From positions 3,720,001 through 3,784,000 of the forward strand of contig NZ_CP054923.1 in NCBI RefSeq assembly GCF_013364215.1: a stretch of 64,000 bases of DNA. The letters are read 5' to 3'. This document shows positions 1 through 64,000 of this stretch, one piece after another. The stretch comes from Verrucosispora sp. NA02020. Lineage in GTDB: Bacteria; Actinomycetota; Actinomycetes; Mycobacteriales; Micromonosporaceae. The notes beneath the pieces were generated by a model. That model saw nothing but the letters and a program-made list of their open reading frames with translations. It did no database searches and was not told where the DNA came from. A program made the translations under genes and the position numbers. Within the stretch, counting starts at the first letter, position 1. Every line of letters begins with the position of its first letter.

Positions 1-113
1 GCGTCCTCGCATATCGCGCCGGCACCCGGGGTACGTCGATCTTCAGCGACCGTGGCGAGGATGGTGCGCCGGTCTCCCGACCGGGAATCCCCGCCGCCGA
101 GGAGGAGTGGATG

Positions 114-755
114 ATGTCGATGCGTAGGTGGCTTGCCGGTGCGGGCGTGGTGGCGTTGGTCGTCTCGACGGGGGCGTGCGGTGACGCCACCCCGGATGCT
201 GCCGCCACCCCCGAGGCCACGGGCACGCCGGCCGCCAGCGCGACCTCCGCCGCGCCCACCCCGACGGAGGCGTCACCGTCGCCGACCAGCGCCAATCCGC
301 CGGTGCTGTCCGGCGACCGCCAGGTCACGATCACCCGGGTCGACGCGGTCGAGTCGGGGCTGTCGTTGACCGACGAGCGGCTGGCCGAGGTCGACGGCGA
401 CGAGGGCCGGCAATTGTTCGTGGCGACCCCGGTCGAGGGGCAGACCTTCCTGATCAAGTCGTACCGGGGTGCCGGCGGTGGCCCCGGCACCGGCGAGCCG
501 GTCTGCTGGCAGGTGCAGAACCCGGGCAACTCGCAGCCGCTGGTGGTGCAGGGCGCGGAGTGCCAGGAGAGCGAGCAGCGGCAGCTCTTCACCATCGCGC
601 CGAACCCGGAGAACGCGGAGACCTACCTGATCAGCAACAACTCGGCGTACCTGCGGAACACGCGGAACAACGGCCTGATCATGGAGGAGCTGGGTGACGC
701 CGCGCCGTTCGACAGCTTCCGCTTCAACGACAACGGGGCCGCGCCGTCGTCGTGA
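114..755 (+). CDS. Secreted lipoprotein of unknown function
   Basis: About 213 residues. The N-terminus has Arg residues, a hydrophobic stretch and a lipobox ending STGAC, so the Cys should be lipidated and the protein anchored on the outer face of the membrane. A Thr/Ala/Pro/Ser-rich linker follows (about residues 28-65), then a compact domain with two Cys (CWQVQ and CQESEQ) that may form a disulfide. I do not recognise the domain. An ATG at 111 is also possible; 114 sits 6 nt after GGAGGAG (101-107). A strong hairpin follows the stop, so the gene is probably transcribed alone. Confidence 0.75.
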   Translation: MSMRRWLAGAGVVALVVSTGACGDATPDAAATPEATGTPAASATSAAPTPTEASPSPTSANPPVLSGDRQVTITRVDAVESGLSLTDERLAEVDGDEGRQLFVATPVEGQTFLIKSYRGAGGGPGTGEPVCWQVQNPGNSQPLVVQGAECQESEQRQLFTIAPNPENAETYLISNNSAYLRNTRNNGLIMEELGDAAPFDSFRFNDNGAAPSS

Positions 756-759
756 GTGC

Positions 760-809
760 AAGGAAGGGTCCCCTGCTATACACCAGGCGATAGCAGGGGA
801 CCCTTCCTT
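760..809. terminator. Long perfect hairpin terminator
   Basis: Arms 760-779 and 790-809 are perfectly complementary (20 bp) around a 10-nt loop. It lies between the convergent lipoprotein and protease genes and can serve both. The stem begins AAGGAAGGG and ends CCCTTCCTT, like the hairpin at 51582-51627, so it belongs to a repeated terminator type in this genome. Confidence 0.85.
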
Positions 810-827
810 ACATCCGGGGGGTGGGTG

Positions 828-2387
828 TCAGCCGCGCCGCCACTTCTGGTTCGCGCCGCCGAGGCACTCCCAGATGGCGAGGCGGGCACCGTCGGCGTTG
901 ACCCATCCGCTGATGTCGACGCACTTGTTCGCCTGCGGGTTGACCAGGTCACCCGCGGCGGAGAGGACGAACTGCTGGGCCGCGTTGCCGCTACAGGTAG
1001 CGATCTGGATCGCCGCGCCGTTGTCCCGGGAACCCCAGGCCACGTCCATGCACATGTTGTTCTGGGTACGCAACGTGCCGTTGACGAAGCTCCACGACTG
1101 CGCCGCCGTGCCGTTGCAGTTCCAGGTCTGCAGCGGTACGCCGTCGGAGAAGTTCGAACTCGGCACGTCGATGCACTTGTTGTTCCAGTTGCTGATCAGC
1201 CGGTTCCCGCTGCCACCGCCGCTGGTGACCAGCGTGAGCCCGTACGCGCCGAGGATCTCGTTGACCGGCTGGAACCAGGTCTCTCCGCCGGTGGAGCAGT
1301 CGCCCCAGCCGCCGGAGGTGACGCCCTGCGCCTGGTTGCCGCTGAGCCAGGCGCCACCCGAGTCGCCGCCCTGGGCGCAGGCGTTGGTGCGGGTCAGGCC
1401 GTGCACGGCACCCTGCGAGTAGTTGACCGTCTGGTTGCGACCCAGCAGCGTGCCGCACCGCCAGCCGGTGGTGCGACCGGACCGGCAGACCGAGCTGCCG
1501 ATCGCGGCGTCCTGGGAGCCGGCCACCGACACGTTGCCGCCGGAGTAGTTGTTCACCCACGGTTGCGGGGTCCAGTTGCTGTTGGTCCGCACCCAACCGT
1601 AGTCGCGGCCGGGGAACGTCGAGCCGGCGAAGGTTCCCTGCGAGACGTTGTTGTAGCCGAGCGTCGGGCTGCCGACCCGGCCGCAGTGGCCGGCGGTGAC
1701 GAAGCCGCCCTGCACCGCGAAGCCGACCGAGCAGAGCGTGTTGCCGTTGATGACGTACTGGTCCCCACCCCGGATGTCGTAGTTGATCCGGGGCGCTTCG
1801 GCGGACTCGACGATCCGGACCAGGGCCGCGTCGACGCCGCTGGCCTTGACGAAGGCGGCGGCCTCGGCGGTGGCACCCCGGCCGGCGGTCACCACGATCC
1901 GGTTGGTCGTCACGTCGACCGCCCAGCCGTGGACGGCGTCCGGTGGCGCCTTGCCGGCGTGCCGGTCGAGCGTCCGCTTGATGCCGTCCAGGGTGGATTC
2001 GCTGCGGGCGGCGGTGGTCACCTCGGCACCTTCGGCGCGGACGGCGGCGGCCAGCGACGGGTCGGTGACCGCCACGGTCAGCCTCGTTCCGCCGGCCGGG
2101 ATCCAGGCACCGGCGAAGGCCGTACCGAGTCGGGCCCGTAGGCGTCGCTCGACGGTGGCGGCACCGGCCTCGACGCGGAGCCGGGTCAGCACCTGCGTGT
2201 CGGTCAGCCCGAGGTCGCGGCGCATCGCGCGGACCATCTCCGGCGCGAGGCCGGTGACCGAGGTGGCGGCGGAGGGGGTACCGGCGGTGTCGGCGGCGAG
2301 CACGGCCGGCGGAGCGGCGAGTGGGGCGAGACCGGCGACCAGGACGGCCGCCAGGGCCGCGCGCAGGGCGCGTGGCGCTCGTGGCAT
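828..2387 (-). CDS. Secreted S1-family serine protease with ricin-type lectin tail
   Basis: 519 residues, streptogrisin/alpha-lytic-protease type. Signal peptide about 1-31, pro-region about 40-200, protease domain about 203-388, then three beta-trefoil (ricin B/CBM13) repeats from about 396, each with a QxW-like motif. The catalytic triad is visible: His234 in TAGHC, Asp262 in GRDYGW, Ser343 in GDSGGAW. Cys pairs 219/235, 301/311 and 337/364 fit the family disulfides. The lectin tail probably anchors the protease to glycans or cell-wall sugars (inference). An AGGAG-type ribosome site precedes the start, and a 12-bp palindrome lies about 60 bp upstream. Confidence 0.92.
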   Translation of the reverse strand: MPRAPRALRAALAAVLVAGLAPLAAPPAVLAADTAGTPSAATSVTGLAPEMVRAMRRDLGLTDTQVLTRLRVEAGAATVERRLRARLGTAFAGAWIPAGGTRLTVAVTDPSLAAAVRAEGAEVTTAARSESTLDGIKRTLDRHAGKAPPDAVHGWAVDVTTNRIVVTAGRGATAEAAAFVKASGVDAALVRIVESAEAPRINYDIRGGDQYVINGNTLCSVGFAVQGGFVTAGHCGRVGSPTLGYNNVSQGTFAGSTFPGRDYGWVRTNSNWTPQPWVNNYSGGNVSVAGSQDAAIGSSVCRSGRTTGWRCGTLLGRNQTVNYSQGAVHGLTRTNACAQGGDSGGAWLSGNQAQGVTSGGWGDCSTGGETWFQPVNEILGAYGLTLVTSGGGSGNRLISNWNNKCIDVPSSNFSDGVPLQTWNCNGTAAQSWSFVNGTLRTQNNMCMDVAWGSRDNGAAIQIATCSGNAAQQFVLSAAGDLVNPQANKCVDISGWVNADGARLAIWECLGGANQKWRRG

Positions 2388-2443
2388 GGGACTCCTCCTA
2401 CGGGGGTGGGGCGACGCGGGGGCATCACCGGGAGTTCGACCAA

Positions 2444-2455
2444 GAGAGCGCTCTC
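2444..2455. promoter_or_regulatory. Palindromic operator-like site upstream of protease
   Basis: GAGAGCGCTCTC is a perfect 12-bp palindrome with a central CG, 57 bp upstream of the protease start. Its form resembles LacI-family operators such as the CebR site (TGGGAGCGCTCCCA), which control secreted carbohydrate-acting genes in actinomycetes. The regulator is not in this window. The assignment is by resemblance only. Confidence 0.5.
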
Positions 2456-2545
2456 ACGATCAAGTCTGTCGATGTGACAGGTAACTGTCAAGACTCCTGC
2501 CAGTTATGTCGGCGCATGATCCGTCCAGGTCGGACGGCGGGTTGG

Positions 2546-2836
2546 TCAGCGGGAGGGTGTTCGGGGTGGCAGCCAGCCGACGAACCGCTCATGCAGTTCC
2601 GCCGGGCCGGTCCCCGGGTGCCGCTCGGTGAGCTGCCGGAGCGCCTCCTCCCAGAGGATCGCCAGATAGACCAGCAGATCGGTGCGGCGGGTGCCGTACT
2701 CGGCGAGGAGGTCCCGCTTCGCCCGCCCGCACGGCCAGGCGGTCCCGCAGGCTCGGCACCGCCAGGTGGGGCGGGACGCCACATGGTCCCGGCAGCGTGC
2801 GGTGGGTACGACGTTCGCCGCTCTGGTCGCGGGCAC
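2546..2836 (-). CDS. Small cysteine-motif protein of unknown function
   Basis: 96 residues from a GTG that follows GGAGGAGG by about 6-7 nt. The core has WRCRACG followed by WPCGRAK, a Cys-x2-Cys plus Cys pattern that could bind a metal, then a helical part (ELHERFVGWLPP). Similar short proteins are common in actinomycetes and are often named flavin reductase without support; I see no flavin reductase fold. Upstream ATG or GTG starts are possible but add low-complexity residues. It is a single gene on the minus strand between the protease promoter and the LPXTG gene. Confidence 0.6.
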   Translation of the reverse strand: MPATRAANVVPTARCRDHVASRPTWRCRACGTAWPCGRAKRDLLAEYGTRRTDLLVYLAILWEEALRQLTERHPGTGPAELHERFVGWLPPRTPSR

Positions 2837-3004
2837 GGCAGATCCTCCTCCGTCGGCGGGGGGTGGCGCCCGCCCGTCGGCGGCCCCCGGAGCGACGTGG
2901 GTGGGCCCCCACCGCACCACGTCGCCTGACGGATACCTTGCCCAGAGTCTCCGTGCAATCACACAGCGTTGTGATATTTCCGTCGTCGATCACGGACCGG
3001 ACGC

Positions 3005-3040
3005 GGCACCGGCTCGGAGATACCTCCCCGAGCCGGTGCC
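3005..3040 (-). terminator. Hairpin terminator of the LPXTG-protein gene
   Basis: Arms 3005-3017 and 3028-3040 are perfectly complementary (13 bp, loop 10 nt), starting 16 bp after the stop codon of the minus-strand LPXTG gene. The rest of the 2837-3056 gap holds nothing else that I can name. Confidence 0.75.
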
Positions 3041-3056
3041 CACCACGCCTGTCGGA

Positions 3057-4658
3057 TCAGGCGACGAAGCGGGTCCGCCGCCGACGCGCCAGCAGGAAGC
3101 CGCCCGCACCGGCGACGACCAGCAGGAGACCCGCCCCGGCGAGCAGGCCGGTGGAGGCGCCGGTGATCGGCAACTCACCGCCTGCTCCGCCGCCGGTCGG
3201 GTTCACCCGGATCGCGGCGGTGTCGTTGCCGGGGTCCAGATCCGCCATCGCGCCCTCACCCGACCTGGTCTTGAGCGTGACCGTGCCGGTCTGACCGCCG
3301 GCCCGGTCGACCCGGAGACCGAACTCGAACGCCACCCGCTCACCCGTGCTGATCGTGCCGCCGGCCTGGCACACGTAGCGCCGTCCGCCGGGCTTGCCGG
3401 GCGCGTACTCCTCGGAGTCCAGGTCGCTGCAGGACGTCGGGACGGTGACGGCGGTGACGCCGTCCGGCAGGGTCACGTGCGTCGGGACCTGCAGACCGCC
3501 CTGGCCGTCGGCCCCGGCGCGCGCCGGCCCGTTGTTGAGGTAGCCGACCCGCATCGGGACGGTGGCGCCGACCGCGCCTCGGACGGTCGCGCCCTCGGCG
3601 GCGACGTCGCCCCGCAGGTCACCGGCGACGTCCAGCCGTACCGAGATCTCGTTGCTGAATCCGTCGACGTCGGTCTGGGGGTGCGAGCGGGCCCGCATCT
3701 CGTCCACCGCCGCCAGCGTCAGTTCCTCGTCGGTCCCCCGGGGGCCGAGCGGTCCGGGCTTGCGGATCAGGTCCTGGTACTCCTCCCAGTCGGCCGGGGT
3801 GAACCAGGTGTAGTGGCTGTGGTGCCGGTTCGGTGCCCAACTGTCGGTCGGGACGGTCCCGCCGAAGGTGGAGTCCACCCGCACCGTCTCCCCGGGCTCC
3901 AGCGAGTCGTCGAACACGCAGACGAAGACGCTGTCGTCCCGTGCAGGATCGCCGTACTCGCAGTTCCGGTACCGCTTCGACGGCGTGAATCCGAGCGAGC
4001 CGGACACGTACAACCGCAGTCCGTGGGCGGTCGTCGTGCCACGGTTCGACACCGCCAACGGGACGTCGACGCGGGCACCGAGACTGCTGTCGAGGCGGAG
4101 GTCGCGGCCGTTCGCGCTGACGAGATCGACGCCCTCGCCGACGGTGACGGTGGCCCGGTAGGTCCCGGCCGCGAAGCGAGGCTCCGTGACGGTGACGACC
4201 ACCTCACCGCGTTGGCCCGGCTTCGCGTCCGCCGCCGCCGTCACGCGCAGGCTGAACAGCTCCGTACCCCAGTCGGTGTCGGTCGTCAGAGCGCAGTCCA
4301 GCACGGGTCCCGCCGTCGTGCAGAGCGGAGGACCGCCCGCGTGTCGGACGTCGGCGAACGCCATCACGTCACTGCGGTCCACCCGCATCCGGTAGGTGGT
4401 GCCGTAGGTGCCGCCGCGTTGCTCGACCGACATCCACTTGCCTCCGACGCCGGGAGCGACGGTGACGCTCCGCAGGCGAATGTCGCTTCGCGGCGCGGCC
4501 GTCCGGTCGGCGGCGGCCGGAGGCGTCGCGGTCGGAGCCGAGGTGGTCGGCGCGGAGGTCGGTTCGGCCGCGGCGGGCGCGCCGCCGACGGCGGTGGCGA
4601 CGAGTACGCCGACGACGGCCACACCGGCGAGCCGACGCCGGAGAGCGGAAGATGACAT
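3057..4658 (-). CDS. LPXTG-anchored cell-wall surface protein
   Basis: 533 residues. It has a signal peptide (about 1-31), a Thr/Ala/Pro linker, and a long beta-rich extracellular region with several Cys pairs and repeated segments of the kind found in DUF11-like surface proteins. The C-terminus has a sortase signal: LPITG at about 496-500, a hydrophobic helix and the tail ARRRRTRFVA. It should be linked to the wall by a sortase encoded elsewhere. The chosen ATG follows a GAGGAA ribosome site; the frame stays open upstream but that part lacks a signal sequence. The ligand is unknown. Confidence 0.82.
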   Translation of the reverse strand: MSSSALRRRLAGVAVVGVLVATAVGGAPAAAEPTSAPTTSAPTATPPAAADRTAAPRSDIRLRSVTVAPGVGGKWMSVEQRGGTYGTTYRMRVDRSDVMAFADVRHAGGPPLCTTAGPVLDCALTTDTDWGTELFSLRVTAAADAKPGQRGEVVVTVTEPRFAAGTYRATVTVGEGVDLVSANGRDLRLDSSLGARVDVPLAVSNRGTTTAHGLRLYVSGSLGFTPSKRYRNCEYGDPARDDSVFVCVFDDSLEPGETVRVDSTFGGTVPTDSWAPNRHHSHYTWFTPADWEEYQDLIRKPGPLGPRGTDEELTLAAVDEMRARSHPQTDVDGFSNEISVRLDVAGDLRGDVAAEGATVRGAVGATVPMRVGYLNNGPARAGADGQGGLQVPTHVTLPDGVTAVTVPTSCSDLDSEEYAPGKPGGRRYVCQAGGTISTGERVAFEFGLRVDRAGGQTGTVTLKTRSGEGAMADLDPGNDTAAIRVNPTGGGAGGELPITGASTGLLAGAGLLLVVAGAGGFLLARRRRTRFVA

Positions 4659-4809
4659 GGCGGATTCCTCAGGGTACGAACGACGAGGTGGAGCGGGGCT
4701 ACCCGGCGGACGGCGGGCCGGGTGGGCCGTGCCGGGCGCGGAGCCGGAGCGTGGTGGTGCGGCGGATCCTGGGCCGGGTAAGCCTCTCACGGCGTCGGGC
4801 CGGCGCGGA

Positions 4810-5880
4810 TCAGCCGGCCGGTTGCCGTCGCCGGTGGGAGAGGTCGGCATGGTGGTGCCCGCCCGGGTGGCTGTCCGGGTCGGTGTGCACGGTCGCGCTG
4901 GTCAACCGGGGCACCGCGTGGGTGAGCCGGTGCTCCGCGTCGGCGGCGATCTCGTGCGCGGCGACGAGGCTGAGACCGGCGTCGACGACCAGGTCCGCCT
5001 CGGCGTGCAGGCGGTGGCCGATCCACCGCAGGCGTACCCCGGTCACGTCCCGGACGCCGTCCACGTCGCGCAGCGTACGTTCGGCCCGGTCCACCAGCGT
5101 CGGGTCGACCGCGTCCATCAGCCGGCGGTAGATCTGCCGTCCGGCGTCGGCGAGCACGACGGTGATGGCGACGGCGATCGCGAGACCGACCACGGGGTCG
5201 GCCCAGCGCCAGCCGAGCGCGGCGCCGCCCGCCGCCGCGACCACGGCCAGCGAGGTGTAGCCGTCGGTGCGGGCGTGCAGGCCGTCGGCGACCAGGGCGG
5301 CCGATCCGATCCGCCGTCCGACCCGGATGCGGTAGCGGGCGACCAGTTCGTTGCCGACGAACCCGACGACACCGGCACCGGCCACCCAGGGAACATGACT
5401 CATGTCGGTGGGGTGCAGCAGCCGGCCGATCGCAGTCCACGCGGCGGCGACGGCCGACGCGGCGATGGCCGCCACGATGATGATGCCGGCGATGTCCTCG
5501 GCCCGCCCGTACCCGTACGTGTAGCTGCGGGTGGCCGCCTTCCGTCCGAGCAGGAAGGCGATGGCGAGCGGGACGGCGGTCAGCGCGTCGGTGACGTTGT
5601 GCAGGGTGTCGCCGAGCAGCGCCACCGAGCCGGAGTGCACCACGATGACCGCCTGGGCGGCGGCGGTGACACCGAGCCCGACCAGCGAGATCCACAGTGC
5701 CCGCAGCCCCTCGCGGGAGGTCTCCAGCGCCGGGTCCACCCGGGTACGCGAGTCGTGCGAGTGCGGTACGGCCGCATGCCGCAGCCGGTGCCACCGGCCG
5801 GGCCTGCCGTGGTGACGGTGGTCGTCACGGCGGTCGTGGTCGTGGTGGTGGTGATGATGGTCGTGCCGGCCCTGGGTCAC
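4810..5880 (-). CDS. Cation diffusion facilitator, probable zinc exporter
   Basis: 356 residues from a GTG. The N-terminus begins with a dense His stretch (HDHHHHHHDHD and HHGR) and the C-terminus ends with another (HPGGHHHAD), typical of CzcD/ZitB metal exporters. About six membrane helices lie between residues 60 and 260. HNVTDAL in TM2 and HARTDGYTS in TM5 supply the His/Asp metal sites of the CDF family. A cytosolic C-terminal domain follows. It should export Zn(II) or a related ion in exchange for protons. An ArsR-type regulator starts 51 bp away on the other strand. Confidence 0.88.
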   Translation of the reverse strand: MTQGRHDHHHHHHDHDRRDDHRHHGRPGRWHRLRHAAVPHSHDSRTRVDPALETSREGLRALWISLVGLGVTAAAQAVIVVHSGSVALLGDTLHNVTDALTAVPLAIAFLLGRKAATRSYTYGYGRAEDIAGIIIVAAIAASAVAAAWTAIGRLLHPTDMSHVPWVAGAGVVGFVGNELVARYRIRVGRRIGSAALVADGLHARTDGYTSLAVVAAAGGAALGWRWADPVVGLAIAVAITVVLADAGRQIYRRLMDAVDPTLVDRAERTLRDVDGVRDVTGVRLRWIGHRLHAEADLVVDAGLSLVAAHEIAADAEHRLTHAVPRLTSATVHTDPDSHPGGHHHADLSHRRRQPAG

Positions 5881-5917
5881 GTGTCCCCCCGAGGAGAGCG
5901 GGGCCTGTGGTCCCGGC

Positions 5918-5923
5918 GATAAT
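5918..5923 (+). promoter_or_regulatory. Minus-10 box of a leaderless arsR-type gene
   Basis: GATAAT ends 8 nt before the ATG at 5932, so transcription should start at or next to the start codon. There is no Shine-Dalgarno sequence. No good minus-35 box is visible, which fits a regulator-dependent or extended promoter. The 51-bp gap to the transporter start must also hold its promoter and any metal-responsive operator. Confidence 0.45.
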
Positions 5924-5931
5924 ATGTGCCC

Positions 5932-6291
5932 ATGTACGCACGCGACAACGTTGCAGGAGCCAGTGAGCGGCAACAACCCACCCCTGGCGACGGTGAGGTC
6001 GAGGCGGCCGTGCAGATGCTGCGGATGCTGGCCGACGGCACCCGGCTCCGCCTGATGTGGCTGCTCAGCGCGGGCGAACACGACGTCGGTTCCCTGGTCA
6101 CGGCCGTCGGTGCGGCCCGCCCGGCGGTCTCCCAGCATCTCGGCAAACTCCGCCTCGCCGGGCTGGTCAGCGTACGCCGGGACGGTCGCCGCGTCCTCTA
6201 CCGCGCCCGCGACGGCCACGTACGCCGACTGGTCGCGGAGACGCTGCACGCCGCCTCCCACCGGGTGACCGGTACCCCCGAACACGACTGA
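5932..6291 (+). CDS. ArsR/SmtB-family metal-sensing repressor
   Basis: 119 residues with the ArsR winged-helix core. The segment GTRLRLMWLLSAGEHDVGSL is followed by the recognition helix RPAVSQHLGKLRLAGLV and the wing VRRDGRRVLYRARDGHV. The C-terminal helix has HVRRL, HAASH and a terminal EHD, which could provide a zinc site of the alpha-5 kind. The divergent CDF exporter makes zinc (or Co/Cd) the likely effector. GTG at 5926 is an alternative start; ATG 5932 is chosen because it sits where a leaderless transcript would begin. Confidence 0.85.
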   Translation: MYARDNVAGASERQQPTPGDGEVEAAVQMLRMLADGTRLRLMWLLSAGEHDVGSLVTAVGAARPAVSQHLGKLRLAGLVSVRRDGRRVLYRARDGHVRRLVAETLHAASHRVTGTPEHD

Positions 6292-6425
6292 CCGGCCCTG
6301 TCGTGGCGCCGGAACCGGAGGTCGAGGGGTCGTCCATCGCGGAGGCGTCTGCGGGACCGTGTCGGAGTGCTTCGCGGTCGGTCCGGTGGGCGGTCCGCTG
6401 CGACAGGGCAAGGGGTACCCGGCCG

Positions 6426-6462
6426 CTGTCGAGCTGAGAGCACAGACGGTTCAGCTCGACAG
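6426..6462. repeat. Hairpin repeat, intact copy
   Basis: Arms 6426-6437 (CTGTCGAGCTGA) and 6451-6462 (TCAGCTCGACAG) pair perfectly around a 13-nt loop. The same two arms occur again at 43245-43256 and 43606-43617 but 349 bp apart, so this is a dispersed element. The remaining 6292-6518 gap between the arsR-type gene and the DinB-like gene holds no gene that I can see. Confidence 0.6.
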
Positions 6463-6518
6463 GGCCCCCGCTGTAGGTCGGCTGCCCTCGGCCACGGCTC
6501 GGACGGTCCGGGCACCGG

Positions 6519-7043
6519 TCAGGACGAGGCGTCCTGCACCAGCCGGAGTTGGCCGATCTCGGCGACGTTCTTCATCAGCTCGGCGTTGACCCAGGCGAGC
6601 AGGTGCGCGACGGTGTGTTCCGGATCGCGCGGCCAGGGAAACGGGGCCACCTCGTCGAGGTCGGCGTCGGAGAGCCGGTCCAACACGGTCGACCACTCCG
6701 TCCGCAGTTCGCGCAGCCAGGACACGGTGGGCTCGCCGTCGCCCGGCCAGTGGACGTCGGTGCGCTCCCGTGGTGACCGGCCCTGAAGATGGTCGATGGC
6801 CACGCTCCACCACCAGCCGACGTGCCAGGTCAGCCAGGCGATGGTGGGGACCGGCACCGGGTCCGGCTCGGTGTCGGCCCAGTCCGGCACCCACCGGCCG
6901 GCGTCGTCCGGGCGGACCGTCCAGGAGAGCGCGGCGGCCTCGCGGCGGAAGTGCGCCGGCTCCAGCCGGTCCAGGTGGTACTCGAACAGCGACCAGGTCA
7001 GGTCGAACTGCCAGCGCAGCAGGTCACGACGGGAAGACGGCAT
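6519..7043 (-). CDS. DinB-superfamily protein
   Basis: 174 residues, a four-helix-bundle type protein of the DinB/YfiT superfamily. Conserved His residues are placed as in the family: LFEYHLDRL near the N-terminus, ITWHVGWWW-like TWHVGWWWSVAIDH in the middle and HTVAHLLAWVNAELMKN near the end. They could bind a divalent metal. Members often act as thiol-dependent transferases or are of unknown role. It lies 39 bp downstream of the condensation-domain gene on the same strand, so the two may be cotranscribed. A role in the peptide pathway is not shown. Confidence 0.75.
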   Translation of the reverse strand: MPSSRRDLLRWQFDLTWSLFEYHLDRLEPAHFRREAAALSWTVRPDDAGRWVPDWADTEPDPVPVPTIAWLTWHVGWWWSVAIDHLQGRSPRERTDVHWPGDGEPTVSWLRELRTEWSTVLDRLSDADLDEVAPFPWPRDPEHTVAHLLAWVNAELMKNVAEIGQLRLVQDASS

Positions 7044-7082
7044 CCGGCGATCCTCACACCCGGTGGCGGCCCGGTCGAACGG

Positions 7083-9908
7083 TTATCCCGGCCCGGCCGC
7101 GGTCGGGGACCAGGGCCAGGGCACGTCGCGGAAGGCCGCCTCGACGAGCAGCGCCTCGACGCCGCGCAGGAACGGCGCGATCCGTTCCGCCGGGAAGTAG
7201 CGGGTGTCGGCGGTGACGACCAGTTCGACCGCGCCGGGCGCGTCGAGCACCTGGACCCGGCAGCGCCACGGGAACCGCTCCAACTCCGGCAGCCAGCGGA
7301 ACGCGCTGTCGCCGACCATCGCCCGCAGGGCGGTCTCGTCCGGGCCCGCCGCCGTCGGGTCGACGTCGCGGGCCAGCCGGGCGTCGTTGAGGTAGCAGTA
7401 CGCGGACAGGAAGGTCCGGTGGTCGTGGCCGAGGTCGGTGAAGGTGCGCTCCCACACGGCCGGGTCGTAGTAGGCGTGCCGGTAGGCGTCCAGCGCTCCC
7501 CGCCGGGCCCGGGACAGCAGGTCGGCGAAGCCGGGCCGGTCGGCCAGGTCGAGCCGACAGAGCCCGATCTGGTTGAGGGTGCCGACCGCGTCCTGGTGCC
7601 CAGGCTGGAAGCGGTTGCTGGCCATCACCACGATGCCGCAGGACTCCTGCCCGCCGTCGCCGGTCAGCCCGGCGGCGGTCGCCGCCAGCACGACGTTGGA
7701 GGTGCTGACGGCGTTGCGGGTCGCGATCAGGCCGGCCGCGTGGTGGACGGCGCGGGAGACCAGCGACCCACGCCGGTAACGGGGTGCCGGCGCGGCGCCG
7801 ACCGGGTCGGAGAGGTTCGCCGCCAGGCCGGGCAGCTGCCGCACCCAGTACGCCACCGCCCGCTCCGACCGTCGTCGTCCGGCGTCGCGCTCCCGCCCGG
7901 CGAGGTCGACCGACTGGAGGCCGACCGGCGTGTCCAGGGTGCCGTGCCGCAGGAGCCTGCGCAGGTCACGCAGCACGACGTCGGTGGCGTGGAAGTCGAC
8001 GGTGGCGTGGCTGAACACCAGCACGATCTGGCGTACCCGGTCGTCGACGGTGACCAGGGCGACCCGCAGCGGCCACTCGGCGACGTGGTCGAAGCGCGAC
8101 GCGCGCAGCCGGGCGGTCAGCTCCGCCGCGAGCGCGCGGCCGTCGGGGTCGTCCACCGGCCGGGGTACGGCGTGCACGCCGACGGGCAGCCGCCCGGTCG
8201 CCGCCATCTCCTGGTGCACCTCGTCGTCCCGGCGGCGGAACCGGGTGCGCAGCGATCCGTGCCGGGCGACCAGTGCGCCGAGGGCCCGCACCGCCTCGGG
8301 GACGGTCACCTCGGTCCGCGCCGACACGGCGAGCGTGCGGGGGAGACTCAGCACCCGGTACGCGGCGGGGGACTCGAACTCCTCCACGGTCCGCCACATG
8401 GCGCGTTGTCCCCAGGTCAGCGGCGCGCTGGCGGCCCGCCCGCCCGCGAAGTCCGCGTACGCCGTCTCCTCGGCGTGCCCGGCGCGGCGCGGGACCGGCC
8501 CGGCGGCGCCGGTGGACGTCGGTGACCAGGGCCATCGCACGTCGTCGAAGGCCGCCTCGACCAGCAACTCCTCCATGCCCCGCAGGAACGGCTCGACGGA
8601 GTCCATCGCGAGGTGCCGGGTGTCGACGGTGAGCGTGACGCCCACCGCGTCCGGCTCGTCCACGACGTGGGCCAGCAGGTGCCAGGAGGCCGCGTTCAGC
8701 CCGGCGGTCCAGGAGAAGTCACTCTGGGCGGTGGCCGCCCGCAACTCGTCCCGGGTCACCTCGGGCGGCTGGTCGAGGCCGCCGAGTGGCAGCCGGACGT
8801 CGTTGAAGTAGTGGTGCGGGTGGAACGCCGTCTCGTAGTCGACGCCCTGCTCCTCGAAGGCGTGCCGCAGCGCGGACGGCTGGTAGTACGCGTGCCGCAG
8901 GCCGTTCAGCGACGCCGCCCAGACCCGGCGCAGCAACTCGGCGAAGTCGGTGCACCCGGCCAGGTCCACCACGCAGAATCCGATCTGACCGAGGTTCGCC
9001 ACCGCCTGCGCGTACTCGGTGCGGAACCGGTTGTGCGACATCGGGAAGAGGCCGGACAGTTCGTGCCCGGAGGTGCGTACGGCCATCGCCTGGTAGCCGG
9101 CGAGCAGTGCGGCGGAGACGCTGACCCGATGTCGGGCGGCGACCAGCCGGGCCGCCCTGTCCATCGCGGAGGAGACCAGGACGCCCCGACGCAGGTGCGG
9201 CGTCAGCCCCGGCCCGGCCGGGACCAGCGGCTGCCGGGGGAGCCGGTCGAACTCCCGCTGCCAGTACGCCACCGCCCGCTGTGAGCGCCCCCGGTCGGGT
9301 CCCTGCTGGAGCCGGGCCACCTCCGCCGACTGCGGACCGGCCGGAGTGTGCAGGCCGCCGCGCAGCAGAAGCAACCGCAGGTCACGCAGCACGATCTCGA
9401 CCGCGTGGGCGTCCACCGTGGTGTGGCTGAACACCAGCACGATCTGGCGTACCCGATCGTCCACAGTCACCAGTGCGACCCGCAGCGGCCACTCGGCCGA
9501 ATGGTCGAACGCGACGTCGCCGAGCCGTTCGGCGGCCTGCCGTGCGGCCTGCGCACCGTCACCGGTGCCGGGATGGAGCAGCAGCGGGAACAGCCCGGCG
9601 GGGGCGACCTCCTGCCGGGACTCGCCGTCGACGACCGGGAGCCGGGTGCGCAGCGCGGAGTGCCGGCTGACCAGCGCACCCACCGCCCGGGTCGCGGTCG
9701 TCACGGTCACCCCGGCGCGGGGGGAGACCGGCACGGCCCGCCGCAGGTTGAGGAACCGGTGGTTGGAGCCGAACCGGGCGATCGAGCGCAGGAGGACCTG
9801 CTGAGCCCAGGTCGGCGGCGCCGTCCCGGCACCACCACCGGAGAACTCGGCGTAGCGCAGCGGTTCTGCCGCCCACTCGGCGGGGACCACCGTATCCGCG
9901 AATCGCAT
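7083..9908 (-). CDS. Tandem condensation-domain-like protein
   Basis: 941 residues made of two copies of an NRPS condensation-like domain with no adenylation or carrier domain. Each copy starts with a TWxQxxxxR-type motif, has RHxxLRTR, and carries a reduced HHxxxDG motif: SHTTVDA with His162/Asp166 and SHATVDF with His634/Asp638. The catalytic His and the structural Asp remain; the first His and the Gly are lost. Both copies end in LVEAAF and WPWSPT. The halves share long identical stretches, pointing to recent duplication. It is divergent to the NRPS genes and probably acylates or joins the peptide (inference). The start has only a weak ribosome site. Confidence 0.75.
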   Translation of the reverse strand: MRFADTVVPAEWAAEPLRYAEFSGGGAGTAPPTWAQQVLLRSIARFGSNHRFLNLRRAVPVSPRAGVTVTTATRAVGALVSRHSALRTRLPVVDGESRQEVAPAGLFPLLLHPGTGDGAQAARQAAERLGDVAFDHSAEWPLRVALVTVDDRVRQIVLVFSHTTVDAHAVEIVLRDLRLLLLRGGLHTPAGPQSAEVARLQQGPDRGRSQRAVAYWQREFDRLPRQPLVPAGPGLTPHLRRGVLVSSAMDRAARLVAARHRVSVSAALLAGYQAMAVRTSGHELSGLFPMSHNRFRTEYAQAVANLGQIGFCVVDLAGCTDFAELLRRVWAASLNGLRHAYYQPSALRHAFEEQGVDYETAFHPHHYFNDVRLPLGGLDQPPEVTRDELRAATAQSDFSWTAGLNAASWHLLAHVVDEPDAVGVTLTVDTRHLAMDSVEPFLRGMEELLVEAAFDDVRWPWSPTSTGAAGPVPRRAGHAEETAYADFAGGRAASAPLTWGQRAMWRTVEEFESPAAYRVLSLPRTLAVSARTEVTVPEAVRALGALVARHGSLRTRFRRRDDEVHQEMAATGRLPVGVHAVPRPVDDPDGRALAAELTARLRASRFDHVAEWPLRVALVTVDDRVRQIVLVFSHATVDFHATDVVLRDLRRLLRHGTLDTPVGLQSVDLAGRERDAGRRRSERAVAYWVRQLPGLAANLSDPVGAAPAPRYRRGSLVSRAVHHAAGLIATRNAVSTSNVVLAATAAGLTGDGGQESCGIVVMASNRFQPGHQDAVGTLNQIGLCRLDLADRPGFADLLSRARRGALDAYRHAYYDPAVWERTFTDLGHDHRTFLSAYCYLNDARLARDVDPTAAGPDETALRAMVGDSAFRWLPELERFPWRCRVQVLDAPGAVELVVTADTRYFPAERIAPFLRGVEALLVEAAFRDVPWPWSPTAAGPG

Positions 9909-9942
9909 TCCTGACGGTACGACGGTCCGTTCCGCTGCTGGA

Positions 9943-9954
9943 TCGATCGATCGA
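9943..9954. promoter_or_regulatory. Palindromic element in the divergent NRPS promoter region
   Basis: TCGATCGATCGA is a perfect 12-bp palindrome in the 137-bp gap between the two divergent biosynthetic genes, about 35 bp from one start and 90 bp from the other. It could be an operator or just a short GATC repeat. No pathway-specific regulator gene lies next to it. Confidence 0.25.
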
Positions 9955-10045
9955 GTCCTACACAGTGGACCGATCAGCCGATCCACCCTCTGGGAAGCGG
10001 GATGCAGACTACTGACTCCCGTCCGTCATCGGATTGAGGCATAGC

Positions 10046-13000
10046 GTGACGAACGTCGACGTGCCGGCCCGAGACACCACCGTCATCCCGACGGCGACTC
10101 CGCCCGCCGGAGCGCCCCGACTCTCCTTCGGCCAGGAACGGATCTGGTTCACCGAACAGCTCGTGCCCGGCACCGCCGCGTACCTCGTCCACTCGACCGT
10201 GCGGGTGCGTGGCCCGCTCGACGTCGAGCTGCTGCGGGCCGCCGTCGACGCGACCGCTGCCCGGCACGACAGCCTTCGCATGCGGTTCACCGAGAACGCC
10301 GACGGCGAGCCCGTCGTGCACGTCGCCCCCGAGGTACGGGTGCCGGTCACCGTGACCGCCGTGCCCGGTGAGGCCGAGGCCCGCGAGCTGGTGGCCGGCT
10401 CGGTCCGCACCCCGTTCGACCTCGGCGTCGCGCCCCTGCTGCGGGTGCTCGTCGTCCGGCTCGGCGACCAGGAGCACCTGGTGCATCTCGCCATGCACCA
10501 CATCGTCAGCGACGGCTGGTCGCTGACCCTGCTGCTCGACGAGATCGCCGCGACCTACGGCGCACTGCGCGACGGCACGCCACCGCCCCCGGCACCGGCC
10601 ACCGGCTACCTGGAGTACGCGGCCTGGCAGCGGGACCGTCTCGACGGACCGGCCACCGGGGACGGGTTCGCCTACTGGACCGGAGCACTGGCCGGCGTAC
10701 CCGCGCTGGAACTGACCACCGACCGGCCCCGCCCGCCGGTGCAGTCCTACGCCGGTGCGACCCACCGCTTCACCCTCGACGCCGACCTCACCGACGGACT
10801 GCGCCGGCTCAGCCGCGCCCACCGGGCCACCCTCTACATGACCCTGCTCACCGGCCTGCAGGCGGTGCTGTTCCGCTACAGCGGCCAACGGGACTTCGCC
10901 ATCGGCTCGCCGGTCGCCGGTCGGGTGGTGCCGGAGCTGGAGAACCTCGTCGGTCTCTTCGTCAACACCCTCGCCCTGCGCGCCGACCTCTCCCCGGTCG
11001 CCGCGACCGCCGACAGCGCCGCCGTCGAACCCAGCTTCGCGACCCTGCTGCGGCGCACCCGCACCACCGTCGTCCGCGCCCTGGCCCACCAGGAGATCCC
11101 GTTCGAACGCCTGGTCAAGGACCTGAACGTCGCCCGGGACGTGAGCCGCTCCCCGGTGTTCCAGGTGCTGTTCACCCTCCAGAACTTCGCGCCCGGCGGC
11201 ACCCGGTGGCCCGAGGACCTGCGCGCCGAGGGCGTCGGGACCGACGTGGCCAACGCCCGCTTCGACCTGTCGCTCTACGTCGGCGAGTCCGCCGACGGGC
11301 TGCGCGGCATGGTCGTCTACGACACCGACCTCTTCGACGCCGCCACCGTACGCCGGCTGACCGCAAGTCTCGCCACGCTGCTGCGCGCCGCCGTCGCCCG
11401 GCCGGACCTGCCCGTCGTCGACCTGGACCTGCTCGACGCGGACGAACGGGACCGGGTGCTGGCCCTGGGCCGACCCGAGCACGACGCGGTGGCCCGGGTC
11501 ACCGGCGCGGCGACCACCCTGGCCGAGCTGATCGGCCCGCACGTCGCCGCCACCCCCGACGCCCCGGCGGTGGTCCTCGGCCCGGACACGCTCACCTACC
11601 GGGAACTGGACCGGCGGGCCAACCAGCTCGCCCACTGGCTGCGCCGCCGGGGCGTCGGCCCGGACCGGCTGGTCGGGGTGCTGCTCGACCAGTCGGTCGA
11701 CCTGGCCGCGACGCTGCTCGGGGTGCTGCGGGCCGGTGGGGCGTACCTGCCGCTGGACCCGGAGCAGCCCCCCGCGCGGCGGGACCTGATGCTCGCCGAC
11801 GCCCGTCCGACCGTGGTGCTGACCAGCTCCGCCCTGCGTGACGGGCGGCCCGCCGAGGCGAACACGGTCGCCCTGGACGAGATCGCCGACGAGGTCGCGG
11901 CCCAGCCCGACACCGCGCCGGAGACCGGCACCACCGGCGAGCACCTCGCGTACGTCATCTACACCTCCGGCTCCACCGGCACCCCGAAGGGGGTCGCCGT
12001 GGCACACCGGCAGGTGCTGCGCTACCTCGACGGGGTGGCCGACCGGTTCGGGGTCGTCCCGGCCGCCCGGTACGGGCTGATGCAGTCGATGTCGTTCGAC
12101 TTCAGCGTCACCCTCTTCTATCTGGCGCTGGCCACCGGTGGCGCGGTGCACCTGCTGCCCCGCCGGTGTACCGGCGCGGAGCTCGCCGAGCGGCTGCGGA
12201 CCGCCCGCATCGACTACCTGAAGATCACACCGTCGCACCTGTGGGCGCTGACCGCCGACGCCGCACCGGGGGAGCTGCTGCCCGCCCGCGCGCTCGTGCT
12301 CGGTGGCGAGGCGTCCGACCTGGACCGGGTCGGCCCGCTCGCCGCCGCCGGTCCGGCCCGGGTCTTCAACCACTACGGCCCCACCGAGGCCACCGTCGGC
12401 GTCACCACCTACGAGGTCACCGCCGACGCGCCGACCAGCGGACCGGTGCCGATCGGCCGGCCCCTGCCGCACGCCCGGGTGTACGTGCTCGACGAGCGGA
12501 TGCGTCCGGTCCCGGTCGGCGTACCCGGTGAGGTGTACCTCGGCGGTGACCGGCTGGCGCGCGGCTACCTGAACCGGCCCGACCTGACCGGCGAGCGCTT
12601 CGTCCCCGACCCGTACGGTCCACCCGGCGCGCGTCTCTACCGCACCGGCGACCTGGGACGCTGGCGCGCCGACGGGCAGCTCGTCTTCCTCGGCCGCCGC
12701 GACCACCAGGTCAAGATCCGTGGCTACCGGGTCGAGCTCGGCGAGATCGAGGCCGCGCTGCGGGACTGCCCCGGGGTACGGCAGGCCGCGGTGCTGCTGC
12801 GCGACGAGCGGCTGGTGGCGTACCTGGAGGCGGCACCCGACGAGGCCGTGCCCGAGCCGGCCGCGCTGCGTCGGCGGCTCGCCGACCGGTTACCCGAGCA
12901 CATGGTGCCGAGCCGGTGGGTTGCCCTGGACCGGCTGCCGTTGCAGGAACACGGCAAGGTGGACCGGCGGGCCCTGCCCGAGCCCGTCGACGACGCCCCG

Positions 13001-15592
13001 ACCGGTGCGCGGGAGACGCCGACCGGGCCGGTCGAGACGCTGGTGGCCGACGTCTGGCGAGCCGTTCTCGGGGTGACCGAGGTCGGCGCCACCGACGACT
13101 TCTTCGAGCTGGGCGGGCACTCCCTGCTGGCCACCCAGGTGGTGGCCCGGCTCCGTCGGGAACTGCCCGACGTGGTCGGCACGGACGCGCCGCCGGTCAG
13201 CGTGATGGACCTGTTCCGCCACCGCACCGTACGCGAGCTGGCCCTGCTGGTCGCCGGGGACGGCACGGACCGCGGCGGGCTGCTGCACGAACTGACCCCG
13301 CCGACGCCCGCCGGCACCCGGATCGCCACCCTGGTCTGCGTCCCGTACGGCGGCGGCAGCGCGGTGGTGTACCAACCGCTGGCCGACGCCCTGCCGCCCG
13401 GGTACCGGCTGCTGTCGGTGGCCGTACCCGGGCACGACATCGGCCTCGCCGACGACCCGGCACCCATCGCGGAGGTCGCCGCCGACGTCGTCGCGGAGAT
13501 CCTGCACCGGGTCACCGGGCCGCTGATCCTGTATGGACACTGCGGCCCCGGCGGGGCGCTGGCCGTGGAGGTCGCCCGCCGGCTGGAGGCCGCCGGCCGG
13601 GACCTGGAGGCGGTGTACCTGGGCGCGGTCTTCCCGTTCGCCCGTCCCGTCGGCGGCCTGCTCGGCCCGCTGCTGCGACTGCGGTTGGCCGAGCGGCTGC
13701 GCAGCGACCGGATCTACCGCACCTGGTTGCAGGCGCAGGGCACCTCCATCGGGTCACTGGCACCGGACGAGGTCGCGTTCCTGATCCGCGCCATGCGGCA
13801 CGACGCCGAGGTCTCCGAGGAGTACTTCACCGAGCTGATGCGGCGACGGGTCGGCCCGCTGCGGGCACCGATCGTCTCCGTGGTCGGCGAGCGTGACCGC
13901 AGCACCGACTTCCACGAGGAGCGCTACCGCGAGTGGCACTTCCTCAGCGACCGCACCGCGCTCGCCGTGATCGACGAGGCCGGACACTACTTCCTCAAGT
14001 ACCGGGCGGCCGAGCTGGCCGAGATCGTCACCGACGTACACCGGCACCTCGCCGCGCCGCCGCCGTCCGCCGCGCCGGTCCGCGCCGAGCCGGGCCCGCC
14101 GTCCGTCGCCTCGCCGCGTCCGGACGGCACGCCGGCCGCCTGGCAGCTCGCGGCCGTCTCCCAGCGGGGACCGGACGGACCCTCGGGCGGGAGCGACGGT
14201 ACGGCCACCGCGCCGCCACCGAGCATGCGCCGCTTCGGTCTGGTCGCCGCCGGGCAGATCGTCTCCGGCATGGGGACGGCGCTGACCACGTTCGCCGTGC
14301 CACTGTGGATCTACACGCAGACCGGGTCGCTCGCCCGGTTCGCGCTCTTCGCGGTGCTCGCGCTGATGCCCGGCCTGCTCGTCGCACCGCTGGCCGGCGC
14401 GGTGATCGACCGGTTCAGCCGGCGACGCGTCCTGCTCGGCGCCTGCATGGCCGCCGGGGGCGGCAACGCGGCGATGGCGGTGCTGGTGCTGACCGACGTC
14501 GCCCAGGTGTGGCACTTCTACCCCTTCACCGCCTGGCTGTCGGTGGCACTGGCGTTCCAGCGGCTCGCGTTCGTCTCGGCGGTGCCGCAGCTCGTGCCGA
14601 AGCGCTTTCTCGGCCACGCGAACGGTCTCGCCCAGACCGCTGTCGGCCTCACCCAGTTCACCGTCCCGCTGATCGCCGTGGCCCTGCTCCAGGCCGTCGG
14701 GCTGCGCGGCATCCTGCTCATCGACGTGGTGTCATACCTCTTCGCGATCGGTGTGCTGGCCGTGGTGAGGTTCCCGCGTACGCTCGCCCTGCGCCGCCGC
14801 GAGAGCATCGGTGCGGAGATCGTCGCCGGGCTGCGGTACGCGCTGCGCCGCCGGGAGTTCCGCGCCATGCTGGCGTTCTTCGCCGCGCTGAACTTCTTCC
14901 TCTTCCCGGTGCTGTTCCTGCTCTCCCCGCTGGTGCTCGGCTTCGCCGACCTGAACGAGGTGGCGCAGATCGCGCTGACCGGCGGGGTCGGCGCCGCCAC
15001 CGGCGGTCTGGTGATGCTGCTCTGGGGCGGTCCCCGCAAGCGTCGGATGCGAGCGGTGCTGCTGGGCACGCTCGGCATCGCGGTGGCCGCCGTGGTCACC
15101 GGGCTGCGGCCGAACCTGCTGGTCATCGGCGCGGGCGCGTTCGGCATGTACCTCGCGCTCGCCATCGTCAACGGCGTCTACAACACGATCATCCAGACCA
15201 AGGTGCCGCCCCGGGTGCACGGGCGGGTCTTCGCGCTCAACCAGATGGTGGCGCAGTCCACCATGCCGCTGGGCTGGGGCCTGGTCGCCCCGTACGCCGC
15301 CCGGGTGACCGAGCCGATGCTGCTGGCCGACGGCGTGCTGGCCGGCACGGTCGGCGCGGTGATCGGGGTCGGGCCGGGGCGCGGACACGGGCTGCTCTAC
15401 GTGCTGTTCGGGCTCTGCATCGCGGTGACGGCGCTGGTGTCGCTGGCCACGCCGGTGCTGTCCCGCTTCGACGACGAGGTGCCCGACGCGCCCCCGGACG
15501 ACCTGGTCGGCATCGAGGAGCGCCGGGCGCGGTCGGCCGCCGGCGGGGACGAGCGGGTACCGGCCGCCGCGACCGGCGGAAAGGCGGACTGA
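10046..15592 (+). CDS. NRPS fused to MFS transporter: C-A-PCP-TE-MFS
   Basis: 1848 residues. Condensation domain about 20-440 with HHIVSDG at 151-157. Adenylation domain about 485-975 with YTSGSTGTPKG at 639-649. Carrier domain with LGGHSLL, Ser1026. Thioesterase about 1080-1340 with GHCGPGG (Cys1166 where Ser is usual) and His1314. From about 1394 a full MFS exporter with about 12 helices (RRFGLVAAGQIVSGMGTAL starts it). Aligned by eye to GrsA, the specificity residues read DFTKVGHVGK, close to the Asp code DLTKVGHIGK. One TTA codon lies at 12890-12892. The GTG start follows GAGG; a TTG at 10034 is possible. NRPS/MFS fusions are known in actinomycetes. Confidence 0.9.
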   Translation: MTNVDVPARDTTVIPTATPPAGAPRLSFGQERIWFTEQLVPGTAAYLVHSTVRVRGPLDVELLRAAVDATAARHDSLRMRFTENADGEPVVHVAPEVRVPVTVTAVPGEAEARELVAGSVRTPFDLGVAPLLRVLVVRLGDQEHLVHLAMHHIVSDGWSLTLLLDEIAATYGALRDGTPPPPAPATGYLEYAAWQRDRLDGPATGDGFAYWTGALAGVPALELTTDRPRPPVQSYAGATHRFTLDADLTDGLRRLSRAHRATLYMTLLTGLQAVLFRYSGQRDFAIGSPVAGRVVPELENLVGLFVNTLALRADLSPVAATADSAAVEPSFATLLRRTRTTVVRALAHQEIPFERLVKDLNVARDVSRSPVFQVLFTLQNFAPGGTRWPEDLRAEGVGTDVANARFDLSLYVGESADGLRGMVVYDTDLFDAATVRRLTASLATLLRAAVARPDLPVVDLDLLDADERDRVLALGRPEHDAVARVTGAATTLAELIGPHVAATPDAPAVVLGPDTLTYRELDRRANQLAHWLRRRGVGPDRLVGVLLDQSVDLAATLLGVLRAGGAYLPLDPEQPPARRDLMLADARPTVVLTSSALRDGRPAEANTVALDEIADEVAAQPDTAPETGTTGEHLAYVIYTSGSTGTPKGVAVAHRQVLRYLDGVADRFGVVPAARYGLMQSMSFDFSVTLFYLALATGGAVHLLPRRCTGAELAERLRTARIDYLKITPSHLWALTADAAPGELLPARALVLGGEASDLDRVGPLAAAGPARVFNHYGPTEATVGVTTYEVTADAPTSGPVPIGRPLPHARVYVLDERMRPVPVGVPGEVYLGGDRLARGYLNRPDLTGERFVPDPYGPPGARLYRTGDLGRWRADGQLVFLGRRDHQVKIRGYRVELGEIEAALRDCPGVRQAAVLLRDERLVAYLEAAPDEAVPEPAALRRRLADRLPEHMVPSRWVALDRLPLQEHGKVDRRALPEPVDDAPTGARETPTGPVETLVADVWRAVLGVTEVGATDDFFELGGHSLLATQVVARLRRELPDVVGTDAPPVSVMDLFRHRTVRELALLVAGDGTDRGGLLHELTPPTPAGTRIATLVCVPYGGGSAVVYQPLADALPPGYRLLSVAVPGHDIGLADDPAPIAEVAADVVAEILHRVTGPLILYGHCGPGGALAVEVARRLEAAGRDLEAVYLGAVFPFARPVGGLLGPLLRLRLAERLRSDRIYRTWLQAQGTSIGSLAPDEVAFLIRAMRHDAEVSEEYFTELMRRRVGPLRAPIVSVVGERDRSTDFHEERYREWHFLSDRTALAVIDEAGHYFLKYRAAELAEIVTDVHRHLAAPPPSAAPVRAEPGPPSVASPRPDGTPAAWQLAAVSQRGPDGPSGGSDGTATAPPPSMRRFGLVAAGQIVSGMGTALTTFAVPLWIYTQTGSLARFALFAVLALMPGLLVAPLAGAVIDRFSRRRVLLGACMAAGGGNAAMAVLVLTDVAQVWHFYPFTAWLSVALAFQRLAFVSAVPQLVPKRFLGHANGLAQTAVGLTQFTVPLIAVALLQAVGLRGILLIDVVSYLFAIGVLAVVRFPRTLALRRRESIGAEIVAGLRYALRRREFRAMLAFFAALNFFLFPVLFLLSPLVLGFADLNEVAQIALTGGVGAATGGLVMLLWGGPRKRRMRAVLLGTLGIAVAAVVTGLRPNLLVIGAGAFGMYLALAIVNGVYNTIIQTKVPPRVHGRVFALNQMVAQSTMPLGWGLVAPYAARVTEPMLLADGVLAGTVGAVIGVGPGRGHGLLYVLFGLCIAVTALVSLATPVLSRFDDEVPDAPPDDLVGIEERRARSAAGGDERVPAAATGGKAD

Positions 15593-15593
15593 G

Positions 15594-17096
15594 GTGAGTA
15601 CGGCGTCGCCGGACCGGGCCACCCCCCGTACCGTGCCCGAGCTGCTGGACTGGCGTACCGCCCTGCACCCCGAGCGGGTCGCGGTCGAGGTGCACGGGGT
15701 GGCCGAGCTGACCTTCGCCGACTGGTCCGCCGGGGCGGGGGCCGTCGCCGCCGCCCTGTCCCGGCGCGGCCTGCGTCGTGGCGACCGCGTCGGCCTCTAC
15801 TTCGGCGCCCGGGACTGGACCTGGTTCGCCGTCGCGTACGTCGGGGTGCTGCGCGCCGGTGGCGTCGCCGTGCCACTCTCCGACCGGCTCGCCGCCGGAC
15901 AGCTCGGACACGCCCTGGACCACTGCGCGGCCACCGCCGTGCTGCACGGCGACGACACCCCCGCCCCGCCGGTGCCGTCCGGCCTGCCGGTCTGGACCTG
16001 CGCCGAGCTGCTGGCCGAGCCACACCGCGACGGCGAGTCGGTCGCCCGTCCCGGTGACCTCGCGCAGATCCTCTACACCTCGGGCACCACCGGACGTCCC
16101 AAGGGGGTCGCCGCCAGCCACGCCAACCTCACCGCCGGTGCCCCACAGCATCCACGCCGGCTGGCCCTGGCCCACTCGGACCGGTTCCTGCACGCCTTCG
16201 CGATCGGCACCAACGCCGGGCAGACCATGCTGCTCAACGCGGTGACCGCGAAGGCCGCCGCACTCACCCTGCCCCGGTTCACCCCGGCCCGGTTCGCCCG
16301 ACTGGTCGAGGCCCCCGGGACCGGCACCGTCTTCGTCGTCCCGTCGATCGCCGTCGAGCTGCTCGACTCCGGTGCCCTGCGCGGGCGGGACACCAGCGGC
16401 GTACACCTGATCGGCTCCACCGCCGCGTTCCTCGCGCCGGCGGTCGCGGCCCGGCTCGCCGAGACGTTCCCGCAGGCCACCATCGTCAACTACTACACCT
16501 CCACCGAGGCGGCACCGGCCCAGACCACCATGATCTGGGACCCGTCCCGGCGGGACGCGGTCGGTCGACCGGTCGGCGGCCGGCTCATGGTCGCCGACGC
16601 CGACGGTAGGCCGCTGCCCGCCGGCACGACCGGTGACGTCTGGCTGCGGGCGCCCTTCCCCCGCGCCTACTTCCGCGACGAGGCGGCCAACCGGGCCACC
16701 TTCCGCGACGGATGGGTCCGCATGGGGGATGTCGGCCGGGTCGACGCCGACGGCTACCTGTACCTCACCGACCGGCACCAGGACGTGATCAAGACCGGCG
16801 CGTTCAAGGTCTCCACCCTGGAGGTCGAGGCGGCGCTGCACGACCATCCCCTGGTCGCCCAGGTCGCCGTCGTCGGTGTCCCGCATCCGGTGCTCGGCAC
16901 CGCCGTGGCCGCCGCCGTCGTGCCCCGGCCGCAGGCCGCCCCGGACGGCCTGTCCCTGCCCGCGCTGCGCGGATTCCTCGCCGACCGACTGGCCGACTAC
17001 CAGCTGCCCGCCCGGCTCCTGCTCCTCGACGAGCTGCCCCGCAACGAGGGCGGCAAGGTGCTCAAGCGGCAGCTCACCGACCTCTTCGAGAACTGA
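15594..17096 (+). CDS. Stand-alone acid-activating enzyme (AMP-forming ligase)
   Basis: 500 residues of the ANL superfamily, close to fatty-acid or aryl CoA/ACP ligases rather than amino-acid adenylation domains. Core motif LYTSGTTGRPKG at about 160-171, YYTSTEA in the middle, RMGDVGRVDADGYLYLTDR as hinge region and the catalytic Lys near the C-terminus in NEGGKVLKRQ. It has no carrier domain. It begins 1 nt after the stop of the NRPS-MFS gene, so translation should be coupled. It probably activates a carboxylic acid that caps the peptide, loading it on the free carrier protein of this locus (inference). The acid cannot be read from the sequence. Confidence 0.85.
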   Translation: MSTASPDRATPRTVPELLDWRTALHPERVAVEVHGVAELTFADWSAGAGAVAAALSRRGLRRGDRVGLYFGARDWTWFAVAYVGVLRAGGVAVPLSDRLAAGQLGHALDHCAATAVLHGDDTPAPPVPSGLPVWTCAELLAEPHRDGESVARPGDLAQILYTSGTTGRPKGVAASHANLTAGAPQHPRRLALAHSDRFLHAFAIGTNAGQTMLLNAVTAKAAALTLPRFTPARFARLVEAPGTGTVFVVPSIAVELLDSGALRGRDTSGVHLIGSTAAFLAPAVAARLAETFPQATIVNYYTSTEAAPAQTTMIWDPSRRDAVGRPVGGRLMVADADGRPLPAGTTGDVWLRAPFPRAYFRDEAANRATFRDGWVRMGDVGRVDADGYLYLTDRHQDVIKTGAFKVSTLEVEAALHDHPLVAQVAVVGVPHPVLGTAVAAAVVPRPQAAPDGLSLPALRGFLADRLADYQLPARLLLLDELPRNEGGKVLKRQLTDLFEN

Positions 17097-17125
17097 CCAC
17101 CACCAGCACAACCCAGGGAGCACAT

Positions 17126-20100
17126 GTGGGCACCGCCGAGGCGACCTCCGCACAGCACGCCGTCTGGTTCACCGAGCGGGCCGGGGTCGCCGGCACGGCC
17201 TACCACATGGCGGTCGGCGTACGGTTCGCCGCCGGACTCGACCGTCGGGCCCTCGTCGCGGCCTGCGCCTCGGTGACCGACCGGCATCCGATCCTCGCGG
17301 CCAGGATCGTCGGCGACGACGACGGCACCCCGCGCCTGGCACCGGCCGACACCCGTCCGACGGTCGGCTTCGCGGAACTGACCGACGCCCGGGTGACCGA
17401 GGAGATCGCCCGGACGTACGACCTGACGACCGGACCACTGGCCCGGTTCACCCTGCTCACCGACGCCGACGACACGCACCTGCTGCTCGTCACCGCACAC
17501 CATCTGGTCTTCGACGGCATGTCGAAGGACATCCTGCTCCGGGACCTGGCCGCCGCGTACGCCGCCGCCCGTGACGGTGCCACCGTGGACCCCGGGCCCC
17601 GACCCGACGAGTACGCCGGCCTCGCCACCGCCGAACAGCAACGCGTCGCCGTCGACCTGCCCGCCGCCCGCGACCACTGGCGGCGGCACTGGTCCGGGCC
17701 CGGTGAGGTGGTCCTGCCCGGCCTGCGGCGGCTGCCCGCCGCTGCGGAACCCGGCGTCGCCGTCCCCGTCGACCTGCCCAGCGATCTGGTCGACGGCGTC
17801 GACCGGGCCGCGCGGTCGCTCGGGGTGACCCGCTTCGAACTGCTCCTCGCGGTGCTGCACGCGCTGCTCGCCCGCTACGGCAACCGGGACACCCCGGTCG
17901 GGGTGGCGCTCTCCACCCGTACCCCCGACCAGGCCGACCGGATCGGACTGTTCGTCAACGAACTGCCCGTCGCCGCCGACCCGGCCGGCGGGACGTTCCG
18001 CGCACACGCGCACACCGTCCGGGCCCGGCTGCGCGAGGTGTACCCGTACCGCGCGGTGCCGTTGGCCCAGGCCGTGCCCGGCCTGCGTCCCGCACCGGCG
18101 TTGACCCCGGTCAGCATCGGCTACCGGCGGCGCGGCAGCGCACCGGTCTTCCCCGGGGTGGAGAGCGAGGTCGACTGGACGCTGTTCTGCGGTGCCGCCC
18201 GCAACGCGCTGCACGTCCAGGTGGTGGACGCGCCCACCGGGCTCACCGTCAGCCTCCAGCACAGTCCGGCGGCCATCGACACCGCCGCCGTACGCCGTAT
18301 CGGCGGGCACCTGCGCACCATGCTGGCCGCCGTGGTCGCCGACCCCGATCAGCCGGTGGCGGAGATGCCGCTGCTGCCCGCCGACGAGTTCGCACAGGTC
18401 ACCCGCGTCTGGAACGACACCGCCCGGACGTACCCGGTCGACGCCACCGTGCCGGCCCTGTTCGCCGCCCGGGTCGCCGCGGACCCGGACGCGGCGGCCG
18501 TGGTCGACGGTGACCGGACGCTGAGCTACGCCCAGCTCGACACCGCCGCCACCCGGCTCTGCGTCCTGCTGCGGCAGCGGGACGTCGGGCCCGGTTCGCT
18601 CGTCGCGGTCGCGCTGGACCGGTCGTGGGAGGCGGTGGTGACCATGCTCGCGGTGTGGCGCTGCGGGGCCGCCTACCTGCCGGTCGACCCCGGCCACCCG
18701 CCGGCCCGCCAGCAGGCCGTACTCGCCGACGCCACGCCCACGCTGGTGGTCACCGGTGCCGCCGTGCCGGACCCCGCCCGGCCCACGCTCACCCTCGACC
18801 GGAGCGCCCTGCTCGACGGCCCGGTCCCGGCCGCGCCCGACCTCTCGCCGACCGCCGCCGACCTCGCCTACGTGCTCCACACCTCCGGGTCGACCGGGCA
18901 CCCGAAGGGTGTGGCGGTGCGCCACGGCTCGCTGACCAACCTGCTGCTCGGCGTCCGCGACCTGCTGGAGAGCGGTCCGACGCACCGGTGGCTGCACCTG
19001 ACCTCGCCGTCGTTCGACATCTCCACGGTGGAGGTCTTCCTGCCGCTGGTCACCGGCGGCACGGTGGTCGTCGCCTCGGCCGTCAGCGCCCTGGACGGCG
19101 CCGGTGTCCTGCGGCTGATCCGCGCCGCCGGAGTCACCCACGCCCAGGCCACACCGTCCGGCTGGCGGGTGCTGCTGGAGGCCGGTCTCGGCGACCGGAC
19201 CGGGTCGGCGGACGGGGACGCCCCGCTGGTCGCGGTCACCGGCGGGGAGGCACTGCCGGTCACCCTCGCCCGCGAGCTGCGGTCCCGCACCGCGCGCCTG
19301 ATCAACGGGTACGGTCCGACGGAGGCGACCGTGTACGCGACCATGGCGGAGATCCCGGTCGACCCCGACGAGGTGACCATCGGCCGGCCGCTGCCCAACG
19401 TTCGGGCGTACCTGCTGGACGAGGCGGGGCGGCCCACGCCGGTCGGGCTCCCCGGCGAGCTGTGGCTGGGCGGCGCCGGGGTGGCCGCCGGCTACCGGGG
19501 ACGTGACGACCTGACCGCCGAGCGGTTCGGTCCGGATCCGTTCGGGGTGACCGGTGACCGGCTCTACCGCACCGGCGACCGCTGCCGGTGGCTGCCGGAC
19601 GGGCGGATCGAGTTCCTCGGCCGCGCCGACGACCAGGTCAAGATCCGGGGACACCGGATCGAGTTGGGCGAGATCGAGACGCGACTGCTGGAGCACCCCG
19701 AGGTCGCCGCTGCGGCCACGGTCCTGCGGCGCGACGCCGACGAGCCCCGCCTCGTCGCGTACGTGGTGCCCCGGCCGGGTGCCGCTCCGGAGCCGGCCGG
19801 CTTGCGTCGACACCTGGCGTCGAGTCTGCCGACGGCGGTGCTGCCCACCGACTACGTGACGCTCGACCGGTTGCCGCTGAACCCGAGCGGCAAGGTCGAC
19901 CGGGCCGCCCTGCCCGCCCCGGCACCCCGCGACGCCGTCACTGGCTCGCGCGCTTCAGGGCCCGAGGCACCCGGCGGCGCGCCGGCCGACTCACCCGGCG
20001 GCGCGGTGGCCGGTGCGCCCGGCGGCGTGGACGTCGACGCTGGTGACGACCCGGTGGTGGCGCAGCTCCGGCTGATCTGGCAGGAGGTGCTGCGAATCCC

Positions 20101-20278
20101 CGACATCGGCGTGCACGAGGACCTCTTCGACCTCGGCGGGCACTCGCTGACGGTGACCCGGATCAGCGGCCGGATCCAGCAGCGGCTCGGGGTCGAGGTG
20201 CCGCTCGACGCCTTCTTCGACACCCCGACCATCGCCGAGATCGCCGACATCGTGCGGCAGTCCGGGAAGGAGTTCTGA
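17126..20278 (+). CDS. NRPS module: C-A-PCP
   Basis: 1050 residues from a GTG preceded by AGGGAG. Condensation domain with HHLVFDG at 125-131; adenylation domain with LHTSGSTGHPKG at about 584-595 (His in place of the usual Tyr); a Gly/Ala/Pro-rich linker; carrier domain with LGGHSLT, Ser1007. There is no termination domain. By eye the specificity residues read DIVQVGGVYK. This matches no standard code well; the nearest I know is the Gly type (DILQLGLIWK). It probably works before the NRPS-MFS module, joining the acyl starter to its amino acid and passing the chain to the Asp-type module (inference). Its stop overlaps the carrier-protein start. Confidence 0.9.
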   Translation: MGTAEATSAQHAVWFTERAGVAGTAYHMAVGVRFAAGLDRRALVAACASVTDRHPILAARIVGDDDGTPRLAPADTRPTVGFAELTDARVTEEIARTYDLTTGPLARFTLLTDADDTHLLLVTAHHLVFDGMSKDILLRDLAAAYAAARDGATVDPGPRPDEYAGLATAEQQRVAVDLPAARDHWRRHWSGPGEVVLPGLRRLPAAAEPGVAVPVDLPSDLVDGVDRAARSLGVTRFELLLAVLHALLARYGNRDTPVGVALSTRTPDQADRIGLFVNELPVAADPAGGTFRAHAHTVRARLREVYPYRAVPLAQAVPGLRPAPALTPVSIGYRRRGSAPVFPGVESEVDWTLFCGAARNALHVQVVDAPTGLTVSLQHSPAAIDTAAVRRIGGHLRTMLAAVVADPDQPVAEMPLLPADEFAQVTRVWNDTARTYPVDATVPALFAARVAADPDAAAVVDGDRTLSYAQLDTAATRLCVLLRQRDVGPGSLVAVALDRSWEAVVTMLAVWRCGAAYLPVDPGHPPARQQAVLADATPTLVVTGAAVPDPARPTLTLDRSALLDGPVPAAPDLSPTAADLAYVLHTSGSTGHPKGVAVRHGSLTNLLLGVRDLLESGPTHRWLHLTSPSFDISTVEVFLPLVTGGTVVVASAVSALDGAGVLRLIRAAGVTHAQATPSGWRVLLEAGLGDRTGSADGDAPLVAVTGGEALPVTLARELRSRTARLINGYGPTEATVYATMAEIPVDPDEVTIGRPLPNVRAYLLDEAGRPTPVGLPGELWLGGAGVAAGYRGRDDLTAERFGPDPFGVTGDRLYRTGDRCRWLPDGRIEFLGRADDQVKIRGHRIELGEIETRLLEHPEVAAAATVLRRDADEPRLVAYVVPRPGAAPEPAGLRRHLASSLPTAVLPTDYVTLDRLPLNPSGKVDRAALPAPAPRDAVTGSRASGPEAPGGAPADSPGGAVAGAPGGVDVDAGDDPVVAQLRLIWQEVLRIPDIGVHEDLFDLGGHSLTVTRISGRIQQRLGVEVPLDAFFDTPTIAEIADIVRQSGKEF

Positions 20279-20529
20279 TGACGGCCGACCCCGGACTGCG
20301 GGCACGGATCGCCCAGATGGTCAGCGAGGCCACCGGAGGGGAGGTCGAGCCGGCCGACCTCCTCGCCGGCGGGTCGATGATCGCGTTGGGCGTCGACTCC
20401 CTGGGACTGCTGCGTCTGGTCGACGCGATCGAGTCGGAGTACGGCGTCGAGGTCGAGCTGACCGGCGCCGGTCGTCGACTCGACACCCTGGACGACCTCG
20501 TGGCGATGCTGGCCGCCGCCGAGCGGTGA
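20278..20529 (+). CDS. Free acyl/peptidyl carrier protein
   Basis: 83 residues. The phosphopantetheine site is Ser41 in LGVDSLGLL. The rest is a typical four-helix carrier protein, ending in DTLDDLVAMLAA. It overlaps the upstream NRPS stop by 1 nt (TGATG), so it is the last gene of the operon. With the stand-alone ligase it probably forms a loading unit that presents the acyl starter to the first condensation domain (inference). Confidence 0.85.
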   Translation: MTADPGLRARIAQMVSEATGGEVEPADLLAGGSMIALGVDSLGLLRLVDAIESEYGVEVELTGAGRRLDTLDDLVAMLAAAER

Positions 20530-20544
20530 GCCGGCCTCGGCTCA
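20527..20544. terminator. Small hairpin between convergent genes
   Basis: TGAGCCG and CGGCTCA pair (7 bp) around a 4-nt loop and include both stop codons of the convergent carrier-protein and oxidoreductase genes. It is weak but is the only candidate in a 12-bp gap. Confidence 0.4.
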
Positions 20545-21483
20545 TACGGTCAGCACGAGTTTGCCGAGGGTGTGCCGGCCGGCGAAGTCGGTGAGCGCGC
20601 GTACGCCCTCGGCGAGCGGGTACCGGCGGCCGACGGTCGGAGTGAGGTCGGCGACCTCGCGCATCCCGCCGAACCGGCCCTCCACGTCGAGCACCAGTTC
20701 GAAGCGCACGTCGCTGCGGTCGAGGAAACGCGGATCCGGCTGGGGAAAGGTGATCGTGTAGAGCCGTCCACCGGGCCGCAGTGCCCGTCCGACCCGCTGG
20801 AGGCGGTCGCTGGGCAACACCAGGTTGAATGCCAGGTCGACCTGGTCCGGATAGTCGTCGGCGTAGTCGATGACCTCGGTGGCCCCCTTCGCTCGCAGCA
20901 GTTCCGCGTCCGGCGGGCGTCCGGTGGCGATCACCGTGGCGCCGGTCAGCTTGGGCAGCAGGGTGGTGCCCACGCCGCCGCTGGCACCGACGACCAGGAC
21001 GGTCTCCCCGGGTTGCGGTGCCGCGGTGGCGAGCAGGGCCTGGACGGTGAGGCCCACGGTCGGCAGCGCAGCGGCCTCGGCGACGTCCAGCGCTGCGGGC
21101 CGGTGCGCGATGAACGGCGTGTCCGCCTCGAAGACGGCGTATTCGGCGAGGGTGCCGGTGGTCAGGCTCGGCCGGCCGGCGCCGACCATCGCCCGCAACG
21201 CCCGGGGCACGGCGTGCCCGAACACCTCGTCGCCCACGTGGTACGCCTCGACGCCCGCGCCGACCTCGCTGACCGTGCCGGCGAAGTCGTTGCCGAGGAC
21301 GTGTGGGAAGGTCAGCTCGGCGGCGCTTCGAAACTCACCGGCGGGTAGCCGTACGTCCATCGGGTTGATCGAGGCGGCGGCGATCCGTACCTGGATCTGT
21401 CCTGGCCCCGGCCGGGGGATCGGCATGTCGGCGACGGTGAGTCGTTCGGGTGGCCCGTACCCGGTGGCGACGACAGCTTTCAT
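20542..21483 (-). CDS. Zinc-independent MDR oxidoreductase (quinone reductase type)
   Basis: 313 residues of the medium-chain dehydrogenase/reductase superfamily. GroES-like N-terminal half with the sequence around NPMDVRLPAGEF and LGNDFAGTVSEVG. The NADPH-binding Rossmann motif VLVVGASGGVGTTL is in the middle, and the C-terminus ends HTLGKLVLTV as in QOR-type enzymes. Structural and catalytic zinc Cys residues are absent. The substrate is likely a quinone or enone. A divergent TetR-family gene and two operators control it. It is not clearly part of the peptide pathway. Confidence 0.85.
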   Translation of the reverse strand: MKAVVATGYGPPERLTVADMPIPRPGPGQIQVRIAAASINPMDVRLPAGEFRSAAELTFPHVLGNDFAGTVSEVGAGVEAYHVGDEVFGHAVPRALRAMVGAGRPSLTTGTLAEYAVFEADTPFIAHRPAALDVAEAAALPTVGLTVQALLATAAPQPGETVLVVGASGGVGTTLLPKLTGATVIATGRPPDAELLRAKGATEVIDYADDYPDQVDLAFNLVLPSDRLQRVGRALRPGGRLYTITFPQPDPRFLDRSDVRFELVLDVEGRFGGMREVADLTPTVGRRYPLAEGVRALTDFAGRHTLGKLVLTV

Positions 21484-21515
21484 GATCCCCCCGTTCGTCA
21501 GGGCGGTCCGAAACG

Positions 21516-21527
21516 GACCGTGCGGTC
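21516..21527. promoter_or_regulatory. TetR-type operator, copy 1
   Basis: GACCGTGCGGTC is a near-perfect palindrome. It lies at the expected transcription start of the oxidoreductase gene (minus-10 TAACCT on the minus strand at 21528-21533). A second copy is centred 28 bp away. Bound repressor here would block the oxidoreductase promoter. Confidence 0.7.
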
Positions 21528-21557
21528 AGGTTAGTGATGAACGGACCGCGCGGTCAA
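21528..21557 (-). promoter_or_regulatory. Promoter of the oxidoreductase gene
   Basis: On the minus strand TTGACC (21552-21557) and TAACCT (21528-21533) are separated by 18 bp. The minus-35 box overlaps operator copy 2 and the start site falls in operator copy 1. Confidence 0.6.
21544..21555. promoter_or_regulatory. TetR-type operator, copy 2
   Basis: GACCGCGCGGTC is a perfect 12-bp palindrome. It lies 18 bp before the TetR start codon and over the minus-35 box of the divergent gene, so the repressor can control both directions, including its own gene. Confidence 0.7.
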
Positions 21558-21573
21558 CTTGTAGGCTGGGTCG

Positions 21574-22200
21574 GTGACCGCCTCGATCCGACCGTTGCGC
21601 GCGGACGCCGCGCGCAACCGGGCGTCGTTGCTGGCCGCAGCGGAGGCGGAGTTCGCCGAGCGTGGCCCGGACGCGTCGGTGGCCGACATCGCCCGGCGGG
21701 CCGGCGTCGGCAAGGGCACCGTGTTCCGCCACTTTCCGACCAAGGACGATCTCCTCGCGGCGGTGGTGCTCGACCGGATCGACGGGCTCGCCGAGTTGGC
21801 GCGGCGGCTCGGGGCCGCTTCCGACGCGGGTGCCGCACTCCTGGAGTTCCTGGACGCTGCGGCGAGTCGGCAGCAGCGGTTGGACCTGTCGTTTCTGCGT
21901 GAGTCCGGCGCGCTCAACGACCAACTCGCCGAAGCCCGAGGTCGCCTCTTCGTAGAGATCACCGCCCTTGTCGAACGCGCACAGGCGACGGGCGCGGTCC
22001 GGCACGACATCACCGGGACGGACGTGATCCTGCTGATGTGCGCGCCGAGCCACGTCGTCAGCTTCGTGCCGCAGGCGTCACCGGAGCTGTGGCGACGTTA
22101 TCTGGCGATCATCTTCGACGGGCTCGGGCCGGCGGGCGCCCGGCCGCTGCCCCAACCGCCGCCGGACCCGGTCTCGGGGGAACTCGACCACCCGCGCTGA
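21574..22200 (+). CDS. TetR-family transcriptional repressor
   Basis: 208 residues. The N-terminal HTH is clear: SVADIARRAGVGKGTVFRHFPTKDDLL at about 40-66, with the typical GKGTVFRHF recognition helix. The C-terminal part is the variable ligand-binding domain. The GTG lies 7 nt after a TAGGCT minus-10 box (21562-21567), suggesting a leaderless transcript. It is divergent to the MDR oxidoreductase and very likely represses it, with release by a small electrophile or drug (inference from gene order and two palindromes). Confidence 0.9.
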   Translation: MTASIRPLRADAARNRASLLAAAEAEFAERGPDASVADIARRAGVGKGTVFRHFPTKDDLLAAVVLDRIDGLAELARRLGAASDAGAALLEFLDAAASRQQRLDLSFLRESGALNDQLAEARGRLFVEITALVERAQATGAVRHDITGTDVILLMCAPSHVVSFVPQASPELWRRYLAIIFDGLGPAGARPLPQPPPDPVSGELDHPR

Positions 22201-22205
22201 CGGTA

Positions 22206-22243
22206 CGTCCCTGGCACCGGACCGTGACCCGGTGCCAGGGACG
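22206..22243. terminator. Bidirectional hairpin terminator
   Basis: Arms 22206-22220 and 22229-22243 pair perfectly (15 bp, 8-nt loop) between the convergent TetR and CotH genes. Confidence 0.85.
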
Positions 22244-22250
22244 CCTGTGC

Positions 22251-24356
22251 TCAGCTCGCCGTGCAGGTCGGTGTCGGTGCGCTGGGCGTGCCGGTGGTGG
22301 CGCCGAGGAAGCCGAAGGTGGTGCTGGCCCCGGCGGCCAGTGTGCCGTTGTAGCTGACGTTGCGCGCGGTGACCGCCGAGCCCTGGCTGGTGACGGTCGC
22401 GTTCCACGCCTGGCTGATCGTCTGGCCACCGGCGAACGTCCAGGTCACCGTCCAGCCGCTGATCGCCCGGGTGCCGGCGGTGACCCGCACCTCGCCCTGG
22501 AATCCGCCGGTCCACTGGCTGGTCACCGAGTACGTGGCGGTGCAGCCACCACCACCGGGCGGAGGCGTGGTCGGTGGGGGAGTGGTGGGGGGCGGCGTGG
22601 TCGGCGGGGGAGTCGTCGGCGGGGGCATGGTGATGGTGCCGCCCCACCCGGCGGTGGAGTCCAGCCAGGCCGCCCGGCGCAGCATCCAGTCCCGCATGAC
22701 CTGCACCTGGCCCTGCCAGGTGGGCGCGGTCGGCGTGACGAAGAAGCTGACCATCCGCGTGGTCAGGTTGGGCCAGCGCTGGAAGTTGCGCTGGGCGCCG
22801 TTGGCCAGGGGCGCGCTCAACGCGTTGATCCGGGCCTGCATCGACGCGTCGGAGAGCAGCCCCCGGCGCAGGGTCTGCCACCGCTGCCGTACCTCGTTGA
22901 CGAAGGCCGGATCGCGCAGCAACTGGGTGAACCAGTCGTTCGCCACCGGCTGGCGGACCTGCTGGTGCTGCCACCCGGCGGTCTGGTCGTTGGCGAAGAA
23001 GCCGCCCACGCTGAAGCTGAGGTCGTAGTCCCAGAGCGGACCGGCGAAGATCTTGGTGTCCCGGTCCTTGTAGAAGTAGGCACTGCGGACGTACGAGTCC
23101 ATCTCGCGGCTCAGTTCGTTGATGATGAGCTGGTCGATGAAGGAGCCCACGTCGATGTACGCCCGGTAGCCGCTGACCGGGTCGGCGAAGTTCGGGGCCC
23201 GCAGCACGTTGTGGAACTCCTGGATGTGGTTGCGCAGCCAGTCCCGTTGCTCCGGCTGCAACGACGACGGGTCGGCCACCTCCAGGTAGTTCCAGCAGGT
23301 CGCGGCCGGGCCGGTGCACGGCAGGATCGGCTCCTCGGCGGCCATCCACTCGAACTTCCAGATGTACCCGCCGGTGATCCTCGGCAGCGTCCGGTCGTCG
23401 GCACGCAACTGCTTGAGGTCGAGCCGGTTCTTGGAGTTCTTGATCGTCTCGACGATCATGTAGACGCCCATGTAGTCGTCGGCCCCGACCGGCCCGGCGT
23501 CGGTGTTGAGATAGAACTCGGCGAAGGCGTAGCGCGGGGCGGGCAGGCCCATCTCCCGACCGAGGTCGTAGACGAACGCCTCCCGGATCAGCGCCTTGTC
23601 GGTGAACGGCCCGCGCAGCACCCAGTCCGAGTCGGCGGGCATGCCCAGCACCGGATAGTCCGCGTCGTCGTCATCGTTGTCCCAGAACTCCAGCCGGAAT
23701 GGCGTCTTCTCGAACGTCGCCGAGGACTGACCGCGCAACCGGAACCCGGCCCGGGTGGCGACGGTGGGCGCGGCGGCCAGCGAGGTGGTGCCGCCGCCCG
23801 GCTCGAAGACCATCGTGGCGGCGTCGATGTACTCCCGGTCCGGCCGCCCGGCGCCGTACGAGTCGATCAGGACCACCGGCAGGTCGTGGGCGGTGCTGGT
23901 GTTCTGCGCGACGTACATGGCGGTGCCCGGCGCGCCGGAGGCGGTCTGCCCGACGAAGGCCTGGGCCCGCAGTTGGGTGGTCCGGGTGAAGCGCAGCGCG
24001 GTGCCGGAGTAGAGCGGCGACTGTGCGGTGGGCAGGTTCCCGTCGGTGGTGTATCGGATCTGCGCGCCGCTGACGGTGGTGCTCAACTCCACCGTCACCG
24101 CGCCCTGGAAGGTGCCGCTGGGCACCGAGAAGCCGATGTCGCCGACCAGGTCGTCGGCGGCCTCGGAGGCGGCGGCGGTGGTCCGGGTGGCGGAGCCGGC
24201 GACCGCTTCGGAGCCGGCGAGTGTTTCGGTGCCGGCGGTCGGTTCGGCGCCGGCGGGCGACGGTGACGGGACGAGCAACCCGGCGACGAGTACGGCGACG
24301 GCTGCGATCGCGGCGGTGCGCAGCGGTGCCGCCGCGGTGCGGACGGTCAGACGCAC
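22251..24356 (-). CDS. Secreted CotH-kinase protein with CBM2
   Basis: 701 residues. Signal peptide about 1-40; a chitobiase-C-terminal-like beta domain (IRYTTDGNLPTAQSPLYSG) about 75-150; CotH kinase domain about 170-560; a Thr/Pro linker (PPPTT repeated four to five times); and a C-terminal CBM2 of about 100 residues starting GCTATYSVTSQW. CotH proteins are atypical kinases that phosphorylate surface proteins; the CBM2 should hold this one on cellulose, xylan or chitin. The GTG start has AGGAGG 5 nt upstream and lies inside the end of the VTC gene (10-bp overlap), so the genes are coupled. Confidence 0.88.
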   Translation of the reverse strand: MRLTVRTAAAPLRTAAIAAVAVLVAGLLVPSPSPAGAEPTAGTETLAGSEAVAGSATRTTAAASEAADDLVGDIGFSVPSGTFQGAVTVELSTTVSGAQIRYTTDGNLPTAQSPLYSGTALRFTRTTQLRAQAFVGQTASGAPGTAMYVAQNTSTAHDLPVVLIDSYGAGRPDREYIDAATMVFEPGGGTTSLAAAPTVATRAGFRLRGQSSATFEKTPFRLEFWDNDDDDADYPVLGMPADSDWVLRGPFTDKALIREAFVYDLGREMGLPAPRYAFAEFYLNTDAGPVGADDYMGVYMIVETIKNSKNRLDLKQLRADDRTLPRITGGYIWKFEWMAAEEPILPCTGPAATCWNYLEVADPSSLQPEQRDWLRNHIQEFHNVLRAPNFADPVSGYRAYIDVGSFIDQLIINELSREMDSYVRSAYFYKDRDTKIFAGPLWDYDLSFSVGGFFANDQTAGWQHQQVRQPVANDWFTQLLRDPAFVNEVRQRWQTLRRGLLSDASMQARINALSAPLANGAQRNFQRWPNLTTRMVSFFVTPTAPTWQGQVQVMRDWMLRRAAWLDSTAGWGGTITMPPPTTPPPTTPPPTTPPPTTPPPGGGGCTATYSVTSQWTGGFQGEVRVTAGTRAISGWTVTWTFAGGQTISQAWNATVTSQGSAVTARNVSYNGTLAAGASTTFGFLGATTGTPSAPTPTCTAS

Positions 24357-25183
24357 GATGCCTCCTGAACGGATCGGTGGGGGACGGTGGTCGGTGCGGT
24401 GTCGACCGGTGCGGTGCCGCCCTGGAAGTGCCGCCGCAGCGTGCGTCGCCACGGTGAGTCCGGCAGTTCCGGACGGAGGGCGGCCAGACCGGTGGCGTAC
24501 TTGGAGATGCGGACGGGGCGCAGCCCTCGACGCCAGAGCAGCCGATCCGCGTGCGTGGCGGCGGAGCCGGTCTTGGTCTCGACCACGGCCAGTTCGGGCA
24601 GGCAGAGGGCGAGGTCGCCGTCCTGCCAGGTCAGGCCGGTGTCGATGGTGACCCGGCTGGCGGAGGACGGCAGCAGCAGCGTTGCGCGGCGGTAGCTGGT
24701 GACCAGGACCGGTTCCAGACTGCTGCCGGCGGCGGTGGGTGCGACCGCCTCACGGACCAGCGCCTCGTCCACGAAGGCGCGGCCGGGGCCGACGGTGTTC
24801 CGGTCCTGCGGGTCGTACGGCAGTCGGTGCTTGGTGATGCTGCCGCGTGCTCCGCTGATCTTCACTTCGAGCCAGCACTGGGCGGAGTCGAGGTAGGTGC
24901 GGGTCCGCACCTTGAACCGTCGCCGTCGTCGGTAGGCCGCGCAGTGGTAGCTGGCCAACCGTGGGGTGTCGAAGTAGACCGACTCGTAGCGGAAACTGCG
25001 TTCCCCGTCGATCTCCAGCACCCGCGCGTCCGTGGTGAGCTGATCCAGCAGGTCGGGCAGCGCGTGGACCGGGACGACGTACTTGCGGTCCACCCTGGTC
25101 TGTAGGGCGGCCAGCCCGAGGACGTCGGCCAGCCCGACCGGGGTCATCGCCGACAGCATCGGGCTGGCGGGCGACCCGGTCAC
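24347..25183 (-). CDS. VTC-domain protein (polyphosphate polymerase type)
   Basis: 278 residues, a CYTH-like tunnel-fold VTC domain. Visible family features are RVDRKYVV near residue 30, the strand SVYFDTPRLASYHCAAYRRRRRFKVRTRTY, WLEVKISGARGSITKHR, SRVTIDTGLTW and AVVETKTGSA. Basic residues and the conserved Glu/Lys line the tunnel that in yeast Vtc4 makes polyphosphate from ATP. In bacteria VTC proteins are often next to CotH and DUF4956 genes. Here it overlaps both neighbours (GTGA with the upstream gene, 10 bp with CotH). It is cytosolic. Whether it makes polyphosphate here is unproven. Confidence 0.88.
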   Translation of the reverse strand: MTGSPASPMLSAMTPVGLADVLGLAALQTRVDRKYVVPVHALPDLLDQLTTDARVLEIDGERSFRYESVYFDTPRLASYHCAAYRRRRRFKVRTRTYLDSAQCWLEVKISGARGSITKHRLPYDPQDRNTVGPGRAFVDEALVREAVAPTAAGSSLEPVLVTSYRRATLLLPSSASRVTIDTGLTWQDGDLALCLPELAVVETKTGSAATHADRLLWRRGLRPVRISKYATGLAALRPELPDSPWRRTLRRHFQGGTAPVDTAPTTVPHRSVQEASCV

Positions 25184-25788
25184 CGCTGGGCTCCCGCCGG
25201 TGCGGCGGTGCCGGCAGGGGAGAGGGTGCTGGTGGCCCGGCCCTTCACCGAGTACCGGACGTCCACCACGGTGGTCTCGTTCACCAGGTCGAGGCGTTGC
25301 ACGGTGACGACGTGCACCCGGCCGCCGAGGAGCTGTTCCAGTTGCGCGACGAGGGCGAGATGGTCGGTGACGGCCGAGTCGAGCACCAGGATCTGGTGCC
25401 GGTAGTGACGGAGCAGCCGGGGGTGGTCGCCGAGGAACATCACCACCAGGATCAGGCCCATCAGACCGCCACTGAGCCAGACCTGGGTGGTGCTCAACGC
25501 GCCGAGGATGCCCAGCGCCAGCGCTGAGAAGTAGTACGCGACCTCGTGCTGGTCGAGTTCGGTCGAGCGCAGCCGGATGATGGACAGCACGCCGAACAGG
25601 GCCAGTCCCAGCCCGAGTCCGGCGCCGACGTTGCTGGCGCTCAGTGCGCTCGCCACCGCGAGGACGCCGACGTTGACGCCCAGGTAGGCGACGACGAGGT
25701 CACGGCGGCGGTGGCGGGGGAAGTAGAGCCCGAAGACGAGCAGGGCCACCGCGCCGATGTCGATCGCGAACAGGATCAGCTGCGACAT
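25180..25788 (-). CDS. DUF4956 membrane protein
   Basis: 202 residues from an ATG with AGGAGGAAGT upstream. About five membrane helices in the first 110 residues (for example DIGAVALLVFGLYF and LGLGLALFGVLSIIRLRS), then a cytosolic domain with DHLALVAQLEQLLGGRVHVVTVQRLDLVNETTVVDVRYSV, the conserved DUF4956 tail. The family is found beside VTC and CotH genes and its role is unknown. It is the first gene of a three-gene operon with its own strong promoter about 120 bp upstream. Confidence 0.85.
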   Translation of the reverse strand: MSQLILFAIDIGAVALLVFGLYFPRHRRRDLVVAYLGVNVGVLAVASALSASNVGAGLGLGLALFGVLSIIRLRSTELDQHEVAYYFSALALGILGALSTTQVWLSGGLMGLILVVMFLGDHPRLLRHYRHQILVLDSAVTDHLALVAQLEQLLGGRVHVVTVQRLDLVNETTVVDVRYSVKGRATSTLSPAGTAAPAGAQR

Positions 25789-25877
25789 CTCGTACTTCCT
25801 CCTGGATCGCCGCCGCGCCGACCGGCGACCGTCCACGGCACCTCCGACGTACCGTGCAGGACCAGCCGAACGCCTCT

Positions 25878-25908
25878 GAAACTTCCGGTGAACTTGCCGG
25901 AAGTAGTT
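25878..25908. promoter_or_regulatory. ACTTCCGGAAGT-type operator, site A
   Basis: GAAACTTCCGG at 25878-25888 and an imperfect copy (AACTTGCCGGAAGTAGTT, 25891-25908) lie over the predicted start site of the DUF4956-VTC-CotH operon. The motif recurs at 26226, 26349 and 26390 in front of the xylanase gene. Confidence 0.6.
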
Positions 25909-25913
25909 CGGGA

Positions 25914-25943
25914 ATATTAGACCGCCATATCGAAGTAGGTCAA
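25914..25943 (-). promoter_or_regulatory. Promoter of the DUF4956-VTC-CotH operon
   Basis: On the minus strand TTGACC (25938-25943) and TAATAT (25914-25919) are separated by 18 bp. Transcription would begin near 25907, inside operator site A, leaving a leader of about 120 nt. Confidence 0.65.
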
Positions 25944-26225
25944 TAACTCTCCGTGTCCTCCCGGGTGACGGGCGGCGAGCGGCGTCCGCCGTCGACGGGC
26001 CCGGCCGGGGGTGTCGGTGCTGATCAGGGGTGCTGTCGGGGTGGGGTGCCGGTGGTGGGTCGGTGCGGTGCGGGTGGTCGGCGGCTTCGGCCGTCGGTGG
26101 TCCGTTCGGGGTGTTGCGGGCTGTCGTCGCAGTTCGGGCCGTTGCCCATGGTGACGATAGATCGACAGGCGACGCTCGGCGGGCGACCGGAATCATGGGC
26201 TCTGTCCGATGTGGGGCCTCGATCT
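25944..26225. other. Gene-free part of the CotH operon/xylanase gap
   Basis: The gap between the two divergent genes runs from 25789 to 26509. This middle part is GC-rich, has no convincing open frame with a ribosome site, and shows no strong hairpin. I see nothing else in it. Confidence 0.4.
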
Positions 26226-26236
26226 CCGGAAGTTTC
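26226..26236. promoter_or_regulatory. ACTTCCGGAAGT-type half site B
   Basis: CCGGAAGTTTC is the exact reverse complement of GAAACTTCCGG at site A. It lies about 280 bp upstream of the xylanase start, a possible distant half site. Confidence 0.4.
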
Positions 26237-26348
26237 AGTCGACGTGGGTGTCGGTCGCCTTTCGCTGCCCTGGGCAGCGGAAGAGAGGGTGCATGGGCGG
26301 TGGCTGGCCGCTTCGGTCGCGGGGCGCCGCCAGCGGTAGTTGCGGAAA

Positions 26349-26360
26349 ACTTCCGGAAGT
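26349..26360. promoter_or_regulatory. ACTTCCGGAAGT palindrome, site C
   Basis: A perfect 12-bp palindrome directly before the minus-35 box of the xylanase promoter. It has the central-CG symmetry of LacI-family operators and recalls the GAAA...TTTC operators of actinomycete xylanase regulators (XlnR/BxlR type). The regulator is not in the window. Confidence 0.6.
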
Positions 26361-26362
26361 CA

Positions 26363-26396
26363 TTGACGGACGTGAAACCCCGCTGAAATACTTCCG
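26363..26396 (+). promoter_or_regulatory. Candidate xylanase promoter with operator half site D
   Basis: TTGACG at 26363-26368 and AATACT at 26387-26392 are 18 bp apart. ACTTCCG at 26390-26396, a half copy of the operator, overlaps the minus-10 box. A leader of about 110 nt follows before the start codon. Confidence 0.45.
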
Positions 26397-26404
26397 TCCA
26401 GTAA

Positions 26405-27862
<1,458 letters not shown>

Positions 27863-27894
27863 CGACGAGCCGTACGGCCGACCTCCACCACCAC

Positions 27895-27933
27895 GCGAGC
27901 GCCCGTCCCCGAGACTTGGGGGCGGGCGCTCGC
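27895..27933. terminator. Hairpin terminator after xylanase
   Basis: Arms 27895-27910 and 27918-27933 form a 16-bp stem (one G-U pair) with a 7-nt loop between the convergent xylanase and GH43 genes. Confidence 0.85.
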
Positions 27934-27944
27934 CCGTGCCCCGG

Positions 27945-29501
27945 TCAGGGGCGTTCGGTCGGGCGGTAGTCGAACCAGTCGAAGGCGGCGCTGCCCTCGG
28001 TCACATAGAGGCCGAACACCCGACCGGTGAAACCGGCGGCGACCTCGGTGGACAGGTAGCGCCCGTCGAGTTCGGCGAGCACGACCGGCCCCTGCCCGGT
28101 CAGCACCTCGAAGCTGACGGTGTCGCAGGCGGCGGCGCGTACGCCGAACGGCACACCGGGGGCGGTCACCTGGTCGGCGGCGGTCACGGTCGGCGGGAGC
28201 AGGTCGTCGGTGCGGGTGGCGATGCTCAGGGTGACCGGGCCGGCGGGCACCGGCAGCTCGCCGAAGACCTGACGGAACGGTCCGACCCGGCCGACCACCC
28301 GGACCAGCCCGTCGCCGACCTCGATGTCGTAGTGGTGGGCCTCGTCGATGCGTAGCGTCAGCCCGGCCCGACCCGTGCCGGGGTCGACCCGCACGGCGGC
28401 GCGGCAGTCGTGGTGCTGCTGTCGGCGGGCCATCATGGTGACGCCGACCCGGTCCAGGGTCGTGCCGGCGGCCCGCAGGGTGAGCCAGCCGGGCCGCTCG
28501 GTCAGCGACCAGACGTCCGCGGGCCGGTCGCGCAGTGAGATCCACTCCGGCGCGAGACCTGCGGTGTCGAAGTCGTCCCGGTACGCCGCCGGGCCGGGCG
28601 GCGCGGCCAGGGCGGGCGGGCTTCCGGCCGGCGCGGAGGTCACCTCCTGCACCGGGTCGACCACCGGCCAGTCGTCCTCCCAGCGCACCGGCACCAGGAA
28701 CGTCTCCCGCCCGAGCACGTGGTAGGGCGGCCACTGGCCCTTGGCCCGGATGCCCAGCAGCACCATCCACCAACTGCCGTCGGTCGCCTGCACCAGGTCG
28801 GCGTGCCCGGTCGCCTGCACGGGATGCCCGGTGCTCCGGTGGGTCAGGAACGGGTTGCCCGGGGCGGGCTCGAACGGGCCCCGGACGCTGCGCGAGCGGG
28901 CGACGGAGACGGCGTGGCCGGTGTGCGTGCCGCCCTCCGAGACCAGCAGGTACCACCACTCGTCGATGCGATAGAGGTGCGGCGCCTCCGGATACTGCCC
29001 GCCGCTGCCGGACCACATCGGCACCGGGCCTTCGAGGACCTTGCCCGCCTCGGGGTCGATCCGGTACGACGCCACTCCCGACAGGGTCAACCAGCAGTCG
29101 CCGTCGTCGTCCCAGGCCAACGAGGGGTCGATGTGCGGCAGGTCGAGATAGACCGGGTCGGACCAGGGCCCGGCCGGGTCGGTGGCGGTGACGATCAGGT
29201 GCCGGCCGATGCTGACGTTGGTGGTGACCATCCAGAACCGGCCGTCGTGGTAGCGGATGGTCGGTGCGAAGACGCCACCCGAGGCGTGCGCGTCCGGTGG
29301 CAGGTCGAGCTGGCTCGGGCGGTCCAGCACGTTGCCGATCTGCCGCCAGGTGACCAGGTCCCGGCTGTGGAAGACGGGTACGCCGGGGAAGTACTCGAAG
29401 CTGGAGCAGACCAGGTAGTAGTCCTCGCCGGCCCGACAGACGCTGGGGTCGGGGTGGAATCCGGCGACGACGGGATTGCGGAACGTGGGGGCAGCGGACA
29501 C
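27945..29501 (-). CDS. GH43 beta-xylosidase/arabinofuranosidase
   Basis: 518 residues with no signal peptide, so probably cytosolic. N-terminal five-bladed propeller of GH43 about 1-310: NPVVAGFHPDPSVC carries the general-base Asp, HIDPSLAWDDDG the pKa-modulating Asp, and SGGQYPEAPHLY the general-acid Glu. The C-terminal half (about 325-515) is the beta-sandwich of the long GH43 xylosidases. It should split xylo-oligosaccharides or remove arabinose, completing the work of the convergent GH10 xylanase. The GTG start has AAGGGTGA upstream. Exact sugar preference cannot be read from sequence. Confidence 0.9.
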   Translation of the reverse strand: MSAAPTFRNPVVAGFHPDPSVCRAGEDYYLVCSSFEYFPGVPVFHSRDLVTWRQIGNVLDRPSQLDLPPDAHASGGVFAPTIRYHDGRFWMVTTNVSIGRHLIVTATDPAGPWSDPVYLDLPHIDPSLAWDDDGDCWLTLSGVASYRIDPEAGKVLEGPVPMWSGSGGQYPEAPHLYRIDEWWYLLVSEGGTHTGHAVSVARSRSVRGPFEPAPGNPFLTHRSTGHPVQATGHADLVQATDGSWWMVLLGIRAKGQWPPYHVLGRETFLVPVRWEDDWPVVDPVQEVTSAPAGSPPALAAPPGPAAYRDDFDTAGLAPEWISLRDRPADVWSLTERPGWLTLRAAGTTLDRVGVTMMARRQQHHDCRAAVRVDPGTGRAGLTLRIDEAHHYDIEVGDGLVRVVGRVGPFRQVFGELPVPAGPVTLSIATRTDDLLPPTVTAADQVTAPGVPFGVRAAACDTVSFEVLTGQGPVVLAELDGRYLSTEVAAGFTGRVFGLYVTEGSAAFDWFDYRPTERP

Positions 29502-29576
29502 CTCGGGGTCACCCTTCGTCGTCTGGGCGAAGTAGCCATCCCGGTCGATGCTATGCGCCGCCGGGTGGCGCGCCGG

Positions 29577-30425
29577 TCACTCCGGGAGATGGCCGCGCAG
29601 CAACTCCACGGTGCGCTCGTACAGCCGGTCCTGGACCTCGGGGTCGGCGGCCTGCGGATGGGGTGTGCCGGGGACCCGCTCGTCGTAGTAGGTGCCGTTG
29701 TCCTCGCGCTTCGCCGTGATTTGCGCGACGGTGTCGGCGGCCTGCTCCGGGGGCTGCCCGTCGACCGAGAACATCGTGTGCAGCAGGCCGGTCGAGATGA
29801 CGCCGGGGTGCAGGCTGACCACGTCCAGCGACGGTGACGGTCGGTTCCGGGCCAGCCAACCGGTGTACGTGACCAGGGCGAGCTTGGCGTGCGCGTACGC
29901 GGCCGACGGGGTGTACGCCTGCCGGGTCAGGTCGAGGTCGTCCAGGTGCAGCGTGGCCGAGTGGTGGGTGGCGGACACGATGTTGACGATCCGTCCCCGG
30001 TCGTGGCCGGCGACCAGGTCGATCAGGTCGGTGGTGAGCAGGAAGGGCGCCAGGTAGTCGACCTGGAAGGTGATCTCGTTCCCGGCGTCGCTGACCGTCC
30101 GGGTGGCCGGCGCGGGACGGCCCGCGTTGTTGATCAGGACGTCGATCGGATCGGTCGTGACGCGGATCCGCTCGGCCAACCGGGTGACCTCGGCGAGATC
30201 GTGGTAGTCGGCCGTCACGTACGTCAACTCGGCATCCCGGCGTTGCCGGGAGCGCACCTGGTCGAGCAGGTCGGCGACCTCGCTCTCCGGCTCCGGTCCG
30301 TGCAGGACGAGACTGCCGGGCCGGTCGGCGATGGCCAGCGCGGTGGCGCGGCCGATGCCGCTCGTCGCGCCGGTCAGCACGACGGCGGCGTCCCGCAGAG
30401 CGTCGGCGTGCGGTGCTGTCGGCAC
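29577..30425 (-). CDS. Short-chain dehydrogenase/reductase
   Basis: 282 residues of the SDR superfamily. The cofactor motif is VVLTGATSGIGRATA (TGxxxGIG); NNAG is present in VLINNAGRPAP; the catalytic Tyr-Lys pair is in SAAYAHAKLALVTY; and the Ser is in NIVSATHHS. The C-terminal part after the active site is typical of retinol-dehydrogenase-like SDRs. The substrate is unknown. The GTG follows GGGAG by about 6 nt. It lies 75 bp upstream of the GH43 start on the same strand but there is no sign that they share a pathway. Confidence 0.87.
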   Translation of the reverse strand: MPTAPHADALRDAAVVLTGATSGIGRATALAIADRPGSLVLHGPEPESEVADLLDQVRSRQRRDAELTYVTADYHDLAEVTRLAERIRVTTDPIDVLINNAGRPAPATRTVSDAGNEITFQVDYLAPFLLTTDLIDLVAGHDRGRIVNIVSATHHSATLHLDDLDLTRQAYTPSAAYAHAKLALVTYTGWLARNRPSPSLDVVSLHPGVISTGLLHTMFSVDGQPPEQAADTVAQITAKREDNGTYYDERVPGTPHPQAADPEVQDRLYERTVELLRGHLPE

Positions 30426-30583
30426 GACTGCTCCCGTCGTCGTCGAGCCGGGCGGTGGACGTGTTCCGCCACGTCATCGGCGGTGTCGGTGATGAACCTA
30501 GCGGCTGTCGCCGGGGCGGTGGTGCGCTTGGCGAGTTTCGTCGCCGGTCGTCCGACTTTCATGGCTGCCATCGAAAGTTGTCG

Positions 30584-30613
30584 TTGACCCCAACGGTTAA
30601 CACTCTTTAAGAT
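30584..30613 (+). promoter_or_regulatory. Promoter of the chitinase gene
   Basis: TTGACC at 30584-30589 and TAAGAT at 30608-30613 are 18 bp apart, about 110 bp upstream of the chitinase start. I see no copy of the typical Streptomyces chitinase direct repeat. The rest of the gap 30426-30723 shows no gene. Confidence 0.6.
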
Positions 30614-30723
30614 TCTGCTGCCTCGAGGAAACCACCCTGTCCACCCGTACGCTCGTCCGGCGCCGACGACCATCGGCGCCGGACGGCGGCACGGCGCCGT
30701 GATCCGCACCGGGAAGGCCCTCG

Positions 30724-32103
30724 ATGTCCTCACCACGTCCACGCCCCCGTTCGGCCCTGGCAGCCGGCCTGCTCGCCCTGGTCACCGCCGGAGCGACACT
30801 CGCCGTCACCCCGACCGCCGCCCACGCCGTGGTCCTGCCGAACAACTTCAAGAGCGTCGGCTACATGCCGTCCTGGACCGGCAACGTCAACTCGGTCCAG
30901 TACGGCAAGCTCACCCACATCAACTACGCGTTCGTGCTGCCCAACAGCAACGGCACCCTGCGGCCGGTGGAGAACCCGAGCAAGCTCTCCTCGCTGGTGT
31001 CGCTGGCCCGGGCCAACAACGTCAAGGTCTCCATCGCCGTGGGCGGCTGGAACGACGGCGACGACAGCGCCTTCGAGGCTCTCGCCGCCAACGCCGGCAC
31101 CCGCACCACGTTCGTCAACAGCCTGGTCTCGTTCGTCAACCAGTACGGCCTCGACGGCGTCGACATGGACTGGGAGTACCCCGACCCGGGCGCCTCGGCC
31201 GCCAACTACGCCCTGCTCATGCAGCAGCTCGGCAACGCGCTGCGCCCGCAGGGCAAGCTGCTGACCGCCGCCGTGGTCGCCGAGGGCTACTACCGCGACG
31301 GCGTGCCCACCTCGGTCTTCAACCACGTCGACTTCCTCAACATCATGGCGTACGACGGCGGCAGCCCGCACGCCAACTACGACTGGTCGATCAACGCGGT
31401 GAACGGATGGAAGGCGCGCGGACTGCCGGCCGCCAAGGCCGTCCTCGGGGTGCCCTTCTACAGCCGGCCCGGCTACTACACGTACACCCAACTGGTCGGC
31501 ATGGACCCGGCCAACGCCAACCGGGACTGCACCACGGTTGGCGGCGTCCAGCAGTGCTACAACGGCATCCCGACCGTCAAGCGCAAGACCCAGTGGGCGA
31601 TGGCGAACGCCGGCGGCATGATGAACTGGGAGCTGACCCAGGACACCAGCGGCTCGACCTCACTGGTCAGCGCGATCTACGACACCGTCATGGGTGGCGG
31701 CACACCGCCGCCGACCGGCCGGACCGGCCCGATCACCGGCATCGCCGGCAAGTGCGTGGACGTGGCCGCCGCGAGCAACGCCAACGGCACGGCCGTGCAG
31801 CTCTACACCTGCAACGGCACCAGTGCGCAGAGCTGGACGGTGGCCTCCGGCGGCACCCTGCGGGCCCTCGGTAAGTGCCTGGACGTGGCCAGTGCGGGCA
31901 CCGTCAACGGCACGCCCGTGCAACTCTGGGACTGCAACGGCACCACCGCGCAGGTCTGGCAGGCCCAGTCCAACGGCACGCTGCGCAACCCGGCGTCGAA
32001 CAGATGCCTGGACGCCACCGGCAACAGCTCCGCCGACGGCACCCGGTTGCAGATCTGGGACTGCTTCGGCGGCGCCAACCAGGTCTGGCGCCTGCCGGCC
32101 TGA
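30724..32103 (+). CDS. Secreted GH18 chitinase with ricin-type lectin domain
   Basis: 459 residues. Signal peptide about 1-35 (ending TAAHA), GH18 barrel about 40-325, short linker, and a C-terminal beta-trefoil (ricin B/CBM13) of about 125 residues with three CxD...QxW-type repeats. The DxxDxDxE motif is complete in LDGVDMDWEYP: Asp144, Asp147, Asp149 and catalytic Glu151. It hydrolyses chitin outside the cell by the substrate-assisted mechanism. The domain order matches the protease at 828-2387, which has a similar trefoil. A terminator hairpin follows the stop. Confidence 0.93.
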   Translation: MSSPRPRPRSALAAGLLALVTAGATLAVTPTAAHAVVLPNNFKSVGYMPSWTGNVNSVQYGKLTHINYAFVLPNSNGTLRPVENPSKLSSLVSLARANNVKVSIAVGGWNDGDDSAFEALAANAGTRTTFVNSLVSFVNQYGLDGVDMDWEYPDPGASAANYALLMQQLGNALRPQGKLLTAAVVAEGYYRDGVPTSVFNHVDFLNIMAYDGGSPHANYDWSINAVNGWKARGLPAAKAVLGVPFYSRPGYYTYTQLVGMDPANANRDCTTVGGVQQCYNGIPTVKRKTQWAMANAGGMMNWELTQDTSGSTSLVSAIYDTVMGGGTPPPTGRTGPITGIAGKCVDVAAASNANGTAVQLYTCNGTSAQSWTVASGGTLRALGKCLDVASAGTVNGTPVQLWDCNGTTAQVWQAQSNGTLRNPASNRCLDATGNSSADGTRLQIWDCFGGANQVWRLPA

Positions 32104-32119
32104 CGCAGGTCGGGTGACA

Positions 32120-32161
32120 CCGGGGGGTTCAGGAGGAGTGATCCCGTCCCGAACCCCCCGG
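32120..32161 (+). terminator. Hairpin terminator after chitinase
   Basis: CCGGGGGGTTC (32120-32130) and GAACCCCCCGG (32151-32161) pair perfectly (11 bp) around a 20-nt loop. Confidence 0.75.
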
Positions 32162-32233
32162 CCCGATCAAGGAGGTGGTGAAACGGCGGACGTCAGCCCC
32201 GGATGTCGGCGCTGCCCTGGGACAGGTCGAGGC

Positions 32234-32557
32234 TCAGCCGCGGAGTTCCCAGCTCCCGCTCGCCACCTCTTCGTTCGACTGGCAGAAGACCGTCGAGTGC
32301 GTGCCGCCGGGACGCTTCCACGTGCCGTACCTGGTGGTGTAGTTCTCGCTGCCGATGCGGTAGCAGCGGGCCTTGGCGCGGTATTCGCCGCTGCCGGTGC
32401 CGCAGTAGACCGCGTAGGTGTTCTGGTACTCCAGGTTGTACCGGCCCGAGCAGCCGCTCGGCGCGGCCTGGGCCGCGCCGGGAACCAGGACGAGCGCGGG
32501 TGCCAGCAGCGCGGTCAGGGCGACCGTGCGCAGGCCAGCCTTCAGTGCGGTGTTCAT
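32234..32557 (-). CDS. Small secreted protein, four cysteines
   Basis: 107 residues. Clear signal peptide about 1-32 (LVPGAAQAA), leaving a mature protein of about 75 residues with four Cys (CSGRYN, VYCGTG, RCYRIG and FCQSNE) likely forming two disulfides, and many Tyr and Gly residues. I do not recognise it. Similar small exported proteins are frequent in actinomycetes. It sits alone between the chitinase terminator and the IclR gene. Confidence 0.7.
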   Translation of the reverse strand: MNTALKAGLRTVALTALLAPALVLVPGAAQAAPSGCSGRYNLEYQNTYAVYCGTGSGEYRAKARCYRIGSENYTTRYGTWKRPGGTHSTVFCQSNEEVASGSWELRG

Positions 32558-32694
32558 GTGTACCCTCCGACGGATCGTCGATGGGCGCCCAACATCATGT
32601 TGAGGAGCCCCCGTGATGGCTCGATCACCTGTTGTCGATGATCGAGGCCGACACTACAGCGATCCGCGTGACTGCGCTGACCCGCTTCCGGGCG

Positions 32695-33471
32695 CTACGC
32701 GACCACCATGCTGCGGGCCTGGGTGAGGCCACCGACCATCTCCCGCAGCGCCGCGACGATCGACGCCTCGATCTCCGGCCGTAGCCGGGAGACCGGAACG
32801 GAGATGCTCACCGCGTCCACCGCCGGGGACGACAGCGGGACGGCCATCGCGAAGCAGACGATGCCCTCGGCGTTCTCCTCCCGGTCCACCGCGTGCCCGG
32901 TCGCTCGGACGTCGGCCAGCGCGGCGTGCAGGGCGTCCCGGTCGCAGACGGTGTGCGGGGTGAGGCGGGGTAGCGGCCAGGTCAGCAACGTGTTGACCGT
33001 CTGCTCCGGGTGCCCGGCCAGCAGGGCCTTGCCGAGGGCGGTGGCGTGCGCCGGCAACCGGCGGCCGATCGCGCTGTAGAGCCGCAGCCGGTGCACCGAC
33101 TCCCGCTTGGCCAGGTAGACCACCTGGTCGCCGTCGAGCCGGCCGAGGTGGACGGCCTCGCCGAACCGGCGGGACAGCTCGTCGAGGACGCTGCCGAGCA
33201 GGCCGACCCGGTCGTCCCCGTCGAGATAGGCGGCGCCGACCCGCAGGGCCCGCAGGCCGAGCCGGAACCGGGTGCCGGTGTCGTCGGTCTGCACCCAGCC
33301 GCGACTGGTCAACGTGCGCAGCAGCCCGTGCAGGCTGCTCTTGGGGATGCCGAGCGCGCGTGCCAGGTCGCCCAGGGCCCAGGAGCGCGGCTGGTCGGCG
33401 AGCAGTTCGAGCAGGTCGAGAGTGCGGCCGGCCGACTTGACGGGCTGGAACTCCTCTGGCGCGGTGGGCAC
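32695..33471 (-). CDS. IclR-family transcriptional regulator
   Basis: 258 residues. N-terminal winged helix (about 10-75) with SWALGDLARALGIPKSSLHGLLRTL as HTH, then the IclR effector domain with GDQVVYLAKRES, LPAHATALGKALLA and the C-terminal segment GIVCFAMAVPLSSP. It is divergent to KDPG aldolase and KDG kinase genes, so it probably senses a sugar acid such as 2-keto-3-deoxygluconate and controls them. The GTG start lies 6 nt after a TAGAGT minus-10 box on the minus strand (33478-33483), so the transcript may be leaderless. Confidence 0.9.
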   Translation of the reverse strand: MPTAPEEFQPVKSAGRTLDLLELLADQPRSWALGDLARALGIPKSSLHGLLRTLTSRGWVQTDDTGTRFRLGLRALRVGAAYLDGDDRVGLLGSVLDELSRRFGEAVHLGRLDGDQVVYLAKRESVHRLRLYSAIGRRLPAHATALGKALLAGHPEQTVNTLLTWPLPRLTPHTVCDRDALHAALADVRATGHAVDREENAEGIVCFAMAVPLSSPAVDAVSISVPVSRLRPEIEASIVAALREMVGGLTQARSMVVA

Positions 33472-33508
33472 CGGCCCACTCTAGCGAAGCCGGTACGCCT
33501 CCAGTAAG

Positions 33509-33522
33509 GTCACGTACGTGAC
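33509..33522. promoter_or_regulatory. Perfect palindrome over the eda start codon
   Basis: GTCACGTACGTGAC is a 14-bp perfect palindrome in the 46-bp divergent gap and includes the GTG start of the aldolase gene. It is the best candidate for the IclR operator. IclR-family sites are usually such palindromes, but the match is by position only. Confidence 0.55.
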
Positions 33523-34177
33523 TAACGTTCAAGGATCTGAACGATCTGGCCAGGGATCTGGAAAAATCGACGTCGGACGGGTGCTGCCGGTGGTGGTCCT
33601 CGAAGACGCCCGGCACGCCGATCCACTCGCCTCGGCGCTGGTCAAGGGTGGTCTGTCGGCGATCGAGGTGACCCTGCGTACCGCCGCCGGGCTGGACGCG
33701 ATCAAGGCGGTGGCCGGGCGCGGCGATCTCACGGTCGGGGCTGGCACCGTGCTCACCGCCGAGCAGGCCGAGCGGGCCGTGGGCGCCGGTGCCCGGTTCG
33801 TGGTGACCCCCGGTTTCGCCCCCGCAGTGGTGCGCTTCTGTCAGGAGGCCGGCGTGCCGGTCTTCCCCGGCGCGGCCACCGCGACCGAGATCCAGATGGC
33901 CGTCGACGCCGGCCTGAACGTGGTCAAGTTCTTCCCCGCCCAACTGCTGGGCGGCGCTCCGATGATCAAGGCGCTGGCGGCGCCGTTCCGCGACATCCGG
34001 TTCATCCCCACCGGCGGCCTCACGCCCGCCGTGATCGACGAGTACCTTGCCCTGCCGGCCGTGCTGGCCGTCGGCGCGACCTGGATGGTGGCGGCGGACC
34101 TGATCGCCGGTGAGCAGTGGGACGAGATCACCAGCCGGACCGCCTCGGCGGTGGCGGCGGCGGGAGGCCGGGCATGA
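33518..34177 (+). CDS. eda: KDPG/KDG aldolase
   Basis: 219 residues of the class I KHG/KDPG aldolase family. Catalytic features are visible: Glu in AIEVTLRT, the TxGxGT-like VGAGTVLT, the pyruvate-binding stretch FPGAATATEI, and the Schiff-base Lys in NVVKFFPAQLLGG. The phosphate-site loop is FIPTGGLTP. It splits 2-keto-3-deoxy-6-phosphogluconate to pyruvate and glyceraldehyde 3-phosphate in the Entner-Doudoroff and uronate routes. The GTG lies inside the 14-bp palindrome. Its stop overlaps the ATG of a 27-codon frame. Confidence 0.92.
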   Translation: MTNVQGSERSGQGSGKIDVGRVLPVVVLEDARHADPLASALVKGGLSAIEVTLRTAAGLDAIKAVAGRGDLTVGAGTVLTAEQAERAVGAGARFVVTPGFAPAVVRFCQEAGVPVFPGAATATEIQMAVDAGLNVVKFFPAQLLGGAPMIKALAAPFRDIRFIPTGGLTPAVIDEYLALPAVLAVGATWMVAADLIAGEQWDEITSRTASAVAAAGGRA

Positions 34178-34253
34178 GCGCGCAGAGCGAGCGAATCATC
34201 GGGTGCAGTGCGGTGGTGCCTCATGGCGGCACGCAGCGGAGCGGAGTGCCGGC

Positions 34254-34257
<4 letters not shown>
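34174..34257 (+). CDS. Possible 27-residue coupled peptide between eda and kdgK
   Basis: An open frame of 27 codons fills the gap. Its ATG overlaps the eda stop by ATGA, and its stop overlaps the kdgK ATG by ATGA. It starts MSAQSER, and KdgK starts MSAQSEL: a 22-nt direct repeat (34171-34192 and 34251-34272) covers both starts. A GGAGCGGAG ribosome site for kdgK lies near its end. It may be a translated coupling linker or a repeat inserted between the genes; a function as a peptide is not supported. Confidence 0.4.
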
Positions 34258-35366
<1,109 letters not shown>

Positions 35367-35371
35367 CCTGC

Positions 35372-35407
35372 GACCGGCCGGGTCGGGACTACCCGATCCG
35401 GCCGGTC
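35372..35407. terminator. Bidirectional hairpin terminator
   Basis: Arms 35372-35387 and 35392-35407 form a 16-bp stem (one G-U pair) with a 4-nt loop. It lies between the convergent kdgK and methyltransferase genes and covers the last codons of the latter. Confidence 0.85.
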
Positions 35408-36171
35408 AGCACGCAGACGCGGACGTGCTCGCGGAACCGGGTGGCCGGGCCCAGCGCGTCGCGGATCATCGTGGACAGCTCCGTCCGTTGCGCCGTCGGG
35501 GGCAGGGCGTCGACCGGGAAGCTGGAGTAGACGCCGCCGAGAAGAGCGTCCAGGTCGATCTCGTCGGTGTATTCGACCACGGTCTCGGTGACGTGGTAAC
35601 CGTGCCGGGTGAGTGCGTCGGCGTACCGGCGTCGGCTGTCGGTGTCGGTGCCGCAGCTCCGGCTCAGTTCGGTGCCGCGCCAGCGTTCCAGGCAGGCACG
35701 GAGTGCCCGAGACCACGACGTGTCCTGAAGCCACAGCGGCGTCCCGTTGGCCACCACCGCGATTCCGCCACCGGGACGTAGCAGCGGACGGAGCGTGGCG
35801 AACACGCTCTCGTGCGCCATCCAGTGCAGTGCCTGCCCGACGGTCACCGCGCCCACGTCGCCGAACAGTCGGCCCAACGTGGGCAGGTCGGAGTCGGCAC
35901 CGAGGACCCAGCTCACGTTGGCGACCTGCTGGTCCTCGGCGGCCCGACGGGCGAGTACGAGCATGTCGGGCTCCGGATCGACCCCGACGACCGCCCGCAC
36001 CCGAGCGGCGAGCGGCAGGGTGAGCTGGCCCGTGCCGCAGCCGAGGTCGACGACCACGTCCTGCGGCGTCAGACCGAACGTCGTCGCCAGCACGTCGAAG
36101 ACGGCCGGCGGATAGCCGCGCCGGTAGCGTTGGTAGAGCCGTGCCACTTCACCACCGAAGCCCAGGTCCAT
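35389..36171 (-). CDS. Class I SAM-dependent methyltransferase
   Basis: 260 residues. SAM motif I is VVVDLGCGTGQLTL, followed by the acidic strand VVGVDPEPDML and ADSDLPTL; motif IV region is AVTVGQALHWM, and LRPGGGIAVVANG is the post-motif strand. This is the methyltransferase type 11/UbiE-like fold. The substrate is unknown. The chosen ATG gives MDLGFGGEVARLYQRYRRGYP, the usual N-terminus for this subfamily; the frame is open 12 codons further up. Confidence 0.87.
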   Translation of the reverse strand: MDLGFGGEVARLYQRYRRGYPPAVFDVLATTFGLTPQDVVVDLGCGTGQLTLPLAARVRAVVGVDPEPDMLVLARRAAEDQQVANVSWVLGADSDLPTLGRLFGDVGAVTVGQALHWMAHESVFATLRPLLRPGGGIAVVANGTPLWLQDTSWSRALRACLERWRGTELSRSCGTDTDSRRRYADALTRHGYHVTETVVEYTDEIDLDALLGGVYSSFPVDALPPTAQRTELSTMIRDALGPATRFREHVRVCVLTGRIG

Positions 36172-36287
36172 GCGGCCAGGATGTCCGGACCGGCCGCGAC
36201 CGGCCAACGAATTCTGCTGACGGCAGCATACGGCGAGGATTCGGCAACCTGTTTGCCCCGCCGCCGCGGGGTTGACATGCTTCGCTC

Positions 36288-36794
36288 ATGTCATCGCCCT
36301 CCGTGCCCGACTTCGAGCGGGTCATCGACGCGGCACTGCGGGACCAGTTCGAGGTCTTCATCGACCAGCACCGTGCCGAGCTGCAGCACTGTCTCGACGG
36401 GCTGACCGAGGAGCAGGCCCGCCGGTCGCTGGTGCCGTCCCGGACGACCCTGCTGGGTCTGGTCAAGCACGCGACCTTCGTGGAGAAGGTCTGGTTCGAC
36501 GAGGCGGTGACGCGCCGGTCGCGTGCCGAGATCGGCATCCCGGCCACGCCGGACGAGTCGTTCCTGCTCGACGACGGTGACACCGTCGCCAGCGTCCAGG
36601 AGGCACACCGGCAGGCGTGTGCGGCGTCCCGTCGTGCCACCGCCCCGCTGGGGTTGGACGACCTGCTGCACGGCAACCGGCGCGGACCGATCCCGCTGCG
36701 CTGGGTCTATCTGCACGTGCTGCGCGAGCTGGCCGAGCACTGCGGGCACGCCGACATCCTGCGCGAGCAGATCCTGGCCGACGCGCCGGGATGA
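36288..36794 (+). CDS. DinB-family protein (DUF664 type)
   Basis: 168 residues. The helical bundle has the family His positions: VKHATFVEKVWFDEA in helix 2 and ELAEHCGHADILREQI near the end, with LRWVYLHVLRE between. These three His could hold a divalent metal. DUF664/DinB-like proteins of actinomycetes are often tied to mycothiol chemistry, but the role of this one is unknown. It stands 64 bp before the DUF4253-like gene on the same strand. Confidence 0.85.
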   Translation: MSSPSVPDFERVIDAALRDQFEVFIDQHRAELQHCLDGLTEEQARRSLVPSRTTLLGLVKHATFVEKVWFDEAVTRRSRAEIGIPATPDESFLLDDGDTVASVQEAHRQACAASRRATAPLGLDDLLHGNRRGPIPLRWVYLHVLRELAEHCGHADILREQILADAPG

Positions 36795-36858
36795 CACGGG
36801 TCGGAGCGAACGGCTCGTCGGCCGGAGTTGTCGGTGTAGGCGACTATCCTCACGCCTC

Positions 36859-37710
36859 GTGACCTCGCAGTTGAACGACCTTCCCACCGATCTGGCCGAG
36901 CTGTTCGCCGACGCGCAGCCGCACCGCCGCACCCTGCCCGTGTCGCTTCCGCCCGGCCGGACGGTCCGCAGCGAGGAGGCACCCGACGAGCCTCCCGCGC
37001 TGTGGCTCAGCGACGGCCCGGCCCCGTCCGGACTGTGGCCGGAGCTGCACGCGGCGCACGCGACGTCGGGGCTGTGGCCGCTGCTCCTCGACCACCTGCA
37101 CGGCGACCCGGATCGCCCCTGGGCCGACGGCGAGCTGTGGCCGGCGAGCAGTTCCGACCCGGCGGAGCACGACCCCGAGCGGCTGTTGGCCGGATGGTGG
37201 TCCGACCACACCACCGACTACGAGGGCGGTGAGCCGACCAGCAGGCAGCTCGCCGTCTCCGCGCCGTACGGCCAGGACTGGCCCGGCCTGGCGGCACCGG
37301 CGTCGCCCCGGGTGACGCCGCAGGAGCACGCCGACCACTGGGCCGAGCAGTTGTCGCTGGCCCAGCCCGACATGCGGCTCGGTCTGGTCGCCGCCGAGCG
37401 GGGCAGCGACGCGCTCGCCGTCCTCGGCTGGCAGGGGCCGGTGAACTACACCAACGACGCCGGCCGGCTCTCCGCGGTGCTGCGCAGCTGGGAGGACCGG
37501 TTCGGGGTACGCGTGATCGGCCTCGGCTTCGCCGAGCTGTACCTCTCGGTCGCCGCCCCGCCGACGACCGTCGACGAGGCGCTGCCGATCGCCGCCGAGC
37601 ACTTCGCCTTCTGCCCGGACAACATCTGGCAGGGGCAGAGCCCGTGCACGCTCGCCGGCTACGCGGACCGCATCGTCAACGCTCCGACCTGGGCGTTCTG
37701 GTGGGACTGA
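36859..37710 (+). CDS. DUF4253-like protein
   Basis: 283 residues, cytosolic. The C-terminal half has the DUF4253 pattern: LSAVLRSWEDRFGVRVIGLGFAELYLSVAAPP and AIAAEHFAFCPDNIWQG-like PIAAEHFAFCPDNIWQ, ending in WAFWWD. The N-terminal half is Asp/Glu/Trp-rich and variable. Function unknown. A TATCCT minus-10 box (36845-36850) ends 8 nt before the GTG, so the gene may have its own leaderless transcript. Confidence 0.75.
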   Translation: MTSQLNDLPTDLAELFADAQPHRRTLPVSLPPGRTVRSEEAPDEPPALWLSDGPAPSGLWPELHAAHATSGLWPLLLDHLHGDPDRPWADGELWPASSSDPAEHDPERLLAGWWSDHTTDYEGGEPTSRQLAVSAPYGQDWPGLAAPASPRVTPQEHADHWAEQLSLAQPDMRLGLVAAERGSDALAVLGWQGPVNYTNDAGRLSAVLRSWEDRFGVRVIGLGFAELYLSVAAPPTTVDEALPIAAEHFAFCPDNIWQGQSPCTLAGYADRIVNAPTWAFWWD

Positions 37711-37722
37711 CGGTCCGGGTCG

Positions 37723-38574
37723 TCAGGCGGCGGGGTTCTCGGCCCGCTCGGTGGTGAGGGTGACCAGGAACGCCGCGTGGTCGGTGGTGCCGCGCATGTC
37801 GATCGATCTGCTGGCGGTGATCGTCAGGTCCGGGGTGGCCATGAACTGCTGCACCCCGCCGTCGTGCAGGTGCTGGTAGTCGGCGGGTACGCAGGACCGC
37901 ACGTCGGGCGTGCCGCCGTGCCGCAGGTTGAGGTCGCCGCTGACCACCGTCGGCTGATAGCCGGCACCGGCGTGCAGCTCGGGTACGGCCACCCCGAGCA
38001 GGTGCCCGCACTGGGCCAGCGCCAGCGTCGAGCTGGTGTACGCCAGGTGGGTGGTGCACGCGTAGAAGACGGTGCTGGCGTCCACGCAGAGCCAGGCGCG
38101 CTGCTCGGGGTCGGCCGGGTCCTGCGCCGGGAAGACCCCCCGGTGCAGCTCGTGCCCCTGGTACGGGTCGGCGACGTGGGCCAGCACGCCGACGCCGTAC
38201 TGCTGGCCGTTGACGCAGCGGTAGGGCTCGCCGGTGCGGCCGTTGCGGGCGGGCTGGAAGGCCGCGACCACGGTGCCGGAGTGCACGCCGGTCATGGCGC
38301 GCTCCAACGCGTCCACGTCACCGGAGCAGATCTCGTTGAGCGTGACGATGTCCGGGCGTTCGGCGCGGATCACCTCGGCGGCCTGGTCCACCGCCCGCCC
38401 GGTGTAGCAGCCCAGGGCCATGCCGCTGTTGCAGAGGTTCATCTGGAGCACCCGCAACGGGGCGGGCGTGGTGGGCGGGGCGGTCACCGAGCAGCCGGCC
38501 AGCAGCGCGGTGGCCGCGAGCAGGCCGAGGGCGGCGCGCAGCGGACGGGGGACGCGGAAGCGACGACGAGCCAA
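37723..38574 (-). CDS. Secreted endonuclease/exonuclease/phosphatase-family lipoprotein
   Basis: 283 residues. Signal sequence with lipobox LLAGC near residue 28. The EEP fold follows: RVLQMNLCNS (metal-site Asn), DIVTLNEICSG (catalytic Glu), VSGDLNLRHGG (Asp/Asn), and a terminal TDHAAFLV (Asp-His pair). Several Cys suit an exported protein. Substrate could be nucleic acid, a phosphoinositide or a sphingolipid-type phosphodiester. No ATG or GTG fits, so a TTG start at 38574 is proposed, after AGGGCAGGTGCA. A TACACT box lies about 35 bp upstream. It converges on the DUF4253-like gene with only 12 bp between. Confidence 0.75.
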   Translation of the reverse strand: MARRRFRVPRPLRAALGLLAATALLAGCSVTAPPTTPAPLRVLQMNLCNSGMALGCYTGRAVDQAAEVIRAERPDIVTLNEICSGDVDALERAMTGVHSGTVVAAFQPARNGRTGEPYRCVNGQQYGVGVLAHVADPYQGHELHRGVFPAQDPADPEQRAWLCVDASTVFYACTTHLAYTSSTLALAQCGHLLGVAVPELHAGAGYQPTVVSGDLNLRHGGTPDVRSCVPADYQHLHDGGVQQFMATPDLTITASRSIDMRGTTDHAAFLVTLTTERAENPAA

Positions 38575-38723
38575 TGCACCTGCCCTGGACGTGCGGAGGG
38601 GTGGCAAGTGTATCGGCAGCTCCGTCGCGGTCGTGACGCTGCGCGACCGGCGTCGTCGGGGTGGGTGGCCACGCCGGTGGCCCGGACCGGCCGGTCCGGG
38701 CCATGCGCGCCGGACGCCGGCTT

Positions 38724-40109
38724 TCAGTCCCGCAACGGGTACGGGATGAAGGTGCTGCGGTTCTCGTCCAGGTCCAGGTGCCGGCTGATCGGTGGGGCGG
38801 CCCGCTGCGGGCAGCTCATCCGCTCGCAGGTCTTGCAGCCCGGCCCGATCGGGATGGCCGCCTCGGCCGCGTGCAGGTCCACCCCGGTGGAGTAGACCAA
38901 CCGCCCGGCGTGCCGCGTCTCGCAGCCCAGCCCGATCGCGTACACCTTGCCGGGTTGGCCGTAGCCGCCGTGGTGGCGGGTGATGGTGCGGGCGATCCAG
39001 AGGTACCGCTGCCCGTCGGGCATCGCGGCGACCTGGGTGACCACCCGGCCGGGCGCGCCGAACGCCTCGTAGACGTTCCACAGGGGGCAGGTGCCGCCGG
39101 TGCGGGAGAACGGGAAACCGGTGGCGGACTGCCGTTTGGACATGTTGCCGGCCCGGTCCACCCGGACGAAGGAGAACGGCACGCCGCGCGCCCGGGGGCG
39201 TTGCAGGGTGCTGAGCCGGTGGCAGACCGTCTCCCAGCCCAGCGCGTAGTGCTGGGTCAGCAGGTCGATGTCGTAGCGGCGCTGCTCGGCGGCGGCCAGG
39301 AAGTGCTCGTACGGCAGCAGCAGTGCCGCCGCGAAGTAGTTGGCCAACCCGACCCGGGTCAGGATCTGGGTCTGCACGTCGTCGAAGTTCTCCGACTCGA
39401 CGATCTCGTCGATCACGTCGGCGCACTCCAGCAACGCGATCTGCGCGGCCATCCGCATCGCCTCCTGTCCGCCCCGCAGTGAGGTGGACAGGTGCAGGGT
39501 GCGGGTCTGCGGGCGATAGCGGTGCAACTCGCCGCCGAGCGAGCCGGGCTCCTCGCGGGTGACGCGTACCCCGTGTCGCTGCGCCAACCGGTCGCGCAGC
39601 AGGACGCGCACCTCGCCGCGACGCAGCGCCATCCGGGCGGCCAACCGCTCGGCCTCCTCGTCCAGGTCCGGCACGTAGTTCTGCCGACGGTAGAAGAACT
39701 CGGTCACCTGGTCGTGTGGGCTGCGCCCGATCCGCTCCCGGTCGCCGACCAGCTCGGCGAGCTGCTCGTCGGCCTGCTGGTAGCGGCGGTGCAGGTCGAT
39801 GACGGCGGCGGCGACCTCGGGCAGGCGGGTGGCGAGCTCGGTGAGTTCGGTGATGCCGGCCCGGGCGGGCAGCGCCTCGCGCAGCCCGGCGACCAGGCGC
39901 GGGGTGTCGTGCGCGGCGAACACCGTCGGGTCGACGCCGAACAGCTCCGTGATGCGCAGCAGCACCGGCACGGTCAGCGGGCGGGTGTCGTGCTCGATCT
40001 GGTTCAGGTAGCTCGGGGAGATGCTGAGGTGACGGGCCAGCTCCGTCTGGCTCATCCCGCGTTCCTCGCGCAGCCGGCGCAGACGGGCGCCGGCAAAGGT
40101 CTTGGTCAT
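38724..40109 (-). CDS. ramB: RamB-type regulator of acetate/glyoxylate metabolism
   Basis: 461 residues. XRE HTH about 5-60 (GMSQTELARHLSISPSYLNQIE), an IrrE/DUF955-like middle without a clear zinc motif, and the C-terminal short-chain-fatty-acyl-regulator domain with Cys residues in GGTCPLWN, GLGCETRH and GPGCKTCERMSCPQR. This is the architecture of RamB/ScfR proteins, which control aceA, aceB and propionate genes in corynebacteria and mycobacteria. It is divergent to aceA-aceB here, and a RamB-like site lies in the shared promoter region. GGAGGCGAGGCG precedes the ATG. Confidence 0.9.
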   Translation of the reverse strand: MTKTFAGARLRRLREERGMSQTELARHLSISPSYLNQIEHDTRPLTVPVLLRITELFGVDPTVFAAHDTPRLVAGLREALPARAGITELTELATRLPEVAAAVIDLHRRYQQADEQLAELVGDRERIGRSPHDQVTEFFYRRQNYVPDLDEEAERLAARMALRRGEVRVLLRDRLAQRHGVRVTREEPGSLGGELHRYRPQTRTLHLSTSLRGGQEAMRMAAQIALLECADVIDEIVESENFDDVQTQILTRVGLANYFAAALLLPYEHFLAAAEQRRYDIDLLTQHYALGWETVCHRLSTLQRPRARGVPFSFVRVDRAGNMSKRQSATGFPFSRTGGTCPLWNVYEAFGAPGRVVTQVAAMPDGQRYLWIARTITRHHGGYGQPGKVYAIGLGCETRHAGRLVYSTGVDLHAAEAAIPIGPGCKTCERMSCPQRAAPPISRHLDLDENRSTFIPYPLRD

Positions 40110-40175
40110 CGCCTCGCCTCCCGGTCGGCGGATGGGGTCGGGCCACATTAGCACTGCTGCGAATAGAGCCTTTCA

Positions 40176-40188
40176 CAACTTTGCAAAA
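40176..40188. promoter_or_regulatory. RamB-like binding site
   Basis: CAACTTTGCAAAA lies about 95 bp before aceA and 67 bp before ramB. It contains TTTGCAAA preceded by AAC, which fits the RamB motif reported for Corynebacterium glutamicum as I recall it. It could serve both aceAB control and ramB autoregulation. Confidence 0.6.
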
Positions 40189-40281
40189 TCGCTCTTCGGC
40201 TTTTCAATAATTGGCTCTTTCCGTCTCTCGACCGGCCCTGACAGGCCGTGTGACCGTGTGTGACACAGAAATCCGAAGGGG

Positions 40282-41562
40282 ATGAATACGATGCTTTCCG
40301 CGGTCGAGCAGTTGCAGCACGAATGGGAGACCAACCCCCGCTGGCGGGGAGTACGGCGCAGCTACCGCGCCGAGGACGTCATCCGGTTGCGCGGCGCCAT
40401 CCAGGAGGAGCACACCCTGGCCCGGCACGGCGCCAACCGGCTGTGGCGGCTGCTCACCAGCGAGGACTACGTGCACGCGCTGGGGGCGCTCACCGGCAAC
40501 CAGGCGGTGCAGATGGTCCGGGCCGGGCTCAAGGCGATCTACCTGTCCGGCTGGCAGGTGGCCGCCGACGCCAACCTGGCCGGGCACACCTACCCGGACC
40601 AGAGCCTCTACCCGGCCAACTCGGTGCCGGCCGTGGTGCGCCGGATCAACAACGCGCTGCTGCGGGCGGCCCAGATCACCACCGCCGAGGGCGACACGTC
40701 GGGCATCGACTGGCTGGCCCCGATCGTCGCCGACGCGGAGGCCGGTTTCGGCGGCGTGCTCAACGCGTACGAGCTGATGAGCGCGATGATCGCGGCCGGC
40801 GCCGCCGGCGTGCACTGGGAGGACCAGCTCGCCGCCGAGAAGAAGTGCGGCCACCTCGGCGGGAAGGTGCTCATCCCCACCGGCCAGCACATTCGCACAC
40901 TGGAGGCGGCCCGGCTCGCCGCCGACGTCGCCGGGGTGCCGACCGTGGTGGTGGCCCGCACCGACGCGCAGGCGGCCACGCTGCTCACCACCGACGTGGA
41001 CGAGCGGGACCGCCCCTTCGTCACCGGCGAGCGCACCCCGGAAGGCTTCTACCGCGTCCGCAACGGCATCGCGCCGTGCATCGCCCGAGGGCTCGCGTAC
41101 GCCCCGCACTCCGACCTGCTCTGGATGGAGACCAGCAAGCCGGACCTGGAGGTCGCCCGCCGCTTCGCCGAGGCGATCAAGGACGAGTACCCGGACCAGC
41201 TGCTCGCCTACAACTGCTCGCCGTCGTTCAACTGGCGCAAACACCTCGACGACGCCACCATCGCCAAGTTCCAGCGCGAACTCGGCCACATGGGATACCG
41301 GTTCCAGTTCATCACGCTGGCCGGCTTCCACGCGCTGAACTACTCGATGTTCGACCTGGCCCGGGGTTACGCCGCCGAGGGGATGCCGGCGTACGTGTCG
41401 CTCCAGGAGCGGGAGTTCGCGGCCGAGGCGGCCGGTTACACCGCGGTCAAGCACCAGCGCGAGGTGGGCACCGGCTACTTCGACCTGATCAGCACGGTGC
41501 TCAACCCGACCGCCGAGACCACCGCGCTGCGGGGTTCGACCGAAGAGGAGCAGTTCGCATGA
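40282..41562 (+). CDS. aceA: Isocitrate lyase
   Basis: 426 residues, full length for the bacterial short form. The active-site signature [14 protein letters not shown] with the catalytic Cys is present, with GYLSGW-like [12 protein letters not shown] near the front and NCSPSFNWR in the C-terminal part for substrate binding. It cuts isocitrate into succinate and glyoxylate, the first step of the glyoxylate shunt. ATG at 40291 (MLSAVEQ) is an alternative start with better spacing from GAAGGGG. The stop overlaps the malate synthase start (ATGA). Confidence 0.96.
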
Positions 41563-43172
41563 GGTACGAGATCATCGGCCCGGTGGCGGAGCGCTTCGCC
41601 GAGGTGCTCACCGCCGAGGCGCTGGAGTTCCTTGTCACGCTGGACAGCGAGTTCTCGGCTCGCCGGGTGGCGTTGCTGGACACCCGGCGGGCCCGCCGGG
41701 ACCGGTTCGCCACCGGCCAGTTGCCCGACTTCCGGCCGGAGACCATCGGCGTCCGCGCCGACCCGAGCTGGCGGGTGGCGCCGCCCGCCCCCGGCCTGGA
41801 GGACCGGCGGGTCGAGATCACCGGCCCGCCGGACCGCAAGATGACGGTCAACGCGCTCAACTCCGGGGCCCGGGTGTGGCTCGCCGACTTCGAGGACGCC
41901 ACCGCCCCCACCTGGGACAACGTCATCCGTGGGCAGCTCAACCTGATGGACGCGCTGGACCGGCGGATCGACTTCACCGACGCGCGCGGCAAGCGGTACT
42001 CCCTCGGCGACGACCTGGCGACCATCGTGGTCCGTCCGCGTGGTTGGCATCTGGTGGAGAAGGGGATCGTGGTGGACGGTCGGCCGATCTCGGCCAGCCT
42101 GGTCGACTTCGGGCTCTATCTCTTCCACTGCGCCCGACGGCAACTCGCGGCCGGCGCGGGACCGTACTTCTATCTGCCGAAGCTGGAGGACCACCGCGAG
42201 GCGCGGCTCTGGAACGACATCTTCGTCTTCGCCCAGCACTACCTGCGGCTGCCGCAGGGCACGATCCGGGCGACCACCCTGATCGAGACGATCACCGCCG
42301 CGTTCGAGATGGAGGAGATCCTCTACGAGCTGCGGGAGCACTCGGCGGGGTTGAACGCCGGCCGGTGGGACTACATCTTCAGCATCATCAAGAACTTCGG
42401 GCAGTGGCCGGACTTCGTCCTGCCGGACCGCGCCGAGGTGACGATGACCGTGCCGTTCATGCGCGCGTACACGGAGCTGCTGGTGCGGACCTGTCACCGG
42501 CGCGGGGCGCACGCGATCGGCGGCATGGCCGCGTTCGTGCCCAGCCGGGACCCGGAGGTCAACGAGACGGCGCTGAGCCGGGTGCGGGCCGACAAGCAGC
42601 GCGAGGCAGCAGCCGGTTTCGACGGCTCCTGGGTGGCCCACCCCGGCCTGGTGCCGACCTGCCGCGAGGAGTTCGACGCGGTGCTCGGCGCACGCCCGCA
42701 CCAACTCGACCGGCAGCGCGACGACGTCGAGGTCACCGCCGCCGATCTGCTCGCCGTGGACAAGACCCCCGGTCAGGTCACCGAGGCGGGCCTGCGATCC
42801 AACATCGCGGTGGCGCTGCGTTACGTCGACGCCTGGCTCGGCGGGGCCGGTGCGGTGGCGCTGTGGAACCTGATGGAGGACGCGGCGACCGCCGAGATCG
42901 CCCGCTGCCAGGTCTGGCAGTGGCTGCACCACGGTACGCCGCTGGCCGGTGGCGGCAGCGTCACGGAGGAGCGGGTCCGGGCGATCCTCGACGAGGAGTT
43001 GGTCGCCCTGGTCGAGGGGCGCGGGAACGCCGTCGAGCGCGAGCGTGCCGAGCATGCGGCGCGCATCGTCGAGGAGACCGCGCTCGGTGAGGTCCTGCCC
43101 GCCTTCTTCACCACCGGCGCGTACGCCCGCCACCTCAGCCCGGTGCGCTGCCCTGCTCCGGTCACCGTCTGA
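41559..43172 (+). CDS. aceB: Malate synthase A
   Basis: 537 residues, the size of isoform A. Visible family stretches are [27 protein letters not shown] with the catalytic Arg, [15 protein letters not shown] with the metal-binding Glu region, and [11 protein letters not shown]. The catalytic Asp is expected in the C-terminal part ([15 protein letters not shown]-like [15 protein letters not shown]). It joins glyoxylate and acetyl-CoA to malate. The ATG overlaps the aceA stop by 4 bp, so the two are cotranslated. Confidence 0.95.
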
Positions 43173-43665
43173 GCGTCCACCGTCGGGCGCGGGCGCTGGT
43201 GGCGGATCGTCGTCGGGCCGGTGCGGGTCGTGCTGGTTGGGGCGCTGTCGAGCTGAGAGCGTCAACGGATCGGGACTTCCTCTGGCCGCCGTTGGGCGAT
43301 GCTGACCCGTGCCCGGACTCGGAGCCGTGCCCGGGCTCGGACCTTTCCCCACCTCGACCCTTGGCCAGGCTCGGGCCGTCGACAGATACGCACCTTGCCG
43401 AGGCTCGGACGTTGTCCAGGCTCGGACCTGTGTCGGGGGCGGGGGTGGGAACGGGCTCCGGACACGGCGTCCGGCAAGGTGGTCAGGGCGAATGATCGGC
43501 GGGCGGTCGGTGGGGCTGAACGGCTGCGGGGCCCAAGCGGTCGCGGTCGCGGAGTGGCGATGGCCCACCGGCCGAACGGTCTCGACGGGCGACGGCATAG
43601 ACGGGTCAGCTCGACAGTGCTCCCAGCAGACGCCACCAGGGCAGCACCGCACGATCGCCGGGCGG
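43173..43665. other. Gene-free gap between aceB and sthA
   Basis: No convincing gene. It contains the two arms of a dispersed hairpin repeat placed 349 bp apart (43245-43256 and 43606-43617), and between them a degenerate tandem array of units like CCAGGCTCGGACC (about 43310-43430). No obvious terminator for either convergent flanking gene was found. Confidence 0.5.
43245..43617. repeat. Split copy of the hairpin repeat
   Basis: CTGTCGAGCTGA at 43245-43256 and TCAGCTCGACAG at 43606-43617 are the arms of the hairpin at 6426-6462. The identity extends through GAGAGC beyond the left arm. In the intact copy 13 nt separate the arms; here 349 bp do, as if something were inserted between them or two half copies remain. 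Confidence 0.5.
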
Positions 43666-45075
43666 TCAGGTGTCGATCCGGGTGATGTTGCGGATCTTGT
43701 TGGACGCGTCCAGCGCCGCGACCTTGTAGGCCTCGGCCAGCGTCGGGTAGTTGAACACCGTGTCGACCAGGTAGTCGACCGTTCCACCGCAGCCCATCAC
43801 CGCCTGTCCGATGTGGACGATCTCGGTGGCGCCGGTGCCGAAGACGTGGACGCCCAGCAGTCGGCCGTCGTCCGGCGAGACGAGCAACTTCAGCATGCCG
43901 TACGAGTCGCCGACGATCTGGCCGCGCGCCAGCTCGCGGTAGCGGGCGACGCCCACCTCGAACGGTGTGGCGCTCTCGGTCAGCTCGTCCTCGGTCTTCC
44001 CGACGAAGCTGATCTCCGGGATGGTGTAGATGCCGATCGGCTGCAACTCGTGCATCGGGCGTTCCGGCTCGCCGCAGGCGTGCTGGGCGGCCAGCCGGCC
44101 CTGCTCCATCGAGGTGGAGGCCAGGGCCGGGAAACCGATCACGTCACCGACGGCGTAGATGTTCTCCACGGTGGTCCGGTAGTTCGCGTCGACCTCGATC
44201 CGGCCGCGCCGGTCGGCGGTCAGTCCGGCCGCCTCCAGGTCCAGCCCGTCGGTCTGGCCCTGCCGTCCGGCCGAGTACATCACCGTGTCGGCGACGATCC
44301 GCTTGCCGCTCTTGAGTACGCACAGCGCCGCGTTCTGGTGCTTCTCCACCGCGGCGACCTCCTCGCCGAAGCGGAACGTCACCGACAGGTCGCGCAGGTG
44401 GTACTTGAGCGACTCGATGATCTCCTCGTCACAGAAGTCGAGCATCCGCTCGCGACGTTCCACCACGGTGACCTTCGTGCCCAGCGCGGCGAACATGGAG
44501 GCATACTCCATGCCGATCACGCCCGCGCCGACCACGACCATGCTGCGCGGCACGGCCTGGAGGTTGATGACCCCGTCGGAGTCGACGATGGTCCGGTCGT
44601 CGAAGTCGACGCTGTCCGGTCGGGCCGGTCTGGTGCCGGCGGCGATGATGGCCTTGTCGAACGTGATCTTCGAATCCCGTCCGGAGCCGCCGTCGACCCA
44701 GACCGAGTGCGGGTCGGCGAAGCGGCCGGTGCCGGTGATCAGGGTGACCCGGTTGCGGGTCAACTGGTTGCGGATGACGTCGGTCTGTCGGTTGATCACG
44801 TGTTGGGTGCGGGCCGCCAGGTCGCTGACGGTGATCTCGTCCTTCACCCGGTAGCTGCTGCCGTACAGGTCTCGTTGGCTCAGGCCGGTCAGATAGAGCA
44901 CGGCCTCGCGCAGGGTTTTCGAGGGGACGGTGCCGGTGTTGATGCAGACTCCGCCGAGCATGTCGCGTCGATCCACGACGGCCACCCGTCGGCCGAGTTT
45001 GGCGGCGGCGATGGCGGCCTTCTGACCGCTCGGCCCTGAGCCCAGTACCAACAGGTCGTAGTCATACACGATCAC
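43666..45075 (-). CDS. sthA: Soluble pyridine nucleotide transhydrogenase
   Basis: 469 residues, two-dinucleotide-binding flavoprotein. FAD motif [18 protein letters not shown] at the N-terminus; [17 protein letters not shown] has a single Cys where disulfide reductases have two, as in SthA; second Rossmann motif [19 protein letters not shown]-binding [13 protein letters not shown]; dimerisation domain at the C-terminus. It exchanges reducing equivalents between NADPH and NAD. Position beside the glyoxylate genes suits redox balance during growth on acetate, but it has its own transcript. Two GTG codons (45075 and 45069) could start it. Confidence 0.92.
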
Positions 45076-45186
45076 TAGCGTCGCAAGATGTGGTGGACTG
45101 CGCCAGGCCAGGCGACCAAGCGGAACAAGGGTTTACCTTCCTGGAATGTTGACCTGGTGCCCTCTCCCCACCGACCGATGATCATG

Positions 45187-45205
45187 ATAGGTTAGCCTTA
45201 CCTAA
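45187..45205 (+). promoter_or_regulatory. Iron box (DtxR/IdeR type) before haem oxygenase
   Basis: ATAGGTTAGCCTTACCTAA agrees with the consensus TTAGGTTAGSCTAACCTAA at 17 of 19 positions. It lies directly upstream of the AGGAGG ribosome site, so iron-loaded repressor would block transcription of the haem oxygenase gene. Confidence 0.9.
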
Positions 45206-45217
45206 CAGGAGGTGTTC

Positions 45218-45859
45218 ATGGGGTTCGCCGCACAGGTGCGCGAGTTGACCAGGGCGGACCACCGGGCCGCGCAGAACGTGACGTATTTCGACGCCCTGTT
45301 GTCGGGGCAGCTCGACCGGGCCGGGTACGCCGCGTTGCTGGAGCAGCTCCACGTCGTCTACCAGACGTTGGAGGAGGCCGCCGAGGCGATGCGGGACGAC
45401 CCGGTCGCCGGGCCGTTCGTCGTGGAGGAACTGCGCCGCCTGCCCCGCATCGTCGACGACCTGCGGTTCCTGCACGGCCCCGACTGGGCCACCCGGATCG
45501 CGCCGAGCCCCGCCACCCGGCAGTACCAGGAACGGCTGCGCGAGGTCGCGTTCACCTGGCCGGCGGGCTTCGTCGCCCACCACTACACGCGGTACATGGG
45601 CGACCTCTCCGGCGGTCAGGTGATGGTGCGGGCGGTACGCCGCACGTTCGGCCTCGACACCGACGGCGTCCGGTTCTTCCTCTTCCCGGACCTGGACGCG
45701 GCCGCCTTCAAGCAGCACTACCGCGAGTTGCTCGACACGGCACCGTGGGACGAGGTCGAGCGGCAGCGCTTCCTGGACGAGGTGTCGTGGGCGTACCGGC
45801 TGAACACCGAGATGATCGCCGAGCTGGGCCGGGACGTGGCGCAGGGGAGTGCGGCGTGA
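45218..45859 (+). CDS. hmuO: Haem oxygenase (biliverdin-forming)
   Basis: 213 residues of the HmuO/HO-1 family. The proximal haem ligand is His15 in TRADHRAAQN; the distal-helix signature is HHYTRYMGDLSGGQVM. It opens imported haem to biliverdin, CO and Fe(II). ATG 45218 is chosen for its AGGAGG at 45207-45212; an upstream GTG two codons earlier overlaps the ribosome site. An iron box controls it, and the next gene overlaps its stop (GTGA). It works with the hmuTUV importer encoded nearby. Confidence 0.95.
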   Translation: MGFAAQVRELTRADHRAAQNVTYFDALLSGQLDRAGYAALLEQLHVVYQTLEEAAEAMRDDPVAGPFVVEELRRLPRIVDDLRFLHGPDWATRIAPSPATRQYQERLREVAFTWPAGFVAHHYTRYMGDLSGGQVMVRAVRRTFGLDTDGVRFFLFPDLDAAAFKQHYRELLDTAPWDEVERQRFLDEVSWAYRLNTEMIAELGRDVAQGSAA

Positions 45860-46170
45860 ACGCGGCGGACCCGTTCCCGCCCGACGTGGTGTCGGCCGTC
45901 ATGCGGCACATGAACACCGACCACGCCGACGACTGCCGGCTGATCTGCCAGGGCCTGGGCGGTCGACCAACCGCCACCGCGGCGACCATGTCCGGGATGG
46001 ACGCCGAGGCGATGTACTTCGCGGCCACCGTGGACGGTGTCCCGGTCCCGGTGCGGGTGCCCTTCAGTGCCCCGCTCACCGAGCGGCGGCAGATCCGGGC
46101 CGAGGCCGCCCGGATGTACCGGGAGGCGTGTGCGGCGCTGGGCCTGACCCCACGGCCCGACGCGAGCTGA
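45856..46170 (+). CDS. DUF2470-domain protein linked to haem use
   Basis: 104 residues. The DUF2470 pattern is seen in VVSAVMRHMNTDHADDCRLICQGLG, and the C-terminal helix is RRQIRAEAARMYREACAALG. In other bacteria this domain is the C-terminal part of HugZ-type haem-utilisation proteins; here it is a separate small protein whose GTG overlaps the haem oxygenase stop. It may help haem binding or transfer (inference from position). It should share the iron box. Confidence 0.85.
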   Translation: MNAADPFPPDVVSAVMRHMNTDHADDCRLICQGLGGRPTATAATMSGMDAEAMYFAATVDGVPVPVRVPFSAPLTERRQIRAEAARMYREACAALGLTPRPDAS

Positions 46171-46185
46171 TTCCGTGCTGTGCAC

Positions 46186-46217
46186 GACGGCCCGCCGGTC
46201 ACCACCGGCGGGCCGTC
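46186..46217. terminator. Bidirectional hairpin terminator
   Basis: Arms 46186-46199 and 46204-46217 pair perfectly (14 bp, 4-nt loop) between the convergent DUF2470 and hmuV genes, overlapping the hmuV stop. Confidence 0.88.
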
Positions 46218-47031
46218 AACCGTCCGTGCGGACCGGCAGCACCAGCGGTACGCCGGTGCGCGGGTGCGGCAGCACCTCGATCTCGTGCTGGTAGACCTCG
46301 CTGAGCCGGTCGGCGGTGAGCACCTCGACCGGTGGCCCGTCGGCGACCAGCCGCCCACCGGCCAGCAACGCGATCCGGTCCGCGTACGCGGCGGCAAGCG
46401 CCAGGTCGTGCAGGACGACCACCACGGCACCGCCCTGACGGGCCCGCTCGTGTGCCAACCGGAGCACCAACTCCTGGTGGTGCAGGTCCAGCGCGGCGGT
46501 AGGCTCGTCCAGCAGGAGCATCGGGGTGCGTTGGGCGAGTACCCGGGCCAGCGCCACCCGCGCCTGCTCGCCACCGGAGAGCGCCGAGAAGACCCGGTCG
46601 GTGAAGGACTCCGTGCCGGTCAGCCGCATCGCCTCGCGGATCGCGTCGTCGTCCTCGTCGGCGTACCGCGTACCGGCCCAGGGTGCGCGGCCCATCGCGA
46701 CCACCTCGCCGACGGTGAACGGGAACGTCATGGTGGCCCGTTGCGGCAGCATCGCGCGGAGTCGGGCCAGCTCGACCGGAGCCCAGCGGTGCAGCGGCCG
46801 GTCGGCGAACGCGATGTCGCCGAAGGCCGGTGCCAGGTCGCCGCAGATCGCGCCGAGCAGGGTGCTCTTGCCGGCGCCGTTCGGCCCGACCAGCGCCAGC
46901 AGTTCCCCGCCCCGCACGTCGAAGGTGACGTCGGTCAGGATCGGTCGGCCGCCGCGCCGGACACCCAACCCGTCCACCCGCAGGCGGACCGGATCGCGAC
47001 CGATCTCCGGCACCGCCGTACGCCGCCTCAT
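46216..47031 (-). CDS. hmuV: Haem ABC transporter ATPase
   Basis: 271 residues. Walker A is GPNGAGKST, the signature is LSGGEQARVALARVL, Walker B is PMLLLDEPTAALD and the switch His is VVVLHDLALA. This is the FecE/HmuV type that drives haem or siderophore import. ATG 47031 has GGGAGG at the proper distance; ATG 47037 overlaps the ribosome site. It is the last gene of the operon surface protein-hmuT-hmuU-hmuV and overlaps hmuU by 4 bp. Confidence 0.93.
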   Translation of the reverse strand: MRRRTAVPEIGRDPVRLRVDGLGVRRGGRPILTDVTFDVRGGELLALVGPNGAGKSTLLGAICGDLAPAFGDIAFADRPLHRWAPVELARLRAMLPQRATMTFPFTVGEVVAMGRAPWAGTRYADEDDDAIREAMRLTGTESFTDRVFSALSGGEQARVALARVLAQRTPMLLLDEPTAALDLHHQELVLRLAHERARQGGAVVVVLHDLALAAAYADRIALLAGGRLVADGPPVEVLTADRLSEVYQHEIEVLPHPRTGVPLVLPVRTDG

Positions 47032-48056
47032 CCCCATCCTCCCGCCCGGGTCCGGGTCCGGCGCAGCAGCCAGAAGAAGCACGGGCCGCCCACCACGGCG
47101 GTCAGCACGCCGAGCGGTAGTTCCTGGTAGTCGACCAGGGTGCGGGCGGCCAGGTCCCCGGCGACGACCACGATGGCCCCGCCCAGCGCGCTGGCCGGCA
47201 GGAGGAGCCGGTGACCCGGCCCGGCGACCATCCGGACCAGGTGCGGCACGACCAGCCCGACGAAGGAGATCACGCCGGTGAAGGCCACCGCGGCGGCACC
47301 GAGCAGCGCGGTCACCCCGATCATGGCCAGCCGCAACCGTTCCACGTGGACGCCCAGGTGCCGGGCCGACCGGTCACCGAGGGCGAGCAGGTCCAGGCGG
47401 CGGGCGGTGGCGGCGGCGATCGCGATGCCGACCGCCGCACACGGCAGGGTCACTCCCACTGCCGCCCAGTTGGCCTGCGCCAGGCTGCCGAGCTGCCAGA
47501 ACGCGATGGCGCGTACGGCGTCGGCGTCGCCGAAGAACATCAGCAGGCCGATCAGCGCGCCGGCCACCGCGTTGACCGCGATGCCGGTCAGGACCAGCGT
47601 GACCACCTCGGTGCGTCCGCCGGTGCGGGACATCGAGTAGACCAGCGCGGTGGCGGCGAGACCGCCCAGGAACGCGCCGGCCGCGACGGTCCAGCCGCCG
47701 AGCGTGGCGACGCCGGTGACGATGACCGTGGCGGCGCCGACCGCGGCGCCCGAGGAGACGCCGATGACGCCCGGCTCGGCCAGCGGGTTGCCGAAGACGC
47801 CCTGCATCAGCGCGCCGGCGCAGCCGAGCGCCGCGCCGACGATGACGGCGAGTACGACCCGGGGGAACCGGACCACCCAGAGGGCGCTCTCCCCGTGCGG
47901 GGCGCTCGGCAGGGGACCGACGTCGAGCCGGACGCGGTGCAGCAGTGATCCGAGCACCTCGGCGGGCGGCACCTGGACCTGCCCGGTGCCGGCCGCGACG
48001 AGGCAGAGCAGGACCAGGGCGACGCTCAGCCCGACCAGGAGCAGGGGCCGTCTCAT
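47028..48056 (-). CDS. hmuU: Haem ABC transporter permease
   Basis: 342 residues of the FecCD/BtuC family, with about nine to ten membrane helices. Family motifs include RFPRVVLAVIVGAALGCAGALMQGVFGNPLAEPGVIGVSSGAAVGA near residues 60-105 and, at the end, VSFVGLVVPHLVRMVAGPGHRLLLPASALGGA. A coupling helix for HmuV follows PHLVRM. It forms the membrane channel for haem. Both ends overlap neighbouring genes by ATGA. Confidence 0.93.
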   Translation of the reverse strand: MRRPLLLVGLSVALVLLCLVAAGTGQVQVPPAEVLGSLLHRVRLDVGPLPSAPHGESALWVVRFPRVVLAVIVGAALGCAGALMQGVFGNPLAEPGVIGVSSGAAVGAATVIVTGVATLGGWTVAAGAFLGGLAATALVYSMSRTGGRTEVVTLVLTGIAVNAVAGALIGLLMFFGDADAVRAIAFWQLGSLAQANWAAVGVTLPCAAVGIAIAAATARRLDLLALGDRSARHLGVHVERLRLAMIGVTALLGAAAVAFTGVISFVGLVVPHLVRMVAGPGHRLLLPASALGGAIVVVAGDLAARTLVDYQELPLGVLTAVVGGPCFFWLLRRTRTRAGGWG

Positions 48057-49069
48057 GTGCACGGTCGGTGGACCGCCTCGGCGAGGGCCTGGATGGTGCG
48101 GCCGGTCCGCGCCCCGAAGCTCAGCAGCATCCCGTCGTCCATGTCCACGATCCGGCGGTGCCGACCGGCCGGGGTCTGGCCGACGCCGGGCAGGGCGAGC
48201 AGGCCGTCCACGCCCTTGACCGACTCCAGCCCCTCGGTCATCACCAGGATGACGTCCGGTGCCGCGTTGATCAGACCCTCGCTGGTCAGCGGCCGGAACC
48301 GGGACAACCCGATCTCGGTGCCGGCGTCGGTCGCGCCGATCGCCCGGATCATCTCGTCGGAGCCGGCGCCCTTGCCGCCGATCAGGTACACCCCGGCGGT
48401 GCCCCGCACATAGAGGAACGCGATGCGCAGTGGCGGGCCGTCCGCCGGGGCGCTGCGGCGGGCCTCGGCGATCTCCGCCTCCACCCGGGACACGAGGAGG
48501 TCCCCGGCCGCCGGTACGCCGAGGGCGGCGGCGATGGCGCGGATGTTGCGGGGGATGGCGGCGAGGCTCTGCTCGTCGTCGATCAGGACCACCGGGATGC
48601 CGGCGCGACGGAGCTGGTTGAGCACCTCGGGTGGGCCGATGCTGGTGTCGGCGAGTACCACCGTGGGGTTCAGCCGCAGCACCGCCTCGGCGGCCAGGTC
48701 GTGTCCGGCCGGCGTGACCACCGGCAGATGCGTGGCGGCGGCGAAGGTGGTGGAGGTGTCCCGCCCGATCACCCGGCCGCCGAGGCCGAGGCTGAAGACG
48801 ATCTCGGCGATGGAGCCGTACAGGTTCACCGCGAGGATGCGGCTGGCGTCGGTGACGGTGACCGTCGTCCCGTCGGCCGAGTCCACGGTGACCGGCAGGT
48901 TGCTGCCGGGGTCGCCGCCGACCGGGACGACGTCGGTGTCGGTCACCACGGCGGTGGCGGGCCCGCAGCCGGTCGCCGTGGTGGCGCCCGGCGTGCCGGC
49001 GGCGGCGTCGCAGGCGACGAGACCGAGCAGCGCGGGCAAGGCCAGCAGCGCGGGCAGTACGCGCCTCAC
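48053..49069 (-). CDS. hmuT: Haem-binding lipoprotein of the ABC transporter
   Basis: 338 residues. Signal sequence with lipobox LLGLVAC near residue 20, then a periplasmic-binding-protein class III fold (BtuF/HmuT): RILAVNLYGSIAEIVFSLGLGGRVIGRD is the first lobe, EAVLRLNPTVVLADTSIGPPEVL is typical, and MDDGMLLSFGARTGRTIQALAEAVH the last helix. It passes haem to HmuU. Tyr and His residues that bind haem in the family cannot be assigned by eye. GTG start overlaps the stop of the surface-protein gene. Confidence 0.9.
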   Translation of the reverse strand: MRRVLPALLALPALLGLVACDAAAGTPGATTATGCGPATAVVTDTDVVPVGGDPGSNLPVTVDSADGTTVTVTDASRILAVNLYGSIAEIVFSLGLGGRVIGRDTSTTFAAATHLPVVTPAGHDLAAEAVLRLNPTVVLADTSIGPPEVLNQLRRAGIPVVLIDDEQSLAAIPRNIRAIAAALGVPAAGDLLVSRVEAEIAEARRSAPADGPPLRIAFLYVRGTAGVYLIGGKGAGSDEMIRAIGATDAGTEIGLSRFRPLTSEGLINAAPDVILVMTEGLESVKGVDGLLALPGVGQTPAGRHRRIVDMDDGMLLSFGARTGRTIQALAEAVHRPCT

Positions 49070-49914
49070 CGCTGTCCCTGCCGACGTCGACGGATCCGCA
49101 GGACCACCAGCAGGACCAGCAGCGCGGCGAGTCCGGCCACCGTGAGGGTGAACCACCGTCCGGCCGGTCCACTGTCGCTGACCTGGGTGGTGAGCAGGTG
49201 CTGGTCGGCGCTGACCGGATCACCACCGGTGCCGCCCGTGCCGGTGGCCGTACCCGCCTCGGGCGGAGCCGATCCCTCGACGGCGCCGGCCGGACCGGTG
49301 GTGCCGACGGGTGCGTCGGAGGCCGCCGGTGCCGGGGCGGCGGAGGTCCGGGTGGTGCCGCCGGGCGCCGACGACGCCGGGGCGGTGGCCCGGGTGGTCG
49401 GGCTGGCCGCCGGCGCGGCGAAGGTGACCGGCACCTTGACGTCCTGCGCGCGGTCCGAGCTGCGGGTGTGGTCGTTGCGGCTGGCCACCACGCAGCGCCG
49501 GACGGTGCAGTCCACGTCGCCGATCGTCGCGGTCAGCCGGAGCCGCACGCTGAACGAGCCGCCGGAGCCGTACGGGACGGCCAGCCCCTCGCCGTACGCG
49601 GGCGGGTTCGAGGAGATCCAGTGCGAGGCGCCGGTCGCGCCGCTGGTGTCGATGCCGCCCCCGCAGGGCGAGGGCGGCGCGCCGGCACCGTTGTCGACGC
49701 AGTACGCGACGTAGATGCCCTTGGCGGTGTCGTAGCCGGATCCGGAGACGGTGACGGTGGCACCGGCGAGGGGGATCGCGGTCGTCCGGCTGACGGAGAG
49801 GCGTTGGCCGTCGGGGCCCCTGCCGACCGTGTCCGCGTACGCGGGGCCGGCCGCGAGGGCGCCGATGACCAGCAGCACCACGCTGACCAGGGCGGCGGCG
49901 AGGCGGGCAGGCAT
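49066..49914 (-). CDS. Membrane-anchored surface protein of the haem operon
   Basis: 282 residues. Signal peptide about 1-27, an Ig-like domain about 35-165, a Pro/Thr/Ala/Gly linker about 170-240, one membrane helix about 253-273 and a basic tail. The Ig-like domain has ATVTVSGSGYD, GIYVAYCVDN and a CTVRRC pair followed by SSDRAQD and VPVTF. The HtaA-type protein encoded divergently has a clearly related domain. It is first in the hmuTUV operon and probably helps to capture or relay haem at the surface (inference). Confidence 0.8.
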   Translation of the reverse strand: MPARLAAALVSVVLLVIGALAAGPAYADTVGRGPDGQRLSVSRTTAIPLAGATVTVSGSGYDTAKGIYVAYCVDNGAGAPPSPCGGGIDTSGATGASHWISSNPPAYGEGLAVPYGSGGSFSVRLRLTATIGDVDCTVRRCVVASRNDHTRSSDRAQDVKVPVTFAAPAASPTTRATAPASSAPGGTTRTSAAPAPAASDAPVGTTGPAGAVEGSAPPEAGTATGTGGTGGDPVSADQHLLTTQVSDSGPAGRWFTLTVAGLAALLVLLVVLRIRRRRQGQR

Positions 49915-49930
49915 GAGTGACCTCCGAAGA

Positions 49931-49949
49931 TTTGGTTAGGCTAACCTAA
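49931..49949 (-). promoter_or_regulatory. Iron box before the hmu operon
   Basis: TTTGGTTAGGCTAACCTAA matches 18 of 19 positions of the DtxR/IdeR consensus and lies 17 bp upstream of the surface-protein start, so the hmu operon should be repressed when iron is plentiful. Confidence 0.92.
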
Positions 49950-49999
49950 GTAGATCTTGCCGCGTCCGCAAGAGGGTGTTCGGAGGATTTCCCATAAGA

Positions 50000-50018
50000 T
50001 TAGGTGAGCCTAACCTAA
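50000..50018 (+). promoter_or_regulatory. Iron box before htaA
   Basis: TTAGGTGAGCCTAACCTAA matches about 18 of 19 positions of the DtxR/IdeR consensus and lies 31 bp upstream of the htaA-type gene. The two iron boxes of this divergent region are centred 69 bp apart, so each direction has its own. Confidence 0.92.
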
Positions 50019-50049
50019 TCGAGCCCTACCCCCTCCGAGAGGAAGACTC

Positions 50050-51576
50050 ATGTCCGTACCCAGACCCGGCGGTATCCGCCGACGGTCGTACCGGTGGGCG
50101 TCGGCAGCGGTGCTCGGCGCCGCCGCGTCACTGGCCGTGGTGGCCCCTGCGACGGCGGCACCCGCCGACGTCACCGCGGGAAGCCTCGACTGGGGCTTCA
50201 AGAGCTCGTTCCGGGCGTACGTCTCGACCGGTAACGGCAATCCGCCGATCGGGGTCGCCGACGGTGCCACCCGCAAGGCGGACGGCACCTTCACGTTCCC
50301 GGTCACCGGCGGCACGTACGACAGCGCCACCGGCGCGACCACCGTCAACTACGGGGGCACGGTCGTGTTCTCGTACCCCTCGCACTTCTTCAAGATCACG
50401 CTGGCCAACCCCACCGTGGTGGTGGACGGTGCCGGTGGTTCGCTGCTCGCCGATGTCGACCTCGAGGTCAGCGGCGGCGGATTCGAGCCGGTGCAGATCG
50501 AGCAGGCCGCCATCGCCACCCTCGGCACCGGCGGCGCCAGCCCGACCGTCTCGGGTGGCTCGGTGAGCTGGAACAACCTGGCCACCACGCTCACCGAGAC
50601 CGGGGCCACCGCCTTCGCCGGCTTCTTCACCGCCGGCACGGCCCTGGACCCGACGTCGTTCACCTTCACCACCGGGACGGGCGGCGGCGGCCCCGCCACC
50701 CCGTCGGTGACCGTGGACCCGTCCGCCGCCCTCGACCCCGAGGGGACGTCGGTCACCGTCACCGGCTCCGGGTTCGACCCGGACGCCAACGGCGGCGTCG
50801 GCGTCTATGTGGCGTTCGGCCCGAAGGTCGACAACCACTGGACGAACTCCCGTCCGTACAAGCCGGTGAAGTGGGTGCACAAGAACGCCTCGTCCTCCGC
50901 GGCGCAGGTGAAGCTCGCCGCCGACGGCACCTTCTCCACCACGTTGGACCTGGTGCCGAGCTACACCGACGGCAACGGCGACACGGTCGACTGCACGGTG
51001 ACCCAGTGCTACGTGCTGACGTTCGCGGCACACGCCTCCAGCGACCGCAGCCAGGACACCTTCACCCCGGTCACCTTCCGGGGGGCCGCCGGTGGGCCCA
51101 GCGGCGCCGAGCAGGAGATCACCGCCACGGTGCTCCAGTCCGGTCCGCTGACGCTGACCTCGTCCGGCAGTGCCGTGGCGCTGTCGGCCGTGCACCCCGG
51201 CGGGGTCGCCGACGGTGCGCTCAACGCGGTGACCGTCAGCGACCTGCGCGGCACCAACGCCGGCTGGAACGTGGTCGGTCAGGTGGAGGACTTCACCAGC
51301 GCGCTCGGTGGCACCATCGCCGCCGACAACCTCGGCTGGACGCCGAACGCGTCCGTGCTCGCCGACAAGCTGGTGGGCTCGTCCGGGGTGGTCACCCCGG
51401 GCGGACGGGCCAACCCGGGTGACGGTACGGGTCTGGGCAGCGCCCGTACCCTGTGCGGCTCGACTGCCGGCGCCAGCGCCGGCAGCTTCCGGTGCGGTGC
51501 CGACCTGGGCCTCGGGGTCCCGGCCGCCACCGGTCCGGGTGACTACACCGCCACCCTGACCCTGACCCTGTCCTGA
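50050..51576 (+). CDS. htaA: HtaA-domain haem-binding surface protein
   Basis: 508 residues. Signal peptide about 1-37. HtaA domain about 38-210, recognised by LDWGFKSSFRAYV, TVNYGGTVVFSYPSHFF and EVSGGGFEPVQ. Then an Ig-like domain about 215-350 (SVTVTGSGFDPDAN, GVYVAFGPK, DCTVTQCYVL, SSDRSQD, PVTF) and a third beta domain. No membrane anchor is seen at the C-terminus. HtaA domains bind haem or haemoglobin in Corynebacterium. The upstream iron box and the hmu operon across the gap support a role in haem capture. Confidence 0.9.
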   Translation: MSVPRPGGIRRRSYRWASAAVLGAAASLAVVAPATAAPADVTAGSLDWGFKSSFRAYVSTGNGNPPIGVADGATRKADGTFTFPVTGGTYDSATGATTVNYGGTVVFSYPSHFFKITLANPTVVVDGAGGSLLADVDLEVSGGGFEPVQIEQAAIATLGTGGASPTVSGGSVSWNNLATTLTETGATAFAGFFTAGTALDPTSFTFTTGTGGGGPATPSVTVDPSAALDPEGTSVTVTGSGFDPDANGGVGVYVAFGPKVDNHWTNSRPYKPVKWVHKNASSSAAQVKLAADGTFSTTLDLVPSYTDGNGDTVDCTVTQCYVLTFAAHASSDRSQDTFTPVTFRGAAGGPSGAEQEITATVLQSGPLTLTSSGSAVALSAVHPGGVADGALNAVTVSDLRGTNAGWNVVGQVEDFTSALGGTIAADNLGWTPNASVLADKLVGSSGVVTPGGRANPGDGTGLGSARTLCGSTAGASAGSFRCGADLGLGVPAATGPGDYTATLTLTLS

Positions 51577-51581
51577 CGCGT

Positions 51582-51627
51582 GGAAGGGCATCTTGTTGTG
51601 CGCAGATCGATGACGAGGTGCCCTTCC
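51582..51627 (+). terminator. Hairpin over the start of the next surface-protein gene
   Basis: Arms 51582-51596 and 51613-51627 form a 15-bp stem with two G-U pairs. The GGAAGGG...CCCTTCC form matches the terminator type at 760-809. Unusually, the ATG at 51610 lies in the loop side and the right arm encodes codons 2-6 of the gene. It may terminate or attenuate between htaA and the next gene. Confidence 0.6.
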
Positions 51628-52611
51628 CCGCACCTGGTCGCCGTGACCGTGGTCCTGCTCGTCACCGTGCTGGCGGGTGGACCCGCCGTCGCCCTCGCCG
51701 CGCCGGCTCCCGCCCCGTCACCGTCGCCGAGCGACGCGGGGTTCACCTGGGCGGTGCAGCCGTCCGGACCGTCCGGCCCCACCGGCCGCAGTTACTTCGT
51801 CCACGACGCCGAACCCGGTCAGGTGATCGAGGACCGGGTGGCGTTGACCAACCTGAGCACGACCGCGATGACCTTCGCGGTGTACGGCGCCGACGCCTTC
51901 ACCACCGCCGACGGCGGCTTCGCGTTGCAACCGGCGAGCCGTCCGGCGGTGGACGTGGGCGCCTGGACGCAGTTCGCCGAACGCACCTACCGGGTGCCTG
52001 CGGGCGAGCAGGTGATCCTGCCGTTCCGGATCGGCGTACCGGCCAACGCCAGCCCCGGTGACCACGCCGGCGGGGTGGTCGCCTCGATCGCCCAGGTGGC
52101 GGAGACGGGTGGGCAGGTCAGGCTCGACCGCCGCGTCGCCGCCCGGATCTACCTGCGGGTCGCCGGCCCGGTGCGCCCCGGCCTCCAGGTCGAGGCGATG
52201 CGGATCGGGTACGACAACCCGGTCAACCCGTTCGGCACCGGCCCGGTGGTGGTCAGCTACCGGCTGCGCAACACCGGCAATACCCGGCTGACCGGCACCA
52301 CCCAGGTACGCCTGACCGCGCCCTTCGGCATCGGACTGGCCCGCACCGAGCCGGTCGAGGTGCCCGAGTTGCTGCCCGGCGCGGCGATCACCGTCACCGA
52401 ACAGATCAACGGTGTGGTGCCGGCTGGACGGCTCGCCGCCGACGTGGCCGTCGACCCGGCTACCCCGGACCGGATGCTGCCCACCGTGCACCGCACCGCC
52501 GTGACCTGGGCCGTGCCGTGGGTGTGGACGGCGCTGCTGCTCACCGCCCTGGGCGCGTTGCTGGTCAGCCGGTTTCGGGCGATCCGGCGTCGTCGGACGT
52601 CGCCGGCATGA
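51610..52611 (+). CDS. DUF916-like membrane-anchored surface protein
   Basis: 333 residues. Signal peptide about 1-29, then two beta-sandwich domains: the first with GQVIEDRVALTNLSTTAMTFAVYGAD and PAGEQVILPFRIGVP; the second with NPVNPFGTGPVVVSYRLRNTGNTRL. One membrane helix near 305-325 and a basic tail follow. The layout resembles DUF916/WxL-interacting proteins, which bind surface or wall partners. It follows the HtaA gene and overlaps the next gene by ATGA. ATG 51610 is preferred over a GTG at 51580 because it gives a normal signal peptide. Partner and role are unknown. Confidence 0.75.
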   Translation: MTRCPSPHLVAVTVVLLVTVLAGGPAVALAAPAPAPSPSPSDAGFTWAVQPSGPSGPTGRSYFVHDAEPGQVIEDRVALTNLSTTAMTFAVYGADAFTTADGGFALQPASRPAVDVGAWTQFAERTYRVPAGEQVILPFRIGVPANASPGDHAGGVVASIAQVAETGGQVRLDRRVAARIYLRVAGPVRPGLQVEAMRIGYDNPVNPFGTGPVVVSYRLRNTGNTRLTGTTQVRLTAPFGIGLARTEPVEVPELLPGAAITVTEQINGVVPAGRLAADVAVDPATPDRMLPTVHRTAVTWAVPWVWTALLLTALGALLVSRFRAIRRRRTSPA

Positions 52612-53417
52612 GGTGGCTCGCGTACGGGGCAGTCGCCCTGCTCGCCGGCCTAGCGCTGACCGGCGCCCCGGGGCCGGACCCTCGGGTGACGTTGGACCGG
52701 GCCGAGGCGAGACCGGGGGAGCAGGTGCTGGTCCGGCTCACCGGTTGGCCCGCCGGCACCGTCGTGATCGAGCTGTGTGACGCGGGTACGCCGCCCCGCT
52801 GCGCGGTGGACACCTCGGCCCAGATCCACCTGTCCGGCTCCGGTGCCGGTGGCGCGCCGCTGACCGTCGCCGCGCCGGCTGACGGCTGTCCCTGCCAGGT
52901 GCGCGTACGCACGATGGAGGGTCGGCTCTCGGCGACCGCGCCGCTGCGCGTGACCGGCGCGACCCGGCAACCCGGCGGCACCCTCCGATCGGCGGCGACC
53001 CGCCCCCCGGTCGTCGTCGGGGCATACGTCGAACGCGACGGCGGCTGGCCCGCCCTGTTCGGTGCGTCCGCGCGGCGGACCGTGGTGCTGCGGCTGCGTA
53101 ACGACGAGCCGGTGCCGGTCGCGGTGACGCTCTCCTTCAGCGTCGGTCGGGGACCGGAGCCGACCGGCTTCGTCGCGTCCCCGGACACGCCGGATCTCGC
53201 CGCCGGGGAGGAACGCGTCGTCCGGGTTCCGATGACGCTGCCCGCCCCGGCCGTCGGTGACTACCGGATCCACGGCGAGCTGGTCACCTCCGGGGCGGCA
53301 CGCCGGGTGGAGGCGACCACCGACCACCAGCCGTGGGGGCTGGCCGGGCTGTTCGGCTTCGCGCTGCTCGTCCCGGCGGCGGCCGAGGTGCGTCGCCGCT
53401 GGTCCTCCGGACGGTGA
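52608..53417 (+). CDS. Membrane-anchored surface protein of unknown function
   Basis: 269 residues. N-terminal signal or anchor helix (about 3-20), an extracellular part with two beta domains (about 25-110 with four Cys, CDAGTPPRC and CPCQV; about 130-235) and a C-terminal membrane helix (LAGLFGFALLVPAAAEV). I do not recognise the domains. Its ATG overlaps the stop of the DUF916-like gene, so both are made together, probably as a surface pair acting with HtaA (inference). Confidence 0.7.
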   Translation: MRWLAYGAVALLAGLALTGAPGPDPRVTLDRAEARPGEQVLVRLTGWPAGTVVIELCDAGTPPRCAVDTSAQIHLSGSGAGGAPLTVAAPADGCPCQVRVRTMEGRLSATAPLRVTGATRQPGGTLRSAATRPPVVVGAYVERDGGWPALFGASARRTVVLRLRNDEPVPVAVTLSFSVGRGPEPTGFVASPDTPDLAAGEERVVRVPMTLPAPAVGDYRIHGELVTSGAARRVEATTDHQPWGLAGLFGFALLVPAAAEVRRRWSSGR

Positions 53418-53469
53418 ATCCACCGTCGCCTCTGGCGCACTGACGACTGCCGTAACACAATGTGGAGCT

Positions 53470-54459
53470 ATGCATCACGGTGAGCAGCCGCCGGACGCGG
53501 TGATTCGGATCCGGCACCGGGACGACCCCGTGGGGCTGGTCACCGAGCACGACGCGGTCGAGCGGGCCGGCGCGTACCCGACGCTGCGGCTCGGCGCCCC
53601 GCTGTTCGGCTACGCGGTGGATCTCGGCGGCGGGCGCTGGCGGGTACACGAACTGGTCGAGGAGACCCCGCAGGCCGCCCGCGACGCGCTCGCGCACCGG
53701 CTCCGGGACCGGATCGCCGAGACCGCCGACGCGGACCTGCTGGCCGAGCTGACCGCGGCGCGGACGGTCCTGGACTGGCAGAAGGTCGACGAGGTGACCG
53801 TCGGAGGCTGCCGGCACCGGGTGATCCGGGCGGACACCTTCGTCCGCTTCGGCCCGGACGGGCCGGAGCCGCCCCGCCCCACCGACCCGGACCCGCGCGA
53901 CGCCGACACCTCGGACAGTTTCCTCGGCGGCACCGACCTGGTCGCCGACCCGGCCGAACCGACCGGCCTCGGCGCGGCGGTGCTCAAGGTCGAGCTGCTG
54001 CCGGCCCGCTATCCGCGTGCCCAGGTGCCCGCCGACGTATACGCCGACAGTGTCGCCGCGGTGCGTGCGTACCCCGACGGAGTCCTGCTGCCGACCCGCT
54101 TCGCGGTGGCCGAACAGGTCGGGGCCGGATGGCAGCCGACGAGCCGGGCGGTCGCCACCCCGCAGGAGGCCCGTGACCTGATCACGTTCGAGTTCCGGTG
54201 GCTCGTACCCCGGCTCGCCGATCCGACCGAGGCGGAGGCGGCGGAGTACCGGCGTGCCGCCGACCGGATCGAGTCCACCCGGGCCAGCGAGGTGACCGTG
54301 CTCGGCCGCCGTTTCCGGGTCACCCGCGTCGAGACGCTGCTGCGCTTCTCCGCCGACGGTCCGGAAGGACCCCGTCCCTCCGACCCCGACCCGGAACCGC
54401 CACCCGAGGTCCACTTCGCCCGACTCCGCGCCGAAGGCCGCCTACCCGACCACCCTTGA
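53470..54459 (+). CDS. DUF5954-like cytosolic protein
   Basis: 329 residues, no signal or membrane segment. It contains two repeats of one unit: the segment EVTVGGCRHRVIRADTFVRF...GPEPPRPTDPDP recurs as EVTVLGRRFRVTRVETLLRF...GPEGPRPSDPDP near the C-terminus. This is the pattern of the DUF5954 family of actinomycetes, of unknown function. The ATG follows GGAG closely. It is not clearly linked to the upstream surface proteins. Confidence 0.7.
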   Translation: MHHGEQPPDAVIRIRHRDDPVGLVTEHDAVERAGAYPTLRLGAPLFGYAVDLGGGRWRVHELVEETPQAARDALAHRLRDRIAETADADLLAELTAARTVLDWQKVDEVTVGGCRHRVIRADTFVRFGPDGPEPPRPTDPDPRDADTSDSFLGGTDLVADPAEPTGLGAAVLKVELLPARYPRAQVPADVYADSVAAVRAYPDGVLLPTRFAVAEQVGAGWQPTSRAVATPQEARDLITFEFRWLVPRLADPTEAEAAEYRRAADRIESTRASEVTVLGRRFRVTRVETLLRFSADGPEGPRPSDPDPEPPPEVHFARLRAEGRLPDHP

Positions 54460-54555
54460 CCACCCGCCCCGGATCCGGCCCCCGCATGACCACCGGACCA
54501 TCGACTAGCCCGGGCAATCTCGCCGGGGCGACCCGTGAGGCGGCCCCACCGCCTC

Positions 54556-54629
54556 GCCCGGCCCCGCTAGCGCCCGGCCCCGCTAGCGCCCGGCCCCGCT
54601 AGCGCCCGGCCCCGCTAGTGCCCGGCCCC
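54556..54629. repeat. Tandem repeat, 16-bp unit
   Basis: GCCCGGCCCCGCTAGC occurs four times in a row (54556-54619, last copy ending in T) followed by a 10-bp partial copy. It is non-coding. The gap 54460-55195 has no gene that I can support; it holds this array, a second array and two inverted repeats. Confidence 0.85.
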
Positions 54630-54659
54630 GGCCCGGGCCGGTCCCCACCGGCACGCCCC

Positions 54660-54694
54660 GCACCCCGCACCCCGCACCCCGCACCCCGCACCCC
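54660..54694. repeat. Tandem repeat, 7-bp unit
   Basis: GCACCCC is repeated five times without change. Such short arrays vary in copy number by slippage. Confidence 0.85.
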
Positions 54695-54759
54695 GACAGC
54701 GCGTGCCGCGACATCACTGCTGGTAGTCATGTCGCCCGCCCATCGTCCCCCGTGCGACC

Positions 54760-54883
54760 CCTTTGCTCTGCTTCAACCCACGCATCGGTAACCCTCCGCA
54801 GTGGATTCGGTGCCATGGTCGCTGCGCCGTCGTCGAATTGGTGCAGCTCACGCGCTATTGCGTGGGTTGAAGCAGAGCAAAGG
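54760..54883. repeat. Long inverted repeat, possible MITE-like element
   Basis: Arms 54760-54784 and 54859-54883 are perfectly complementary over 25 bp and enclose 74 bp. The left arm begins CCTTTGCTCTGCTTCAACCC. It encodes no protein. Perfect long arms with a short non-coding core suggest a miniature mobile element or a large hairpin RNA; no clear target-site duplication is visible. Confidence 0.6.
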
Positions 54884-54998
54884 CGGCGAGGTGGACATCC
54901 GGTACTGGCGGGAAGTCGTCACACTCAGCGACTGTCACAGGATGTCACCGTCGCCGATGTGCGTGCCCGCCGCAGGCGTCGTTCGTCCGCTCCGGCGC

Positions 54999-55059
54999 GT
55001 TGATCAAGACGTTTTGGTCACGACGCCTCGGCGCGCAGGGCCAAAACCTCTTGATCAAC
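54999..55059. repeat. GTTGATCAAGA inverted repeat
   Basis: Arms 54999-55017 and 55041-55059 pair over 19 positions with one mismatch, around a 23-nt loop. Outer arms are GTTGATCAAGA and TCTTGATCAAC; inner arms GTTTTGG and CCAAAAC. It looks like a dispersed hairpin element rather than the terminator of a gene, as no gene ends near it. Confidence 0.6.
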
Positions 55060-55195
55060 CGGCCGTCGGTCGGGGGTCGGCGGGCGGGAGGGTTGGGGGG
55101 CGGTCGGGGGGTGCGGGTGGGTGGCACCATCGGTTTGGGGCGATGCCTGGGCGGCGGCGGCCCGGCGGGGTCGAGCGGGAGAGCGGAGGCTGCAC

Positions 55196-55810
55196 GTGCG
55201 ACGACGCGACCGGCTCATCGACTACTGGGACGACCGGGCCAGCGGGTACGACCGGCGGACCGCCTCGGCGGAACGTCGGCTGCTCGGGACCAGCCGCCGA
55301 TGGGTGTGCCGCCGGGCCACCGGGCAGACCCTGGAGGTGGCCGTCGGCACCGGCCTCAACCTGCCGCACTATCCGGCCGACGTGCGACTGAGCGGCGTCG
55401 ACTGGAGTCCCCGGATGGTCCACGCGGCCGGGCGGCGTGCCGCCGACCTCGGTCGTACCGTCGCGCTGGCCGCCGCCGACGCCACCGCCCTGCCCTTCGC
55501 CGACGCGCGGTTCGACACGGTGGTCTGTACCTTCGCGCTCTGCTGCGTCCCCGACGAGCGGGCCGCGCTGACCGAGGCGCTGCGGGTGCTGCGCCCCGGC
55601 GGCAGCCTGCTGCTCGCCGACCACATCGTCGCCTCCCACCCGCTGCTGCGCGCCGCGCAGCACGTGGTCGACCTGGTGAGCGTGCCGTTGCAGGGCGAGC
55701 ACTACACCCGTCGCCCACTGCACACCCTGCGGCGGCTCGACGTCGAGGTGCTCGCCACCGAACGCCTCAGCTACGGCGCCATCGAACGCGTGCACGCGCG
55801 CCGGCCCTAG
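55196..55810 (+). CDS. UbiE-like SAM-dependent methyltransferase
   Basis: 204 residues from a GTG with GGAGG 6 nt upstream. It starts LIDYWDDRASGYDRR, common in this subfamily; motif I is LEVAVGTGLNLPHY, then LSGVDWSPRMV, AADATALPFADARFD and a post-motif LRPGGSLLLADHIV. The variant GTGLN in motif I is typical of a phospholipid-methyltransferase-like branch. Substrate unknown. It begins 385 bp before the end of the gap repeats' region and reads toward the catalase gene, which has a separate start region. Confidence 0.85.
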   Translation: MRRRDRLIDYWDDRASGYDRRTASAERRLLGTSRRWVCRRATGQTLEVAVGTGLNLPHYPADVRLSGVDWSPRMVHAAGRRAADLGRTVALAAADATALPFADARFDTVVCTFALCCVPDERAALTEALRVLRPGGSLLLADHIVASHPLLRAAQHVVDLVSVPLQGEHYTRRPLHTLRRLDVEVLATERLSYGAIERVHARRP

Positions 55811-55925
55811 CCGGGAACCGAGGAACGGGCCTCACCAGACTCATACCGTTCGCCCTGTTTTGCCGACTCCGGCCAGGGTATCGCGGTGGCATCCGGTACT
55901 TGTGTTCCAGGAGGTACTTGCCGAT

Positions 55926-58187
55926 ATGGATGCCCGTAACCCCGCGAAGGTGGTCAAGGACGCGGTGGAGTCCGCCGCGGAGAAGGTCACCGACGCCCTC
56001 ACGCCGGAAGTGCCCGGCAAACCGGGCAGCGCGCCAGCGACCGTGTCGGAGCCGACCACACCGCAGGATCCGCTGCCCCCCAAACCGGAGCAGGGGAGCC
56101 CGCAGACCCGTACGCCGACCGGCGCGCGCACCGGCGCTCCGGCCACCGCCAACGGTCAGCAGGGCGCCTACCTGACCACCGCGCAGGGGGCACGCCTGCG
56201 CGACACGGACCACTCGCTCAAGGCCGGTCCCCGGGGGCCGGTGCTGCTCCAGGACCACCACCTCCGCGAGAAGCTCACGCATTTCGACCACGAGCGCATC
56301 CCGGAGCGGGTCGTGCACGCCCGGGGCGCCGGAGCGCACGGCGTGTTCACCGCGTACGGTGCGGCCGAGGCCGTCACCCGGGCGGGGTTCCTCCGCAAGG
56401 GACGCACGACCGACGTGTTCGTCAGGTTCTCCACCGTCCTCGGGGCACGCGGCTCGGCGGACACGGTGCGCGACACCCGGGGCTTCGCGACGAAGTTCTA
56501 CACCGACGAGGGCACGTTCGACCTGGTCGCCAACAACATGCCGGTCTTCTTCATCCAGGACGCGATCAAGTTCCCGGACATCATCCACGCCGGCAAGCCG
56601 CACCCGGACCGCGAGATCCCGCAGGCGCAGAGCGCGCACGACACGTTCTGGGACTTCGTCTCGCTGCACACCGAGGCGCAGCACCACACCATCTGGAACA
56701 TGTCCGACCGGGGCATCCCGCGCTCGTACCGGACCATGGAGGGCTTCGGCGTACACACCTTCCGCCTGGTCAACGAGGCGGGGGAGACGGTGCTGGCCAA
56801 GTTCCACTGGAAGCCGAAGCTGGGCGTGCACTCCCTGGTGTGGGAGGAGGCCCAGATGCTCGCCGGCATGGACCCGGACTTCCACCGGCGCGACCTGTAC
56901 GACGCCATCGAGGCGGGTGCCTTCCCGGAGTGGGAACTCGGTCTCCAGGTCTTCCCGGACACCCCGGAGGAGACGTTCGCCGGTATCGACCTGCTCGACC
57001 CGACGAAGATCGTGCCGGAGGAACTCGCCCCGGTGCAGCTGGTCGGCAGCCTGACGCTGAACCGTACGCCGACGAACTTCTTCGCCGAGACCGAGCAGGT
57101 CGCCTTCCACGTCGGCCACCTGCCGCCCGGCATCGACGTCACCAACGATCCGCTGTTGCAGGGCCGCCTCTTCTCGTACGTCGACACCCAGCTCACCCGC
57201 CTGGGCGGGCCGAACTTCGCGCAGATCCCGATCAACCGGCCGCACGCGGCCGTCAACGACATGCTGCGCGACGGCTTCCACCAGCACGCCGTGCACGCCG
57301 GGGTGGCGCCGTACCGGCCGAACTCGCTCGACGGCGGCAACCCGTTCCCGGCCGGCGACGCCGAGAACGCCTTCCTGGACGTGCCGGTGCGGGTGGCCGA
57401 GGCGCCGAAGATCCGGGCCAACCCGGTCTCCTTCGACGACCACTACAGCCAGGTGCGACTCTTCTGGCTGAGCATGTCGCCGGTGGAGCGGGAGCACATC
57501 ATCCGGGCCTACACCTTCGAGCTGGGCAAGTGTTACCACCAGGAGATCAAGGAACGGCAGCTCCAGTGCCTGGCCAACATCGACCCGGTGCTCTGCGCCC
57601 AGGTCGCCACCGGTCTCGGGCTACCCGCCCCGGAACCGACCGTGCCGCTCGCCGACGTCACGCCCAGCCCCGCCCTGTCCCAGGTGGGACGGCAGTGGCC
57701 AGCCGACGGACGGATGGTGGGCATCGTCGTGGACCCGGAGGTCGACCTGGACACGGTCAGTGACGTCCGGCGGGCGGTCTTCGCCGCCGACATGGTGCCG
57801 CTGCTGATCGCCCCGCATGGTGGCCTGATCGGTGACCTGCCGGCGCAGCGCAGCTTCGCCACCGGCCGGTCGGTGGAACTCGACGCGCTGCTGATCGCCA
57901 GCGCACCCGCCCCGGCACCGGACGCGCCGCCGGCCCGCGACGCCAAGGCCGGTGCGGCCTCCGCAGGTCCGGTGGACCCCCGGGTGCTGCTGATGGTGGA
58001 GGAGTGCTGGCGGCACGCCAAGGCGATCGGCGCCTGGGGCTCCGGTGTCTCCGTGCTGGAGCAGGCGGGCGTCGCCGGTACGCCCGGCGTCGTGACCGGC
58101 GACTCCGGCGAGGACGTCTTCACCGGAGTGCACCGGCTGATGGCCGACCACCGGGTCTGGGAACGGTTCCCCGCCTCGGTCGGCTGA
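55926..58187 (+). CDS. katE: Large-subunit monofunctional catalase (HPII type)
   Basis: 753 residues. A Pro/Thr-rich N-terminal arm (about 1-80), the catalase barrel with VVHARGAGAHGVF (catalytic His), FSTVLGARGSADTVRDTRGFATKFYT, NNMPVFFIQD (catalytic Asn), the proximal Tyr region RLFSYVDTQLTRLG, and a C-terminal flavodoxin-like domain (about 600-753) found only in large catalases. It destroys hydrogen peroxide. AGGAGG lies 11 nt before the ATG, a rather long spacing. It stands alone, with a terminator after it. Confidence 0.95.
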   Translation: MDARNPAKVVKDAVESAAEKVTDALTPEVPGKPGSAPATVSEPTTPQDPLPPKPEQGSPQTRTPTGARTGAPATANGQQGAYLTTAQGARLRDTDHSLKAGPRGPVLLQDHHLREKLTHFDHERIPERVVHARGAGAHGVFTAYGAAEAVTRAGFLRKGRTTDVFVRFSTVLGARGSADTVRDTRGFATKFYTDEGTFDLVANNMPVFFIQDAIKFPDIIHAGKPHPDREIPQAQSAHDTFWDFVSLHTEAQHHTIWNMSDRGIPRSYRTMEGFGVHTFRLVNEAGETVLAKFHWKPKLGVHSLVWEEAQMLAGMDPDFHRRDLYDAIEAGAFPEWELGLQVFPDTPEETFAGIDLLDPTKIVPEELAPVQLVGSLTLNRTPTNFFAETEQVAFHVGHLPPGIDVTNDPLLQGRLFSYVDTQLTRLGGPNFAQIPINRPHAAVNDMLRDGFHQHAVHAGVAPYRPNSLDGGNPFPAGDAENAFLDVPVRVAEAPKIRANPVSFDDHYSQVRLFWLSMSPVEREHIIRAYTFELGKCYHQEIKERQLQCLANIDPVLCAQVATGLGLPAPEPTVPLADVTPSPALSQVGRQWPADGRMVGIVVDPEVDLDTVSDVRRAVFAADMVPLLIAPHGGLIGDLPAQRSFATGRSVELDALLIASAPAPAPDAPPARDAKAGAASAGPVDPRVLLMVEECWRHAKAIGAWGSGVSVLEQAGVAGTPGVVTGDSGEDVFTGVHRLMADHRVWERFPASVG

Positions 58188-58204
58188 CCCAGCGACCGGT
58201 CCTG

Positions 58205-58243
58205 CGGGGGCGGTTCGTCGCACGGCGACGGGCCGCCCCCGCA
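58205..58243 (+). terminator. Hairpin terminator after catalase
   Basis: GCGGGGGCGG (58205-58214) and CCGCCCCCGC (58234-58243) pair perfectly (10 bp) with a 19-nt loop. Confidence 0.65.
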
Positions 58244-58333
58244 TCCGTGCACTGTCGGTCGAGCCCGTGCACTCACAGCCCTCCCCGCCCCGTCGGGCCA
58301 GCGTTAGGTTTCGATCCGACGGAGGGAGGGAGC

Positions 58334-59311
58334 ATGCTCGTGCTGGACACCGGGGACCTGCCGGCCGGCGAGCGCGCCGAGGCGTTCCAGGCCACGGTCA
58401 GCGCCAACTGCTCGTCGAGCATGGCGTCGTTCGAGGACCCGGCCGCGATCCACGCCCGGATGACCGTCTTCGACTTCGGGCCCGCGAAGGTCTTCAACAT
58501 CGAGGCGTCCGGCACCACGCTGCGGCGTACCCCCCGGATGTGCCGCGCGGAGACCGAGACCTCGATCGTGCTGGCGGTACCGCTGCGCACCGACAACCAC
58601 CTGAGCTGGGCGCGCGAGGACCGCCGGTTCGGGCCGCGTGACCTGATGCTCGTCGACCTGTCGCTGCCGTACGTCTACGGCTGGGAGGGCGGCGGCGCCT
58701 CGTACGCGCTGCACGTCGACGTGGACCGGCTCGGCGTACCCCGCGACCTGATCCACGAGGCGGCGCGGACGCTGCCGGGCAGCCCGATGTACGACCTGGT
58801 GCGGGATCACGTCACCCGGATGACCACGCAGGCCGACCCGCTCGCCGCCTCCGCTGCCGCCGCCGAACTCGGTGCCGCGTCGGTCGAGCTGATGCGGGCG
58901 CTGGTGGTCTCCGCCGCCGGCAGCGGTCGCCTGCTGCGCGACACCGTCGAGTCCTCGATGTCCGCGCGGATCCAGGCCTACGTCCGCGCGCACCTGCGCG
59001 AGCCCGATCTGACCCCGGCCCGCGTCGCCGCCGCAAACGCCATCTCGCTGCGTGCCCTCTACAAGCTGTACGAGGAGATGGGCCAGAGCCTGGAGCAGTC
59101 GATCATCGAGCAACGCCTCCAGGGTGCCCGCGCCGAGCTGACCGCCTCGCACCGGCGGTACACCTCCATCGCGGCGCTGGCCCGCGCGTGGGGCTTCTCC
59201 AGCCCGAGCTTCTTCTCCCACCGTTTCCGGGCGGCCTTCGGGCTGACCCCGCGACAACTGGCCGCGACGAGGCCGACCACCCGTACCCCGGAACCGGCCC
59301 GCTCGCGCTGA
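58334..59311 (+). CDS. AraC-family transcriptional regulator
   Basis: 325 residues. The N-terminal ligand-binding domain (about 15-200) is of the AraC-binding-like type with [16 protein letters not shown]. The C-terminal double HTH is at about 215-315: [25 protein letters not shown] and [33 protein letters not shown], the classic AraC signature. A GGAGGGAGGG ribosome site precedes the ATG. It lies 98 bp upstream of two alpha/beta-hydrolase genes on the same strand and may control them (inference). Confidence 0.9.
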
Positions 59312-59409
59312 ACAGTGTGCCGTCAGGCGCAAGAACCGTGCGTCGACACGAAACCCAGCCCGCGCGATCGGTGCGACATTTCTCCCCCAGGCAGCGAAAG
59401 GACGGCAGG

Positions 59410-60243
59410 ATGCCCTTCGTCACGACCGCGGACGGCGCGGAGATCTTCTACAAGGACTGGGGTACGGGACGGCCGGTCGTGCTCAGCCACGGCTGGCCGC
59501 TGAACTCCGACAGTTGGGAGGCGCAGGCGCTGTTCCTCGCCTCGCACGGCTACCGGATCGTGGCGCACGACCGGCGCGGGCACGGGCGCTCCACCCAGAC
59601 CTGGCACGGCAACGAGATGGACACGTACGCCGACGACCTGGCCACCCTGGTCGACGCGCTCGACCTGCGTGACGTGACGGTCGTCGGGTTCTCCACCGGC
59701 GGGGGAGAGGTGACCCGGTACATCGGCCGGCACGGCACCTCCCGGGTGGCGCAGGCGGTGCTGGTCTCCGCCGTACCTCCGCTCATGCTGCGCACCGACG
59801 ACAACCCGGACGGCGTACCCGGGGAGGTCTTCGACGGTCTGCGGGCCGGGTCGCTGGCGGACCGGTCGCAGCTCTACCGGGATCTCGCCGACGGTCCGTT
59901 CTTCGGCAACAACCGGCCGGGAGCGGCGGTCTCCGTCGGCATCCGGGACGCGTTCTGGCGGCAGGGCATGCAGTCCGGACACCGCAACGCGTACGAGTGC
60001 ATCGCGGCCTTCTCGGCCACCGACTTCCGTGGCGACCTCGCCCGGTTCGACGTGCCGACGCTCGTCGTCCACGGCGACGACGACCAGGTCGTGCCCTTCG
60101 ACGTCGGCGGCAAGGCGTCCGCCGCCCTGATCAAGGACGCCAGGCTGATCGTTTACCCGTCGGCGCCGCATGGCATCACCGACACTCACAAGGAGCAGCT
60201 CGGCCAGGATCTGCTGGCCTTCCTGAAGGAGTACGACGCATGA
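59410..60243 (+). CDS. Alpha/beta hydrolase, cofactor-free haloperoxidase type
   Basis: 277 residues. [15 protein letters not shown] is the oxyanion region; nucleophile Ser lies in [11 protein letters not shown], the usual motif of non-haem chloroperoxidases/esterases; Asp in [12 protein letters not shown]; His in [15 protein letters not shown]. These enzymes are esterases that can also form peracids. Substrate unknown. AGGA directly before the ATG is the only ribosome-site candidate (GGCAGG). The next hydrolase overlaps by ATGA. Confidence 0.92.
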
Positions 60244-61034
60244 GCACGATCGTCCTGGTGCACGGTCTCTGGGTCACCTCGCGCAGCTGGGAACACTGGG
60301 TGCCGTACTTCGAGGCGCAGGGGCACACGGTGCTGACGCCGACGTACCCGGGCTTCGAGGTGGAGGTGGAGGCGCTGCGGGCCGACCCGACGCCGATCGC
60401 CACGGTGACCGTGCCGGAGACCGTCGCGCACCTGGAGAAGGTCATCGCCGCGCTGCCGGAGAAGCCGATCATCATGGGTCACTCCTTCGGCGGCACCCTG
60501 ACCCAGCTCCTGCTCGACCGGGGACACGGCGCGGCCGGTGTCGTGATCAACTCCGCGCCGCCCGAGGGTATCCGGGTGAACCCGCCCTCGCAGATCAAGT
60601 CCCTCTTCCCGATCCTCAACAACCCGGCCAAGCGCCACCGTGCGGCCGGTTTCACCCCGGAACAGTTCCATTACGCGTTCACGAACACGCTGCCCGAGGA
60701 GGAGGCCCGCGCCGCCTACGACCGCTACGCGATCGCCGCGCCGGGAAGCTGGGTCTGGTCGTACGGGCTGCTCGCCAACTTCACCCCCGGCAAGCAGGAG
60801 ACCTGGGTCGACTTCCGCAACGAGGGGCGGGCCCCGCTGCTGTTCATCGCCGGCGGCAAGGACCACATCATGCCGGCCTCGGTGAACCGCTCCAACGCCC
60901 ACCACTACAAGGCGTCCGGCACCGTCACCGACTTCCACGAGTTCCCCGAGCGTTCCCACTGGACGTGCGCGGAGCCCGGCTGGGAGCAGGTCGCCGACTA
61001 CGCCCTCGACTGGGCCCAGCGCCACGCCGTCTGA
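60240..61034 (+). CDS. Alpha/beta hydrolase
   Basis: 264 residues. [18 protein letters not shown] opens the fold; nucleophile Ser is in [13 protein letters not shown]; Asp in [12 protein letters not shown]; His in [17 protein letters not shown]. This is the common AB-hydrolase_6 type. It starts inside the stop of the preceding haloperoxidase-type gene (ATGA), so the two hydrolases are cotranslated and may act on one substrate or protect from one stress. Substrate unknown. Confidence 0.9.
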
Positions 61035-61037
61035 GCC

Positions 61038-61073
61038 GGTGGGCTCCCGTCGGTACGCCGCCGGGAGCCCACC
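61038..61073. terminator. Bidirectional hairpin terminator
   Basis: GGTGGGCTCCCG (61038-61049) and CGGGAGCCCACC (61062-61073) pair perfectly (12 bp, 12-nt loop) between the convergent hydrolase and CPBP genes. Confidence 0.85.
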
Positions 61074-61078
61074 TCGGG

Positions 61079-62023
61079 TTACCCGGCGACCAGCATCCCG
61101 ACGTCGACGCCCAGCTCCGGCGCGCAGTGCAGCAGGAACGCGGGCCAGACGCTGCGGGTCCGCGCCCAGATCCACCCGAGCGCCAACCCCATCACGATCG
61201 CGAAGAGACCACCGGCGACGTTGAACCCCCAGACGCCGTCGAGGTCGACGAGGATGCCGTGCCCGGCGCCGAACACCACGCTGGTGAGCACGATGCCCCA
61301 GCCGACCGGCGCACCGAGCACGACCCAGGGCGTACCGAAGGCCCGATCGAGCACCGCGAGCATCGCGGCGCGCCAGATCAGCTCCTCGGTCAGGTTCGGG
61401 ATCGTGGCGTTGAAGGCCAGTCGCTCGGCGTCCACGGTCGTGGCGGCCGACGGATCCAGCGCGACCGCCAGCGCGCTGAGCCCGACGAAGATCCCGAAGA
61501 CGACGACGATCGTGAGCAGCGCCGGCCGGGCCGAGCCGGGCGTGATCCTCAGGCGCAGGCCCGCCTCGGTCCGCGCCCAGCGGTGCAACATGCCGAACAG
61601 GATGGCCAGCCAGAGCAGGTCGAGCACCTTGCCCTGCCAGTGCCGATCGAGCGCGTCGAACACCGGCAGCGGCGCCATCCGGCCGGAGACGGCGGTGAGC
61701 AGCACGAGGTAGGCGACCACGGCGACCGCGATCCAGGTGCCGGGTGTACGCGCGACCTGCCGCGCCGCCGTGGCGCCCCGCCGTGCCGCGGTGATCGCGA
61801 AGAGGACCAGCAGCGTCGCGAGCAGCGTGCCGATCAGGGCCAGACCCCAGACCGCCGCCACCCCGACGCTCCGGGTGGCCTCACCCAGTCCGTCGGGAAC
61901 GATCCACGCGTACGCGACGAAGACCACCACGAGCGGCACCAGCACGGGTACCACCCAGCGGCCCGTCTCCGCAGGTCGCACCAGCCACTCGACGCCCCCC
62001 GCGTCCCTCCCCAAGATCCCCAT
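61079..62023 (-). CDS. CPBP-family intramembrane metalloprotease
   Basis: 314 residues, about eight membrane helices. The CPBP (Abi/CAAX protease-like) motifs are seen: EELIWRA in TLTEEL-like NLTEELIWRA (the EExxxR motif), followed by SVVFGAGH (the FxxxH motif) and a C-terminal helix ending SVWPAFLLHC with a further His. These residues would bind zinc in the membrane. In bacteria such proteins are linked to bacteriocin self-protection or membrane-protein processing; here the target is unknown. It stands alone. Confidence 0.87.
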   Translation of the reverse strand: MGILGRDAGGVEWLVRPAETGRWVVPVLVPLVVVFVAYAWIVPDGLGEATRSVGVAAVWGLALIGTLLATLLVLFAITAARRGATAARQVARTPGTWIAVAVVAYLVLLTAVSGRMAPLPVFDALDRHWQGKVLDLLWLAILFGMLHRWARTEAGLRLRITPGSARPALLTIVVVFGIFVGLSALAVALDPSAATTVDAERLAFNATIPNLTEELIWRAAMLAVLDRAFGTPWVVLGAPVGWGIVLTSVVFGAGHGILVDLDGVWGFNVAGGLFAIVMGLALGWIWARTRSVWPAFLLHCAPELGVDVGMLVAG

Positions 62024-62072
62024 GCGAGTCGACGCTACCCCGCGCCCGCCACCACGAAGCGGTCCGCGGCTC

Positions 62073-62129
62073 ATCGTGGCAGTGTGGCTGGCCGACACGC
62101 CGACGTGCGAACAGCCACACTGCCACGAT
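62073..62129. repeat. Perfect 18-bp inverted repeat
   Basis: Arms 62073-62090 (beginning ATCGTGGCAGTGTGG) and 62112-62129 are perfectly complementary with a 21-nt loop. It lies 50 bp upstream of the CPBP start and 55 bp after the stop of the next minus-strand gene. It could terminate that gene, or be a dispersed hairpin. Confidence 0.65.
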
Positions 62130-62183
62130 CAGGGGAATCGTGTCGCGCTACTGGCGCAGAGGGAACGGCGACCAGGTGCTCGG

Positions 62184-62639
62184 TCATCGTGCGGTGCGGA
62201 CCGGAAGGTGGGTTGTCCCCGCGTGCGTCAGGATGCCGACCGCGCTGCCGAGCAGGAGCCCCCACAATGTCGCCCACGCCGACCCGACGACGGTCTCCAG
62301 CAGGGCGGCGAGACCGAGACCGGCCGCGACGCCGGTCGCCAGGCCGACGGCAAGGGCCCACCAGCGGTGCCGTACCCCCTCCGCGTGCTGGTGGAGAACG
62401 GGCGACACCGTGGCCAGGAGGACGAGCGTCGGCGGGTGGTAGGGGATCAGCAGCACCAGGGCGACACCGACGACCGCCCCGACGGCCAGGGCCGACAGGC
62501 CGAGGGCGACCGCCTGGTGCAGGTCGACCGGCTCGGGGTGGACGTCCGGAGAGCGCCGCCAGAACCGTCGCCAGTTGTCGGCGGGGGACCGCCCGGGTGC
62601 GGCCCGGGCGGTCTCCGTCGTCGGTGGCGGTTCGTTCAC
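62184..62639 (-). CDS. Small membrane protein of unknown function
   Basis: 151 residues from a GTG that overlaps the upstream gene stop (GTGA). A basic, Pro-rich cytosolic N-terminus (about 1-45, WRRFWRRSPD) is followed by four membrane helices in two pairs (AVALGLSALAVGAVVGVALVLL and so on). I do not recognise the family. Coupling to the upstream helical-repeat protein suggests that they act together. Confidence 0.6.
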   Translation of the reverse strand: MNEPPPTTETARAAPGRSPADNWRRFWRRSPDVHPEPVDLHQAVALGLSALAVGAVVGVALVLLIPYHPPTLVLLATVSPVLHQHAEGVRHRWWALAVGLATGVAAGLGLAALLETVVGSAWATLWGLLLGSAVGILTHAGTTHLPVRTAR

Positions 62640-64000
62640 CGGCTCTGCAGCGCCCGGTGCAGGCGGCGGGCCTCGGTCACCAGGCGGCTGGATCCACCTC
62701 GGGCGGCCACCTCGGCGAGGCCGGGCACGTCGAGGCGTACCCCGGTGGTGGTGGCGGTCTCGGTGGCCAGGGTGAGCATGTCGATGGTGCCGCGTGGCGG
62801 GGTGGGTGGGGTGAGCAGGGCGGGCAGCGTGGCGGCCAGCAGTCGCCACACGGTCGACGGTGCGCCGGCCTGGGCGGCGTCGCGCAGTGGCTCGACGACC
62901 CGCGACAGTTTGACCCGTGCGCCGGTGGCCAGGGCGCCGAGTGCCGCGCCGGTGCCCACCGCGTCGAACTGGTCGGCGGCGGCGAGTGTGAGCAGGGCGT
63001 CCAGGGTGGCGACGCGGTCGGGGGCGTGCCGGGCGCCGAGGCCGTACGCCATCGCCAGGTCGAGGGCGATCCCGCCGGGGCCGGTGGTCTCGGCGAGCAG
63101 CGGCAGCACCGCCGTGCCGTCGCGTTGGTCGAGGTCGGCGGTGTTCGCGACGAGGGGGAGGACGGCGGCGGCGACGACGCCCCGGTGGCCGGGCAGCAGC
63201 GAGGGCCACAGGTTCACCCAGCCGGTGTGCTCCACGCCGATCGAGGACGGGTGCAGGGTGAGCAGCCCGTCGGGGTCGGCGTGGCCGTCGGGTGGGCTCA
63301 GCTCGACCAGGAGCCGCTCCGGCGGCATGTACGGGTGGTCGAAGTTGTACTGGCCCGTGCGCTTGCGCCGCAGGGTGCTCTGCCGCATCACCGGCTGCGG
63401 CAGTCCGCCGTCGCGCAACCAGGCGGCGAGGCGGTCACCGGCCGGGCTGCCCAGCGCCGCCGCCTTGCCGGCTACCGCCTCGTCGGCGTTCGTCGGCAAC
63501 CGCAGCAACGCCTGGGTCAGATCCCAGTGCCCGGGCGTACGCGCACCCAGCGCGGCGAGCCGTTCCACCAGGACCATCGGGTCGAGGGTGCCGTTGGCGG
63601 AGGTGGGCAGCGCCAGCAGCCCGGTGTCGCCGCGGTCGGTGACGTGTGCGCCGATCTCGACGAGCCGGGCGCGCAGCAGCCGGTGCACCGGAGGCACCCG
63701 GGGGTTGGTGCCGACCAGCTCCGGTGTCGAGGCTTCGCTGCGGCGCAACGCCGCGAGCAGCGCCTGCCATCGGGACCGAGGCTGGGCGGGCTGCGCCACT
63801 CCGGCGCTGGTGAAGACGTCGACGAGCACCTGACAGAGGCAGAGCGGGTCGTACCGGTGCTCGTTCGCCCAGGACCAGTGTCGGCGTTCGATCACCGGGT
63901 CGAGGGCGGCGCGTACCCGGACGGCGTCGGTGGCGGTGAGCCGGACCAGACCGTCCAGGATCCGGTCCAGCGACGCGCCGTCGTACTGGGTGCCGAGCAG
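62636..64000 (-). CDS. Large helical-repeat protein, possibly DUF6493-like, 5' end outside window
   Basis: At least 454 residues; the frame is open to the right edge, so the start is missing. The sequence is rich in short Leu/Ala helices and lacks signal or membrane segments, like HEAT-type repeat proteins. Stretches such as RRKRTGQYNFDHPYMPPERLLVEL and the N-terminal WANEHRYDPLCLCQVL recall the DUF6493 proteins that occur with MoxR/VWA-type gene sets in actinomycetes. I am not sure of this family. Its stop overlaps the start of the small membrane protein. Confidence 0.55.
   Translation of the reverse strand: MLGTQYDGASLDRILDGLVRLTATDAVRVRAALDPVIERRHWSWANEHRYDPLCLCQVLVDVFTSAGVAQPAQPRSRWQALLAALRRSEASTPELVGTNPRVPPVHRLLRARLVEIGAHVTDRGDTGLLALPTSANGTLDPMVLVERLAALGARTPGHWDLTQALLRLPTNADEAVAGKAAALGSPAGDRLAAWLRDGGLPQPVMRQSTLRRKRTGQYNFDHPYMPPERLLVELSPPDGHADPDGLLTLHPSSIGVEHTGWVNLWPSLLPGHRGVVAAAVLPLVANTADLDQRDGTAVLPLLAETTGPGGIALDLAMAYGLGARHAPDRVATLDALLTLAAADQFDAVGTGAALGALATGARVKLSRVVEPLRDAAQAGAPSTVWRLLAATLPALLTPPTPPRGTIDMLTLATETATTTGVRLDVPGLAEVAARGGSSRLVTEARRLHRALQSR

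Follow-up and report, generated by a model that had tools for sequence, protein, structure and literature searches.

The window, a stretch of 64,000 nt from Verrucosispora sp. NA02020 (GCF_013364215.1, NZ_CP054923.1, 3,720,001-3,784,000; all coordinates below are window positions), encodes an NRPS fused to an MFS transporter, and the thioesterase (TE) between the two has a cysteine where serine is the usual TE nucleophile. This domain is a member of a large family of MFS-fused TEs in actinomycetes, a variant of the Cys-TE type known from ObiF and SulM. The best explanation overall, which we hold tentatively and at somewhat less than even confidence, is that the TE releases a short acyl-peptide non-hydrolytically and that the fused MFS domain then exports the product.

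On the 1852-aa open reading frame, Pfam placed Condensation at residues 30-473, AMP-binding at 504-846, AMP-binding_C at 904-975, PP-binding at 1004-1071, Thioesterase at 1099-1199 (best stretch) and MFS_1 at 1405-1746. The features of the fusion gene are as follows:

10034..15592, + strand: NRPS-MFS fusion gene, C-A-PCP-TE-MFS, 1852 aa, TTG start at 10034 (possible GTG start at 10046)
10121..11452, + strand: condensation domain with intact HHIVSDG motif (residue 155; Pfam Condensation, E 5.2e-98)
11543..12958, + strand: adenylation domain with the 9-residue code DFTKVGHVG (+K), Asp/Asn type (Pfam and code reading)
13043..13246, + strand: peptidyl carrier protein with GGHSL (Pfam PP-binding)
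13274..14050, + strand: TE domain with Cys nucleophile, Asp after beta7 and one extra nucleophile-elbow residue (GHCGPGG)
13541..13543, + strand: codon of the predicted catalytic Cys1170
13895..13897, + strand: codon of the predicted catalytic Asp1288 (position II, by alignment to ObiF1)
13985..13987, + strand: codon of the predicted catalytic His1318
14234..15592, + strand: MFS transporter domain behind the TE, a series of hydrophobic segments (Pfam MFS_1, E 7.5e-25; MFS_3, 1.4e-17)

The initial annotation had read a Cys-for-Ser TE inside an NRPS-MFS fusion, and the presence of GHCGPGG in this frame confirms it; its Cys1166 and His1314 are the same residues as Cys1170 and His1318, the earlier count having begun at GTG 10046 instead of TTG 10034. 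A frameshift or chance fusion can be ruled out, since TE and MFS share one open frame in all 80 relatives kept (from 164 confirmed). The MFS domain had no relative among solved structures at E 0.001. The module had also been called Asp-type, in agreement with the terminal adenylation code. According to the accessible part of PMC12283262, the code DLTKVGHVGK is assigned to both Asp and Asn, and various sequences of the Asp/Asn class accept beta-OH-Asp/Asn; the code strings sought are absent from the accessible part of an A-domain review (PMC11253843).

Relatives were gathered by similarity to the window TE, so that the sample favours its own kind. They were found in 96 of the 151 genomes sampled from the window's genus and in 59 of the 150 sampled from a second actinomycete family, with up to seven copies in a single genome, a scale beyond what a reading of the single window could show. 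An MFS domain lies behind the TE in 212 of the 229 distinct TEs examined, a set that leaves out TEs of 70 bits or less, identical-core copies and L001, which is the window copy already represented by 'win'. The nucleophile of these 212, window included, is Cys in 204 and Ser in 8, and all of them keep both the His and the Asp after beta7, with Gly or Ala at the ObiF1 Gly1173 site (Ala in the window TE, by alignment). In a 58-row tree of MFS-fused TEs the nucleophile column changed twice, whereas the median for 250 columns was 14.5 changes. The prevalence of Cys, the constant triad layout and this low turnover would all argue for ring-type release. Among full-text papers we recognised none on bacterial NRPS-TE-MFS fusions and found no product, and no characterised homologue was found for the window TE.

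In a profile search of solved structures ObiF1 came top (E 2e-35), with 6vap, which we take to be a type II TE, at E 4.9e-22 and the SulM TE at E 8.6e-16; AB3403 was the only other name-recognisable NRPS-embedded TE within E 0.01 of the profile. The initial annotation had proposed a tree with ObiF, SulM and ordinary TEs, and its outcome is divided: the MFS-fused TEs, ObiF1 and the SulM TE (a long branch) share one branch with support 100/99, which excludes type II TEs as well as two NRPS TEs with Ser from the genome of the window, but an AU test did not reject a rival tree placing the MFS-fused TEs with the type II TEs (p-AU 0.217). Trees were built on reduced sets, 77 of 151 rows in one and 71 of 229 plus eight comparators in the other. 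The rank of ObiF1 and the shared branch may be counted for ring-type release, and the unrejected grouping with the hydrolytic type II TEs against it.

ObiF forms a beta-lactone and SulM a beta-lactam, and Cys with Asp after beta7 has been reported for both; the ObiF authors proposed that this layout, together with a small residue after beta6, favours a non-water nucleophile in release. By alignment, the window TE appears to have the same nucleophile, Asp position and small residue (Ala), and to that extent the earlier comparison with the obafluorin and sulfazecin TEs is supported. Cys alone, however, is not diagnostic, because the BulbE-TE, which closes a 15-atom macrocycle (PMC11536411, accessible part), and AB3403 (PMC11298585, accessible part) pair Cys with Asp after beta6.

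Terminal codes differ across the family. The last-module codes of the 212 MFS-fused proteins are of Asp/Asn type in 86, Ser (DVWHxSLxD) in 67, Cys in 12, Orn-like in 7 and Thr in 2, and a terminal Asp/Asn, Ser or Cys side chain could close a ring, so that this spread is counted for ring-type release. For code reading, sequences were aligned with the window A domain, whose code positions had initially been taken from the GrsA layout. Four of the 212, all with a Cys TE, end in a code that by our reading is Gly-like and offers no nucleophilic side chain; this counts against ring-type release and rules out that a terminal side-chain nucleophile always accompanies Cys. Among the eight Ser members, which represent two separate switches, seven have a basic-type code (DTEE/DTEA in the larger alignment, one position shifted; DTED in the smaller alignments and by eye) and one a code matching no assigned type. 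Both switches thus sit where the code has left the Asp/Asn/Ser/Cys set, but two events give a sign-test p of 0.5, which is not significant and likewise counts against. A wider proposal seems to us unlikely: that the last residue decides which reactive end one type of release domain makes (a beta-lactone from Ser, a beta-thiolactone from Cys, an anhydride from Asp or a succinimide from Asn), that these ends are handed directly to its own MFS, and that branches whose last residue became unsuited to such closure reverted to a Ser nucleophile and became hydrolases.

It is possible, though rather doubtful, that the Cys-TE is an ordinary hydrolase, with a linear N-acyl-peptide acid exported by the MFS and the Cys a lineage trait without special chemistry. 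The retention of Cys with two changes on the tree, although Ser is usual, is at odds with this, as are the reported losses of ring closure in the ObiF, SulM and BulbE TEs upon Cys-to-Ser exchange. ObiF1 C1146S gives only hydrolysed acid (PMC6668435, accessible part), a result that, set beside the eight natural Ser members, is counted for ring-type release, and the corresponding BulbE-TE variant also forms hydrolysed acid (PMC11536411, accessible part). A hydrolase would, on the other hand, fit the accessible part of PMC11298585, in which type II hydrolytic TEs also have the position-II Asp, as well as the unrejected grouping with them and the Gly-like Cys members, which allow only hydrolysis or transfer; the hydroxylase that was not seen among the scanned neighbours points the same way.

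The neighbouring genes that bear on substrate and release are:

7083..9986, - strand: protein of two diverged condensation domains, 967 aa, SHTTVDA/SHATVDF replacing HHxxxDG (Pfam Condensation, two stretches)
15594..17096, + strand: stand-alone acyl-AMP ligase, presumed to activate the starter (Pfam AMP-binding)
17102..20278, + strand: second NRPS, C-A-PCP, code DIVQVGGVY, which we read as Gly-like (start approximate)
20278..20529, + strand: free-standing carrier protein, 83 aa (Pfam PP-binding, E 6.5e-08)

The closest solved proteins to the AMP ligase were oxalyl-, malonyl- and fatty-acyl-CoA ligases, and the best solved relative of the 967-aa protein was 4znm, a 'C-domain type II peptide synthetase' (E 9.4e-14). 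For comparison, 84 regions were hand-picked for diversity from two genome samples and 80 were fetched, two of which end at a contig end. With score thresholds set by hand, AMP-ligase relatives were present in 43 of the 80 loci (each about 20 kb or less) and diverged stand-alone C-protein relatives in 44, a count that may include a few ordinary C domains. The table of loci by terminal code was built on a deduplicated list, so that six of the 80 have no code shown. Neither a hydroxylase nor a sulfotransferase was seen among the part of the window neighbours scanned. Separately, an iron-siderophore locus was considered for neighbour families c2, c4 and c5, iron-transporter-like by length, and dropped because they are parts of 2-oxoacid dehydrogenase.

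In the favoured route of non-hydrolytic release, the AMP ligase would load an acyl starter onto the free-standing carrier protein, a Gly-like residue would be added by the C-A-PCP protein and Asp (or Asn) by the fusion-protein module, and Cys1170 would take over the acyl-dipeptide from the carrier, forming a thioester. The most likely attacking nucleophile would be the terminal residue's own side chain, with a small added acceptor as the second choice, so that across the family Ser could lead to a beta-lactone, Cys to a beta-thiolactone and Asp/Asn to an anhydride or succinimide, exported by the fused MFS domain at the site of synthesis. Obafluorin- and sulfazecin-type reactions are unlikely for the window enzyme, because its terminal code is Asp/Asn and neither hydroxylase nor sulfotransferase appeared in the scanned neighbours, and a literal beta-lactone or beta-lactam is thus an unlikely product; for the beta-lactam, which we rejected, motif, terminal code and sulfotransferase all fail to match SulM. 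The window TE may instead carry out anhydride/imide closure, transfer or hydrolysis. To our knowledge an Asp anhydride is unprecedented as an NRPS product, which counts against ring-type release, and it is by inference that we retain the earlier suggestion of a ring, an imide or a transfer.

Release by transfer, in which a separate small acceptor (amine, alcohol, sugar or glycerol) would take up the acyl-peptide, possibly with the aid of the diverged free-standing condensation protein, would account for the Gly-like terminal codes and is consistent with the 44 loci that have such relatives and with the closeness of the window C protein to 4znm; we consider it quite unlikely, since C proteins can act alone and need not involve the TE, and the 20 neighbour proteins scanned revealed no evident shared gene for making an acceptor. 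Oligomerisation and cyclisation as in EntF (giving a Ser-linked trilactone, or its thio- and other counterparts where the terminal code is Cys or Asp) is very improbable and was set aside as the main reading on account of the differing catalytic triad (EntF-type TEs have Ser and Asp after beta6), the Asp module that leaves no EntF-type ester chain possible, the lack of an EntF chain within E 0.01 of the profile and of catechol genes in the scanned neighbours, even though 67 of the 212 terminal codes specify Ser, the NCBIfam matches included EntF (NF007605), with a score well under its cut-off, and MFS_3-type exporters resemble the enterobactin exporter family.

Ring-forming release would make the family a large, untapped source of covalent inhibitors; with hydrolytic release, the combination of Cys and position-II Asp could no longer be used to mine for strained rings. 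Because Cys and Ser members with differing last residues occur naturally, the release chemistry can be tested directly. The accessible parts of the cited literature name four Cys NRPS thioesterases (ObiF, SulM, BulbE and AB3403), and the two with the Asp-after-beta7 triad, ObiF and SulM, close four-membered rings.

Compared with known systems, the window TE differs from EntF-type TEs in its Cys nucleophile and in its Asp after beta7. Type II TEs (RifR, SrfA-TEII and, by our reading, 6vap) share its fold and position-II Asp and were among the next-best profile matches, but they stand alone and use Ser, whereas the window TE is embedded between PCP and MFS. The BulbE TE (bulbiferamide, a 15-atom indolylamide macrocycle) shares the Cys, which it needs for ring closure, and has its Asp after beta6 (accessible part of the source). 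The SulM TE (sulfazecin; PDB 8w2c, 8w2d) shares both the Cys and the Asp after beta7, but reads Gln-Cys-Asn where the window TE reads His-Cys-Gly, and its terminal code is for diaminopropionate instead of DFTKVGHVG; a sulfotransferase gene was not seen among the scanned window neighbours. ObiF1 (obafluorin; PDB 6n8e) has in common the GHC Cys with the His before it, the Asp after beta7 ('beta6' in the ObiF paper), the catalytic His, a small residue at EntF's Asp site and the C-A-PCP-TE order. The window enzyme departs from ObiF in its Asp/Asn code, where ObiF has a beta-hydroxy aromatic amino acid as terminal residue, in one extra elbow residue, in having no fused aryl-acid loading domain, and in the MFS behind its TE, a place taken in ObiF by an MbtH-like domain.

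The thioesterase (TE) with a Cys nucleophile is carried by an NRPS-MFS fusion gene located in a compact gene cluster.

Features of the cluster (window coordinates)
7083-9986, minus strand: protein of two diverged condensation domains, divergent to the fusion ORF
10034-15592, plus strand: NRPS-MFS fusion ORF, C-A-PCP-TE-MFS in a single chain
13274-14050, plus strand: TE domain of the fusion ORF, nucleophile motif GHCGPGG
15594-17096: AMP ligase, cluster gene
17102-20278: C-A-PCP protein, cluster gene
20278-20529: free carrier protein, cluster gene

The TE triad is as expected, with Cys1170, Asp1288 and His1318 counted from the TTG start; Cys1166 and the retained His1314 of the initial annotation are the same residues, numbered 4 lower because they were counted from GTG at 10046. 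TE-MFS is single-copy in the 7.28 Mb genome, where three weaker TE matches are found elsewhere. In the divergent protein, whose nearest solved relative is 4znm, SH..VD. replaces HHxxxDG in both condensation domains, and relatives of this type of stand-alone C protein scored above threshold in 44 of 80 loci, a few of them perhaps ordinary C domains. A glycoside hydrolase group (GH10, GH43, and GH18 with a ricin-B lectin domain) at 26510-32103 is unrelated to the TE.

The window TE is a member of a family, not an oddity. TE and MFS share one frame in all 80 relatives (the best 80 of 164 confirmed in the genome collection), among which the closest named ones, 86-92% identical in the TE, belong to Micromonospora species and one Micromonosporaceae record (loci L005-L022). 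TE matches occurred in 96 of 151 genomes of the genus at E 1e-40 (identity at least 84% in 30 of the 96, window genome included), in 30 of 394 class-level genomes at a cut-off of 1e-20 (part of these TEs lacking MFS), and in 59 of 150 genomes of another actinomycete family, with up to seven copies per genome. After removal of identical cores, 212 of 229 TEs, window included, carried an MFS domain in the examined frame. No paper describing bacterial NRPS-TE-MFS fusions was recognised in a full-text literature search, whose reach mostly excluded subscription papers. E1 alpha and E1 beta 2-oxoacid dehydrogenase genes, perhaps supplying a branched acyl starter, adjoin the NRPS-MFS gene in 22 of 80 loci (L026, L070, L081 and others), accompanied by an E2 family in 16, and a DMFA2_C-domain protein (N,N-dimethylformamidase beta-like) adjoins the cluster in 14 (L034, L048, L049, L068, L071, L075 and others).

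Among the 212 MFS-fused TEs the nucleophile is Cys in 204 and Ser in 8, and the position-II Asp, the His and the His preceding the nucleophile are invariant (212/212 each). On the tree of 58 MFS-fused rows the nucleophile column needs two changes; the median for 250 columns is 14.5. An elbow of the form GHCG-x-G, one residue longer than the GHC-x-G of ObiF1, SulM TE and RifR, is present in 177 members (169 Cys, 8 Ser) and the short form in 35; whether the catalytic nucleophile is Cys or Ser, the extra residue follows it immediately (window 13541-13561), and to our knowledge no TE with such an elbow has been described. At the position of ObiF1 Gly1173, 116 members have Ala and 96 have Gly, and two members (L146, L147) have an Asp four residues beyond it, matching by our own count ObiF1 Asp1177, which could be replaced by Ala without loss of activity according to excerpts of PMC6668435. 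PMC11298585 describes Cys with Asp after beta7 for SulM and ObiF, an arrangement that sets them apart from almost every other NRPS TE of known structure; its strand numbering is one higher than in the ObiF paper (excerpts of PMC6668435).

ObiF1 (6n8e) was the best solved match of the window TE in a single-sequence search (E 3.6e-24), followed by 6vap (4.1e-17), a thioesterase and by our own reading of type II, RifR (4e-11) and SulM TE (1.1e-9); the profile search gave 2e-35, 4.9e-22, 1.2e-13 and 8.6e-16, respectively. Within E 0.01 of the latter, AB3403 (4zxh, 2.7e-4) was the only other NRPS-embedded TE recognisable by name, and the remaining matches of 20 were type II, fatty-acid or PKS thioesterases or entries without a name. 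In trees of 77 of 151 rows and of 79 rows, the MFS-fused TEs form one group (support 100/97 and 99/97), and in both a 100/99 branch unites them with ObiF1, SulM TE, itself a very long branch, and other TEs without MFS. This branch excludes the type II TEs as well as two Ser NRPS TEs from the window genome. Constraining MFS-fused and type II TEs together lowered the likelihood by 16.6 (p-AU 0.217), so the tree check proposed in the initial annotation yields a joining with ObiF1 and SulM TE but does not reject a type II grouping, and kinship with the former rather than the latter is therefore suggestive only.

The module before the TE carries an Asp/Asn code (DFTKxGHxG) in 86 of the 212 members, the window included, as had been read initially, a Ser code (DVWHxSLxD) in 67 and a Cys code (DLYNxSLIW-type) in 12. 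The others are DLPKVAEVG (10), basic DTED (7), Orn-like (7), D[FL]TKIAH (6), Gly-like (4: DMPQVGLVW 3, DILQFGLVW 1), DFLKxASVA (3), Thr (2), and the unassigned DVRNTGIMD and DAMSLGAVI (one each), with 6 unread; the meanings given for Thr and Orn are our assumptions, as is calling DMPQVGLVW Gly-like. Meanings of the Asp/Asn, Ser, Cys, Gly and Arg codes follow excerpts of PMC12283262. Since both Gly-like and basic codes lie upstream in 26 of 80 loci (our own count), many clusters may, with these terminal codes, encode acyl-Gly-(basic)-Ser, -Cys or -Asp. In L041 and L046 a single frame holds the Gly, basic and Ser codes in this order, which is inferred elsewhere. For the window the predicted peptide is acyl-(Gly-like)-Asp/Asn; in Microtetraspora-type clusters the Asp module stands alone within the stretch examined.

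In such systems the acyl group is transferred from PCP to the TE Cys and then released. Our analysis establishes the domain order, the triad, its conservation and the closeness to ObiF1; the acyl chain would pass from PCP to Cys and could then be released by a non-water nucleophile, for which the side chain of the last residue is the simplest candidate, so that the window product might end in an anhydride (Asp) or succinimide (Asn). The ring, imide or transfer release considered initially is likewise a possible outcome. Closing a beta-lactone would take beta-hydroxy-Asp, and the scanned window neighbours included no recognised hydroxylase (minus-strand ORFs 828-2387 and 22251-24452 lay outside the scan). 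Because the MFS domain is fused to the TE, export at the site of release is suggested.

The eight Ser members comprise the seven basic-coded ones and L254 (DAMSLGAVI), and represent two separate changes on the tree, the L043-type within the Ser-/Cys-coded branch and L254 adjoining the Cys-nucleophile L253. A Ser nucleophile (WGHS) also occurs in a related clade (L107-L110, L112, L113, L149; module code DIWQSTADD; seven genomes), and L150, L151 and L152, from three genomes of one family, have a Cys TE (WGHC-GGAA) without MFS after a Ser-code DVWHFSLVD module, ObiF1 again being the closest solved relative of L150. In both Cys-to-Ser switches the terminal code lies outside the Asp/Ser/Cys set, an association of two events only (p 0.5), and counter to it the four Gly-like-coded members retain Cys. 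Nevertheless, it is attractive to view the natural Ser members as a possible parallel to ObiF1 C1146S, for which hydrolysed acid was the sole product according to excerpts of PMC6668435.
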